Source: Beroe forskalii (lineage: Eukaryota > Ctenophora > Nuda > Beroida > Beroidae). From it: DNA of 64,000 nt. Every line of letters starts with the position of its first letter. The first letter of the stretch is position 1. Below the pieces are notes generated by a model, which saw only the letters and a program-made list of their open reading frames with translations, ran no database searches and was not told the DNA's origin. The stretch is from the NCBI GenBank assembly GCA_011033025.1, contig WFMF01000074.1:372001-436000 (forward strand). Direction: 5' to 3'. The position numbers and the translations under genes are program-made. Of this stretch, positions 1 to 64,000 are shown piece after piece.

Positions 1-1
1 T

Positions 2-3000
2 ATGTCCGATGTCAAAGATAACATTGGCACTGCAGAAAACAAAACATCGCGCGATTATTTAAAAACATTAGGAAATACTTTTATAGATGCACGCTCTGTT
101 TCTTCCCAAGAAGCTATATACCGGGCCACGCCACTTCCCATGTGCATCACTAATCCGCGTGTTATATTCATCCCATCCGATATGCCTCATGAGAGACATG
201 GCATGCTCAAATCAGACAAGGGAATGTCCGAAGAAGCTGACGAGTCTGATGATGTGTTTGAGAAGGGAATGATTGACCGTTACCCTAGTAGGCCTGACAA
301 TCTTGCCAATATTTGCTATAAGGAATTCGCATGTTGTTACGAGAGATTTACTGGGAACGTAACACCGCGTAACAGTGATAGGATAATCCATCTTAAGAAT
401 CCTAAATTGGGTAAAATGATTAAACGTAACTCGCCTCTAGTGGCCCGCAGCCACAATCCGTCTAAGGCCAAGGACCCAGAACGCTATTACTACTCTAAGA
501 TATGTTTGTACTATCCCTGGACAGACGAACGTCAAATACAAGGGGACTTTAGTACACTCCAAGAGTCCTTTGCATCCAAGTATGACGTAATCAAGGCTAA
601 CTGGGTCAAATGGGAGACAATAGACATGGATACTCTTGACGAAATGTTTCAACAAGCCCGGGAAGATATCCTCAATAACTATGAACCTGATAATAGCACG
701 CAAGATTTGGACCCTAGGGGCATGGCTCATTATCCGCCATCTGATCTCAAAAAACCTGAATCAGACGTCAACTTCAAAGTGACATACGAAGAGCCGCCTA
801 TCTCTGATGAGGAATATCGTGACATGGTGCGGTCACTTAACACCCAGCAACACAAAATTTTCCGAATGGTAAAGCGACACGTTGCTCGACTCCGCGAAGG
901 AAAGGAAGCTAACCAACTTATTCACTTCCTGAGCGGGGCTGGCGGCGTTGGTAAGACGTTTCTGGTCACTGTGTTACGGCATTGTATAAACAGGTCGCTT
1001 AACCGCCCATCATCGCGATCTGCAGTTCTAGTATCAGCCAGCACTGGAGTAGCTGCAGCACTTATCGACGGTCAAACAGTGCACCAGCTTCTCCAGCTAG
1101 ACTGCCAAGAGGGCGGGTTTTTCAACAGCAAACCCCTCAACAGTGCCAAACGTGACCAGATGTACAACAACGTCTTCCAGCACGTACAATACCTGATAGT
1201 AGACGAAGTGTCGATGATAGGAAATACCAACTTAAATCAGATACACTCTCGTCTCAATCAGTTGTACGGGAAGTCTGGAGACCATGACTTCTTTGGCGGT
1301 ATCAATGTGATTTTCGTTGGTGATTTGTTCCAGATTCCACCAGTGCAGCAAACCAAAATTTTCGATCCTAGAGGGTTGGCGGCACTTGGAACAAATCTGT
1401 GGACAGATCTGGTAACTTTCTCTGAACTGACTGATGTTGTCCGAAGTAAGGGTGATACAGCTTTTACAGCATTATGCCATCGTATTAGAACTGGAAAGCA
1501 TACGTTAAATGATATCAAGTTGTTGGAAACCCGTGTAATCAGTAAACTCCCACCTATCTCGCAGTTAATGAAATCTATGTTGTTGTTTTCTACTAACAAT
1601 AAGTGTAAGAATCACAATGATAACTGCATAAATCATCTGAGAACTATTACCAGCGTTGAAAATGTTTACAGTGTAGATAAGTTTTCGGACGAGTCTATCG
1701 GTCAGGCAGAGAAAAACATCAGAGATTACATCTGTGATGACATCAATAAGACTGCCGGCCTTCCAACCTCCATCATGCTCGGTGTAGGTGCCCGTGTGAT
1801 GGTTCGCTCTAACATTGATGTGACCAATAAGATCTGCAATGGTGTAACTGGCACAGTCATATCTGTCAAATATAAGACAACTACACGTCCACCACAGCCT
1901 GATACTCATGATAACACCTTGATGTGCCGGTCTGTTAATGACATTCAAGCAGTGCATGTGCTATTTGATAATGATAAAGTTGGCCGCACAACTAAACATA
2001 CTTGCAACAAATGGTGCACCAATAACTGTAAACTAGCTGGTACTGTTCCCATAAGACCTTTGGAAAAACGCTTCAAATGTAAAAAGGCAAAGAAAACGCA
2101 TGTCTGGCTTAAGAGATTCCAGCTACCTCTGACACTTTGTTTTGCTAGCACCATTCACAAATGCCAAGGAGTGACCTTACAAACAGCATACATTGACATG
2201 TCTGGAGTGAACTGGAAGTCCGGCATGGCTTATACAGCTATTTCGCGGCTAACATCACTATCGGGCTTATTCTTAATTTCGTTTGATCCAAAAAGCATCA
2301 AAACAGATCAATCGATTGTAAAAGAATATGCCAGACTGCGAGCTGTAGAACCGTTTCGGCTCCCCGATGTCACAGATGAATCGCCAGATAATGATGCGAG
2401 CAAATCACCAACAAAACCCACCAATGTCCAGAAACCAGCCAAGAAAGCACCCTCAGTTGCACCACTGTCACCTCTTATGACACCGGTTATACAGTGTGAC
2501 GCTGAGGTCGCTTCTTCTAGCAAGAGACCTGTCCCTCCGAACCATTCCCCGGCCAGGAAATTCAAGGCTGCTAAAACCCGTGTTTCCCCAATCCACACAT
2601 TCTCTACTGAACCACCAATTCCTGATGTCTGTGTCGGTAAAGCACACGTGATAGACTTTTTCAATGACCGACAGTCACACAGTGTAGCTAATCGGCTAAA
2701 AGATATAGGATTCCAGGTAAGAGAATCTATTAGGGATTTACAATACGGTGTGAGCTGCGGTTATATTGCATCTCGAGTAGTTGCCAAGCTTGCTTCTGTC
2801 ATTTCAGCACGTGGTGATTGGTTCAGTACATCAGTATTTGACTGCAATTACTATGGTCCTAACTCAGATGACGCACATGTTGACATGGTTGCAACTGCTA
2901 ATATTTTCCTACGCCTACCAGGCATGTCACCCCATTTCCTATCATCATCCCAATGCGTTGAATTGATCCCCTTCTATTCATTCCTGATGTACAGTCTTAA

Positions 3001-3223
3001 TTTAAATGCCACACCACTTAATACTTTGAACATAGAACAGCCGCTCAGCATATCTCCCTTTTTACAACAGCTTGGTAATTTGTACGGTGACTACTCGGTT
3101 GATGCGAAGACTACAGCTCCCAGGTTGTACATAGTAAATTCCACTGATGGAGAGGGTACACATTGGTTTGTAGTAGTCCTGCAATTCCTCGTACCCGATA
3201 ACCCAACAAACAATGAGCCCTAA
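2..3223 (+). CDS. Helitron transposase, helicase region with C-terminal peptidase-like domain (5' partial)
   Basis: C-terminal part of a Helitron rolling-circle transposase (RepHel): a PIF1-class superfamily 1 helicase that unwinds DNA during Helitron transposition in the nucleus. The frame is open to the window edge and the Met at 2 lies in mid-protein, so the HUH nuclease (Rep) part is expected upstream, outside the window. Residues about 30-110 show the Helitron pre-helicase signature (SSQEAIYRATPLPM, RYPSRPDNLANICYKEF). Walker A is GAGGVGKT at 312-319, Walker B DEVSM at 401-405, then KCQG near 720 and AYTAISRL at 743-750 with the late helicase Arg 749. A Ser/Pro/Lys-rich linker (about 795-880) leads to an additional domain of about 190 residues with GVSCGYIA (Cys 919) and GTHWFVV (His 1054), which resembles a cysteine-peptidase core. 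No stop or frameshift interrupts 1073 codons, so the copy is young. Helitron assignment is firm; the peptidase call is inference. Confidence 0.92.
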   Translation: MSDVKDNIGTAENKTSRDYLKTLGNTFIDARSVSSQEAIYRATPLPMCITNPRVIFIPSDMPHERHGMLKSDKGMSEEADESDDVFEKGMIDRYPSRPDNLANICYKEFACCYERFTGNVTPRNSDRIIHLKNPKLGKMIKRNSPLVARSHNPSKAKDPERYYYSKICLYYPWTDERQIQGDFSTLQESFASKYDVIKANWVKWETIDMDTLDEMFQQAREDILNNYEPDNSTQDLDPRGMAHYPPSDLKKPESDVNFKVTYEEPPISDEEYRDMVRSLNTQQHKIFRMVKRHVARLREGKEANQLIHFLSGAGGVGKTFLVTVLRHCINRSLNRPSSRSAVLVSASTGVAAALIDGQTVHQLLQLDCQEGGFFNSKPLNSAKRDQMYNNVFQHVQYLIVDEVSMIGNTNLNQIHSRLNQLYGKSGDHDFFGGINVIFVGDLFQIPPVQQTKIFDPRGLAALGTNLWTDLVTFSELTDVVRSKGDTAFTALCHRIRTGKHTLNDIKLLETRVISKLPPISQLMKSMLLFSTNNKCKNHNDNCINHLRTITSVENVYSVDKFSDESIGQAEKNIRDYICDDINKTAGLPTSIMLGVGARVMVRSNIDVTNKICNGVTGTVISVKYKTTTRPPQPDTHDNTLMCRSVNDIQAVHVLFDNDKVGRTTKHTCNKWCTNNCKLAGTVPIRPLEKRFKCKKAKKTHVWLKRFQLPLTLCFASTIHKCQGVTLQTAYIDMSGVNWKSGMAYTAISRLTSLSGLFLISFDPKSIKTDQSIVKEYARLRAVEPFRLPDVTDESPDNDASKSPTKPTNVQKPAKKAPSVAPLSPLMTPVIQCDAEVASSSKRPVPPNHSPARKFKAAKTRVSPIHTFSTEPPIPDVCVGKAHVIDFFNDRQSHSVANRLKDIGFQVRESIRDLQYGVSCGYIASRVVAKLASVISARGDWFSTSVFDCNYYGPNSDDAHVDMVATANIFLRLPGMSPHFLSSSQCVELIPFYSFLMYSLNLNATPLNTLNIEQPLSISPFLQQLGNLYGDYSVDAKTTAPRLYIVNSTDGEGTHWFVVVLQFLVPDNPTNNEP

Positions 3224-3864
3224 CGGCTCATAACTCTTGGCTCCGGATCTACATTCAATCGTTATCATTGTCTCATCACATCTTTCATAAAACCCTTTTC
3301 ATAAAACAAGGAAATTTTCTATCATGTTGTTCTCATGTTCCAAAATTCTTACACGAGTATTAATTAAAATTACTTTTTCAAATTTCCATTCACTTCCAAA
3401 CATAAAGATTCGGAGCCAAACGGTCGGGGAATGGTTGGTTAGGGAAGTCTGCGCTGGGCAGGTGATACCGTGCAGTTATTTTTAAGTCCATGCTTCAAAT
3501 TTTCTCAACCATCACCATTTTAGATCTTCTGGTGGAAATCACCGATTTAACACGCACAATAGCTCAACTGGGTCTCTTTGCACGGCACCCCACACACTCA
3601 CGCACGGCATGACAACAGCAACACACCTCACTCACACACACGCCATGAGAAAAGCAACACAATCTGGTCGAACAGTTCACTGTGACTTCCTACATACCAT
3701 CATGCTATGGGAAGCACAACTAACTGAGGTATATCATCACTATCACTATTCATCATTTCTCAATAATTCATGATAGGTCCATACTCATCTTATAGCTCAT
3801 GATTCATGAATTATAACGAATGATATATCCGCCTTATGTTCACACGTTGCTGTTTTACCCACAG
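3224..3864. other. intergenic, 3' flank of the Helitron ORF
   Basis: No coding signal found. A Helitron 3' end (short hairpin followed by CTRR) should lie in or beyond this stretch, but I could not place it with confidence. A CA-rich patch sits around 3580-3660. Confidence 0.5.
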
Positions 3865-4719
3865 GACTGGATGTGTTGGAGGAGTACAAGACGTGTCTCT
3901 TGACAGGTGCTCCCTGATCAACACCATTCTGCGGGGAGTTACATTGTCCAATGGTGAGTAAATAAATAAATACTAATCTACTAGGGGGGTGGCCAACGCG
4001 CTTTTAGGCTCTTTTAGGCCCCACTTTCTAGGGCTCTTTTCAGATTATTTATATCCTTTGGAGCCTAAAAGAGCCCTATACTAAAATTGTTCTAATAATC
4101 GATTGCACAGCCCCAGATAGTCAAAATGCCATTTATATAGTCTGATTAAGTGCTTTCTTCAATGAAGTAACAGTATTTCAACAATCCAGTATACTTTGAG
4201 GACACTATGGCTATTGATCCCGGAAAACTGTGGGAAAATGTTTAAAGGGCTCTTTAGGGGCCCCAATTTCTAGGGCTCTTTCAGGTCACTGTCATCCTCT
4301 AGAGCCCTACAAAAATTTTATTGAATTTTTCCCTAAAATGCAAAAAACCCAAAAATTAAGTCATTAAATGATATTTAGATAGAAAATAATTGTTTCGAGA
4401 CGTTATTAAGGCAACAGAGCCCACAAAATCTAATATTTTTACCCCAAAGGCCCTTTTAGGCTCTTTTAGGCCCCACTTTCTAGGGCTCTTTTTGGATTTT
4501 TTATATCCTCGGGGCCTAAAAGAGCGTTGCCCCCCCCCCCCTACTATTATAGTGTGGATACAAATACAGCAATGCAACCTGATCAAATTCTTGAAATGTA
4601 TTTTCTGAAATGAAGCTTGCGCAGGTCCTCGTCTCATACACCTCTACAACTGTCTCTACCACTGCAAGTTCCCCATGAACATGGAATACTGTCGTCACAT
4701 GAGCAGACAGGTTCCTTAG
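3865..4719 (+). CDS. possible two-exon gene fragment, unrecognised
   Basis: Two short blocks look like exons. Exon a, 3865-3953, follows an ACCCACAG acceptor and ends at a strong GTGAGT donor in phase 1. Exon b, 4625-4710, follows GCGCAG and starts with the two bases that restore the frame; it reads on to a TAG at 4717-4719. The joined peptide includes VQDVSLDRCSLINTIL and then HLYNCLYHCKFPMN, a cysteine-rich string I do not recognise. The intron is occupied by the MITE at 3984-4540. Lying just downstream of a Helitron ORF, it could be a captured gene fragment, an exon pair of an unrelated gene, or chance. The upstream part is not seen. Confidence 0.3.
3984..4540. mobile_element. MITE-like element, TIR plus CTACTA target duplication
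   Basis: 557 bp flanked by the direct repeat CTACTA (3978-3983 and 4541-4546). The ends are inverted: the left begins as a G run followed by GGCCAACGCGCTTTTAGG, and the right end reads the same pattern on the other strand (G run, GGCAACGCTCTTTTAGG). Inside, the motif GGCTCTTTTAGGCCCC and its reverse complement recur three times (about 3999-4080, 4245-4312, 4450-4527), so the element can fold into serial hairpins. No ORF; non-autonomous. Confidence 0.75.
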
Positions 4720-5410
4720 TTCAGGTTAATAGTAAAATAAGTAGATATAAATGTGAAGTAATTTCTAATTTCTGCCAATCAATCGAACGAAATTTACAGA
4801 CCCACTTGAAATATCTTAACCCATGTTACAGATTAAGTGCTCTCCGAAACAAATAAAATGTGACATCAGTTATTGCTCACAGGAAGATACAGCAGCTGGT
4901 ACAATGTACATGCGGTAGCTTACCTTCTCAGTTCTTCCCTACCCAACACCATGTTATGGGGGGCTCTATAGCCTTAGGTGAGAGGTCAGCAGATTTCTCA
5001 AAATGATAATTGGTTGAGACATGAGTAAGTTCAATCGCTGCAACTTTGCACTGTGTTTTTCAGATCTGAATAGCAGCTAAAGTCCAATTGAAAGCGATTA
5101 CATGGTTTCAGGTTGAGAAGAGGAAAGCTGCCAACTCTACTTCCAAAGCCCCGTTTCAGTAGTCAGTCACCTACTCAACACCAGCATTGAAAACTGCCGA
5201 CTCATACTTAGCTGGCGTGTTTTCATGCTCAGGTTGGTTTAGATCACTATACACGTTCTACTAAATCCTACAAGATGTGCACATATTTGTTTGCCGCACA
5301 TAGGTACCCACTGCCTTATATTGCAGATAAGATATGGGTATTATTTGCAGGAAGACTCGGCAACTGTTAGCGGGAAGTTCAAGAAATAAGCATATAATTA
5401 CTATATCATA

Positions 5411-5735
5411 TTATTACCCTCCCTGACTCAAACTCCAGTGTGATAAATATCAATATATAACTCCTTTATAGAACTACTGAACAGTGGCGGAATAATAGAG
5501 CAGAATATCGTTAAATAAATTGTTGATTTCATAAAGGAGCACTCGAAAATCTATAAAAACGTTGAATTCAGACGAGGGTCGTCAGACCCGAGTGGTAGGG
5601 AGTACCGTTTTTTCGGGTAATAATACAATTAACAAACTCATGGATCGTGTGATATCGAAAATTGTCAAACTCGGCTGACGCCTCGTGTGATAATTTTCGA
5701 TATAACACTCCCATTCGTTTGTTAATCGTACAATA
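5411..5735. mobile_element. fold-back element, copy 1 of a family
   Basis: About 325 bp nearly identical to 21702-22030 in the same orientation. The right third (5619-5735) is itself an imperfect hairpin: TGATATCGAAAATTGTCA pairs with the later TGATAATTTTCGATATAACA, bounded by AATTAACAAAC and GTTTGTTAATC. The left part carries the palindromic string CGAGGGTCGTCAGACCCGAG. Related pieces occur at 25808-25925 and 27033-27255. No coding capacity. Confidence 0.75.
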
Positions 5736-7515
5736 TATGTTTAGTATTAAATGCCATGTTTTTGTAAGTTAGGTGACAATTTTCTTTCAATATTGTCACT
5801 ATTTTGTCCTAATGTCGTCTGTTATGAATATCATGTAATGAGCTGTTCGTTGTACAATATTAATAATATATTTTACATATAATATAAATATATATGGCAA
5901 GGATATGGGGATAGTTCCGGCCCTGACACCAGAGGTTGGGGCAACTCCTTGCCGGTAACAGTGGAGATGTTCAGCGCTTTAGCACCTACAGCTTGGACAC
6001 GTCTACTGGCTAAATTCCTCACCAGAACATACAACACCTTCCACCAAACCTAGGTTATGCTATCTGTACATTTATAAAGCTTTATCATTTATTCGTTTCA
6101 TTCATGTCTTTTCCTTATATTCAGTGATAAACAAACTCGATTGTATTCACATTTCAGTCACAGTTTTCATATAACTTTCCTTTTTTGTTATAGTACACAT
6201 TTCAGGCATTCCTGGAATGGTTACAGCTATAATTTACCGGCTGCAGATGAAAATCTCTCTTGGAATCATTACAAAGATAAGTTTCATAGATAAATTTCGA
6301 TACATTCAACCTACCTTTAATCATCCGCATTTGTGTCTATTTTGTCTAAAACTTTATTCCTTAATTCACCACTGTACATATTATATATTGTATGTATGAT
6401 TCAATGTGTGACGAAACATAACTTCTTCCTATGTTCCATCAGGCCCGTTGGATGCGTGATTCAAGAGGGAACCGACACCATGAGAACATTTACGTGGTGT
6501 TGTTCACTCCTGTCAGGACACTGCTCTACAACGATGATGCATTTCTTCGAATCTGGTGACAGTAAACAGTGACAAATATGATGAGTTGTAAAATTGTCAA
6601 TATCTGGATTCTCAATTTGAAATTTCAGTAATCAGCCGATATTGTCAAAGTTTACTTGATCAAACGGCTCCTTATTTTCGAGAAATGGACCAATATATAA
6701 TTCGGTGCGTAACCATAGTGTTTTTATCCAACGCGATTTTCCTAATTTATATCTTCGTTGTTACATAGTACAGTTCAGCGCGCGCGGCGTATTCCGTAAG
6801 GGTGTACGGTGTACCCGCGCGCGCGCGTAAGCCGTTAAAAGGTCAATCATACTACATTGAAATAATGTTTTTGAATACATTTTTCTCACTTTCATTTATA
6901 CATATAGAATCTATATCTTTGATGCGGCGACCATCTACCTATTTATTACTATCAATGATAGAGGATCGTATTCATATTTCACTGTCATTAAGTTTAATCA
7001 CTACGGTTATACTTCCTATAGTGCGCTGACGATATCATTATTGTAAGAATTCGCTGCAACTTTCTAATATTTGTGTTGTGGATTATTGCACTATAGGCAC
7101 CCCCGGCACTGGGTGCGCGCAAATTCGGCGGTCGCGCGCGCCGTACATGTGAGAATTTGACGCGACATTCGTGATTCAAATTCCAATAGCGCCGCGCCGC
7201 GCACTCTCACGTCCAAATGCAGCGAAAATTGTAAAAATTTTCAAAATATTTAAATTTTTCACAGTATGTAGAAAAAGTTCTTATGTTCTCTATGGTGCAA
7301 ATAGTTACTATGCCATTATATTTTTGGCGATTTTGTTTTAATTTTAAAGCCTGTCATTTTCTGCAAATATTAATATAGCAAATTGAATTTTCAAGTTTAT
7401 TTGCTGATCTGCCAAAGATTATTCAAGTTTGGTCAGTTAGAATATTCTGCTGTCTGCATGTGTTTGGTTATTTCTTAATTGTTGTGCTGTGCTCTAACTT
7501 ACCAACATACCTTGA
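5736..7515. other. intergenic, no gene identified
   Basis: AT-rich sequence with two GC-rich CG-dinucleotide patches (6776-6835 and 7100-7200) rich in GCGCGCG. A somewhat GC-richer block at 5895-6055 has no recognisable product. No supported gene or RNA. Confidence 0.4.
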
Positions 7516-8060
7516 CTGAGGATGATAGGAGAGTTTCCTTGATCCTGGGATAGACTCTATGATCCTAGGGAGGCTCCTTGATTCTGGGAAAGACTCCTTG
7601 ATCCTGGGATAGACTCTATGATCCTGGGAAAGACTCTTGATTCTGGGAAAGACTCCATGATCCTGGGAAGACTCTTTGATCCTGGGAAAGACTCCTTGAT
7701 CCTGGAAAGACTCTTGATCCTGGGAAAGACTCCATGATCCTGGAAAGACTCATGATCCTGGAAAGACTCCATGATCCTGGGGAAACTCCTTGATCCTGGG
7801 AAAGACTCCATGATCCTGGGAAAGACTCTATGATCCTGGGGAGGCTCCTTGATTCCTGGGAAAGACCTTTGATCCTGGGATAGACTCTATGATCCTGGGA
7901 AGGCTTGATTCTGGGAAAGACTCCATGATCCTGGGAAGACTCTTTGATCTCTGGGAAAGACTCCTTGATCCTGGAAAAGGACTCCTTGATCCTGGGAAAG
8001 ACTCCTTGATCCTGGGAAGACTCCTTCATCTGAAAGACTCCTTTACCTGAAAGACTCTTT
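7516..8060. repeat. minisatellite, about 20-bp unit
   Basis: About 27 imperfect tandem copies of a unit like GATCCTGGGAAAGACTCCTT. Units vary in length (18-21 bp), chiefly in the A run and in the CTCCTT/CTCTAT/CTTGAT tail. Minus-strand ORFs here are shadows of the repeat, not genes. Confidence 0.9.
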
Positions 8061-9350
8061 CACCTAGGACTGATTATGTTTTAAAAATTTATAAAATTCT
8101 GGAATTGTATACTTCAAAATTTAGAAATAGTTAGTTTAATTCCCCCCTTTCAATGATATTAAATTATATACCAAATTCAAACTTAAGTTTTAAATTTTGA
8201 TATTTAATTTTTTCCTTTTTGGCCGATGTAAGGAGTTTTTCCTTATCTTTCCTTTATTTTCCATCCAGTTTTAAACATAATCCGGTAAAACATATTATAA
8301 ATGAATGTTGGTTTCCACTTGTTTTGGGTCTTTACTTTAAATTTTCCTTTTAATTTTTTATCCATTTTTAAAAAAGAAAAATAGGGTTTCAACATAATTC
8401 TAAAATGCAATGGGATTAATAGTTTCTCTATTTTTTTTGGTTATGACAATTCCCTGGAATTTACCATCAATTTAAACGTTTCAACCACAAAAATCAAAAA
8501 GCAAGACACTTTTCTTTAATTTTTCTTTGGAATTTAAAAAATCCGTAAACCCTAAAAGTTATTAAAAGAAATACCCCAAAAGGGGGAATATGAGTTCCTT
8601 TTATTTTCGGGAAAATTTTTTAAAACCTGGAAGTGCACCCACTAAAAAAATTCTCTTATTGGAAGGGACTAAATTTTGAAAAAAATATCAAACGGGGAAA
8701 ATTTTTTAAATGGGAATTAAAGAATTTGTTAAGGGCCAAAAATGAAAAAAACAAATGAGTTTTGGGATGCAATTGAAAAGTCTTTCAGGATATTTTCAAA
8801 AATAAAAGAAATTAATTTTTCTTTTAATGGTGAGTATTTTAAAAAGTAAGTTTTCCTTTAAGCCAAAACCCCTTTACGATAAAAATTTCATTATTTTAAA
8901 AGGAACTTAAGGGCAAAATCCTCAATTGGACAAAAAATATTATGTTTAAGTATTATTTTCAAATGCTTTGGCCAACTACCATATTCCAATTAATTTAAAT
9001 TTAATAAATAAATTTTATGGATGAATGGTAATACTTTTATTTTGCTATCAATGGAAGAGGAATAAATATATCAACAAATTCTGGCTAAATATATCTATTC
9101 AAGTGAATCAAAATAGGTTTAATAACTGCCCTTTTTCCAGACTCATATAATAAGATTTAACAACTAATCTTTAGTTAATTATGGAGCCTTCTCTCTCTTT
9201 TTTTCCCATGGGACCGGAAATTAAATCAACTAATTGGCGAATTAGCCTCTCAATTTTCTTTTGGCGATGCCAAACCAAATATGACCACTTATTCTTTGAG
9301 AGAAATTTTTTTGAAAATGGATGCCCAACCCCAAATATGGTTGCCAATTA
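8061..9350. other. AT- and homopolymer-rich stretch, no gene
   Basis: Long runs of A and T with scattered GG/CC doublets and no ORF of note. The texture (homopolymers of irregular length, no repeat structure) differs from both flanks and may reflect poorly polished long-read sequence. Confidence 0.4.
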
Positions 9351-10024
9351 GTAAAAAATTTTTCGGGAAAACGGAAATAATCAATAATTCACAATGATCT
9401 ATGATAACGACATCAACGGCGAGTTTGTGGTGATTGATTACTGACTTGGTATAAAGGTATAACATTTCAATTACACAGACTGTCTCTCTACTCTTCTTTT
9501 TCCGCTTCCCAGCACTTTGCAGGTGTACGTGTATGTATGTACCTATATAGGTGTACGTTGATGAGAGTGTAAGATGTATCGATGTATTTATGTATAAATA
9601 AGATCGCGATAGGTAAGCACAAATCAATTTTTTTGTGACAAATCGAGTTTCTTAATTAGGTACTCATCAATAACTGATGAATCTGAAAGTACCAAAGTGG
9701 GAAATTGCTAAATTGGAAGCGAAAAACTGCCGTATTTTGAGAAAAATCGGTCATCAGCAGCTGATGCCTTCAAAATTTAATAAGACATGACACAATATTA
9801 TGAAAACATTTTAATCATGCATTACAGATGACCCGTCAACCCATGTACATTGTACAATTCTACAATTAGAAGAAGCATGCAACAATCGGTCTTGGTATGG
9901 CAGCCCAATAGATAGGATATTCGGTTCTGACAATGTTCGCTTTCCACGACAACGGTCCTGAAGTAAGAATTGTTAGATATGAAATTAAACTTGGTGTCGA
10001 GAATTCCTATTGAAGTAGGTTCAT

Positions 10025-13000
10025 ACTGTACAGAGCAGTGTCCTGAGAGTTCCTAGGAGAGTGTCTGAAGTACAGAGCAGTGTGCTGAGAGTTCCTAGGA
10101 AAGTGTCTGAAGTACAGAGCAGTGTGCTGAGAGTTCCTAGGAGAGTGTCTGAAGTACAGAGCAGTGTGCTGAGAGTTCCTAGGTGAGTGTCTTAAGTACA
10201 GAGCAGTGTGCTGAGAGTTCCTAGGAGAGTGTCAGAAGTACAGAGCAGTGTGCTGAGAGTTCCTAGGAAAGTGTCTGAAGTACAGAGCAGTGTGCTGAGA
10301 GTTCCTAAGAGAGTGTCTGAAGTACAGAGCAGTGTGCTGAGAGTTCCTAGGAGAGTGTCTGAAGTACAGAGCAGTGTGCTGAGAGTTCCTAAGAGAGTGT
10401 CTGAAGTACAGAGCAGTGTGCTGAGAGTTCCTAGGTGAGTGTCTTAAGTACAGAGCAGTGTGCTGAGAGTTCCTAGGAGAGTGTCAGAAGTACAGAGCAG
10501 TGTGCTGAGAGTTCCTAGGAAAGTGTCAGAAGTACAGAGCAGTGTGCTGAGAGTTCCTAGGAAAGTGTCTGAAGTACAGAGCAGTGTGCTGAGAGTTCCT
10601 AAGAGAGTGTCTCAAGTACAGAGCAGTGTGCTGAGAGTTCCTAGGAGAGTATCTGAAGTACAGAGCAGTGTGCTGAGAGTTCCTAGGAGAGGGTAGGAAT
10701 TACAGAGCAGTGTGCTAAGAGTTCCTAGGAGAGTGTCTGAAGTACAGAGCAGTGTGCTGAGAGTTCCTAGGGGAGTGTCAGAAGTACAGAGCAGTGTGCT
10801 CAGAGTTCCTAGGACAGTGTCTGAAGTACAGAGCAGTGTGCTGAGAGTTCCTAGGGGAGTGTCTGAAGTACAGAGCAGTGTGCTGAGAGTTCCTAGGAGA
10901 GGGTCTGAAGTACAGAGCAGTGTGCTGAGAGTTCCTAGGAGAGGGTAGGAATTACAGAGCAGTGTGCTGAGAGTTCCTAGGAGAGTGTCTGAAGTACAGA
11001 GCAGTGTGCTGAGAGTTCCTAGGGGAGTGTCTGAAGTACAGAGCAGTGTGCTGAGAGTTCCTAGGACAGTGTCAGAAGTACAGAGCAGTGTGCTGAGAGT
11101 TCCTAGGAAAGTGTCTGAAGTACAGAGCAGTGTGCTGAGAGTTCCTAAGAGAGTGTCTGAAGTACAGAGCAGTGTGCTGAGAGTTCCTAGGACAGTGTCA
11201 GAAGTACAGAGCAGTGTGCTGAGAGTTCCTAGGAAAGTGTCTGAAGTACAGAGCAGTGTGCTGAGTTCCTAAGAGAGCAGTCTCAGTAGAGCAGTGTGCT
11301 GAGAGTTCCTAGGAGAGTGTCTGAATTGCAGAGCAGTGTGCTGAGAGTTCCTAGGAGAGTGTCTGAAGTACAGAGCAGTGTATTAAGAGATCCTAGGAGA
11401 GTGTCTGAAGTACAGAGCAGTGTGCTGAGAGTTCCTAGGAAAGTGTCTGAAGTACAGAGCTACATGCTGAGAGTTCCTAGGAGAGTGTCTGACGTACAGA
11501 GCAGTGTGCTGAGAGTTCCTAGGAAAGTGTCTGAAGTACAGAGCAGTGTGCTGAGAGTTCCTAGGAAAGTGTCTGAAGTACAGACCAGTGTGCTGAGAGT
11601 TCCTAGGACAGTGTCAGAAGTACAGAGCAGTGTGCTGAGAGTTCCTAGGTGAGTGTCTTAAGTACAGAGCAGTGTGCTGAGAGTTCCTAGGAGAGTGTCT
11701 GAAGTACAGAGCAGTGTGCTGAGAGTTCCTAGGAGTAGGAGAGTGTCTGAAGTACGGAGCAGAGTGCTGAGAGTTCCTAGGAGAGTGTCTGTAGTACATA
11801 GCAGTGTGCTGAGAGTTCCCAGGAGAGTGTCTGAAGTACAGAGCAGTGTGCCGAGAGTTCCCAGGAGAGTGTCTGAAGTACAGAGCAGTGTGCTGAGAGT
11901 TCCTAGGAGAGTGTCTGAAGTACATAGCAGTGTGCTGAGAGTTCCCAGGAGAGTGTCAGAAGTACAGAGCAGTGTGCTGAGAGTTCCTAAGAGAGTGTCT
12001 GCAGTACAGAGCAGTGTGCTGAGAGTTCCTAGGAGAGTGTCTGCAGTACAGAGCAGTGTGCTCAGAGCTCCTAGGAGAGTGTCTGAAGTACAGAGCAGTG
12101 TGCTGAGAGTTCCTAGGAAAGTGTCTGAAGTACAGACCAGTGTGCTGAGAGTTCCTAAGAGAGTGTCTGAAGTACAGAGCAGTGTGCTGAGAGTTCCTAG
12201 GTGAGTGTCTTAAGTACAGAGCAGTGTGCCGAGAGTTCCTAGGACAGTGTCAGAAGTACAGAGCAGTGTGCTGAGAGTTCCTAGGACAGTGTCAGAAGTA
12301 CAGAGCAGTGTGCTGAGAGTTCCTAGGACAGTGTCAGAAGTACAGAGCAGTGTGCTGAGAGTTCCTAGGAGAGTGTCTTAAGTACAGAGCAGTGTGCTGA
12401 GAGTTCCTAGGACAGTGTCAGAAGTACAGAGCAGTGTGCTGAGAGTTCCTAGGAGAGTGTCTGAAGTACAGAGCAGTGTGCTGAGAGTTCCTAGGGGAGT
12501 GTCTGAAGTACATAGCAGTGTGCTGAGAGTTCCTAGGAGAGTGTCTGCAGTACAGAGCAGTGTGCTGAGAGTTCCTAGGACAGTGTCTGAAGTACAGAGC
12601 AGTGTGCTGAGAGTTCCTAAGAGAGTGTGTGAAGTACAGAGCAGTGTGTTGAGAGTTCCTAGGAGAGTGTTGGAAGTACGGAGCAGAGTATTGAGAGTTC
12701 CTAGGACAGTGTCTGAAGTACAGAGCAGTGTGCTGAGAGTTCCTAGGAGAGTGTTGGAAGTACAGAGCAGTGTGCTGAGAGTTCCTAGGAGAGTATCTGA
12801 AGTACATAGCAGTGTGCTGAGAGTTCCTAGGAGAGTGTCTGAAGTACAGAGCAGTGTGCTGAGAGTTCCTAGGACAGTGTCAGAAGTACAGAGCAGTGTG
12901 CTGAGAGTTCCTAGGACAGTGTCAGAAGTACAGAGCAGTGTGCTGAGAGTTCCTAGGACAGTGTCTGAAGTACAGAGCAGTGTGCTGAGAGTTCCTAGGA

Positions 13001-13485
13001 CAGTGTCAGAAGTACAGAGCAGTGTGCTGAGAGTTCCTAGGAGAGTGTCTTAAGTACAGAGCAGTGTGCTGAGAGTTCCTAGGACAGTGTCAGAAGTACA
13101 GAGCAGTGTGCTGAGAGTTCCTAGGAGAGTGTCTGAAGTACAGAGCAGTGTGCTGAGAGTTCCTAGGGGAGTGTCTGCAGTACATAGCAGTGTGCTGAGA
13201 GTTCCTAGGGAGTATCTGAAGTACAGAGCAGTGTGCTGAGAGTTCCTAGGACAGTGTCAGAAGTACAGAGCAGTGTGCTGAGAGTTCCTAGGAGAGTGTC
13301 TGAAGTACAGAGCAGTGTGCTGAGAGTTCCTAGGAAAGTGTCTGAAGCACAGAGCAGTGTGCTGAGAGTTCCTAGGAGAGTGTCTGAAGTACAGAGCAGT
13401 GTGTTGAGAGTTCCTAGGAGAGTGTCTGAAGTACAGAGCAGTGTGCTGAGAGTTCCTAGGAGAGTGTCTGAAGTATAAAGCAGTG
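10025..13485. repeat. satellite array of 42-bp units
   Basis: Roughly 82 tandem copies of a 42-bp unit containing GAGAGTTCCTAGGAGAGTG and AAGTACAGAGCAGTGTGCT. Because 42 is a multiple of three, long repetitive ORFs with a 14-residue period appear on both strands; these are artefacts of the period. Marked variants recur 252 bp apart (the AGGTGAGTGTCTTAAG variant at 10181 and 10433; the GGGTAGGAATTAC variant at 10691 and 10943), showing a six-unit higher-order repeat in the left third. A few units carry indels (about 11270, 11740, 13210). Confidence 0.97.
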
Positions 13486-16400
13486 TTCCTTTGCTTTCGT
13501 TTCATTTGCAGTAGTTAATTTCCGATAATTTTCTTTTGCCGCAAGAATATTTTCTATACTGTTGGTTATGTATATTTTCTTCCGCTCAAGTCTGCCGAGC
13601 ATATCGTTTTTAAGTGATATATGTTATTTTTTAGGAAGTTGTAAGCTTATTAAACATTTAACTATGCAATTGCTACTATGTTATGAAGCAATTTTGAATA
13701 TTACCTGAATTTGTTTGCCGATTTTTCCAGCTGTCAACAAAGTATTAACAGTTATCAAATACAAAATATTTTCAGGATGAAATGCAGCGCTAGGAAGACT
13801 ATCCTTTCAGGTTTCGACTTACGGGGAATAAATTCAAGTGGAATGGAAAGCCTCTCGGAGAATAAATTCGAGTAATAAAAACGGGAGGTAAATATCTCGC
13901 ATAATCTCATCAATTTGTCGCGAATTCGACGCAGAGTCAGGTGGATCTAAGTGAATTCCAGCGAATTCAGTAGAGGTGAATTCACGTGAGTTCGCGAGTA
14001 CCAGTTCAGGTGAATTCACCTGGTAAACTTAAAATCTGCGGAAATATGCAGCGAATGTCTCAATTCGCTCAAGTTTGCTGTACTGCTGTATTCTACACGG
14101 AAACTCATGAGTAGTCCAACAAAAATTGATTTTGGCGACAAATCCGCGGTGAATTCAGGTGAACTTGAAACAATAAAGGATTACCTTATCACATCTAAGT
14201 ATTGCATCACTTCATAACTGTGATTTGGGAAAACTCCCATTAAATAGGTGCCCTAATAGTAATCCTAATAGTAGACAGCTTTGTAACTAAAGCCAATACA
14301 ATGTACACAGAGTTTATCAAATTAGGCTATGATACATCTCGACTACACTCATCGTATAAACAGACGAGCAGGAGGCACTGCTTCATGGATAAGTATGGTC
14401 AGGCTTGTAATGACATTTTCCGCAGTGACTCTAGTTCCTAGTTTCACTACGTTGCAATTCTGGTCATTGTTCAGTGTCGTTTGTAGAACTGATACATTGT
14501 TTCGTAGTCAAGTATTAGTTTATTTGTAGGATATTAGTTTATTTGTAGTGTTTTTTGTAGTGTTTTTATCCTTTTTTATCTTTTTATTTTCTATTTTATT
14601 TTAATTAGAATTTAGAGACACTTTTTACAGTATTTTCAAGGATATACTATTTTAAACGTAAATTTTATTAATTAACGTATAATATCTTCCCTATTTTAGA
14701 AGTAAACAGGGGACTGTTTCCGGAATTAAAAAGTCTTTTAACCCTGTCATGGTGGTCAGTAGCCCACAGTTGCTTCTGTAATGTTCTAAAGATATTCTAT
14801 GTTAAAAACTGCCTCTTCTTGCGTATAGGCTGAGTCGTGATGTAGTTCGTAGGTGTGATCATCAGCATTAACTGCCACCAGAAGCGTAAAATCTTGTAAA
14901 GTTCCGTTGTAAATTTGATTTATTCTGGATTGTAAATATACACCAATTCGATTAAGATTCGCGATTCAGTTCAGTGCATATTCAAGTGCATATAGAATAT
15001 AGATATACGCCACATTCTAGGTACTTATTTAAATATTCGATGCTCGTACTTCTCTGATTGGGAGGGTTTTCCGACATATTACGGAACATCTTACTACTTA
15101 TAATTCTTCCTCATATATAAATAATTATATATCTGTCTGTCCGGTCTCCCTTATATATAGCCACAGACCTCTCTGACACCACTCAGTACCCAATCAAGCA
15201 TACCGATGATCGGAATGCTTATACGAAAGTACCAGTGACGTTTGACACCACCAGGTATATAGACATCACTGAGAGGAGTAGTCACACCCGATTAAAATAT
15301 GACCTTATCACTGATAAGAACTACAGTACTACATTATACTGTACGAATTGTACTGCATACTGTGCCAATGGTGAACGGTGGCCGGAGGCCACGGGCCCTG
15401 CTAGTTGTTTTAAAGTTTCATGATCTAGGGTTTGATGAACGAGCACTTAAATCTAGATTAATGTGTAGGTAATACAGAACGCACAACTTCAAATTTAATG
15501 ATATTGATACGTGAGTACAATCACTATTTGAATAGGTAAGAGTTTGTGGTATTTCCTATGTATTTTACTTCCTGATCGTGCAATCTATCACGTTTGTGGT
15601 AATCCCCGTTCGAGGTTCCCGTTTCGTTACAGTTTGTGCTGTTGCGTATTCTGACCTTTTTACTTATAAATACCTAAAATTCTAATATTTCATTTTAGAC
15701 TTCACTGCCTAATGTTTTTGGTTTAGTCTTACATTTTTACTAGAAAGGACCGTTGGGCCTGCTAGATAATACAGGACCAAATATTAATAATAAGCTCTCA
15801 AAATAATAAACTCTCAAAAAGTTTATGAAGGAGCAAAATTAACCATAATTCGTTGGTTACTTTTAGTAATGATGGACCGTGCAAGTTTTGATCTTTATAA
15901 TTTGCTCTTGTATGATGAATTTAAATCTGACAATTAAAACCGAGTATCGTACTCATACTGAACGTTGAATCAAAGCATTGATTTACGCCAAGAGCACTAT
16001 TCCCAAATCGCATTGTGCTATGCCCAAATTCGATTCAATTTGATTTTGATTTTGTTCAATCTTAAATTGCTGTAAATTCACATTTTTCCGTTACCATCAA
16101 CTCAGCATTGATTTAAATCGACCGACGTCTGTCACAGATTTATGAAGAGATAATAACGAAAATAGCCTCCACGATGCCAGCCATACCCGTTCTCTATTTC
16201 ACGATCTTGAATTTCAAATGAAAACAGTAAACACGTCGTTCTTTCAAACGCTAAAACGCAGCAATCAACAACGTATCAGAAAGCACTCGCATAGAATTGA
16301 TCATAATCTGCACGTGCAGAATACCTGTATCCATAGCAACGGCGCGACTTAGCCCAGCTGAGCCTTCATTTCTCTTGATATTATCTTGGCAAGCTCAATT

Positions 16401-16849
16401 GTGTACGTCGGCACAGAACTGAAACCGAAATACCGGTTAACCGGCATTTTTAGCGAACCAAAACCGTAACCAAAACAGAGGTAACCGGTCGTTTGGTAGT
16501 GGGCCCCTTTCATTTTGTTGAAAACGTTGCTTTGTATAACGCTTGAGCAAATTAGCAAATTTAGGTTTTTAATGCAGTAAAAGTTATTTACCTTAGGAGG
16601 TTTATTTATAAAGGTTGTAATTTGGGGATTTTTCAGAAAAATCCCCATTTTATCACCCACCACGAAATTTCGACTTGACGTCATTATCATATGTTAACAA
16701 AAGTAAAAACTTGAAAAATCCGCATATTTTCAACTTACCAAAATTTAAAACACCGAAATTTCATCCCACATAAATACACCTCCTGAGGTAGGGGGACTCA
16801 AATTTGATTCTCGTATGTTGCGAACGAGGTGCCGCATAGTGGTGCCGAG
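13486..16849. other. intergenic, no gene identified
   Basis: No supported gene. A cluster of GAATTCAC/GTGAATTC motifs lies at 13920-14165, including the perfect palindrome CAGGTGAATTCACCTG at 14007-14022. A block rich in AACCG/CCGGTT words at 16405-16500 resembles parts of the repeats at 23460-23640 and 24660-24871. An open frame at about 15100-15423 has no recognisable product. Confidence 0.4.
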
Positions 16850-17440
16850 AGAGCTCTGCATTAGCTCTACATTAGCTGAGCTGCTTAAGTACTGCTTCAG
16901 CTCTGCGTAACTTCTGCATTTCCTCTGCTTTAGCCCCGCATTAGTTCTGCCTTAGCTCTGTGTGAGTTCTGCGTTAGCTTTACCTTAGTTCTGCATTAGC
17001 TCTGCGTTAGTTCTGTATTAGTTCTGAGTTAGCTCTTCTTTAGCTCTGCGTTAGTTCTGTTTTAGCTCTGTGTTAGTTCTGCGTTAGCTTATCCTTAGTT
17101 GTGCATTAGTTCTGCGTAAGCTCTACTTTAGCTTTGCATTAGCTCTGCATCAGCTCTGTGTTAGTCCTGCATTATTTCTGCGTTAGCTCTGTTTTAACCC
17201 TGCGTTATTTCTGCCTTAGCTCTGTGTTAGTTCTGCATTAGTTCTGAGTTAGCTCTTCTTTAGCTCTGCATTAGTTCTGCGTTAGCTCTAGATTAGGTGT
17301 TAAATCTGCGTTAGTTCTGCGTTAGCTCTTCTTTAGCCCTGTGTTAGATCTTCATTACCCCTGTGTTAATTCCGCATAAGCACTGTATCAGCTCTGAGTT
17401 AATTCTGTATTTCCTCTGTAAAAGCACTGTAATAGCTCTT
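16850..17440. repeat. degenerate 12-bp tandem repeat
   Basis: About 45 diverged copies of a 12-bp unit like TTAGCTCTGCGT or TTAGTTCTGCAT. It ends about 260 bp before the first proposed coding exon of the recombinase-like gene. Confidence 0.85.
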
Positions 17441-17707
17441 CAATATTTAGGACGGTTGTTATGGGAACTCGTGTAGTCGCTACCTAGCAACCTAAAAATC
17501 TCAGAATCCTCCAATCCGCCATTTCTCGGTTATATTCTAAGTAACTTTTTTAGAAATATTTGCTGTATTTTTTTCAATGATCTAAAAAGTAAAAGGGGCC
17601 TTGAACACTTTTGGCGCACCCTGTTGTATAGTTGTAATTTGTATTAATCTATAAATCCTCAGTGAATTGTATCTAGATAAAAACTTTCCTTTTAGATTCA
17701 GGATAGA

Positions 17708-20700
17708 ATGGAGCCCAACACACACCGAGCCATTCGTAAAGGCACAACCCTTGGTCTTGTAAGTTATAGTACACCGGATGGGACAAAATAAACGTCACAA
17801 AATTAATGTCTCATAACTTTGACTGTATTTTAATCTAGAGCTTATTAACATAATTTTCGGATATCGTATGACGTATACATCGAGATAATCAGTTTTTTCC
17901 TGCCAAAATTCCAAGTTTATCGGTGGAAATATGCTTGATTTGTAGGAGCGAGAATTACTAAGCGGGCCAAAACGGACTCTTTAAATTTGCAAACTTCCCA
18001 AGTCGAGTGAAATAAGAAAAAACCTAGATCAATTAAACTATATTGATACTTGCTTGACTTATTAGAATACTCGGAGGCAAGAAATTTTATTGAGAGGATA
18101 TTACAGATATATAACGTCTAGAAAGTTATCGTATGATAAGGGAGACGATGTTTCCCAAAATAACATACATTATTAATTTCAGATCGATCATGATAAAGAC
18201 CTCGAGGTGATGTCAATTTTCAAAGAGTGCTTCAACACTAGTGTTAAAGGGTCCATCTGTAACCGATACGATGGAGACCTCTGTAGAGAGTGCTTGGATA
18301 CAACAGCAGGACAGGTATGCATTTGTTTTGCCGTACTTTCATTAACTGATATAGATGCGGTGTCCTCATTACCCGATCGAGAGTTCAAAGTCAATAATTC
18401 TGGACAGTCATTTATAATACATCCAGTTTGTAATCTAACTCAGCATTGATTATCGGCCAACCTCTGCCACAGAAAACAATCCATCTCAAATATCCTCCTT
18501 TATTCAAGTTATGTCCATTCTCCATTTTTTACTGCATCAAAAAATTCCAATTTTGCACGTGCAAAAATTTATTGCACGTGCAATAAATTTGCACGTGCAA
18601 TTCCCCCATTGCGCGCGCGTTGCCATGGGGCGTGACGTACAATGAACATACACGATTTGCGACTTTATAAGTATTAAGTAAGACTAGCAGGCCCGTTGGG
18701 CCTGCAAATACACAGCTCACTCGGCGCTGCTACGCAGCACCTCGTTCGCTTACACTACCATTGATTGAATATTTTTTACCGCATCAAAAAATTCCAATCA
18801 TATCAAAAGTTACGAAGCTCCGAAATTAAAACAGCATTAAACCAAAATGATCGAGCGCGCGCAGTTAATCTGCACGTGCAATTTCCCCATTTCGCACGCG
18901 TTGCCATGGGGTGTGACGTACGGAGGAACACGAAATGCGAAATTATAAGTAAGACTAGCAGGCCCGTTAGGCCTGCTAATACACAGCTCACTCGGCGCTG
19001 CTACGCATTACCTCGTTCGCAAAATTCAAACCAACTAAATACTTCTTACCGCATCAAAAAAACCCAATCAGATCAAGAGTTACAGATCAACGTATTCAAA
19101 ACAGCTTAAACAGAAATGAACGCGCGCGCAATATGTAACCATAGCAACGCGCGCGCATATATCCATACTGCACGTGGGCGCCCCAAAATGTGTCTACAAA
19201 AGGACAAAAGACGTTACGACGTACATAATTATGATAATAATACAGAGGTTGCGAAATTATATTAGATATTATGATTATATATTATGCAGTTGATCGTTGA
19301 ACGAATAAAAGCTGAGAAAGCACACACCAAGAAAACTAAAGAATACTCCAAGAAAACAAACAGAAGATTCCAGAGGTGCAAAGAAAGAGTACCTGAACAG
19401 GTACACGTATATGAATTATACAAGTAATGTCTTTTCTACTATCTTAGATATCTAGACATCCACTTTGTTTTAATTAAGTTTCGTCAAAGCCCTTGCGTGA
19501 CTATTATAATATGATATTAAATGATAGAGAAAATGTATCACTCAAACGTTAAAATAATAATAGAGCTTCCGCCAGGATACTTTTGTGATCGTAGAGCCTG
19601 CATTTCAAGACGTTGATAATGGTACGAAAATCATCGAAGATGGAGAGGAATCTACTGGAAAGGTAACTGCAGCTATGACCAGAAGGAATAGAATAAGAGA
19701 ATAAGGGCCCTTTGGAAAATTTGCCATAAATAACAAGAATTGCGCCTGCAGGCTCGGTTCTTATTTTCCACCGTTCCCCTATGCAGGCGCTTAGTTTCCC
19801 TCCCGTCATAAGAAAAGAACAATTTATCACTCGAGGATAAATTTAAGTTCCTGGCAAGGTACTCGCATAACTTTATGGAGGTTTCACGTGTAATCATCAG
19901 TTTAATTACGCCGCGCATGTTTCGTAGGTTCGCTGTTGTTTTAGATTTCGCGCGAAGATCTTATTTCATTTTAATATGTAAGTTTTATTTCGTTAGGAGC
20001 CAGACGACTCCTCGTACACGTTTGCCTACTTCGCTACTTATGATTACGCTGCCTCTTCGATCTTCTGATATAATAAATGGTAAAAAAACGGTTTTTACTC
20101 CGAGATGATCACTAATTATAATATTTGATTTTGTTCAACATATTTCTTTGATTTATTTCAGTTGCTAGTTGACGATTCATTTCAGTTGCTAGTCCCATAA
20201 CTCTGTCAAATTGCATCAATTGCTTTAGCTCTTTAATGTCGTAGCAATTGGACTATTAGTTCCTGGAAAGCTGATATATTTGTTGTCTACTTTTTTGTTC
20301 GAAATGCCAGTAATAAAGACGTTGAAATGAGTTTGTAAGTAAATCATAATTAAGTCTACTCCTCGGCCTGATGTTCTATTCATCTACAGGGCACAGGAGT
20401 GAATTACTGATATTCTGATAATCGCCTTTCTGACAGCTGATTACTCTGGGCTAAATCAGTCGATCATTGTCGAGTACCTGTCAGCGCGAAAGTTTAAGAA
20501 TCATGAATTATGAAAATTGGTGAGGACGGACATCGGCCATCATGCGCGTGCGCACGTGCAACACGAATACTGCCTCCTGATTGGTTGTTAGCATGGTTAC
20601 CACAGTATAGGTAGTATGTACAAATTTTCCGGGCATTTTCAGAATTCAGAATTTGTCCATTGCCAACCCTCCTCATTGCCTTTTTGTATTCACAAAAAGG

Positions 20701-23700
20701 CCAATGAGGAGGGAAAAAATGGAGGATTGGTACGAAGCCTCGTCAAGTGAGCTGTGATTACGTTATTGGTGATGCGGGATACCGTTGTCACAAAATTGGT
20801 GTAACATGAAATTGGTTTCACTACTCACTACTCACTGTGACTTATACACATAACCACGTGTATCAGTCACTATGATAAGCGTCTAAAAACTTGGGAAGTC
20901 AAATGATTATTGTTTGCTTTTTTCCTCATTACGATATGATTTCAGGCATCACTCTACAAAGAAGCCTCTGACGCGACATCTTGCCCACCACCTGAGGTGG
21001 AACCTGAAACTGCAGAGGTGGGACCTGAAACTGCAGAGGTGGAACCTGGAGTTTGTGAGGTGAAACCAGAAGCTGTAAAGCCTCTCATACAAGGGGCTCT
21101 CCATCAACAAGACTTAGTGCTAGTAGTAAGTGCATGGGTTTTCGGTGGGATGAACAATTTGACATAATATCATAACGTCTTGCTTATCATATAACAATGC
21201 AATCCAATGTCTTATCAATAGAGGTGTATGCCGTATGGGTATACTACAAGCTACCAGAGCTCTTATCTCCTGGCTTCTCGGCCTCAATGTCCGCCTTCTT
21301 CGATTATGCACGTCCTGCACCGCGAAGTAGTTGAGGGCAGATATCTACCTGTGTTAAAGTCTGCGAAGATACCTTATTGGCATTTATTTTGCTTGCAATT
21401 TTTAACCGGCTCTATGGAAAAGATCGAATAATTGTTTTCGCCACTTCGCCAGGTTGAATGAGGGCCAATAAGGTATATTCTCCAGTTGGATAATGGACCC
21501 CCAATGACCACAGTATTAGATAGTGCGTAATGATTTATAGCGCTTATCTAATTGCACATAGTGATAAGCACTGGTAGGTACCTATTAGCTAACTGAATGA
21601 GAAGCCAAGAGCAAAATGAATGAGCAATAACACTTCTGTGGCGTCCAACGTATGAGAAAATCAGACGGTTTTTTTCGTATATATATTTTCAATGATTACA
21701 ATTATTACCCTCCCGTGGCTCAAACTCCAGTGTGATAATTATCGATATATCACTCCTTCATAGAACTACTGTACAGTGGCGGAATAATAGAACAAAATAT
21801 CTTTAAATGAATTGTTGATTTTATGAAGGAGCACTCGAAAATCAATAAAACCGTTGAATTCAGACGAGGGTCGTCAGACCCGAGTGGGAGGGAGAACTGT
21901 TTTGTCGGGTAATAATACAATTAACAAACTCATGGATCGTGTGATATCGAAAATTGTCAAACTCGGCTAACGCCTCATGTGATAATTTTCGATATAACAC
22001 TCCCATTCGTTTGTTAATCGTACATTACATTGTAAAACCCACTCTATACGGGAATGCTGCTAAGCGAATAGTCTCGTCATTTTTCCCTAGTTGCCTGCAT
22101 GACAATACTCTTCAGTCTCAAATAGACGGGGGGACGATTGCAGTTTTTGGATTTTTACTACGGTGGGGGACAGTTATTTAACACCCTCCTCGTTTAGAAA
22201 TTTTGAAAATTTTGAAAAAATACATACATAAATCAAGTAAAAATTCGTATTTTTTGTTTGAATTAAGCAAAATCAAGCACTACCGAAAGCTTCGCCAACT
22301 GTTATCTCAGCATTACCGTCTTTTTCTTGATCAAAGACCAGAGTCCATTTCTTTGATCAAAATAACAACTTGATGGGTATTTCAAACCATTCGATTGAAA
22401 TTAACCTCCTACCTCCCTCTTATTTGCAACCCCCTTTTTACGACAATTTTGAAAAACCTACACAGGGGGACAGTTATTACAGCCCCCCGTCTATTTGAGA
22501 CTGAAGATATGCTTTACAAGATATATGGTACAATTAATTGAACTTTTACTGAAGATAATTTGTACGAAATCGCATGTGTCACAGTTCTTATTAGTGTATA
22601 CTTAAGCAAAATTTGGAATGTTTAATTACGTTTTGAATTCAGATCAAAGAAGAAATGACGCCTCGGCACGCAGCACCGGATAAAGAAGGTATTAATGATT
22701 CAAGATAGATCCCAAAGCTCAACGAAATTATCGTCCTTTAGCAATAAAAGCGCCTACGGGCAAGTCTTCAACTGAACTCTGAACATTGCTTAATTACCTT
22801 ATTATTTGCAGGCAAGAGCCTTCTCGCAAGGCGGAGACTTTTTTCTGATGAATCAGCTAAGGGAGAAATCCTTGGTAACAAGGTAAATCTTACAATAAGA
22901 AATTTGTTAAGCATGTTGATTCGGCTTGTTCACTGCAGCTTATAGTAAAACCAAAGGAAAATTCTTTATTCAGTAATTCATAGGTAAGGTTCTTACTTCA
23001 TCCGGTCTACTAAATAGTACTGAAAGTCTTTCGTATTTAATTATCACACTCAGCAGGAAACAACAGAGCAAATCAGTTCCATCAAGATATTGAACTCCAA
23101 GAAAGTTTCTGCTGACCCTCAAAATGTGAGTGATATTTATAATAAATGATTAATATTTAACCCATTTTCGAAATAAATTGATGGTGTGGTTTTAATGGGA
23201 TCATTCTTCGTAAGGAAACAAAAATGATGCACCACAAGCCTATATGCAATGTCGAGAATAGTGTTAGATATGGGTTGGATCAAATGTCGGTGCGTGAATC
23301 AGTTTAATAATATCACGCAAGAAGTGCAAACCTTCCAAATTTGATTGATTACTCGGCCTACGGCATCGGTTCACTAGTTACGTAACCTATCATCAATAAA
23401 CATTCTTGAACTCTTAATAACCACTTAAATACGTTCATATATTGTGTTACTGTTCTGATAAGAAATTTCCGGTTAACCGAACCAGAAACCCGGGCCAACC
23501 GGAACTGAAACTGACTTTGACAGAATCTGAAAAACCGAATTGAGCCGGAACCGACTTTGACAGAATCTGAAAAAACTGAACCGAGCCAGAACGGGAAAAA
23601 TTAACAGTTTTCTCGGTTTTTCTTTCGGTTATTTAAATAACCAAAATAAACGATAGAATAGACGAAATCATTCCGTTTTATATTGGCTACCGGTGTACAA

Positions 23701-26613
23701 TAGTTTGCTGTTCCCGACATGATAGATTATTGCTTTATTGGTAATAATGCTCTGGTGTCAGTGTGCGCTGCAACTGGTGTTTGAGTGTGGAAATGTCAGA
23801 GGGCTAAGTGCGCTGGTGTTGGAGTGAGGAGTGTACTGTTGTCAGAATTCACTCCTGCATCAGCACTGCTGTCAGAGTAAACTGGTGTCAAAGAGTCCGA
23901 GCGCACCGCTCTCAGGAGGCACAATAGTGTCAGAGTGAATTACAATGGTGCCACTGAACAAATATACTGTACTGGTGTCAGACTCAGAATGCACTGGTGT
24001 CAAAGTGTACTAGTGTCACAGTTAACTGTTGTCAAAGTTCGATGCTGTCAAGGCACACTCGTTTGACAAAGTGACGTGGTGCATAAGTGCGCTAGCGTCA
24101 GAGTGCACCAGTGTAAAAGTGTACTGGTTTCACAGTGAGCTGGTTAGATGCACAGTTAGTGTTAGAGTGTAAAAACACCAGTATGGAGGAATACCGACTC
24201 ACCCTTGGGCCTTGGTGGCCAAAAACGGACCTTATAAGGCGGTATTTAAGTGCTGGTCTCAGAGTCCACTTGTGTCAGCTTGTAATTATGTGATAGAGCC
24301 ATGTGGTTTCAAAGTGTGCCGGTGTCAAATAGAGCTCAAGTGTCAGAGTACGCTGGTGTCAGAGTGCTCATGCACCAGCTTCAGAGTTTGTTCATTGGTC
24401 ACCGAGTGATGTGCCTCAGAGAGGTAGGTAGGCAAAGTGCACATATTATGTTGGCCGTGGCGTCACGACTTATCTGTATAGTATTTGCAGATACTAGATG
24501 CTAATACCTCATTGGACTTATAAATCATCAGGACCTAAAGTTTTCACGGACATTAATTTTCACGATATAAGGTGCTCAGTGTGAATGTAATGTCCGTGAT
24601 TATTATGTCTGGTAGTAACAAACCATTTAAATTTTCATACCGAGATGATTTTGAATTGTTTGCAACTGAAACCGAACCGAATGAAAACCGGAATTTGAGC
24701 AAATCGCGGAAACTGCAACCGAGTTTGCGGTTTTTAACTGTCACAAACCGTAACCGAAACCGTGACGGAAGTAAATTAGTTTGTCAAACCATTACCGTAA
24801 CCATAACCGACGTTCAATAAGTCGTATAACCAGGAACGAAAACGGAATTTTCAAAAAATTGGAACCGGTCGATTCCTAGTTCTGATCAATATCCCCTGCA
24901 GGAAAGAAATGTTTTGGTCTTTGGAGCAGGACCGAGTTACCAGGTACACAATAGCTCTGACAGAATGATATTAATCTTACTTTACATATCGGAGTATGAA
25001 TTAGAAGTAAATATTCAATGTTTTTAAGTAATCGTGACGTACATTTAAGACTACAATATTAATGAGTTGCAACAGAAAAGAGCTGAAAGACAAATCCCTT
25101 CATATTTCAGGCCCAGACATCAAAAGACCCCACGACACCGGAACATCAAGTAAAAAAGGTATTTAGGTCATGAATTTTAGGATGGTAATAATTTGCAACA
25201 ATTGCCTTAGTTCAGTAACTGTCTAGGCTAGAAAATAGAGGTGTAGTGATGGAAATTGGAAAGTTTATTGCCATCATCTCTATAGACAAAATTATCCTCC
25301 TACTAGCTTACTACTCTTCAGTCTCAAATAGACCAGTGCAAGTTTTTCAAATATGTCGTAAAAAACTGCAATCGTCTCCCCCCCCGTCTATTTGAGACTG
25401 AAGAGTAGGTATGATTTGACTAACTATTGGCTATAGGCGTTTGGACTTGTGAGCGGTTAGAAGCGCTTGAGGCACTTCACGCAACCAATTAAGCCAATTT
25501 AACAATAAAATCTTCTTTTTTCAGTTGATGTATGCCTTAGATAAAGCAATTGCAGATACTTGATGCTTCCATCAATGCAATATACCAACTTGTTTTTTTT
25601 AGATTTTACAACTATGGAGCTACAAACTACATAGAATTGCTTCTCAAGCATGTTTTATTTGTAGTGGAATAGCCTGTACTGTACAGTCTGCAGGCCGCCT
25701 GCAGACTGTACATATTATAAAGCTCGGTATAACTGAAAATACTGGGAACAAGCAGGTTCAAGTCCCGCTCGCCGCTCACACCCAGTATCTTTAGTTATAC
25801 CGAGTGTATATCGTACAATAAACTAACTCATGGATCGTGTGTTATCGACAATTATACCAAACTCTGCTATCGCCTCGTATGATATTGATCATTGTTGATA
25901 ACACTCACCCGTTTTTTTAGTTTACTGGTAATCAAAAATTAAATGATGAACATAGTATCATTCATACACTCCCTTTTCGACCCAATGCAAATTGCACTCA
26001 TAAGTCCAAAAAGCTTAAATATGCCCATGTACTATAGTGAAGCGTTATCAATGAAAGACAGTAATTTTGTCAGATCGACGGTGTAGGGAGATCCAAATTG
26101 GGGAAGTTTATGCAAGAACTGAAGATCAAAAGTGAAAGAAGAAAAATCGCTGCAGAATCGCCAAAGAAGGTGACTCCATCCTTTACTAAGGAATGTTACT
26201 TTGCATTGAAGCGTGATATAAGTCGCATGATTAACGGAGCCTTAAAACGTTTCGATGTAACAAAGTAACATACGTCATCTTCAGTTCTGAAAATAAACTT
26301 TTTTCAAAAATTATATTTGATACGAACGAAAAATAAATTAATTGAAAAACAACAAATATTCAATCAAAATTTATTACTAAAACACACTAAATCTACTAAT
26401 CTGTTACTGAAACTAGTAACTAGTAATGAATTTTGGTTGAATATTTGTTGTTTTTCAATAAATTTATTTTTCGTTCGTATCAAATATAATTTTTGGATAA
26501 AGTTTATTATATACTCAATTAACCAATTACAATATTGCCACAGGTGCAGGACAGAGGAACTTCTACACTTGGATCATCAGAGAAGACAAATAAGAAAAGG
26601 GAGTCTAAAGAAA
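17708..26613 (+). CDS. N-terminal small exons 1-12 of the recombinase-domain gene
   Basis: Twelve short exons (42-180 nt) encode residues 1-334. Exon 1 begins at the ATG at 17708 (MEPNTHRAIRKG), six bases after a CAG acceptor, so a 5' UTR exon upstream is expected. Exon 2 is cysteine-containing (FKECFNTSVKGSICNRYDG). Exon 3 is Lys-rich. Exon 5 contains an imperfect repeat of the type EVEPETA/EVGPETA/EVEPGV/EVKPEA. Exons 6-12 are rich in Lys, Glu and Ser. Phases are 0 except the exon 6/7 junction and the exon 12/13 junction (phase 1), where the split codons close correctly. Short exons of this kind are easy to mis-call individually; the uninterrupted agreement of phase is the argument for them. 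Confidence 0.6.
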
Positions 26614-29600
26614 GTTAGTTTTTGAGAATAAACATAGAGATTTGACCAAATTTGACCAAAATTAGCCTCTATCAGCTTCATGGAGGCTGACCTCAAAAAT
26701 TAGCCTCCATGGAGGGCAATGGCTGCAATATAGGCCAATTTTTGAGAAATAGCCTCCACTGTGGAGACTAAATAGCCTCCATTAGCATAATCTTCCTCTA
26801 AGCCTCCACTTGGCTTTACTCAGTCTCCACTAGGCTCCACTCAGCCTCTACTAGGCTCCAATTAGCGTCCATTATGCTCCATTCAGCCACCAATAGGCAC
26901 CACTTAGCCTCCACTAGGCTCCACACAGCCTCCACTAGCCTCCACACTAGCCTTATAACCTTGAATGAATAAAATTTCCGGCAGAGCATCAAAATTAAAC
27001 CACTTCACCAACGTTTCCGTCGAGTTTCCGAATTTCATAAAGGAGCACTTTTTTGCGTGTGTAATAAGCGGTATCAAAACTTACATGGTCGAGCTCAGGA
27101 GACAGCCGAGACTGTCTAAGTTGGATAATGCACGAGGAAATAGCTGGGACCGACTATTTTCTGCCCAATCAACAGCATTTCTTACCACTCGGGTCAGACG
27201 ACCCTCGTCCCGATTCAACGCTTAAGTAGATTTTTGAGTGCTCCTTCATGAAATAAAATTTCATTTTTAGATTTTTTGCACTTTAATTCAGAGGCTACCG
27301 TATAACCTAACTTACACGGTCGCTACTCGAGTAATCAGACTGGGAAGGGTTATAATGACTCCCACTCTCATTTTCTGGTCAGTTTCAGAATAACTGTACC
27401 GGTAGAAGTCGCATACATATTAAACATAAATGATCAAAACCATGATCATTTCAAACTCTCCCTCAATGCCTTTTTTTTTCCAAAAAAGGCGGGTTCGGGG
27501 AAATTTATATCCAAATGAACATCAATCAACCAATGAAAATCTCAAATACCTTCCAGTTGAGTGCTATTGCGGAATGACATTCAAAAGAAGGTACGTCCAA
27601 GACCATGTGATTCGCTGCCCCTTTGTTAAGGACAAGTCATCCCCTGAGAGAAAGAAGTTCGGTAAAGAACTACTTCAAGGAACATCTGGAGAGGTTAAAA
27701 ACGTTTCCTGCTTCATCAAGGGATGCTCTTCGAAAGTGTCCTTAGCAAATTATGCAAAGCACTTCCGACCAAAGAATACGGCTGGTAAGACATCTCATCT
27801 TCTCGTTTTCTAAACACACCAAGGGTCATCTTAGTGCGCATTGTACAAAAGCAAATTGTATACCTTAGATAGATTGTGACCTCTCATGAAAAGGTGCTCA
27901 AATTATCAGAGTGCGTAGAAAATATTTCAATATACTAGAAGTTATTAAATGTCTCATGTCACTATCTCTGAATAATGATGATTATAGTCTCTGCGACAAA
28001 ATAATACATTAATCTGAATTAATAAACTGAAATCGGATCTATTTATCAATATCAGATTCTTTTGTTTTGTCGCAGAGGCTATATCATCATTTTAACCAGT
28101 ATCAATATGTGACTTATAGACAGTGATCTGATCATTCAGTTAAGAAACACCCATTGTTTCTCATTGTAATAATAATATAATCGTTTACAGATGAACACTA
28201 TAAAGTGTGGGAAGCATCAGTTAGGTACCGGGTACCTCTGAAGAAGATAGTTCCCCTTGCACCACTCTCAGCGGATGAAGCTGTTGAAGCCTTAAAAGTG
28301 AGATCTACGGTGCTGTTGAATACAGAGGATGACGACGGCCGAGAACCAGTACCAGTGCGAGATGACACTTCACTGTCAACTAGAACTGCAACAGAGATTG
28401 ATCAGTTTTGTCGTCCTCATGTTACATCGGAGAAACTCCCAACATCTCTTCAATCAGTACCAGAAATGTCTGTTTCAACAATGACTGCTCCTGAAGTTCA
28501 GGACCACTTGAGCTCTTCCAAGCCATCGTGTTCGGGTGTTTCTCATTCAGATAGTCCAGCAGCTGATGCTGTACCCTACATCCCACTTCCAGCCGGGTAT
28601 GATGACATGGAAATTCCTTGCAGTTCTACTAAAAGGGGGGTGGATCCGCGAGAGATTCTGCCAGCCCCCAAAAGGCTGAAATCAGAACCACCTAACCAAT
28701 TGAACATTCAAGAGTGGAAAACTACCAAGCAAGGATCCATGAATCATGATAAATCTCTTCGCGTGATGTGCGAAGAGATGAACTGGGACGAAAAAGCAAT
28801 CCTATCTAACATAATTTCTAAGTTCAAATCATACCTTGAAATGATGAATCGTGAGGATAAAACTGTTTCTGGATATACGGGCAAAATTCGCAGCTTGATG
28901 AGCTCTTACATGAACCAGACTGGTAGCAAAATGTGGGAGGCAGTAACAGAAGCAGGGCTTCTAGCTTTGGTGGAGCACACCAACACTATTCACGCAGATA
29001 AGATGCCTAAAACGAAACAAACCTACTTTTCTGCAATAAAATGTTTCACCTTTTTCTTGGAAAAAGAAAAGTATCTTGCAGAACCTGAACTGAAATCAGT
29101 TCGTAGTGATCTTGACATTTGTATAAAGTCCAAAGCTAAGTAAGTATTTTTTTAATGATTCTTGAATTAATCATTCTTTATTCTCGCGTTCTCCTTCTAC
29201 GCGTTTAGACAAAAATACGTAGAAGATAGCAAGTTATAGTAGCATGGGCGAGGGTTGAATAATTGGAGATGCCCATAAGCCCATTGCGACTTAAACAATT
29301 GTCATAAAATTGTGGTTTAATTTTCCTTTAAAAATTTTCCGACTTTTTCATGATTTCAGGTTTGCTTTTAAACTTTATCTCACAGGGCTGTTCAAAAGGC
29401 AAACATAGATAGGAGAGAAGATAAGGAGGAGGAGTGTTTGACGAAGAATGAGCTGGCGAAGATATGTCTTTCAGACAGGTGGCCAGACATTATCGATCTT
29501 CTAAGAGAAGACAGCAGAAGTGGGACATTGAGGAATTTCGCGGCTTGCCGTGGAAGTTCCTTCCTTGGAACACTTCTGCTGAAGAGTGGCCGCTGTGGGG

Positions 29601-32313
29601 AATCTTTGCTCCTCACGGTTGAAGACGTGGAAACAGCCACACCTATCCACTGTCAAGACACGAAAAGAGTGTACATGTATCGTTATAAGTATGTATAACA
29701 AATTAATAAACCATGAATAGATTAATATCAATATAAACATATTGTGATAATTGAGCTACCTAGCTGTGTTGACTGTCACATGTCTTGCTGTACTACATAG
29801 ATGTAGTGACAAGCGAGAAGACTTTTTCGTCTCCCAGAGAGAAAATTTTCTTTGGGGTTTGTGTGTTAACAATTACTGTTTACCATCCTTGTCCCCTATT
29901 CATACGTGACCAAATTTGGCAGTATGCATGCATATTGCATGCCATGGTCATAGTAATGACCTGATGACGCATTTCTCCAATAAAAATTTGTCAAATTGTT
30001 CCACGTCTTACTCATCTGATGTATATAATGCATTTGCATTAACATATTATGTGCCTCATTCCTCAGGACGAGAGGTAACCGTGCCCATGGGGTTGCGAAA
30101 ACTTACGTTACCCATAGTGGCTCACCATGCCTTTACGTAACACCAACGATCCATGAAGTTATCTGTGAATTCGGCCGAATGTACAAAACATTCAGGGATG
30201 AAGGAAACCGTCAGCTATTCTTCTCGGCAAAGACGGGAGGATTCACTCAATCGAACCAGGGTTCAAATATGGTATGTTGAAATATAATATTTGAGATAAT
30301 GATAAGGAAACGACCGGTTCCAATTTTTTGAAAATTCCGTTTTCGATCCCGGTTACTTGACTTATTGAACGTCGGTTATGGTTGTAACGCTAAGGGTTTG
30401 ACAAACTAATTTAATTCCGTTATGGTTTCGGTATTTAACAGCTGAAAACCGCGATTTTGGTTGCAGTTTCCGCGATTTGCTCAAATTCCGGTCTTCATTC
30501 GGTTCGGTATCGGTTGCAAACAATTCAAAATCATCTCGGTATGAAAATTTAAATGGTTTGTTACTACCGGACATAATAATCACGGACATTACATCACACT
30601 GAGCACCTTATCGTGAAAATTAATGTCCGTGAAAACTTTAGGTCCTGAAACTTAAGTCCGTGATGATTTATAAGTCCAATGAGGTATCAGCATCTAGTAT
30701 CTGCCAATACTATACAGATAAGTCGTGACGCCACGGCCAACATATGTCATCCGAACCGCGACCGTTGCTCCTCAGACGTCTTTTAAGGGGCCTTGTCGTA
30801 TAGCATAGCGCATTTTAGGAAAGTAGGAAGTGCACTTTGCCTACCTACCTCTCTGAGGCACATCACTCGGTGACCAATGAACAAACTCTGAAGCTGGTGC
30901 ATGAGCACTCTGACACCAGCGTACTCTGACACTTGAGCTCTATTTGACACCGGCACACTTTGAAACCACATGGCTCTATCACATAATTACAAGCTGACAC
31001 AAGTGGACTCTGAGACCAGCACTTAAATACCGCCTTATAAGGTCCGTTTTTGGCCACCAAGGCCCAAGGGTGAGTCGGTATTCCTCCATACTGGTGTTTT
31101 TTACACTCTAACACTAACTGTGCATCTAACCAGCTCACTGTGAAACCAGTACACTTTTACACTGGTGCACTCTGACGCTAGCGCACTTATGCACCACGTC
31201 ACTTTGTCAAACGAGTGTGCCTTGACAGCATCGAACTTTGACAACAGTTAACTGTGACACTAGTACACTTTGACACCAGTGCATTCTGAGTCTGACACCA
31301 GTACAGTATATTTGTTCAGTGGCACCATTGTAATTCACTCTGACACTATTGTGCCTCCTGAGAGCGGTGCGCTCGGACTCTTTGACACCAGTTTACTCTG
31401 ACAGCAGTGCTGATGCAGGAGTGAATTCTGACAACAGTACACTCCTCACTCCAACACCAGCGCACTTAGCCCTCTGACATTTCCACACTCAAACACCAGT
31501 TGCAGCGCTCACTGACATTTAAACTGAAATCGATATTCCCATCATCAATCATTTAGATATAGATATAAATGCATATTATGCATATTTTTACAGATTGCAG
31601 CAGGACTAGCGGCGTTGGGGCTCGAAGAAATATCGTCAAAGAGGGAGAGATCCGTGACGACAAACCTTATAAGACATTCTACAATAACCCTGACAAATGA
31701 TGTAGCTGAAACAGACAGGGGGATTAGGAAGCTGGTGGCGGGCAGTGCTCAGCACTCAGAAGCAACGTCAAGCACCTATTACAATTTCTCTAAAAAACAA
31801 GGAGTGAGTAGATTGCTGAATATTCAAAAGGAGTTACACATCGGTCAGGCATGATTCTGGAAATTAACAAGAATGCCTGACCGATGAGAGGGAAGATTAT
31901 GTTCCCCAAAATTGGACACCCACAAACGAGGAACACACATGAAAATTTCAAGTGTGTTCCTCGTTTGTCGGCTCCAACTACTGTGGGTTCATAATCTTCC
32001 CTTTTCTGGGGCTTAAACTCAATCAACCATTGTTGTTACAATTCGCGCAGTGGCGAATGGATTCTGACGACCGGTTATATACCCGGAGGACTCCCGGAGA
32101 ACTCCTGCGAGTCTCCCGCAGTAGTTCGCTCATATGACCCTTTACAATGCTTTTCAATAAGTATGCCTTTTTCAGTCAGCTCAGGCAACCGCTGCACTTG
32201 ACATCTACGAAAAATGCCGCAAGAACGGCTTTAAAGAAGATGACAGGGAGTATCATCCTAGGAGTTTAGAGGCACACATGTCTGACTCTGAGTCCGAAAG
32301 TGGTCAAGACTAA
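17708..32313 (+). CDS. multi-exon gene with zinc-knuckle motifs and tyrosine-recombinase domain
   Basis: Eighteen coding exons: 17708-17758, 18183-18314, 19290-19400, 19576-19662, 20946-21125, 22643-22688, 22812-22882, 23057-23125, 24902-24943, 25111-25158, 26074-26169, 26544-26613, 27557-27784, 28191-29139, 29386-29688, 30067-30271, 31594-31803, 32176-32313. Every junction has AG/GT ends and matching phase (including phase 1 and 2 junctions), and the sum is 3036 nt, 1011 codons plus stop. The product has a charged low-complexity N-terminus (1-334), two Cys/His motifs (about 335-405), a linker with short acidic and Ser/Pro stretches, a helical core-binding-like region (about 635-725) and a tyrosine-recombinase catalytic region (727-966). 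Catalytic candidates are Arg797, Lys839, Arg923, His950 and Tyr959. Tyrosine recombinases cut and rejoin DNA; Crypton-derived host genes such as KCTD1, ZMYM and QRICH1 relatives have kept the fold, generally not the active site. Function here is unknown; nuclear DNA binding is likely. The C-terminal half is much firmer than the small upstream exons, and the 5' end is uncertain. Confidence 0.75.
18538..19170. repeat. three diverged copies of a GC-motif-rich segment in intron 2
   Basis: Units at about 18530-18765, 18770-19040 and 19045-19170 share blocks: ACCGCATCAAAAAA, the E-box palindrome TTGCACGTGCAA (three times within 18553-18602), GCGTTGCCATGGGG followed by TGACGTAC, and the palindrome GCAGGCCCGTTGGGCCTGC with a CTCACTCGGCGCTGCTACGC tail (18687 and 18958). 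Likely MITE copies; the motifs resemble bHLH, RFX and CRE sites, but no regulatory role is shown. Confidence 0.7.
20668..20713. repeat. perfect-stem hairpin in intron 4
   Basis: CCCTCCTCATTG.CCTTTTTGT and its reverse complement ACAAAAAGGCCAATGAGG(AGGG) face each other across a 4-nt loop, a stem of about 20 bp with one bulge. Confidence 0.8.
21702..22030. mobile_element. fold-back element, copy 2 (intron 5)
   Basis: Direct copy of 5411-5735 at high identity, with the same internal hairpin and the CGAGGGTCGTCAGACCCGAG palindrome. It lies in the intron between coding exons 5 and 6 of the recombinase-domain gene. Confidence 0.75.
22110..22506. mobile_element. MITE with perfect CTTCAGTCTC... terminal inverted repeats
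   Basis: 397 bp bounded by CTTCAGTCTCAAATAGACGG and its exact reverse complement ending at 22506. The motif GGGGGACAGTTATT recurs near both ends (22165, 22465). No ORF. A much shorter relative is at 25316-25403. Intron 5. Confidence 0.85.
23756..24871 (+). mobile_element. 1.1-kb repeat, forward arm of an inverted pair (intron 8)
   Basis: Matches 30311-31517 in the opposite orientation at high identity. The left half is a loose tandem of GTGTCAGAGTGCACTGGTG-type words; the right half contains CACGGACATTAATTTTCACG and a run of CCGAAACCG words, ending GGAACCGGTCG. It ends 30 bp before coding exon 9. The reverse arm has about 90 bp extra near 30743-30830. No convincing ORF; non-autonomous element of unknown class. 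Confidence 0.85.
25316..25403. mobile_element. 88-bp MITE, short relative of 22110-22506
   Basis: Same CTTCAGTCTCAAATAGAC terminal inverted repeat at both ends, with a deleted interior. Sits in the intron after coding exon 10. Confidence 0.85.
25680..25712. repeat. 33-nt palindrome
   Basis: TGTACAGTCTGCAGGC, a single central C, then the exact reverse complement. Immediately followed by the hairpin element at 25723-25804. Confidence 0.9.
25723..25804. mobile_element. 82-bp hairpin with a tRNA-like B-box
   Basis: Ends are 24-bp inverted repeats (CTCGGTATAACTGAAAATAC and, at the right, GTATCTTTAGTTATACCGAG). The loop contains GGTTCAAGTCCCGC (from 25755), a match to the tRNA T-arm/B-box, but no A-box or cloverleaf is present, so this is not a tRNA gene. 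Probably a small element with a tRNA-derived piece. Confidence 0.6.
25808..25925. mobile_element. inner hairpin of the 5411 family, diverged copy
   Basis: Shares AACTCATGGATCGTGTG and the mirrored ATCG..ATAACACTC half with 5619-5735. Intron after coding exon 10. Confidence 0.65.
26292..26508. mobile_element. fold-back element with about 86-bp near-perfect arms
   Basis: Arms 26292-26377 and 26423-26508 are near-perfect reverse complements (left contains GATACGAACGAAAAATAAAT, right ATTTATTTTTCGTTCGTATC) around a 45-nt loop. It fills most of the intron between coding exons 11 and 12. The ORF through it is a shadow. Confidence 0.9.
26655..26955. repeat. degenerate minisatellite of GCCTCCACTAG type
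   Basis: Tandem words such as GCCTCCACTAGGCTCCACTC repeat with about 10-11 bp sub-period through the intron between coding exons 12 and 13. Confidence 0.8.
27033..27255. mobile_element. MITE related to the 5411 family
   Basis: Begins ATTTCATAAAGGAGCAC and ends GTGCTCCTTCATGAAAT, an inverted terminal repeat of about 17 bp with one mismatch. The right part carries GGGTCAGACGACCCTCG, the reverse complement of the palindrome in 5411-5735. Confidence 0.7.
27557..27784 (+). CDS. exon 13: zinc-binding motif exon of the recombinase-domain gene
   Basis: Encodes residues about 335-410. Two Cys/His clusters are visible: CYCGMTF followed by YVQDHVIRC, and CFIKGCSSKVSL followed by YAKHF, both compatible with C2HC/C2H2-like zinc knuckles. 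The acceptor is CCTTCCAG at 27549-27556 and the donor GTAAGA at 27785; the last base G joins AT of exon 14 to make Asp. The frame is also open upstream of the acceptor (to 27430), so a longer alternative first exon cannot be excluded. Confidence 0.7.
27974..28091. mobile_element. 118-bp MITE with TIRs (intron 13)
   Basis: AATGATGATTATAGTCTCTG followed by CGACAAAA at the left is mirrored by TTTTGTCGCAGAGGCTATAT and CATCATT at the right. Lies between coding exons 13 and 14. Confidence 0.75.
28191..29139 (+). CDS. exon 14: linker and core-binding-like region
   Basis: The largest exon (949 nt, residues 411-726). It starts after TTTACAG, and (G)AT completes an Asp codon. A Ser/Thr/Pro- and Glu-rich linker (SSSKPSCSGVSHSDSPAAD) is followed by a basic patch (PAPKRLKSE) and, near the end, a helical stretch with MNREDKTVSGYTGKIRSLM and KTKQTYFSAIKCFTFFLEKE. 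The latter resembles the N-terminal core-binding (SAM-like) domain that precedes the catalytic domain in tyrosine recombinases. The donor is GTAAGT at 29140, phase 2. Confidence 0.8.
29386..29688 (+). CDS. exon 15: recombinase motif I
   Basis: Residues 727-827. Contains LLLKSGRCGESLLLTVEDV, which aligns with the first arginine motif of tyrosine recombinases (the TGLRVSEL-type strand-turn-helix in XerD); Arg797 and Glu800 are the conserved positions. Acceptor CACAG at 29381-29385, donor GTATGT at 29689, phase 2 at both ends. The intron that follows (29689-30066) has no noticeable insert. Confidence 0.8.
30067..30271 (+). CDS. exon 16: recombinase central part with candidate catalytic lysine
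   Basis: Residues 828-896. HGVAKTYVTHSGSPCLYVT matches the beta-hairpin region where tyrosine recombinases carry the catalytic Lys (here Lys839), followed by an amphipathic helix (EVICEFGRMYKTFR). The His-x(3)-Lys-Thr pattern resembles the HKT motif I associate with Crypton-like animal recombinase genes; that recollection is unverified. Acceptor CCTCAG, donor GTATGT, ending in phase 0. The following intron contains the inverted repeat arm 30311-31517. Confidence 0.8.
30311..31517 (-). mobile_element. 1.2-kb repeat, reverse arm of the inverted pair (intron 16)
   Basis: Reverse-orientation copy of 23756-24871. Fully contained in the intron between coding exons 16 and 17, so it does not disrupt the reading frame of the recombinase-domain gene. 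The two arms enclose exons 9 to 16. Confidence 0.85.
31594..31803 (+). CDS. exon 17: recombinase motif II and catalytic tyrosine
   Basis: Residues 897-966. NLIRHSTITL aligns with the HxxRH motif (Arg923 kept, the first His replaced by Asn920), and GSAQHSEATSSTYYNFSKK aligns with the GHS..TT..Y motif: His950 and, nine residues later, Tyr959, the spacing seen in XerD. Acceptor TTTACAG, donor GTGAGT at 31804. This exon makes the family call; chance occurrence of both motifs at correct spacing in a spliced frame is unlikely. Confidence 0.85.
31839..32001. mobile_element. two adjacent hairpins in intron 17
   Basis: Hairpin 1: CATCGGTCAGGCAT (31839-31852) with its exact complement at 31873-31886. 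Hairpin 2: outer stem GGGAAGATTATG (31890-31901) with CATAATCTTCCC (31990-32001), inner stem ACAAACGAGGAACACAC with GTGTGTTCCTCGTTTGT (31952-31968). Together they lie in the last intron of the recombinase-domain gene. Confidence 0.8.
32176..32313 (+). CDS. exon 18: C-terminal exon with stop
   Basis: 45 codons and TAA at 32311-32313. Encodes a helix (AQATAALDIYEKCRKN) and an acidic end (SDSESESGQD). The acceptor is TTTTTCAG. The first AATAAA downstream is at 32718-32723, a plausible poly(A) signal. Confidence 0.75.
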   Translation, partial: SAQATAALDIYEKCRKNGFKEDDREYHPRSLEAHMSDSESESGQD

Positions 32314-33700
32314 CTTGTATGTAAGATGAATGAGACACTAATTGTTATTTGAGTAATTTTTATGAGCTATGAACACTAATTTTTTTCGATACAACATTGA
32401 AATAATCCCTAATAATTTCCAGCTACCTTATTGTCCTTATTTAACTTGTCCATTAAATGGGCTTAATCTTAAACGCTTGGACTTTTCAAAATTTTCCGCC
32501 AATATTAATAATATCCTTTAATTGCTATCTCTCAAAAAAAACTACAGTGAAATGCGGAATACATGTAGAATCGTAACCTTTTTCTACTTTTTAGACCCAA
32601 AAAACTTGGTTCACAGATATAATTTGGCCCCACTGGTTCTTCATTAACCAGCTCTCGGGACAAAATATTTCATGTTAACATTCAGGGTCAGTTAGATAAG
32701 GGCCAATCAGGTACCTCAATAAATCAATTGTTCAAACGACAAACAATAGACATTCTTATAGTTTTTGGGTTGTATTTCAATTTATTTTCTTGTCTGATCT
32801 AATCTTTGCGGTACTAGAATTTAAAAAGAGTAAAACCTCTATATTAATCAATTATCAGTATGAATAAATTCATTTTATAAACTTAAATTATCCGTTTCAT
32901 CAGTTATGAATTGCAGAATTGAATTTGACTAATGAAAAATGAAGGGTGTGCGACAATGATCTCATGATAATGTATTCGTCTCAGTAAGTCAGTACACTTC
33001 ATCCCCCAATTACTTCAACCCAGACCCTAGACGTCCAGTACAAACATTACGATATAGTGTCATGAGATCAACTGCCGTAGACACAATTCTGTGTTACTAT
33101 GTTACTTATATAGTTATATTAAGCTTAGAAGCCCTTTGCGGTGCCCTAATAAGAGGGTTTTTTTTAAATCAAATGGTTTATAATATGCTTCCTTTTATTA
33201 TTCTCGATATTTTAATTTTATAATGCATAACAATAATCGATGGGTTCAGAAGTAAATAGCTAGAGTAAGATAATAATTAATAATGGATGATTGCGATTGG
33301 GCAGACTGTATTCAATATACAATATATAAATACACTATACATAAGTGGGCTTAATATAAGTAATTGATTTTAAGTAAGAATTATATCAATATGCAGTCAA
33401 AATTTAAAAAAACTGACAGAAAGTTTCCCTTTAGCGGCGTGGTTAATGCACAATGTACATTGTAATTTGTACATACAGTGAAACAGTGGCATTTTCGTAA
33501 GGCGCTCAGGCTTATTTCTATTGGGAGGATTATACTTCGCAAATATGAGGGGAATATTCCGGGAACTCTCGCCTTACACACGCCCTACTCACGCCCTACA
33601 CCCCACAATTGTATTAGCGACAGACAATATCATACAAAATGAAGGTTAATCTTGAAACTAAGTGATTGATCTTATTTCAGATTCGAAGAATTGCTCCTCT
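32314..33700. other. intergenic, 3' of the recombinase-domain gene
   Basis: Probably holds the 3' UTR (AATAAA at 32718). Otherwise AT-rich sequence in which I see no gene. Confidence 0.45.
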
Positions 33701-33746
33701 CTGTCCTCATGATTTTCCCATCTGACTCATTATTTTCCTATCCGAC

Positions 33747-33778
33747 ACTCATTATTTTCCGTACGGAAAATAATGAGT
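33747..33778. repeat. perfect 32-nt palindrome
   Basis: ACTCATTATTTTCCGT followed directly by its reverse complement. Related single words (CATTATTTTCC, CATGATTTTCC) occur around it from 33710 to 33850. Confidence 0.9.
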
Positions 33779-33847
33779 CCTCTTCATTTTCCTATCAATC
33801 ATTCATTATTTTCCTATCGGCCTCATGATTTTCCCACGGAAAATCAT

Positions 33848-33848
<1 letters not shown>

Positions 33849-33887
<39 letters not shown>

Positions 33888-33925
33888 GAACTTTGTTATA
33901 GAATAAAAGAGAGAGAGAGAGAGAG
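33849..33925. repeat. (GA)n microsatellite, two blocks
   Basis: GA dinucleotide runs at about 33850-33884 and 33908-33925, separated by unrelated sequence. Confidence 0.9.
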
Positions 33926-33929
33926 CGTA

Positions 33930-34317
33930 AGTTAAAGTAGTATATAGTAAATAGACACCTATATACGTCAAGCTTGCGTAATCTTCCGTAAGTAAAGTCC
34001 CATGAAGATGTTTCCCTGTCAGCTCTAGTCCATAATCGAGCGTGTTTTTATTGAAAAGGAAAGGGAACAGGTCAAACGACAATGATGAAGTTGGCGTTGC
34101 TTCCTGTTGAACTGGTGTTGCTTCATGTTTAACTGGCGTTACCTCCTGTTGAACTGGCGCTGTTCATCAGTCGTGCCAGCTGTGCTGGGTCTTGCACTGT
34201 GTCTTCATTCCTAGTCGATATTGGGCATGTGATCAGCCTCATCCCACGCTTTTTCCTCCGCTTCAGTGTTTGTGAGATGACTGATTCTCTCACTGGCTGA
34301 TCTACTTTCATTACCAC
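33930..34317 (-). pseudogene. minus-strand exon-like fragments, unrecognised
   Basis: On the minus strand, 34317-34129 reads KRRKKRGMRLITCPIS within a basic peptide. A second frame below it (from about 34140 down) reads repeats of the type EVTPVKHEATPVQQEATP, caused by a three-fold 21-24-bp DNA repeat at 34092-34162. The two frames do not join cleanly. They may be decayed 3' exons of the minus-strand cassette array that begins at 34.7 kb, or chance. Confidence 0.25.
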
Positions 34318-37300
34318 TTCATTAGAAAGTCCGGCCCTGTTCTAGGATTGAGACGCGAGTAATAAACATTACATGATTATAAACATTGCATTATAAAATT
34401 CTATCGTTAACATTACATAAGGTACTGTGTTGTCTCTCAGATAAAGAAGATTGTTCAACCAACTCAACACATGAGTCTCGTCTTTGATTTTCCGGGACTC
34501 TTCTTTCGCATGCAAAGTGGAGATCTGGGGAACATCCTTAGCCCGCGATTCTGCGTGGAGATAGTGTGGAGAGATTCCAATTTTTGCAAAAAACGGCTCT
34601 ATTTATTACATTATGTACGTTATTTATTACGTTATTCATTACATTATGTACATTATGTACGTTGACAGGAAGGTTTCCAAAAACTACGCCATTCTATGCG
34701 CGCTTACTATATTTTGCAAAGGTGAAACCTCCGACCCACCACAAGGGCGTCAGCCAGTTGGGCGTTGACTGTGGTGCAGATAGAGGGCATTCCTGTATTT
34801 CGTTTCTTCCAATCTATCGCTCTGAAGGGTGATCCATCTTCATTCCGCATGTTGGTACACTCATCCCGCACAGCTTTTAACTAACTTCGTAACTAACTTG
34901 GTAACTTACTTGCTAACTTTTGAGTGAATGTTTTCATTAAACTTGGAAGTATTGAGAAGTTCATTTACTTTTTCTTCTTGTCCGGCTGCCGGAAGTTCCA
35001 CCCGTGTGAATTGCTCCAGCCACATCACATCCTGAAGATCATCAATTTATTATTACATTATAATTTATCAACTTTCCGATGCAGGATAATGATGCCATGG
35101 CTACTCATCGACAATCTGTTCAACTCAGGTGTTCAGAAGTCCTGCTTGGAGCATTCATTAACTTTGAAAAGATACGGAAATGCTTCCTTCCAACTACATG
35201 TGTTCTTCCCCGAATGGTTTTGGATGTCTCGTGGTCCTTAGTGCGATCGAGCTTCCTCTTCTAGTTGTTATCAGTCCGCGATCTGGTTGTGGATCTTGTG
35301 GCATGTCTGGTTACTCTCAGCCATCATGCCTCTGAACAGTTAATATAATAATGGATTTTGTTTTTAAATCAGAGATAATACAATTTGAATAATCTTTAAT
35401 TTTAATTTCATGTAGTATTTCATTCCGCCACCCTCGACTTGAGGCGTAGCAGGGGATGAATTTTCTTTCAGTGTTGTCAAGTCTCTTATCAGCTGTTGAA
35501 CTTCAATTTTCGACACTTAATTTATCTCTGTAACGATATTAAACACGACTTTTTCTAGTATAATCTCTTTTAACAAATAATCACTATCTCTTAGTATCAA
35601 TTATCAAACAATTGCTCGTATATAATATCTCGAACGTGGTTCAGTCGTGATTTGCTCGAATCAGTCGTTCTTCGACCTTTCACCTTGCTGGTTTTGGCTT
35701 TCTCGTGGTGGTAACTTCTACCGAGCTTCCTCGTGCTGTATCAACCAGTCTATTTTCTGATTGCGGGTTCTGGTCTGACAATGAGAGTTAGGAGGACTGG
35801 GAGGTTGAGGAGGGTTCCTCCTCCTGCAATACCTTGAACTCTGGTGTTGCAATAATAAACAGTAAGAGCCTTTCGACTAAAACTTAGATATAAGATAATT
35901 CAATGTTAATGTATAATTTTACAGAATAATTTTATAGAACCGCTTTATTTCAATACATCACAAAGTGTAACACCGAGTTAACCTGCTCTTTTGCTGTACC
36001 ATCTCTAGCATTTTCTCGTATTTATTTTGGTTTTCTGATTGCGGGTTCTGGTCTGACAATGAGAGTTAGGAGGACTGGGAGGTTGTGGAGGGTTCCTCCT
36101 CCTGCAATACCTTGAACTCTGGTGTTGCAATAATAAACAATAAAAGGCTGTTTGACTTAAACTTAGATATAAGATAATTTAATGTTAATGTATAATTTTA
36201 CAGAATAATTTTGTAGAACCGCTTTATTTCAATACATCACAAAGTATAACACCGAGTTAACCTGTTCTTTTGCTGGGCCATCTCAAGCTCAAGTTCAGTC
36301 CTCTCCGTGAGTTACTTTTGTTTCCTCTTGCCAGGAACCTAAGGCGTCCTCTTGTCAGGGACGCCCTAATGGGTCTTGTGGCATGTTTGGTTACTTTCTG
36401 CCATTTTGACTTTGAACATAGTATATTTGGTTACTAAATCAGACATAATTCAATATAAACAATGATAAAGTATTTCAATATCAAATTAAGCATAAAATAT
36501 TTCATGAAGTAGCATAAAGTATTTCACTTCTTAACACTCGACTAGAGACGTTCCATGAGGATCAACCTGTTTTCGAGCTGTATCACTTCCATCTCTAACA
36601 CAGTTTTTTGTGGCGGGGTTTGGTGGGGGCTTGGCACACTCAGATTCGGAGGTTTGGTGTAAAACCGTAACCCGCAATGGTAAATAGAGCAAATTCCTGG
36701 AAACTCCTTATCTCTAAAAGCAATGATTATTGATTATTATGTAGAAAACATATTATTTACTGTACGAAGTGAAAATTTTTGTAGCTGAGTAGTGAGTACA
36801 TTACTTTACTCAAATGAGTGCATCAAATTCTAAAGAAAACTGAAATTCGTGTGTATCGAATAAAGTATTCGTGTGTGTCGAATATACAGTAGGTTGAGGT
36901 GGATTCGTTCTCCTGTGAGGTCTTGAACCTGGATGAACCTGCTGCACTTCTAGTTGTAGTACAATCCTCTCCAGTCACTAATTGTGTTTCCTCTTCACAG
37001 GGATCTAATGGATCTTGTGGAGGTTATGTTACTCTCTGCCATTTAGACTCTGAACAGTGAATATAAAATGTATTTGGTTTCTAAATCAAAGATAATACGA
37101 TTAGAATAATTCAACAATATCAACATAAAGTGTTTTAATTTTTAGTATTTTATTCCGCCACCCTAGACTGGAGGCGTTGCAGGGGATGAATTTTCCTCCT
37201 TCAGTGCTGTGAAGTCTCTCGTCATCTGTTGACTGGTATATGATAGTGAATAGACGTACATGTATATCAAGCTTTTATCACGCGCTGCGTAATCATAATG

Positions 37301-38798
37301 CGTTGTGGTGGAACTGCGTGGCCCCGTGGGAGAGAGAAAAGAGCTCGGGTATATAAGCCAACACTACTTTTTCGAGTATGATCTCTTTTATCAATAATCA
37401 CTATCTCCTAGTACCAGTCATCAAACAACTGCTTGTATTATACATTTCGCAGGAAGTTTTAATCAGGAATTAAGGAATTAAACAGGAATTATAAAACAAT
37501 TATTGGTCAAATTACAACTGCAATGTCCGACCTGATATAAAATGTTTATTTAATCAAAATTATGGAAAAAATGTCATTCAGTCGTGAATCTTCTTGTCAG
37601 GTACCTAATAAACGGTCTTGTGGCATGTTTGGTTACTCTCGGCAATTATGACTCTGATCGGTGAATAATGATGGATTTGGTTTCTAAATCAGAAATAATA
37701 CACTAATACAATTAAATTAATAATTCATCATAAATTATTTTAATTTCATGAAGTATTTTACTCCCCCACCTTTGACTTAAGACGTTCTAATCTTGATGAA
37801 GGTATGTTATCGATGTGTAGAATTTGAGTTAGGAAGTGCATTCTTTATGGTTGTGAGGACAGTGGAGTTTAAATGATTTTCGATGGGTGTGAGGAAATTT
37901 GTTAGGCAATTCTCATGATCTTGGGTGATTATGAGGTTATTGCCCGTGTGTATTTCTCATGTTGTTCAGTCGTGATTCGCTCGAATCATTCGTTCTTCGA
38001 CTTCTGTGATTGTTTCCTTTTCCCCTTGCTGCTTTTTGCTGTCCTACTGAGCTACCTCGTTCCTCGACTACTTACCCGAATGGTTTTGGATGTCTCGTGG
38101 TCCTAAATGCGATTGAGCTTCCTCTTCTAGTTGTTATCAGTCTGCAATCTGGTTGTGGATCTTGTGGCATGTCTGGTTACTCTCGGTCATCATGACTCTG
38201 AATAGTAAATATAATAATGGATTTTGTTTTTAAATCAGAGATAATACAATTTGAATAATCTTTAATTCTAATTTCATGTAGTATTTCATTCCGCCACTCT
38301 CGACTGGAGGCGTTGCAGGGGATGAATTATCTTTTAGTGCTGTGAAGTCTCTTATCAGCTGTTGAACTTCAATTTCCGACACTTCATTTAACTCTGTAAC
38401 GATATTAAACACAACTTTTTCTAGTATAATCTCTTTTAACCATAATCACTATCTCTTAGTATCAATTATCAAACAATTGCTCGTATATAATATCTCGAAC
38501 GTGGTTCAGTCGTGATTTGCTCGAATCAGTCGTTCTTCGACCTTTCCCCTTGTTGGTTTTGGCTTTCTCGTGGTGGTAACTTCTACCGAGCTTCCTCGTG
38601 CTGTATCAACCAGACTGTTTTCTGATTGTGGGTTCTGGTCTGACACTGACAGTTAGGTGGACTGGGAGGTTGTGGAGGGTTCCTCCTCCTGCAATACCTT
38701 GAACTCGGGTGTTGCAATAGTAAACAATGAAAGACTGTTTGACTTAAACTTAGATATAAGACAATTTAATTTTTGTATGATTATTATACATATTATAC

Positions 38799-40218
38799 AC
38801 CACCAAAACCGTTGATTTGGTTTGTAACCCCCGCTGGTTTGGATGGTCAGTCCATTTTGGACCTTTTCAGGTTCCGTTGTCACATCCAAACCCGCGGGGG
38901 TTACTAGACCAACCGTCCAACGGTTTTGGTGGTGATATCTTGACAGATGTATTCGGACCCCCGTTATTCGGACCCCCGTTATTCGGACCCCCGTTATTCG
39001 GACCCCGTTATTCGGACCCCCGTTATTCGGACCCCCGTTATTCGGACCCCCGTTACTCGGACCCCCGTTATTCGGACCCCTGTTATTCGAACCCCGTTAT
39101 TCGGACCCCCGTTATTCGGACCCCATTACTCGGACCCCCGTTATTCGGACCCCCGTTACTCAGACCCCCGTTATTCGGACCCCCGTTATTCGGACCCCTG
39201 TTATTCGGACCCCCGTTATTCGGACCCACGTTATTCGGACCCCCGTTATTCGGACCCCCGTTATTCGGACCCCCGTTATTCAGACCCCCGTTATTCGGAC
39301 CCCGTTATTCGGACCCCCGTTATTCGGACCCCATTATAGCAAACAGATCTAATTTCACGCAATAGTCGTATTTAAACTCATTTCAACGTAACCAAGTCGA
39401 AAATCCCATTTAAATATCAATTTCTTCAAATCTCCTAATTTCACAAATCGTCCACGTGAACTCACGTGCTGAAATGTAGCACCCAGATCTAATTTCACGT
39501 GCATCAGTCGTATTTGAACTCATTTCAACGTAATCAAGTCGAAAATCGCGTGTAAATATCAATTTCTTTAAATCCCCTAATTTCTACAAAACGTCCACGT
39601 GAACTCACGTGATTCACCATTTCATCGTATATTTCCCATGCCTAGTCACTGCTAGACATGAAGAAACCATTATCAGTTCACCATCGTATCACAGAATAGG
39701 GATACAGTAAAAATTTTCGTCATAAACGTAATTTCAACCATTCTGCGGCTCACCACACCTTAGAAAATCGCGTATATCTCGATGAAAAATCGAGATAGCC
39801 CAATGATCCATATGATTTTCTGAAAGCTCTTTAAATTTCCAACTAACGATTTTTCAAAATTTTTGAGCTATCTCCATTCCTTCTTGGTGAAAAATGCGCT
39901 CGAAAATGACCTATTTTCGCTAAAAAGCAATAAAATTTCGCTAAGTTGATGACGTCATAGTGACGTGAAAATGACGTCACCAGAACTTCTCTTATAGCCT
40001 ATAACATTTTCCCATCTTAGATCAACAAAACCTGACCTCGATCATGGCTCTACCATTTCCCGTTCTTGAGATCTCGGCTTTCCAAATTTGCTCCCAATTA
40101 TCATGATACATATTATATAGTATTATTATATCACCCTGTGACACTCAAATCTCTAACTTATACCCCTGGCCAGTTTTCTTTTTACCGCGGGGGGTTACCG
40201 CCCTGGCCAGGGCGGGAA
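38799..40218. mobile_element. 1.4-kb minisatellite-bearing non-autonomous element, copy 1
   Basis: Starts ACCACCAAAACCG within a large imperfect hairpin (about 50-bp arms, 38799-38934), followed by a 15-bp minisatellite, CACGTG/TGACGTCA-rich sequence, and an end with the palindrome CCGCCCTGGCCAGGGCGG plus GAA. Copy 2 starts at 45928. The sister array copy at 42598-42604 lacks it, which defines the insertion point (left ATTAT, right TTATGATCGCC). A terminal palindrome, an internal minisatellite and no long TIR recall non-autonomous Helitron/Helentron elements; that class call is inference. Confidence 0.75.
38949..39338. repeat. 15-bp minisatellite in element copy 1
   Basis: About 26 units of TTATTCGGACCCCCG, with 14-bp variants lacking one C. 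ORFs through it encode repeating YSDPR or PLFG words and are not genes. Confidence 0.95.
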
Positions 40219-41144
40219 TTATGATCGCCGTATCATGAATCATCTATATTCACAGTTCAGTCGTGATTCGTTCAATTCGAAGTGCTAAGTAGGAATAGAA
40301 TTTATAATCATAATTCGTTCCTCTGCCCCGTTCCCAGCCTGATCTGGGTTGTCTGGTGGTGTTCATCTCCAAGGAGCTTCCCCGTTTCGTTATGACTCTG
40401 AACAGTGAATCGAAACATCCATTTGGTTTCTAGATCAAAGATAATTCAACATAAACTACTAAGTAAGTTAAAATTATTTCAAGGCTAGTTGCCTAGTTCA
40501 CATCAGTAATTATTACTATTGACTCGCTGTTTATTTCGCATAGGTGACACCTCCGACCCACCACAAGGGCGTCAGCCAGTAATTGGGCGTTGGCTGTGGT
40601 GCAGATGGAGGGCATTCCTGTATTTCGTTTCTTCCAATCTATCGCTCTGATGGGTGATCCATCTTCATTCCGCATGTTGGTACACTCTATCTCATCCCAC
40701 ACAGCTTTTAACTGACTTCGTAACTAACTTGGTAACTTACTTGCTAACTTTTGAGTGAATGTTTTCATTAAACTTGGAAGTATTGAGAAGTTCATTTACC
40801 TTTTCTTCTTGTCCGGCTGCCGGAAGTTCCACCCGTGTGAATTGCTCCAGCCACATCACATCCTGAAGATCATCAATTTATTATTACTTTATAATTTATC
40901 AACTTTCCGATGCAGGATAATGATGCCATGGCTACTCATCGACAATCTGTTCAACTCAGGTGTTCAGAAGTCCTGCTTGGAGCATTCATTAACTTTGAAA
41001 AGATACGGAAATGCTTCCTTCCAACTACATGTGTTCTTCCCCGAATGGTTTTGGATGTCTCGTGGTCCTTAGTGCGATCGAGCTTCCTCTTCTAGTTGGT
41101 ATCAGTCCGCGATCTGGTTGTGGATCTTGTGGCATGTCTGGTTA

Positions 41145-41912
41145 CCTTAGTGGTAGAAATTATGATGTGTACTTATTATGACGAATGAAATTATGATCGG
41201 TACTAATTATGATGAAAGAATTTTGGGACAAAAACAAACCTTTTTGGCGAACAACCAGTGGAATGAAATTTAATTATTTTTTAACCATTTTACCCGGCCC
41301 TTTGAACCAAAATTGTCCAGAATCCACCGAAATTTAGTCAAAGCCTCGATGCCGGCTATTTTCTGACAAATCATTTCTTTTTGCATGATTTACATCCATA
41401 ATTGTGCTAACTTTCAACATCACGGTGATTGGGAAGTTAATTTTATGTGAATATCATGCCTGCACATTCACATATTGTTTTCTGACCGATGTTGTCTGTG
41501 TTTTTATTTTGGATCAAATGTAAATTTGGTCTTTGATAAGGTCTGGCAGTAAGGTAGCTTATAAATTCGAGGTAAGGGCCTTTATGATTGGTATCGACTA
41601 AGATGAGTGAAACTCCGTAATTTATGGCAACTCCATGATATGATAGCACTGCAACCTGTGATTTTGAAAATTTGCTGATTGTATTACAAAGATGTGAAAA
41701 GGGCCTTGGAGCCAACCATAATTTTCGGGCAACATGGCCATCCTGGTTGTTTCAACATGTTTTCTAAGAGTCTAAATAGTGGTCGAATTTTGAGAAAGTA
41801 TAAATTATGATCTGTAGAAATTATGATGTGTAGAATTTATGATGAGTACTAATTATGATCATTTTGCGAAAATAATCATAATTAGTACGCATCATAATTT
41901 CTACCACTAAGG
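41145..41912. mobile_element. 768-bp MITE with TA target duplication and known empty site
   Basis: TIRs CCTTAGTGGTAGAAATTATG and the reverse complement ending CTACCACTAAGG, flanked by TA on both sides. The sister copy of the same block at about 35306-35325 reads GGTTACTCTCAG without the insert, confirming the boundaries and the TA duplication. Subterminal AATTATGAT words repeat. TA targeting fits Tc1/mariner-type mobilisation. Confidence 0.85.
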
Positions 41913-43139
41913 TACTCTCAGCCATCATGCCTCTGAACAGTTAATATAATAATGGATTTTGTTTTTAAATCAGAGATAATATTTGCAAAATTTACAGTAA
42001 AACAATCAAAGTACATAATCACATATTAGCAAAACAATCTCGCATAGAAAATTCAATCAGAGATAATACAATTTGAATAATCTTTAATTCTAATTTCATG
42101 TAGTATTTCATTCCGCCACCCTCGACTGGAGGCGTTGCAGGGGATGAATTTTCTTTCATTGTTCTGAAGTCTCTTATCAGCTGTTGAACTTCAATTTTCG
42201 ACACTTAATTTAACTCTGTAACAACTTTTTCTAGTATAATCTCTTTTAACGATAATCACTATCTCTTAGTCTCAATTATCAAACAATTGCTCGTAGATAT
42301 CTCGAACGTGGTTCATTCGTGATTTGCTCGAATCAGTCGTTCTTCGACCTTTCCCCTTGCTGGTTTTGGCTTTCTCGTGGTGGTAACTTCTACTGAGCCT
42401 CCTCGTGCTGTATCAACCAGTCTGTTTTCTGATTGCGGGTTCTGGTCTGACAATGAGAGTTAGGAGGACTGGGAGGTTGTGGAGGGTTCCTCCTCCTGCA
42501 ATACCTTGAACTCTGGTGTTGCAATAGTAAACAATAAAAGGCTGTTTGACTTAAACTTAGATATAAGACACTAAATGTTTGTATAATTATTATACATTAT
42601 ATTATGATCGCCGTATCATGAATCATCTATATTCACAGTTCAGTCGATTCGTTCAATTCGAAGTGCTAAGTAGGAATAGAATTTATAATCATAATTCGTT
42701 CCTCTGCCCCGTTCCCAGCCTGATCTGGGTTGTCTGGTGGTGTTCATCTCCACGGAGCTTCCGCGTTTCGTTATGACTCTGAACAGTGAATCGAAAAATC
42801 CATTTGGCTTCTAGATCAAAGATAATTCAAATAAACTACTAAGTAAGTTAAAATTTATTTCACAGCTAGTTCTACATCAGCAATTATTACTATTGACTCG
42901 CTGTTGATCTTGCAAAGGTGACACCTCAGACCCACCACAAGGGCGTCAGCCAGTTGGGCGTTGACTGTGGTGCTGATAGAGGGCATTCCTGTAAGCGAGG
43001 AGTATTACTGTTCCGGTTCTTCCAATCTATCGCTCTGATGGGTGATCCATCTTCATTCCGCATGTTGGTACACTCTATCTCATCCAACACAGCTTTAACT
43101 AACTGCAACTAACCTGTTAACTTACTTGCTAACTTTGAG

Positions 43140-44150
43140 TTATGGGGAGTGGTTAAGAACATCTTCAATTGTAAATAATTAAAACGTCGTGTTTGTGATA
43201 TTTCAATGAATATATCATTCATCATAGTCATACATTCTGAGAAGTTTATTGTTAGAAACATACAACTGACACGCAACATATTCATATCACTAAGCTCTTA
43301 TCTTAACTAAATCTATATAACTAATTGAATTAAATTAATTTATTAGAAAATGTAATTGAATATATACGGCAATCATTGTCTATCACTGTATTATGGGAAG
43401 TAAGCAATATACATTATATTAATATATTAGCATTGGCATGTCAAGGCAAGGCACTATAATTGCACTCAGTACACGGTGACGCAATGATGTATGTGAGCTA
43501 GTAGAGAGAAATTCCCGCTCAAACCCTTTGTTGGTTAATGTCACCTTTTCCGAAAACTTGTTGCTTAGTGACTCTTTTGTCTTGAAACCCTTGTCAATAG
43601 CTGGGGAAAACTGCCCCCAAAATTGGTCTTTATATGTTTAAATTTAATAAGAATAAATTGGGTTACTTGATTTCAGTTTGAAATTTTTTTATTTTTTAAT
43701 TTTTTAAGGGTATTGGTAATTTTCTAACTAATAACATTCATCATTCATAGGATCAATTAATGTGACTGAGATGTCTGTTTCTCGGGATTTATGTCAAAGA
43801 TTTTGAATTGAACTTACATTTTTGTTACTATCTAGTTTGTTAGTTTTTAGATTGTTATTATATCGTTGTTATTAAATGTTAAATTAGAATAGTCTATAAT
43901 TTATTATTTTCCCATATGAAGATTGAAATTGGTTTGATTCTTGCTATGTCTCATTGTTTATCGTAGAAATGGAGGGCATTTATAAGTTTTTCTTTATAAT
44001 GACACATTTTTACTGAAAGCTAAATTATCCAGACCAAATACAAGCAGTTATTTTTGTGGTTTTGTTCTTTCACACCCTATATATTTCGCACAAATGAAAC
44101 CTTACATTTCATACACTCAGATCAAATGGCTGAACTGATATCAATCGATC
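43140..44150. other. intergenic, no gene identified
   Basis: AT-rich sequence without repeats or ORFs that I can support. Confidence 0.4.
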
Positions 44151-45905
44151 ACTCTGTATTGACACAGACAAAACCGCAAGCGGCTGTCATAGCAACCCCT
44201 CACAGAGTCACAGGGCGCCCTTTTTAATTGTAAGAGGTTATAATGATCTAAAAATACGTTATTTAGCGTCAAACATAGAAATAATTTATTAAAACTGAAA
44301 TAGTGATTTCCTAATTTCACAAAACGTCCACGTGAACTCACGTGCACTTCATTTCCATCGGCCATTTCTTGTTCTATTCAAGTACCAAGTAAGTTAAGAT
44401 ATTGATTCAGTCACTATCGTATAGTACAACAGCCCTGCACTTTTGGAATTCGGCCTGAAATTGGACTTAGCCAAATTTAAGACTTTTTTGCGCGGCTCAA
44501 ATTTACGTTTTTGAGGGGCCACCACACCTTTCCCTTAAATCGCAAAGACTTGAAACTTTTTAGCCTTGATATTTGACTGAGAAAGAACATTGATACACCT
44601 GGAAAAGATGGAGCAATGTTTGTGAGCTAAGATATAGATGCTCAAAGTCACCATATTTTGGCCTAGTAAGGATCCTCGATTTTTGGAGGCCTCCCACGAC
44701 CTCATTTTTTCACCAATCACCATGAAACTTCTTTTGTGGATAAATCTCGAGGTCTAGATGCTACATGCGTCGGGAAATCATGACGCGGTAGAAAACTTCT
44801 CAGATACAGTGCTCCAAAGTGGTCCAAAATTACGTTTTTCGCTAAAAATCGTGATTTCATCGATTTTCATGACGTCATAACAGCAAAAAAATCGATCCGC
44901 GAAACTTCCTACATAGCCTATAACATTTTCCCATCTTAGCTGAAAAAAACCCGTCCTCGATCATGTCTGTATCTTTTATGGTTTTTGAGTTTACCCTGTC
45001 GAAAATTGGGTCCTAAAATTATCACGTCTATATATGAGTATACCACAGACAAAACCGCAAGCGGCTGTCATAGCAACCCCCTCACAGAGTCCCAGGGGCG
45101 CCGCTTTTTAATTGTAAGAGGTTATTATGATCTAAAAATACGTTATTTAGCGTCAAACATAGAAATAATTTGTTAGAATCCTTAAAATAGTGATTTCCCT
45201 AATTTCTACAAAACGTCCACGTGAACTCACGTGCACTTCATTTCCATGGCCCATTTCTTGTTCTATTCAAGTACCAAGTTAATCAAAATGTTTTTTCAGT
45301 CACTATTGTATAGCACAACAGCCCTGCACTTTTGGAATTCGGCCTGAAATTGGACTTAGCCAAATTTTCGACTTTTTCGCGCGGCTCAAATTTACGTTTT
45401 TGAGGGGCCACCAAACCCTTTCATTAAATCAGTTTGAAACTTTTACCCTTGATATTTGATTGAGAAAGAATATTGATACGCCTGGAAAAGATGGAGCAAT
45501 GTTCCAGAGCTGAGATATAGATGCTCAAAGTCACCATATTTTGGCCTAGTAAGGATCCTCGATTTTTGGAGGCCTCCCACGACCTCATTTTTTCACCAAT
45601 CACCATGAAACTTCTTTTGTGGCTAAATCTCGAGGTTTAGATGCTACATAAGGCGGGAAATTATGACGCGGTAGAAAACTTTTCAGATACAGTGCTTCAA
45701 AGTGGTCCAAAATTACGTTTTTCGCTAAAATCGTGATTTTATCGATTTTGATGACGTCATCACACCAATAAAATCGATCCAGTGAGACTTCCTGGATAGC
45801 CTATAACATTCTCCCATCTTAGCTCAAAAAAACGCGCCCTCGATCATGTCTCTATCTTTTATGGTTTTTGAGTTTACCTCGTCGAAAATTAGGTCCTAAA
45901 AATCT
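44150..45905. repeat. two tandem copies of a ~0.88-kb element
   Basis: Units 44150-45040 and 45045-45905 are about 90 percent alike. Each starts near CAGACAAAACCGCAAGCGGC, contains CGTCCACGTGAACTCACGTG and the palindromic CRE-like GATGACGTCAT, and ends near TAGCCTATAACATT and a CACGTCTATATAT tail. The right half of the 1.4-kb element at 38799 is a distant relative. Confidence 0.75.
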
Positions 45906-46081
45906 CACGTCTATATATATTCTACCACCAAAACCGTTGGACGGTTGGTCTAGTAACCCCCCGCTGGTTTGGATGTGGTCAGTCCATTTTGGACCTTTTC
46001 AGGTTCCGTTGTCACATCCAAACCCGCGGGGGGTTACTAGACCAACCGTCCAACGGTTTTGGTGGTGATATCTTGACAGAT

Positions 46082-46545
46082 GTATTCGGACCCCCGTTAT
46101 TCGGACCCCCGTTATTTGGACCCCCGTTATTCGGACCCCCGTTATTCGAACCCCGTTATTCGGACCCCCGTTATTCGGACCCCCGTTATTCGGACCCCCG
46201 TTATTCGGACCCCCGTTATTCGGACCCTGTTATTCGGACCCCCGTTATTCGGACCCCCGTTATTCGGACCCCCGTTATTCGGACCCCTGTTATTCGGACC
46301 CCCGTTATTCGGACCCCCATAACTCGGACCCCCGTTATTCTGGACCCCGTTATTCGGACCCCCGTTACTGGACCCCGTTATTCGGACCCCCCGTTATTCG
46401 GACCCCGTTATTCGGACCCCTGTTATTCGGACCCCGTTATTCGGACCCACGTTATTCGGACCCCCGTTATTCGGACCCCGTTATTCGGACCCCCGTTATT
46501 CAGACCCCCGTTATTCGGACCCCCGTTATTCGGACCCCCATTATA
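46082..46545. repeat. 15-bp minisatellite in element copy 2
   Basis: About 31 units of TTATTCGGACCCCCG and one-base variants, longer than the array in copy 1 (about 26 units). Confidence 0.95.
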
Positions 46546-47354
46546 GCAACCAGATCTAATTTCACGTGCAATAGTCGTATTTAAACTCATTTCAACGTAA
46601 CCAAGTCGAAAATCCCATGTAAATATCAATTTCTTCAAATCCCCTAATTTCCACAAATCGTCCACGTGAACTCACGTGCTGAAATGTAGCACCCAGATCT
46701 AATTTCACGTGCATCAGTCGTATTTGAACTCATTTCAACGTAATCAAGTCGAAAATCGCGTGTAAATATCAATTTCTTTAAATCCCTAATTTCTACAAAA
46801 CGTCCACGTGAACTCACGTGATTCACCATTTCATCGTATATTTCCCATGCCTAGTCACTGCTAGACATGAAGAAACCATTATCAGTTCACCATCGTATCA
46901 CAGAATAGGGATACAGTAAAAATTTTCGTCATAAACGTAATTTCAACCATTCTGCGGCTCACCGCACCTTAGAAAATCGCGTATATCTCGATGAAAAATC
47001 GAGATAGCCCAATGATCCATATGATTTTCTGAAAGCTCTTTAAATTTCCAACTAACGATTTTTCAAAATTTTTGAGCTATCTCCATTCCTTCTTGGTGAA
47101 AAATGCGCTCGAAAATGACCTATTTTCGCTAAAAAAGCAATAAAATTTCGCTAAGTTGATGACGTCATAGTGACGTGAAAATGACGTCACCAGAACTTCT
47201 CTTATAGCCTATAACATTTTCCCATCTTAGATCAACAGAACCTGACCTCGATCATGGCTCTACCATTTCCCGTTCTTGACATCTCGGCTTTCCAAATTTG
47301 CTCCCAATTATCATGATATATCTTATATATTATTATTATTATTATTATTACTCC

Positions 47355-49677
47355 AGTAGCTAGCCAAAGTTGAGTAGGCCTTTCGAGGTCGAGAGAATTT
47401 CTCATCGGAATTTGTTAGTTCAAATGATAACAATCAACTTTGAGGGGGGTAGAAATTTTCAAATTGTGGCGAACAGGGTGACCACGCCCACTTTTGTCAT
47501 TTAATTGGCATGCATGTTCAAAATTCATATCCGCTAGATAGGTCGTAGAGACTTGTTTTTGGGCTCAAACGAATGGCCATGTTTATATTAGACTTAAACA
47601 TATTAGCTCAAATGTCTGAACCGAGTTACAGGCCAAAAGCATTTTTAGCCAAGCGATGGCTAAAAATCGATTATTTTATCATAACTTGGGCTAGGAATAC
47701 GACTGCAGAACAAATCCGTTCATTTTTCAAAAAAAACAGATTTTGTTTATTTTCGGACTTTTGAAAAATATGCGAATGCTTTCAGGAAACCAAGTTATAG
47801 GCAATTGTGATGAACTGTGATGCTCATTTTGATGTCTAATTGCCAAATCTCGTAGAGAAGTTTTGGCCAAATTATGCAAACCATTTTGATACTTCATACA
47901 TTTTGTAAGATTTCAGGCCAAAATAGTGAGCCATACTGAAGTGTTCTGAATTTGCTAGAGAGCATAGTTAATGTATAACACAATTGGCATTTATGACTTT
48001 TATAACATGCAGAAATCGAAAAGGCTTTCCTTTGCCTCGATTTAATCTTGTCTTTTAAAGGGAAAATTTGGGTTAAATTTTTTAGATGCATCATTTTGTT
48101 AGTTATGCAACGGGTCTGAAAAGCATTGGGCAAAAAATGACTTCCCAAAAATTGTGTAAGCATTCAATTTTACTATTCAAGGTAAAATCTTTCAAAAAAA
48201 AATTTCCCCGGGTTTTATGATTGGGAAAAACTCCCCCAAAAGGGAAAACGGTAAGATTTTCCCTTTTTGGGAAAAAAAATTTTTAGTCAACATTTTATTT
48301 AGAACATTTTGAGCATGAGCGAAAGCATTTGACTCAAAATTGATAAAAAATTGATCATAATTGGGCAGAAACTTCAAAGACTCGTTAACTCAAAATAACC
48401 ACAATTGGCATGTTTATATACGACTTGTGAATAAACATATGCCCAAGCAGAAACTCAGTTGCCAAAAACTGGTTTTGGCCATTATCATATGCATGTTTTG
48501 CAGAATCCATGTTTTGATGTGCTTACCAAAATTTTGACCTTCTAAATATACTTCAAACATCCCTCCTGTGATGAAAAAGATTTTTGGGGTCTAAAATTTT
48601 GGTTTGCAGATCAAAACATGGATTCTGCATTCATTTTTTTGCCAAATCTTGCATAGCTATAATGGCCAAAAACCAGTTTTTGGCCTATAACTGAGTTTCT
48701 GAGCATTTTGGGGCATATGTTTATTCACAAGTCGTATATTATAAACATGCCAATTGTGGTTATTTTGAGCTATTAACGAAGTCTTTATGACCTTCCTAGC
48801 CCAAATTATGAACAAATTATCAATTTTGAGCCATCGCGTCAGCTCAAAATGCTTTTTGGCCTGTAACTCGGTTCAGGAGCATTTTAGAGCATATGTTTAT
48901 TCACAAGTCTAATATAAACATGGTCATTGCGATTCGTTTGAGCCCAAAAACAAGTCTCTACGACCTTCCTGGCCTGAAATATGAATTTTTGACATGGAAA
49001 GGCCAAAAAATGGGCATCAAATCCAGTTGCTAAATAGTTCAACATAGCCATTGTGACTATTCTAGACCCCCAAAACCTTTTCTGTCAAACGAGGGATGTT
49101 TGAAGAACATTTTCAGGGTAAAATTTGGTCTCGACCCCAAAACATGGATGCTACATTGATTTTTTGCCAAAAATTCTACAGCGAAAATGACCAAAAATCA
49201 GTTTTTTGCCTATAACTTGGTTTCTGAGGGTTTTAGGGCATATGTTTATTAACAAGTCGTATATAAACATGCCAATTGCGGTTCTTTCGAGCTATGAACG
49301 GAGTCTCTGCGACCTTCCTAGCCCAAGTTATGATAAAATAATCGATTTTTAGCCATCGCTTTGGCTCAAAATGCTTTTTGGCCTGTAACTCGGTTCAGGA
49401 GCGTTTTAGAGCATATGTTTATTAGCAAGTCTAATATAAACATGGCCATTGCGATTCGTTTGAGCCCAAAAACAAGTCTCTACGACCTTCCTAGCCCGAG
49501 ATATGAATTTTTGAACATGTGCGCCAATTAAATGACGAAAAGTGGGCGTGGTCACCTGTTTGCCACTATTTGAAAATTTCTACCCCCCTCAAAGTTGATT
49601 GTTATCATTTGAACTAACAAATTCCGATGAGAAATTCTCTCGACCTCGAAAGGCCTACTCAACTTTGGCTAGCTACT
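47355..49677. mobile_element. 2.3-kb fold-back transposon
   Basis: Terminal inverted repeats of about 350 bp: the left begins AGTAGCTAGCCAAAGTTGAG and the right ends with its complement. The right half contains a tandem duplication (about 48640-49010 and 49190-49510) of sequence that is also complementary to the left arm, so several alternative folds exist. No intact ORF. It inserted into an (ATT)n tract of the element at 45928. The interior around 48180-48290 is homopolymer-rich and may contain base errors. Confidence 0.85.
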
Positions 49678-49786
49678 CTAATATATATCTCACCCTGTGA
49701 CACTCAAATCTCTAACTTATACCCCTGGCCAGTTTTTTCTTTACCGCGGGGGGTTACCGCCCTGGCCAGGGCGGGAATATATATTC

Positions 49787-50284
49787 GTCCTGTGACATCG
49801 ATACATTACTATATAGTCCTGGCAAGGTTACGTTCGAGATATCTCGAGATTTCGGTATACGCATTCACTCGAGAGGGGTTGACTCAAACGTAAAATTTGA
49901 CGAGGAATCGTTTAAGATAGGTTTCGAAGCTCTCAGATGCTTCCTTCACTATTTTCAAACGCAAGTTTTTTTTCTTTTTCTTTTTTTTCTTTTACTGTGA
50001 GGGGGTTGCCGTCCTTGCCAGGACGGAAATATTCGTCCTGTGACATCGATACATTACTATATAGTCCTGGCAAGGTTACGTTCGAGATATCTCGAGATTT
50101 CGGTATACGCATTCACTCGAGAGGGGTCGACTCCTATGTAAAATTTGACGAGGAATCGTTTAAGATAGGTTTCGAAGCTCTCGGATGCTTCCTTCACTAT
50201 TTTCAAACGCAAGTTTTTTTTTCTTTTTCTTTTTTTTCTTTTACTGTGAGGGGGTTGCCGTCCTTGCCAGGACGGAAATAGTGA
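49787..50284. repeat. two tandem ~250-bp units ending in a palindrome
   Basis: Units 49787-50032 and 50037-50284 are nearly identical. Each begins TCGTCCTGTGACATCG, has a T/C tract (TTTTTCTTTTTC), and ends with CCGTCCTTGCCAGGACGG followed by AAATA. The ending is a variant of the palindrome closing the 1.4-kb elements at 40218 and 49780. Confidence 0.9.
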
Positions 50285-51024
50285 CGTTTGTCCCTAGTGT
50301 GCAAAACGTTGTGATTCGTGACGTTACTGTGCAATGTGAACTTTACCAAATAATCCTGTATGACCGGTTTAGTCCATTCACAGACGTAATAAAACAGAAA
50401 AAAAGGATTAAAAGTAGTAAACTTGATGCCTTCTTTTCTATATGAATCTTCAAAAGGGGAATCTATTACCTAATTCAAGAACACATGATTTATTTTACAC
50501 TTTTATGCCCAATAGGTTTTAAATTGCATAAAACAAATCGTTTTAAATTGTAAAGCACTGAACGTTTTAAAAGTTTAAATACGTTTATAAATTGTATAAC
50601 ACAGAACTACTTCCCTAGCTATGCTATGAAGTGTCCCTACAACTTCCACGATCTGGAATATGACCTGATTTAGAGACTGAATTTCCCAGCCAATCAAAGA
50701 ATCGAATCTATCAAACGAACCAATCAACGATCTTTCTTCCAACCGATCTACCGTCTCATCTGTCCAATTAGTAACCCTATTCTTCATTTATCATCTGACA
50801 TATCACTGACTCTTGAAGCGTGTCGTCAAACTTGGGTGAGTGGGTTTCTGGTAATATTGAGACTTTTTGTTATATTGAGACGTTTTATTGCCAAAAATAG
50901 TGATCATTGATTATGAGTTATGACGTAATATTAATGTTGAATGGTGTGCACAAATACGAGGATTTTTTCGTAATAAATCCCCAAATTTCGCCCCAAATAT
51001 CTATGACTCTTATAAAGTTATAAA
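50285..51024. other. intergenic, upstream of the EF-hand gene
   Basis: No coding signal. The 5' UTR or promoter of the gene starting at 51025 is expected here; I see no defining motif. Confidence 0.4.
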
Positions 51025-52154
51025 ATGTACCGTTTCAGTATGGTGAACAGAAGGTCTCTTGGCTCCCTCAACTCCTTAGCTGAAGACTCACTCTCGACCT
51101 TCAACGATGCCTTCACCATATACGGGCACCCCAAGGTCAAGAACGCCCTCAAAGCATTTGGTAAGATCTCAATCTCCAGAATTGGTTCGCTGAAAATTTC
51201 TACTTAAGACTGCAACTGCTAGCAAGGACGCGCAATGCGCATATATTATTTCAATCTCCAGAATGATAATGTTAGTTTTTACTAAACGTTTCTCTGTTTC
51301 AGAGCAGCTGCAGATTGTTCAACTCCCGGAGTACAGAACTGCTCTGAAACTACGAGCTATCCAGAGAAAAATGCAGCGTGAGTTGCTTCAAATGTTATGT
51401 TTTGTAGGAGTTTTATCGAGTGGCGCATACAAGCTTGAAGCAGTTCTGTTAGTCCTTTCACCTTTTCATTTGTGTTTCGTTATCATTGCACCACATGAAA
51501 TGTTTCCTAGTGTTTGTAGATAATAAGAAATATTTCCTTGTGTTCGCAGTGCACCGTATAGATGTCCGCGACATTGTGACAGTGTTCAGCGAGTGTGGAA
51601 TGCCGGCTCCTAATGACGATATCACGGAATCGGAAATGGAACCGATCATTAACGATGTTTGTCTCATGGTAAGTTGGCGAACGGTTTATTTTATCGGAAG
51701 GTTGCGTATGCGTTTTTATTTAAGAGTTTTAGATGAAGGTATGCTATGAAAATCATTGAATTCATTTTTAAATCTAAACTTTGAAAGAATCGCAACGTTT
51801 TCGAGGCTGCCATATCATTTTCTTGGGATACAACTAAGTAAGATGCACGTGTGGTTACGTGTAGTTACTGCGCAGTGCGCGTCACAGCACGTGTAAAACG
51901 CGTTTATTAAGTTATTAAATGCTTGCCACAACAAGTTTGGTAACTGCGCGTCTCAGCACGTGTGGTAACCCGTAGTAACTGCGCGTCACAGTACGTGTAG
52001 TAGCGTGTAGTTAGTAGTTACTGTGCGTTAACACACGTGCAATGTGCGACTATACCACGTGACCTCCTCTCCCCCTTAGGCAGAACGTAACGTTGACACT
52101 ACCATCGTATCGTGCGAGGACCTTATCCTGACTTGGAATGGAGTTTGGAGTTGA
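51025..52154 (+). CDS. short dystrophin-family EF-hand-region protein
   Basis: Four exons, 51025-51160, 51303-51377, 51550-51668 and 52080-52154, give 405 nt (134 aa plus TGA) with phases 1, 1 and 0 matching at each junction (donors GTAAGA, GTGAGT, GTAAGT). The spliced centre reads YRTALKLRAIQRKMQLHRID and VRDIVTVFSECGMP, aligning with the start of the EF-hand-like domain of dystrophin, dystrobrevin and dystrotelin (YRTA-x-KLR...Q motif, then a helix). In those proteins a second EF-hand region and a ZZ zinc finger follow and bind dystroglycan or partners; here the frame ends 24 codons into the last exon, so both are absent. Start alternatives are Met at 51025 or 51040; a TTTCAG acceptor at 51034-51039 makes an upstream 5' exon possible. 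It could be a truncated paralogue, a lineage-specific short gene or a decaying copy. AATAAA lies at 52422-52427. Confidence 0.62.
51850..52050. repeat. CACGTGT/TACTGCGCGTCACAG repeat in intron 3
   Basis: Three to four copies of a unit of about 45 bp built from GTAACTGCGCGTCACAGCAC and GTGTGGTTACGTGTAG. It lies between exons 3 and 4 of the EF-hand gene and places several CACGTG-like E-boxes in a row. Confidence 0.75.
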
Positions 52155-52464
52155 GAGGGATTAGGAATGTTGGAAATCCGACCTGCTTTCAGTCGCTCAC
52201 CGGGAAGTCAGGAGTAGCAACCTCTGACACTTGTTCTCATTGTTCTACCAGATAAGAAATCCCGTAAAATTTCTAACAAAGACCCCTGTATTCCATAACC
52301 CTCAAGTTTAGTTAAAAGTCTATAGACATCAATCTGCAAGACTTTTCTCCAACTCCGTACTTGAACACCAACATGATTCCTTTAGGTAATGCAATGTGGA
52401 GAGCAGTAGGATCTTAATTATAATAAATAACGAGAAATTAATACCAGTGATAAAAACATAATAG

Positions 52465-52520
52465 CCGTGTTAATATGAACAGCCGTGTTAATATGAATAG
52501 CCGTGTTAATATGAACAGAG
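52465..52520. repeat. 18-bp triplicated unit
   Basis: AGCCGTGTTAATATGAAC repeated three times with one substitution. Confidence 0.9.
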
Positions 52521-52590
52521 GAACAGTAGACATTCGTTAATTTCAAACAGAAAAATCCCAGTGATTGCTGTGAAAATTGGCATATTCTTA

Positions 52591-52669
52591 CACTGCAACC
52601 TGTTTTGAATTAATTTCAACACCTAAGCAATGCTTAGGGGTTGCAATTAATTCCAAACAGTTTGCAGTG
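52591..52669. mobile_element. 79-bp hairpin MITE
   Basis: CACTGCAACCTGTTTTGAAT at the left mirrors AATTCCAAACAGTTTGCAGTG-type sequence at the right, with an inner stem CCTAAGCA/TGCTTAGG. Confidence 0.8.
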
Positions 52670-52904
52670 AGCATTTAGATGCCACTTAGTTCTATCATAC
52701 TGGTGATCAAATTTGAATCAAATTCAAGTATAAAAGCTTAGGGAGCACTCTTTTATAGGTAAACATTAAGTTATAACTGTTGTGTTAACAGGGTCATTGG
52801 ATCTAATTCAATTGCAACAGATATGCTTCAATGTGTGTGTATGCGCCGCGCGCTTCCCTTCTGAGCATGGGGAAACGCTCCGCGTGATGCGAACAGGGGT
52901 AATT

Positions 52905-53415
52905 ACGTGTTTAAGCTGTCGTACGATGTATGACCCGCGAAGCGGCTGGCGTCAGCGCTGATTCTCGAAAGGGTCTGTCAACGTCCGACAACGTGTTTAG
53001 CAAGTACTAAAGTTGCTAAACACGTACATCCCTGTCTGCGTTGCGCGGCGCGCGTACGCACACCTATGCGGGCTTAGGAACAACTAAAGCTTTATTAATT
53101 TGTGTGTTGTCAAAATGCAAAAACGATCAATGCATTTATTTGCGTTACGCGGCGCGCTTCTCCAGAAGAGGTTATGACATACATGAGCGCGCGCTTCCCT
53201 TCGTGACTTCCCCTAACCAGGGGTGTCGGGGTTAGGAGCAAGGCGCGGCGCGCGCGTAAAACTAGGGATCTGGTTAGAGCAACTTCGTGACAAACTTCCC
53301 ATTTGCTAATATTGAATAACTCGTTTGACGTCGACAGACCCTGGCCCTCTCGAGAGTCAGCGCCGCGCGCGCGGCGCCAGCGCTGGTGTCAGCGGGTCAA
53401 TATACATCATACGAC
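52905..53415. mobile_element. ~510-bp CG-rich element with imperfect TIRs
   Basis: Left 52908-52985 (GTCGTACGATGTATGACCCG, then GCGTCAGCGCTGATTCTCGA) is mirrored at 53322-53413 (CGAGAGTCAGCG, CCAGCGCTGGTGTCAGCGGG, CATCATACGAC). The interior has many GGCGCGCG words, a hairpin ACGTGTTTAGCA/TGCTAAACACGT at 52991-53026 and the palindrome GCGCCGCGCGCGCGGCGC near 53360. Confidence 0.65.
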
Positions 53416-54820
53416 AACTAATAACACACTAGGGTGGTGGTTTACTGGCCTCAATCTCATATGTCATATATCTTGTAACTTTTAGTTGAAAGACTAATTG
53501 TGTAATTGGTGCATTGGGCAGTCCCTTAAAAGTTGTAGGATGTTACCCTACCCTCCGCCGCGCACACAACGTTTCCCTCCTAACTTCAGAGTGTTGCGCG
53601 CTAGGGATGGGAGAAATCCATCAACTTAAAAGGAGGAAAAGAATGGGATTCTCGATCTCATGAATGAGCAAGAAGGTGATCTGCAATTTGCTTGGCTGTA
53701 GTCACACACAAACTCAATGGCAATTTGGTTGAGCAAGTAGGTGAGATCTTTGGTGAAGCAAGGAATATTGAATGATAAAAATGGATTTATTTAGAAGTAC
53801 TTGAAATCGTTGAACTTATGGAGCCTTAGAAACTAACATATCACGATATTTCTCTTGATTGGTATTATGAAACTCATCTTAGTAAAATGCTTTGGTTGAA
53901 TTTATTGTTTCACTTATTGTTTCATTGACATATCATCAAATGATTGGCACTTGTGATTTGTCCTTGGCCTCTTTCACAATCAAAACACACTCCACAGGTG
54001 CAGTGTGCTGGGGCGGCAGGCTTGGGGCACAGGCCTGCCGCGTCCACCTGCAGTCCTGTCCTTGGGGCACTGCACACATGGGGGATACTTTGTCTTGGGA
54101 GTGCCTGACCTGGCCTTCCTAAGCCCAGGAAGAGATAGGTGTGTGCCATTAGCCATTAAGCAAGGAGACAGGGATAAGTGTTTAGCAGCCAACCTGGCCA
54201 TGACATTCACAAGCTCAGGAACCTTTTGTGGCCCTCTGACTTGTTTGGACCCACTTTGGGAATTTTTTCACCTATTTAGTTCTAAATGAAGATGAAATTT
54301 ATGGCCTGCTGAAGCCGGGGTTTATAGGGGGACCAAGGGGTGCCATTGCAAAAACACAGTCAATTTATCCTTTGTGCCGTAATTCAGCTTTGATATGATA
54401 CACCATATCATCTGAGTGTCTCACTTAAATGTCGTTTGTTTGGATCACACTTTGTGTTGAGGGGATATTTTTCAAAAGAAAACTATTTCAGATATTTCCT
54501 ACAATGAAGATGAATTTATTGGTTGTTAAATTCAATTGCTTATAGTATTGACCAAGTGGGAATCCATTGCAAAAATGGATTTAAAATTTACTTTTGTTTT
54601 GATTAATTCATGCCAAAGTATGGTCAATTACTGCTGTAAATTGTAAGTGCCTGAACGATGCACCAATTTCAAAATGCAGAGTTAAGGCAAACCTATTTGT
54701 TTTATTAAACTTATTTGTTTTATTACTCCACCAAAATGTTTTACGAAGTATTTGCAATGAAATCCATCCTGCCATCAAATCTTATGAATTCCTTATAGTA
54801 TATCATTTAGTACCTTAAGG
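53416..54820. other. intergenic, upstream of the SUPT7L homologue
   Basis: No supported gene. A GC-rich block at 54000-54290 contains the stem GCGGCAGGC/GCCTGCCGC (54012-54041) and differs in composition from its AT-rich flanks; overlapping ORFs on both strands there lack recognisable features. Confidence 0.4.
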
Positions 54821-55717
54821 ATGCCTAATCAATTGTGGGGAGAGATAAATGATGAAGCAGAAATCGACCACAGTATTGTGAATCTCAAACCTGCAAGCAT
54901 GTTTATTCCAAAACCTTGTAGCTTCAAAGGAATCCATGATGATACACCTGATCATCCATTTCTTAGACCTCCATTGTCACACAAAGGAATCAACACTGTC
55001 TTGCATGCTATTGATTTAGTTAAACACAATCGTGAAATCAACATTCAGAAGAACCAGCTACATAACAGAATTAACAAAACCAAGGGAGAATGTGAGATTC
55101 CTGAAATCCATCCTCCTCCTGATGAATTTTGTCCTAGTCTATCTGATATCACGAAGCCTTCAGAGAGTAGTGTCATCAAATTAGTTGATGTTCCAGCAAT
55201 ATCAATGCAAACTGCAAATGTCCTCCTCAAGAAATCAACAGCTTCCATTTTATGTCATGTGGGATTCACCACTGCTGATTCTGATGCTCTAGATAGTTTG
55301 ACAGAAGTTTTTGGTGACTATATTCATAAGTTTTGTCTAGAACTTCGAAAACAGCAAGACAAAGCTCTTTTGAATGATAAAAGTACATATACTGATGTTT
55401 TTGAATCAACTCTTTATGAACATAAAATAAGAGGTTATGATGAATTTATCAGGTATGTCAAGAGCAATATCATTGATTACACTCTCAAATTAGATGATAA
55501 GAGACAAGAAATAGAAGCTGAGTATTCTATTCTTTGCAAACTTCCAAAAGAATCAACAAGGTCAATTCCAGGCCATTTCCCATCAGTAAACTCTATTGAT
55601 CTTTTGAAGGGGGACTTCGGACCTGAACCTGCATCCCCGTCCATCATCCCTGATCATAATGATCCCATATCCAGAGATGTTTTTATGCATGAGCCAAATG
55701 GCATATTTTATAATTGA
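54821..55717 (+). CDS. SUPT7L: STAGA/SAGA complex 65 kDa subunit gamma homologue
   Basis: 298 codons in a single exon. SUPT7L (STAF65-gamma, yeast Spt7-like) is a structural subunit of the SAGA/STAGA histone acetyltransferase co-activator; its histone-fold region pairs within the complex core in the nucleus. The N-terminus (NQLWGEI) and the segment HAIDLVKHNREINIQ match vertebrate SUPT7L (YWGEI, HTIQLIQHNRRL). The histone-fold stretch at about residues 130-240 aligns closely: SILCHVGFTTADSDALDSLT then EVFGDYIHKFCLELRK, with FIRYVKSNIIDY and KLDDKRQEIEAEY behind it. It is shorter than human SUPT7L (about 414 aa), mostly in the C-terminal acidic tail. An in-frame TGA at 54785 with no other Met before 54821 fixes the start. 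No intron is present and no poly(A) tract follows, so intron loss is as likely as a retrocopy. The stop at 55715-55717 lies about 410 bp before the RECK start. Confidence 0.9.
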   Translation: MPNQLWGEINDEAEIDHSIVNLKPASMFIPKPCSFKGIHDDTPDHPFLRPPLSHKGINTVLHAIDLVKHNREINIQKNQLHNRINKTKGECEIPEIHPPPDEFCPSLSDITKPSESSVIKLVDVPAISMQTANVLLKKSTASILCHVGFTTADSDALDSLTEVFGDYIHKFCLELRKQQDKALLNDKSTYTDVFESTLYEHKIRGYDEFIRYVKSNIIDYTLKLDDKRQEIEAEYSILCKLPKESTRSIPGHFPSVNSIDLLKGDFGPEPASPSIIPDHNDPISRDVFMHEPNGIFYN

Positions 55718-56125
55718 TTTTTGCTTTCCCTAATCTACCCCTTGATGATTATGTATGTAATTATTTCGTTATGCTGTTTACAATTTCCATTGTTCCTTGT
55801 TTAAGCTGTTTGCAAGTCATGCAAGGTATTAAGAATGACATATTTACACTAATTTAATAATTTTTCTTTTATTTATGAATTGTTCAGTATTTGAATTTTG
55901 CTTAAATTTAATCAAATTTCATATTTGTATCACTTATTTAGTCAAAAGTTTTACAATGGAGGAATACTGTGATCTTTTTGAAAAATGATTCCTCCTGTGC
56001 TGTACCATATTGGATGGCATCCTATTTTCTTTCTTAATTCCATCTTTTATAGTACAAAATCTCGAAATAGGTAAAAGGAAGCAAATGATGTGAAGGCATT
56101 CAAATCAACATGAGATCCCATTGAA

Positions 56126-59100
56126 ATGAGGACAACATTAGCACTTGCTCTAATATGCATTGATCTTACCCTTGCTAGTAAGTTACTTTATTTTCTAGTT
56201 TATGTCTAGTGAACATTATGTAGTAAACATAACATTAATCATATTTACAAGAAGATTTTTTCATAAACATTCTTCAAATCTGTTACTTTTCAGACTATTT
56301 TGCTGACGAGGGCTGTTGTCACATGTTCATAGAAGAACTTAACTGCCAGAAGAAGTGTATCGATATCATATCAGATGATAGCATTACAGAGTTTAACTTA
56401 AATCTGTTTTCTTGTGTACCAGCCAGGGTAAGCGGTTTAAAATATGTATGATATGAAATCTAGATATAAGAATGCATAGGTAGGTACATTAATGTGTTGT
56501 ATAATTCTGTGAATCTGAAATACTATCAATGCAGGTATTTTTGAATTTTCAGTCTTCTAGTTCAAATTTATGTCTGGAACCCTTTCGATTTCCGAGTCTT
56601 TTGATTACTTCTCTGGTCACGCTTAAATAATTTCTTAGCTCACTCACTTTCTCACAGCTCGCAGTGGATTAGCTCCCTTCACTTCACCCACAAGTATAAC
56701 ACAAACTACCTAAATTTAGTCACAATTAAAGTGATAGCTACAACTTGTTAGCTGAAAAGCGCCACAAAACATGGCAACAATTAGTTACGGAATAAATGAA
56801 GTCAGTGTTCCGTTTTTGAATATCATATTTTCTGTATGAGAAATTCGTTTTCTCCGTTATTCTATCGTTCAGTCCTTTGATATATTCTTTTTTACATCTC
56901 ATGTCTTTCATCTACAATATTAATGACATCTTTTAAATGTAATTGTCTACTCTAACTACCCCAAATTTAATGCAATGAAACTTAATCTCACTCATTAATT
57001 CCCAATTCGAGATTGAGTCCTCAATTTAAGTCCAACTGGACCATGCATACATATATGAAACCATAAAACCTTACACATATGCAGTACGCACTGCGAATTA
57101 CGAGTGGTGACCTTTCTTTCGGTTTCCTAACATGTCTTTGAAAATGTCGGCGTTTCCTCTTCTTTACTTTGTGCTTATAATTATTGGGGAGGGAGAGAGG
57201 TGACGGTCTAATTTCAACTTTCAAGGACATAACCACTGCGCGCCACCAATTCACACCTGTTGTGTGCTGTGTGAGAGAAGCTCTGAAGAAAGATAGTGTG
57301 TGGCATGTGTACGTGGTGTGTTTGTTCGTTGGTATGTATGTATGTATGTATGTGAGTGTGACCGTTGGTATGTGTATGACGTGTGTTAGGAGGCTATTGA
57401 TTTATACGTTAGTATGTTCGTGTGTGTTAGTAAGTGAGTAGGTGTAAAGTGTGCTTAGTTTTTACTGTTCTACATGTATATGTATTGTATATCACGTGTG
57501 TTTTGTAAGCTTGTAAAATTATCTTTGCGTTTCCTGATGTTTTGGCCCTTCCTGATGTTTTGGCCCTTCCATTCGGATGTACATTGTACCTGAATGACAA
57601 TAAAACTAAAATTATGAAACTTTATTCTCCCAATTTCTGGCACCCTTCCACCCCACGGCCACGATGACGGTGCATGATAAGGAGCATCTTCGGGATCCCT
57701 CTCCTTTCTAGTTACCCCTCTTCCCTTATCCCATCCCTCACACTTCTCACACCCCCTCACCCTTTCCCATTCCCCTCACCCTTCCCTCCCACTCCAGCTC
57801 CAGCAGAAAGTGCTACGATGCGTGATCAGGAGCAACTTCGGACTCCCCGTGGACCGGGGCGTGTGCTGCGACAAAGCAACGACCAGCTCGTGCAGTGATG
57901 CGTGTCAGATTTTCACACCCGTCAATGATTTCAACAACAGATGTGACCGATTAGCTGAGGTGGGTTACTCTCACTCTGAGATTTACTGCGCGGAGGTAAA
58001 GTGTACGTGTTGCAACATGTGTACAATCTATACAATGTGTACAATCTATACAATGTATACACTATGTACAATATATGATATTGCATACAAAATCTACATT
58101 TATGCAAAATAAAAGAATAAACCTGAACCCAATTACTTCTTTACTTTTAACTCTTGAGAATTTTCTATATTTACTTATTTAAAAGTTTTATTACATTAGT
58201 GATACGGTTGACTTCTCTCTATCTACACAGAGATGTTTTTGCAGCTATCCGTGTAACATTTACACCCATAATCTACACATACATATATACACCATCCGTT
58301 TTAAATCTACACATTTCAATATATGCATATTGTATCATGTATGATGTATGCGTGCATATATTGAACGTACACATCTTGTAAAACATGATATATCGCTCCA
58401 ATATAAATACGATATATCAATTCATATACACATCTCATGATAATAGAATATATATTGTAACACACAATATTCACTTGGAGACTGTATGTTTATCCCCCTC
58501 TCTTATACTCTCCTCCTCTTCTACTCTCCTCCTCTGTTGTACTGGTACGCCCTGGTACACCCCTTTTCTTCTCCCTCATCCTCTCACACAACATATAGGC
58601 GGTTAAACGTCATCATGTTACTGCTTTGAACTATGATAATGACGTCATTGTGATCGCTTATCTACATCCTGCGCGCCCATATTACACATGTCATATGTAC
58701 ACAAACATATAATATATATCTGAGGCCCTGTTTAGGTCGTACGCTAGATTTTATGACGTTATGTTCAAGGGTTACTATGGGTAATTGTTGACATTTATTC
58801 GCCTATTATTCGTGTACGTAACAATACATTTAGAACGCACATGTTCCATTCAGACGGAGATAAGTAACTTACGGACTCTAGAGAGATATGTTACATACGA
58901 GATGGTTTAGTTTTCCTGTAACTACTGCGCTCACAGAGTGTAAGCAGTAAGTTTGGTCTATTCTTCTAGATTGGTTACGTTCAAATGGTAGGCTGCGAAG
59001 CGTGACGTCATTTTCATGTCTCTGTCTGGGGAATTGATGATATAGGAAGGTCTATAGACTATATAACCACGCGACTAGAGAGAGACTTTTGCAATTCGCC

Positions 59101-62100
59101 ACGCGCAGCGTGGTGAATTACAATTAGGCGCGAACGCAGTGAGTGTCTAATTGCTCATATAGTACGAACGCTAGTGAGTGCTATATGTGAAGATCAAAAG
59201 TCTCTCTCTTGGCGCGTGGTTATATAGTATATACACGGCCGATTTTAAGTGTGCATAAATTGAACAGATTTAGCACCCTGAACAGCATACCTTATTAAAT
59301 TATCAATCTTAGTTTTCACATTTGTACATTTTGAAGATAATTTGAAAAAGCAGCAATCAACAAAGATCCATCAAAACGTTCATTTCGATGAACTTCTGCA
59401 AAATCAATGTACAGACAAATCGAAAAGATACAATTACAATCACGAAGTGAATATTCGTCGGTCGATCGATTGGAATACACACACACTTTCTCACATTCTA
59501 AAGAATCCACTCACATTTGAATGATCATTGTACGAGTACAACATAATTGGTTATGTATAAATCAGCAGCAACAGACCAATACATCGAAATGTGTTGTGAA
59601 CACTGAACACGTCCGACCAAACATAGTGTACAACTAAAGAGGCACCGCTCATGGTGCACATCGCTATATGGAATTGCAATTACTCTCAAAAATGTATAGC
59701 AGCCACATTCCATTCTATACCTTTGTTACGAGCCGACGTCACGTGACATACTTGTCTAGCATATAACGGTTTGCAAATGTACACAGTAATTACAATGTGT
59801 TGATTGGTATTTGGTGTTCGTTACTCTGCATGTGTATCTTTGTTTAATACGGTAAATGGGTCAGGTAAAACAGGGTAAACAAACAGGGTAAATAGACATG
59901 GTAAATAGAAAGGGTAAATAAGCAGGGTAAATAAGCAGGGTAAATAAACAGTGTAAGCATGATTAATTAACTTTTGTAACATTCGGTAATTCAGCGTGTC
60001 AGAATCCGAATATAAATCTAGAGATGGACTTTCGAAATCTACTGATGGACTTTTGAAATCTACTAATGGAGTTTTTAGAGAGAGACTTTCGCGCGTGTTT
60101 ATATAACTCCATTTCTGGTTTCGTAACTCCATCAGTGATGGTTATACGTATACAGCACGCGCGAAAACAACACGGCCGTGTATATATTCTTCACAGTGGC
60201 AGCATATACTAGATCTTTGCCCAAAACATAGGTTGTGTAACGTCATCAACTTACTGCATTGTGAGCTATGACAATGGCATCATTTTAACCGCCTTATCCT
60301 CCTGTTGGGGGCAAGTTAGGTCTGTACCCGGGATAAGTTACGGGGTAATTGTCTTGTGGGATTTGCTGTGCCCAATTAAACAATAAACTTGAGTACTTAC
60401 TACTTGCTCTCATATTAGTAGTACACTCGTTAATTAACATGCCGCAGTTACCCTATCATCCACCCAATGTTTGTCTCTACTGGACTATATTCAAGGAATA
60501 ACTTAGCGTGGTGTCTTGATATGACATTATGTATCAAAATGATTTGCAAGGGTCGCAAGAAGTTGTCAATTCAACTTTTCATCAAATATATATTCAGCAT
60601 TATAAATTAAGATTTGATGTCCCATGATCATACCCCACTCCCTTCCAATAGTTATCTGACAACCTTGACGCAAGCATCCATTCCCCAAGTATTCTCAACA
60701 AATTTTGACGCAAATCCTCGCCCCCACCGGCCACCAGTTTTCGTATTGAATACTGAGTCCTGATACACGCTCAAATGACACACAGGCATAACATGCCATA
60801 CGCACGCAATATGACACATACTAACGCACAAACACACGCACAAACATGACACACAAACATACTGACCAACGGTGCAAACATGACATACGCACACACAAAC
60901 ACACTGACCTACATGCCGGATGTATCTGACTGTACCAAATAAGGAGCTCTGCGCAGTGCTCAATTACAGCTCTCTGACTCATGTACATAACTTGTTACCC
61001 GCTGCCGAAACCCAGTGTATTGCCACTTTATAATTTCCATTGGGCATGTCGGCTACAGCGAAAAGAGAGAGGGAAATTAGATGCGTTTTCTCCCTTCTCC
61101 GACTCGGCCGTTGTGCGGAGCTAGGCGCGGAAAATAGGCGAATATTTTCAGCAATTTGGCAGCGTGCACAATGTTAATGAAGTCATTTCGTCCGCCTATT
61201 CATTCTGAGCGTATATATGGCGTCTTGTCGACATCCGCTGAACATTGTAAGCCCTAACATTGACGTCACCACACCGCCTGTTGGTAATTCAGCTGCAACA
61301 CGTAATATACAGCAGAATTAGTGCGGAGTTTTCCAGTTGAGGGATTTGAGAGTTTCTTTTAACTAACGTCTAAAAATACCCGGCACTTTCCATTATATTA
61401 CTGATGTATGTGGTCAGTAATGTCTGTAATAGCTCGAGCGATAATCATCAACACACCACGTTGTGATATGATAATGACGTCATCTCACCCCCATATAATG
61501 TCTGTAATATAGCTCTAGCGATCATCAAAGTCGGAGCTTTTGACTGAGGTTGACTCCTGCACATGGTAAGAAATTGGTTAAAGAAGTGATTAACGGCAAG
61601 GGGCGTCCGGCGTATTACGTTCCGGGACTTACGGGGCTAAGGACGAATGGATTGTTGAGATGACGTCATTTTCATAGCTCATAATGGCGAATTAATGACG
61701 TTGTTATGCGTATCGTATTGCGCACGGGGTGCTACAAATTAACAAGGCCCTCAAATAGCACGCCAGATGGCTAAATACCCGATGATAGGTATCCTTCTTT
61801 GACTTCAGGGGTTGGATGATTATCAGCTTTATTCTGAAATATTGAGGAACATCGAGGAATAGTGAAAGAGTTAAAAAGAAGATCTGCCTGTAATTCTACT
61901 ATTCGCATAAATGCGTAAATTTACTTTTAAAGATTTATCTGCACTCCTTAAATATACTCTAAATTATAACATTTAAATCACACTCATTTACTGAAGAGGG
62001 TTCCTCAGAAACACACATGCAGCCTCTTCTCGCAGTGTTTTAGCTGTAATATCCTAAGATTACTAAATTATGAAAATCGTGAAAATTCCTAATTGAGCTT

Positions 62101-63056
62101 TCAACAGGTTTATCATCTTTAACGTGAATTCTATGAAAAGGATATGTACTGTTTAGAGCAAGATGTGTACGGTGTTATACTTCTATTTACATCGCAGACT
62201 TCAGCTTATTTCACGGCTGGAGTGAAGGGAAAAGCTTAGAATATACCTCGGAAACACCGTACAATAAGGCATTTTAGGAGGCGTGTTAAAGTTTGTTTAA
62301 TGTATCCCCTAGATTGAAAAAGTCGAAAGTCCACCAGGACTTCGGGGGCGCGTTTGCTCAATGTACAAAAAATCCCCTTAACTATCCTCAAATCCTTCAC
62401 GCAAATCACTCATCCAACGTTAAGATCCTTCATCCAGGTCGTTATTTTGTTCAAAAATCCTTCAGGTGGACATGTACCAATGTGTAGAGGAGTATCTGCA
62501 CATCAAAGAGTGTTGCTACAGCTCGCTCGTTAACATGAGTTGCGCCTCTGCGTGTAACAAAGCGACTCTTGAGGGTCCCAACTTGGGGGACTGGGTGAAT
62601 GTTAGACTCAGCTGTGACGAACCTTTTCCTGAGGTAAGAGAAACTTCGGTATATTGGTTGGAGGATAGGGCCTTGGTCAAGCGGCTGATTAAAGCGAGTT
62701 TGCGCAATTTACTTGTCTTTTATTATCTGTGGGTTGCTGGTTGCAGCTAAAAATATACTGCTTCCCCTCACCGAAACTTTTGTCGGCTTTACTTTTTAGT
62801 CTTTACAGCCTACCTCTCAAAAGTTAAAAAGTCGATAAAGTCTATAAGTAAACATATTTAGCATCAAGAGTCATATATATTGCGCAACAGTCATACACAA
62901 TCATAAATATCGAATAAAGTCTTAACTCTTAATATTAACGAAGAAAGTTCCCTGTTTTGAAGGCTGACTTTTCTTAATTTTACATTTCCTTACCTATTCT
63001 GACCAATCATTTGCTGTCGCCCTTTCAGGTCAGAGACTGCATGACACGATATTCAG
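56126..63056 (+). CDS. RECK: RECK homologue, 5' exons (3' partial)
   Basis: Predicted coding exons: 56126-56177, 56294-56427, 57798-57959 (start could be 57804), 62466-62633, 63029-63056, then beyond the window. Junction phases are 1, 0, 0, 0 and a final phase 1. RECK is a secreted, GPI-anchored cysteine-rich glycoprotein that restrains matrix metalloproteases and, with GPR124, presents Wnt7 through its N-terminal cysteine-knot motifs. The signal peptide is MRTTLALALICIDLTLA. Then come three knot motifs of the CC-x(6-8)-C-x3-C pattern: GCCHMFIEELNCQKKC, GVCCDKATTSSCSDACQIF and ECCYSSLVNMSCASACN, each followed by a spaced Cys and a further Cys before the next CC, as in human RECK (for example CCELAIALECRQAC). 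Exon 5 (VRDCMTRYS) matches the start of the next inter-knot stretch (human IHCVNNYT). Kazal domains and GPI signal would be downstream. Long introns carry MITEs and microsatellites. Confidence 0.8.
56294..56427 (+). CDS. RECK: RECK exon 2, first cysteine-knot motif
   Basis: Residues 18-62. Begins after CTTTTCAG; the split codon gives Asn right after the signal peptide (NYFADEG). Contains GCCHMFIEELNCQKKCIDI and a distal Cys in LFSCVPAR. Donor GTAAGC at 56428. Confidence 0.8.
57333..57352. repeat. (GTAT)n microsatellite in RECK intron 2
   Basis: Five GTAT units. A 19-bp direct duplication (CCTGATGTTTTGGCCCTT) follows at about 57533-57570. Confidence 0.85.
57798..57959 (+). CDS. RECK: RECK exon 3, second cysteine-knot motif
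   Basis: Open in one frame from a CTCCAG acceptor (57792-57797 or, six bases later, 57798-57803) to a GTGGGT donor at 57960. Encodes VLRCVIRSNFGLPVDRG, then CCDKATTSSCSDAC and a distal Cys in NNRCDRLAE. The preceding intron has a long C/T tract suited to a branch-point/acceptor region. Confidence 0.75.
59058..59228. mobile_element. 171-bp MITE with 34-bp TIRs and three internal hairpins (RECK intron 3)
   Basis: Outer stem ACTATATAACCACGCGACTA/GAGAGAGACTTTTG pairs with CAAAAGTCTCTCTC/TTGGCGCGTGGTTATATAGT. Inside are three consecutive hairpins: AATTCGCCACGC with GTGGTGAATT, CAATTAG with CTAATTG, and CATATAG with CTATATG. A related smaller hairpin lies at 60088-60166. Confidence 0.85.
60088..60166. 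mobile_element. hairpin related to the 59058 MITE
   Basis: TTCGCGCGTGTTTATATA at the left mirrors TATACAGCACGCGCGAA at the right; AGAGAGAGACTTT precedes it, as in the larger element. A palindromic ACACGGCCGTGT follows at about 60170-60181. Confidence 0.6.
60770..60915. repeat. CA-rich degenerate repeat in RECK intron 3
   Basis: Irregular repeats of ACACACAAACA and GACACATACT words; the minus-strand VCVCVC ORF here is a shadow. Confidence 0.75.
62466..62633 (+). CDS. RECK: RECK exon 4, third cysteine-knot motif
   Basis: 56 codons between CCTTCAG and GTAAGA. Encodes VDMYQCVEEYLHIKECC, SCASACNKATLEG and LSCDEPFPE. Joined to exon 3 it restores the Cys spacing of the family (NRC..., YQC..., ECC). 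The 4.5-kb intron before it is the largest in the gene. Confidence 0.8.
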
Positions 63057-64000
63057 GTAACTAACTATCTTGTCAATGATCTGATGATGATACAGGATGA
63101 TCTCAAACATTTCCTGTTTTATGCTAAACGCTGCTTACATTTACATGTTTATGTGAACATTTTATTACACTTTTTATGTTTACTTTTACATTGTTTTACA
63201 TCTTTACATTGATTTAATATTGAACAATTCAATTGATATAGCTTTTACAAGCAGTATGTCATAAAACAGGTTGAATTATATTATTTCATCTACAATAAAA
63301 TATATCCGTGAATTACTCATCGAAGTATGTGTCTTTTCGTTGGGGTAATGTCTATTAGATTAATGTAGTTGCAGGGAATTAGTGACTGTGATTACGTCAT
63401 CAATTTACTTCTGTAAATCTTAATAACGACATCACTTTAAGGATCTTTCAGTTATACGGGGCCCATGCCCTGAGATAAATCACATTAGAAATTGTGATTG
63501 TACATAATCCGGACAATAGCCCTAAATCGGATTTCACATTAATTTGTCACATGTTCTCATGCCGATCAAAGACTAATGACACCAGATAATACTGTTTTGC
63601 ATTTACCCGGATTACAAGCAACAGGTCCCTATATAAACCTTTCTTTTCTTTGTGGGACCCACGGTATAATAATGAAATGACTGGATTTTACTGGATTTGA
63701 ATGTACCAGGTTTTTGGCTGACTCCCAAATCTAATTTATCATTTTCTGTTCCCCAGGTCTGGAAAAGATAATCGTATCTCCCCAGGTCTTGCAGCCGCTT
63801 GGTGCTTAGCCGTGCTTTCAATGCAACTATTCAATGCCAAATATTTTATGTTTTTATTCCCTATTTCAGCTCTTCATCCTACCTAAAAACAAATACAGCT
63901 CAGGATCAGACGACAGAATTCATCATGTCTCAATTAATCATTTCATTATCCTAAATGATGATGTCTATTCGATGCATCAAATATTTTAAGTTTATCGAAT
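63057..64000. other. RECK intron 5 (start), no further exon recognised
   Basis: No block with the expected CC-x(n)-C-x3-C pattern is visible before the window ends, so the next RECK exon is presumably beyond 64000. Confidence 0.45.

Follow-up and report, generated by a model that had tools for sequence, protein, structure and literature searches.

A spliced, duplicated gene with homology to tyrosine recombinases in the genome of the ctenophore Beroe forskalii

We analysed a 64-kb stretch of the 216-Mb, 1134-contig Beroe forskalii genome (C847:372001-436000, hereafter the window), which contains an 18-exon gene at 17708-32313 on the forward strand. The gene encodes a 1011-residue protein with a charged spacer, a zinc region and a tyrosine-recombinase body. 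It is open and splice-consistent, has homology to recombinases with conserved active-site letters, and has an open ancient paralogue on another contig (C614), and we found no dispersed copies of it. We think that it is probably a long-resident animal host gene with one diverged paralogue; its likely origin is capture from an element that carried a recombinase, at a time before the two copies split. Its most likely role is that of a domesticated recombinase that would act as a nuclear DNA-binding protein and may still be catalytic.

Rebuilding the gene at the nucleotide level reproduced exactly the phase-consistent chain of 1011 codons proposed in the first-pass annotation. The 18 exons comprise 3036 nt with a sole, terminal stop codon, and all 17 introns are GT-AG with consistent phases. 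The N-terminal part is spread over exons 1 (17708-17758, amino acids 1-17, with the putative start ATG), 2 (18183-18314, amino acids 18-61), 3 (19290-19400, amino acids 62-98, rich in Lys and Glu), 4 (19576-19662, amino acids 99-127), 5 (20946-21125, amino acids 128-187, composed of 7-residue repeats encoded by a 21-bp tandem array), 6 (22643-22688, amino acids 188-202), 7 (22812-22882, amino acids 203-226), 8 (23057-23125, amino acids 227-249), 9 (24902-24943, amino acids 250-263), 10 (25111-25158, amino acids 264-279), 11 (26074-26169, amino acids 280-311) and 12 (26544-26613, amino acids 312-334). A splice acceptor of good quality lies at 17702, just 5' of exon 1; the ATG at 17708 may therefore not be the true start, and exon 1 may be an internal exon. 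The charged N terminus described in the first-pass annotation is borne out by composition (11.7% Lys and 11.4% Glu).

The remaining exons carry the recognizable domains. Exon 13 (27557-27784, amino acids 335-410) holds the zinc motifs, and exon 14 (28191-29139, amino acids 411-726) a linker and a core-binding SAM-like domain (amino acids 597-727), identified by profiles and a structure model. Box I with R796 and E799 is in exon 15 (29386-29688, amino acids 727-827), K839 in exon 16 (30067-30271, amino acids 828-896), and N920-x-x-R923, H950 and Y958/Y959 in exon 17 (31594-31803, amino acids 897-966); exons 15 and 17 are supported by the paralogue and the profile alignment, and exon 16 by the paralogue. 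Exon 18 (32176-32313, amino acids 967-1011, stop at 32311-32313) has a homologous end in C614. Comparison with the intact homologous paralogue confirms exons 13-18.

Exons 1-12 were checked with a dynamic-programming gene finder that uses generic splice matrices not trained on the species, takes its codon usage from the paralogue together with exons 13-18, and has 17759-27556 as background. Both boundaries are identical for 8 of the 12 exons (1-4, 6, 7, 10 and 11), one boundary is altered in two more (exon 5, donor at 21059; exon 8, start at 23054), and exons 9 and 12 are not recovered; an extra exon absent from the 18-exon model is placed at 27383-27401. The resulting chain scores 39.0. None of 60 dinucleotide shuffles exceeds 2.7, the reverse strand gives -15.1, and three stretches elsewhere in the window give -5.6, -12.1 and -22.9. 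The model is least secure at exons 9 and 12. Exon 12 has a weak tblastn match to C614 (E 1.1) and remains plausible all the same, since joining it in phase 1 yields I-E-C as in the paralogue. No homologue was found for exons 1-12 (amino acids 1-334), the paralogue region giving only a weak match at the junction.

The paralogue (C614:562216-574500) has six exons that read without interruption between the zinc region and the stop codon, encoding 679 amino acids that are 37% identical overall to the window protein. By region, identity is 30/76 positions in the zinc exon, 44/162 in the linker, 46/131 in the core-binding domain and 95/212 in the catalytic part. Introns 14/15, 15/16 and 16/17, which are three of the five C-terminal introns of the window gene, have the same column and phase in C614, while the remainder comprise two found only in the window gene and two only in C614 (all compared by eye). 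The shared positions and phases indicate that the intron-bearing gene is older than the duplication. Synonymous differences between the two genes are saturated (pS 0.86 in the core-binding and 0.81 in the catalytic domain), whereas nonsynonymous differences fall short of saturation (pN 0.47 and 0.43). The host-gene structure noted in the initial reading thus holds, with 18 spliced exons, GT-AG introns and a paralogue that shares three of them.

Two exons 5' of the C614 copy (558144-558249 and 559682-559749), on the same strand and with matching phases, encode a Tudor domain when joined (Tudor_2 E 9.4e-9, above its cut-off; PHF20L1 E 2e-4); a genome-wide Tudor_2 scan made exon by exon scores this place at E 0.011 only. 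Downstream of these exons and upstream of the paralogue, a 29-residue exon is tripled together with its flanks (560026-560596; the Tudor and tripled exons form locus L010, 558144-560596). Gene finding upstream of C614 traversed retrotransposon-like sequence, and the evidence here is restricted to the directly read Tudor and tripled exons, which may share a transcript with the paralogue. No Tudor domain was found in the 64-kb window, where the listed matches resemble chance. A Tudor domain is what the exons upstream of C614 have in common with the chromatin readers KDM4, PHF20L1 and 53BP1. Among open-access papers listed for a tyrosine recombinase together with a Tudor domain, none names either in its title or abstract.

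To place the family we used a reference profile of 69 tyrosine recombinases, comprising Cre, XerD and lambda Int together with the 66 sequences that passed a length filter among 80 XerD relatives from viral contigs. Aligned to this profile with hhalign, the two-member family scores 52.5 (E 1.9e-6) over 284 columns that run from the core-binding domain through the catalytic part, whereas the reversed control scores 12.8 and 60 column shuffles score at most 23.8. The core-binding part alone reaches 43.0 (E 1.6e-6), and the catalytic part alone 22.7 against a top score of 24.5 in 60 shuffles. When the core-binding part was left intact and the catalytic columns were shuffled 300 times, none of the 300 reached 52.5 (top 51.5) and none aligned to the end. 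These part-by-part controls make the core-binding domain solid and lend the catalytic domain joint, modest support. The recombinase relationship suggested in the first-pass annotation has significant profile homology behind it, most of which comes from the core-binding domain that immediately precedes the motifs on which that suggestion was based; the catalytic part alone falls within the shuffle range, and joined to the core-binding part it exceeds the shuffles narrowly.

Individual family models give a similar but fainter signal. In NCBIfam, XerA matches the window member (E 3.1e-4), XerC both members (E 0.0026) and XerD one of the two (E 0.018); an unrelated acetolactate synthase model matches one member near the XerC level (E 0.0072). 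The Pfam Phage_int_SAM_1 model matches the C614 paralogue at E 4.5e-5 and the window member at 0.13. None of the Pfam or NCBIfam integrase models reaches its curated cut-off, and plain searches of Pfam, PDB and PHROGs returned nothing significant for the window protein or its catalytic part. We found no relatives among phages, viral contigs or prokaryote genomes, the contig scans being weak with two short peptide patterns each.

AlphaFold2 predicts a helical structure for the core-binding segment from the two sequences, with a pLDDT of 82.9 for the best of five models and 39-45 for the other four. Foldseek comparison of this model with the PDB gives 188 matches at E<=10, none at E<=0.001 and the best at 0.3. 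Among the best 50 of the 188, the four highest probabilities belong to IntI (0.96 and 0.94), XerA (0.85) and a phage integrase N-terminal domain (0.72); the fifth is an Mcl-1 structure (0.66), and recombinases make up 8 of these 50. A model of the whole C614 exon from the zinc region to the core-binding domain was set aside as poor (pLDDT 43.9).

The catalytic motifs SGRCGES (position 794), HGVAKT (835), NLIRHS (920) and AQHSEATSSTYY (948) occur in that order. The recombinase order proposed for them stands, and their spacing is recombinase-like though stretched, with 163 residues between R796 and Y959 (162 in the paralogue) compared with 131 in XerD, 130 in lambda Int and 151 in Cre. Both paralogues have identical R796, E799, K839, R923, H950, Y958 and Y959. 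In the profile alignment the box I Arg, the box II Arg, the His and the second of the two tyrosines lie opposite their XerD counterparts, and the nine residues from H950 to Y959 match the interval that separates the aligned His and Y279 of XerD. K839 is the presumed catalytic Lys by position and not by alignment. Where HxxR recombinases carry the box II His, the window protein has N920 and C614 has Thr, a replacement that may be compatible with either an active or an inactive enzyme. Within five residues of the active-site letters 32/56 positions are identical, compared with 65/161 elsewhere, a modest difference. Zinc motifs, also noted in the first-pass annotation, are present in exon 13 as CxC-x11-H-x3-C and C-x4-C-x11-H, and their Cys and His residues are invariant in the paralogue.

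In overall plan the protein resembles the Xer/integrase recombinases (XerA, XerC, XerD, IntI and lambda Int): a catalytic-like part comes after a helical core-binding domain, and its R, R, H and Y line up with those of XerD. Its best NCBIfam matches are XerA and XerC, which stay far short of their curated cut-offs. It differs from them in being eukaryotic and encoded by 18 exons, in its charged and zinc-bearing N-terminal regions, in the 163-residue R-Y span and in the Asn or Thr of box II.

Known eukaryotic tyrosine recombinases include those of the Crypton transposons and of the YR retrotransposons DIRS, Ngaro and PAT, in comparison with which the window gene is spliced and without dispersed copies found. 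A comparison with Crypton/DUF3504 profiles, also raised by the first-pass annotation, came out negative. PF12012 and PF00589 each match seven places in the genome, none of them at the window gene or the C614 paralogue. Against a profile of four Crypton-type proteins of the same genome, the window/C614 family scores 19.6 by hhalign, inside the range of 40 shuffles (up to 21.3), and we rejected membership of the Crypton/DUF3504 group. As the four-sequence profile is thin, all that can be read from this result is the lack of a visible special kinship. The four Crypton-type proteins score 56.0 against the Xer-type set, compared with 52.5 for the window/C614 family. Their genes (L027, L028, L004 and L003) are single open frames of 317-484 amino acids, and four other recombinase loci that we read (L001 and L005-L007) contain only shorter frames. 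DUF3504 matches occur in L027 and L003, the former of which has a QRICH1-domain match as well (E 1e-6, just below cut-off). No viral-contig relatives of an own-genome Crypton-type protein were found.

Crypton-derived DUF3504 genes (WOC/ZMYM2-4, QRICH1, KIAA1958 and KCTD1) are, according to Kojima and Jurka (PMC3212892), likewise animal host genes in which a domain stems from a recombinase; zinc modules and conserved introns are found in some of them. The same authors give the recombinase tetrad as R-H-R-Y, report the human DUF3504 genes to be without the catalytic site, having lost the catalytic Tyr and second Arg, and note that in some birds a sequence of Crypton origin within the ATF7IP gene may retain activity (PMC3212892). 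The window gene, by contrast, keeps both the Tyr and the second Arg. Titles and abstract openings among the matches listed in open-access literature describe no spliced, non-DUF3504 tyrosine-recombinase host gene in animals.

Genome searches with the exon 14 protein sequence identify the window and, on C614, a single place that is 31% identical; exons 15-18 additionally identify C614 pieces and a fragment on contig C247. With the C614 protein as query, the window and C614 loci come up again, plus one stray match (E 1.8). In a DNA search with exons 14-15 (28191-29688), the matches listed are the window itself and C247 (80%), whereas the same search with the repeat at 23756-24442 as positive control gives at least 96 matches; copy counts from these DNA searches are lower bounds. 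The many near-identical dispersed copies that would mark an active transposon were thus looked for by protein and DNA, and none is among the matches listed, leading us to reject an active transposon on copy number. The 18-exon model, the gene-finder score, the lack of dispersed copies among the DNA matches listed and the 37%-identical paralogue together argue for an old host-type gene. The C247 fragment (387999-388375) is 377 bases long, aligns at 78% nucleotide identity to exon 15 plus parts of the introns on either side, and has frame breaks, for which we rejected it as a third gene; judged from these features it is a decayed partial duplicate. Counted by codon position, it differs from exon 15 at 21/100, 11/100 and 27/96 sites, too mixed a pattern to argue from.

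The control repeat, which is dispersed in the genome, is one of a near-identical inverted pair, non-coding for the protein, in intron 8 (23756-24442, forward strand) and intron 16 (30830-31517, reverse strand). The two copies agree completely over 420 nt and again over 272 nt and differ by one base in length, and other genomic matches are 64-83% alike; this pattern suggests that the pair arose by local duplication, or was made alike by gene conversion, in recent times. A Helitron-like element (window 2-3220; L131:3-5756) lies some 14 kb upstream of the gene, in which a 2OG-Fe(II) oxygenase and Helitron_like_N share one frame with an open 5' end, followed by a stop and a PIF1 helicase frame. 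No reverse transcriptase match to Pfam was found among the six window frames scanned. The window also contains a 42-bp minisatellite at 10028-13486, whose 82 copies have 92% matches and leave several frames open, and two 15-bp tandem arrays (38950-39332 and 46083-46544) with the common unit TATTCGGACCCCCGT. Further downstream are a Bromo_TP histone-fold frame (54788-55714, E 3.4e-7), which we take to resemble SUPT7L, and a RECK-like frame (57681-58109, E 0.0019, below cut-off). The genome as a whole has 13 innexin matches, which together with these two frames point to an animal.

Several other explanations bear on what kind of gene this is. The two regions of the model could be adjacent genes, exons 1-12 and exons 13-18, that have been fused by the annotation. 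The first 334 residues have no homology to the paralogue region beyond the weak junction match and exon 12 is missed by the gene finder, but the phases fit through all 17 introns in a single open frame, and we regard a fusion as unlikely. We give similarly little weight to a low-copy, nearly extinct transposon of a new recombinase-bearing type that has acquired introns, with the window, C614 and C247 loci as its remnants. Three loci of different ages in a repeat-rich region, with a Helitron-like element nearby, would suit such an origin. It fits poorly with the lack of dispersed copies among the matches listed, with two full copies that are both open despite 37% identity, and with shared intron positions and phases that put the intron-bearing form before the split; moreover, four Crypton-type recombinases of this genome are single open frames, though shorter frames alone are seen at the four other recombinase loci read. 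A long-resident host gene remains our preferred reading of the locus.

Among the predicted proteins of cnidarians and molluscs are some that combine zinc motifs with a C-terminal pattern resembling this one (xxxRH ... GHS ... Y) and are unnamed in public databases, which would make the family less novel; the gene could well be an ordinary member of a broad animal family deposited as 'uncharacterized protein', a view we hold at slightly less than an even chance. The PDB, including its eukaryotic proteins, has no relevant match to the window protein. A little less probable again, although still a serious contender, is that the fold has been kept purely as a sequence-specific DNA or chromatin binder with a dead active site, as reported for Crypton-derived DUF3504 genes (PMC3212892). 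The replacement of the box II His by Asn in one paralogue and Thr in the other, and the Tudor domain upstream of C614, agree with this. Set against it is the identity of R796, K839, R923, H950 and Y959 in paralogues that differ at 117/212 catalytic-domain sites and, more modestly, the higher identity close to the active-site letters. We judge retention and loss of the cleavage chemistry to be about evenly balanced.

The charged spacer of the protein is built from many small exons. As a domesticated recombinase, the gene would have been captured from a recombinase-bearing element, and duplication would then have given rise to the C614 paralogue. The protein would enter the nucleus, where the core-binding and catalytic lobes would be expected to clamp a specific DNA sequence in the manner of Xer/Cre-type enzymes, with the zinc modules, and perhaps the Tudor domain in the paralogue, adding DNA or chromatin contacts. 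The retained Arg-Lys-Arg-His-Tyr set could cleave and rejoin one strand through Y959. Full recombination in the service of the host would be a long shot. The same holds for the boldest form of this idea, in which a catalytically competent host site-specific recombinase of non-Crypton lineage would be targeted to chromatin by its zinc modules (and by a Tudor reader in the sister gene) for programmed DNA rearrangement or strand passage outside mobile elements.

Among the domesticated tyrosine recombinases of animals, the human DUF3504 genes have been described best, and they are reported to be without a catalytic site (PMC3212892). Here a spliced, anciently duplicated gene in which no DUF3504 kinship is seen keeps the Arg, Lys, Arg, His and Tyr, so that the existence of a working, host-use recombinase in an animal genome becomes directly testable.
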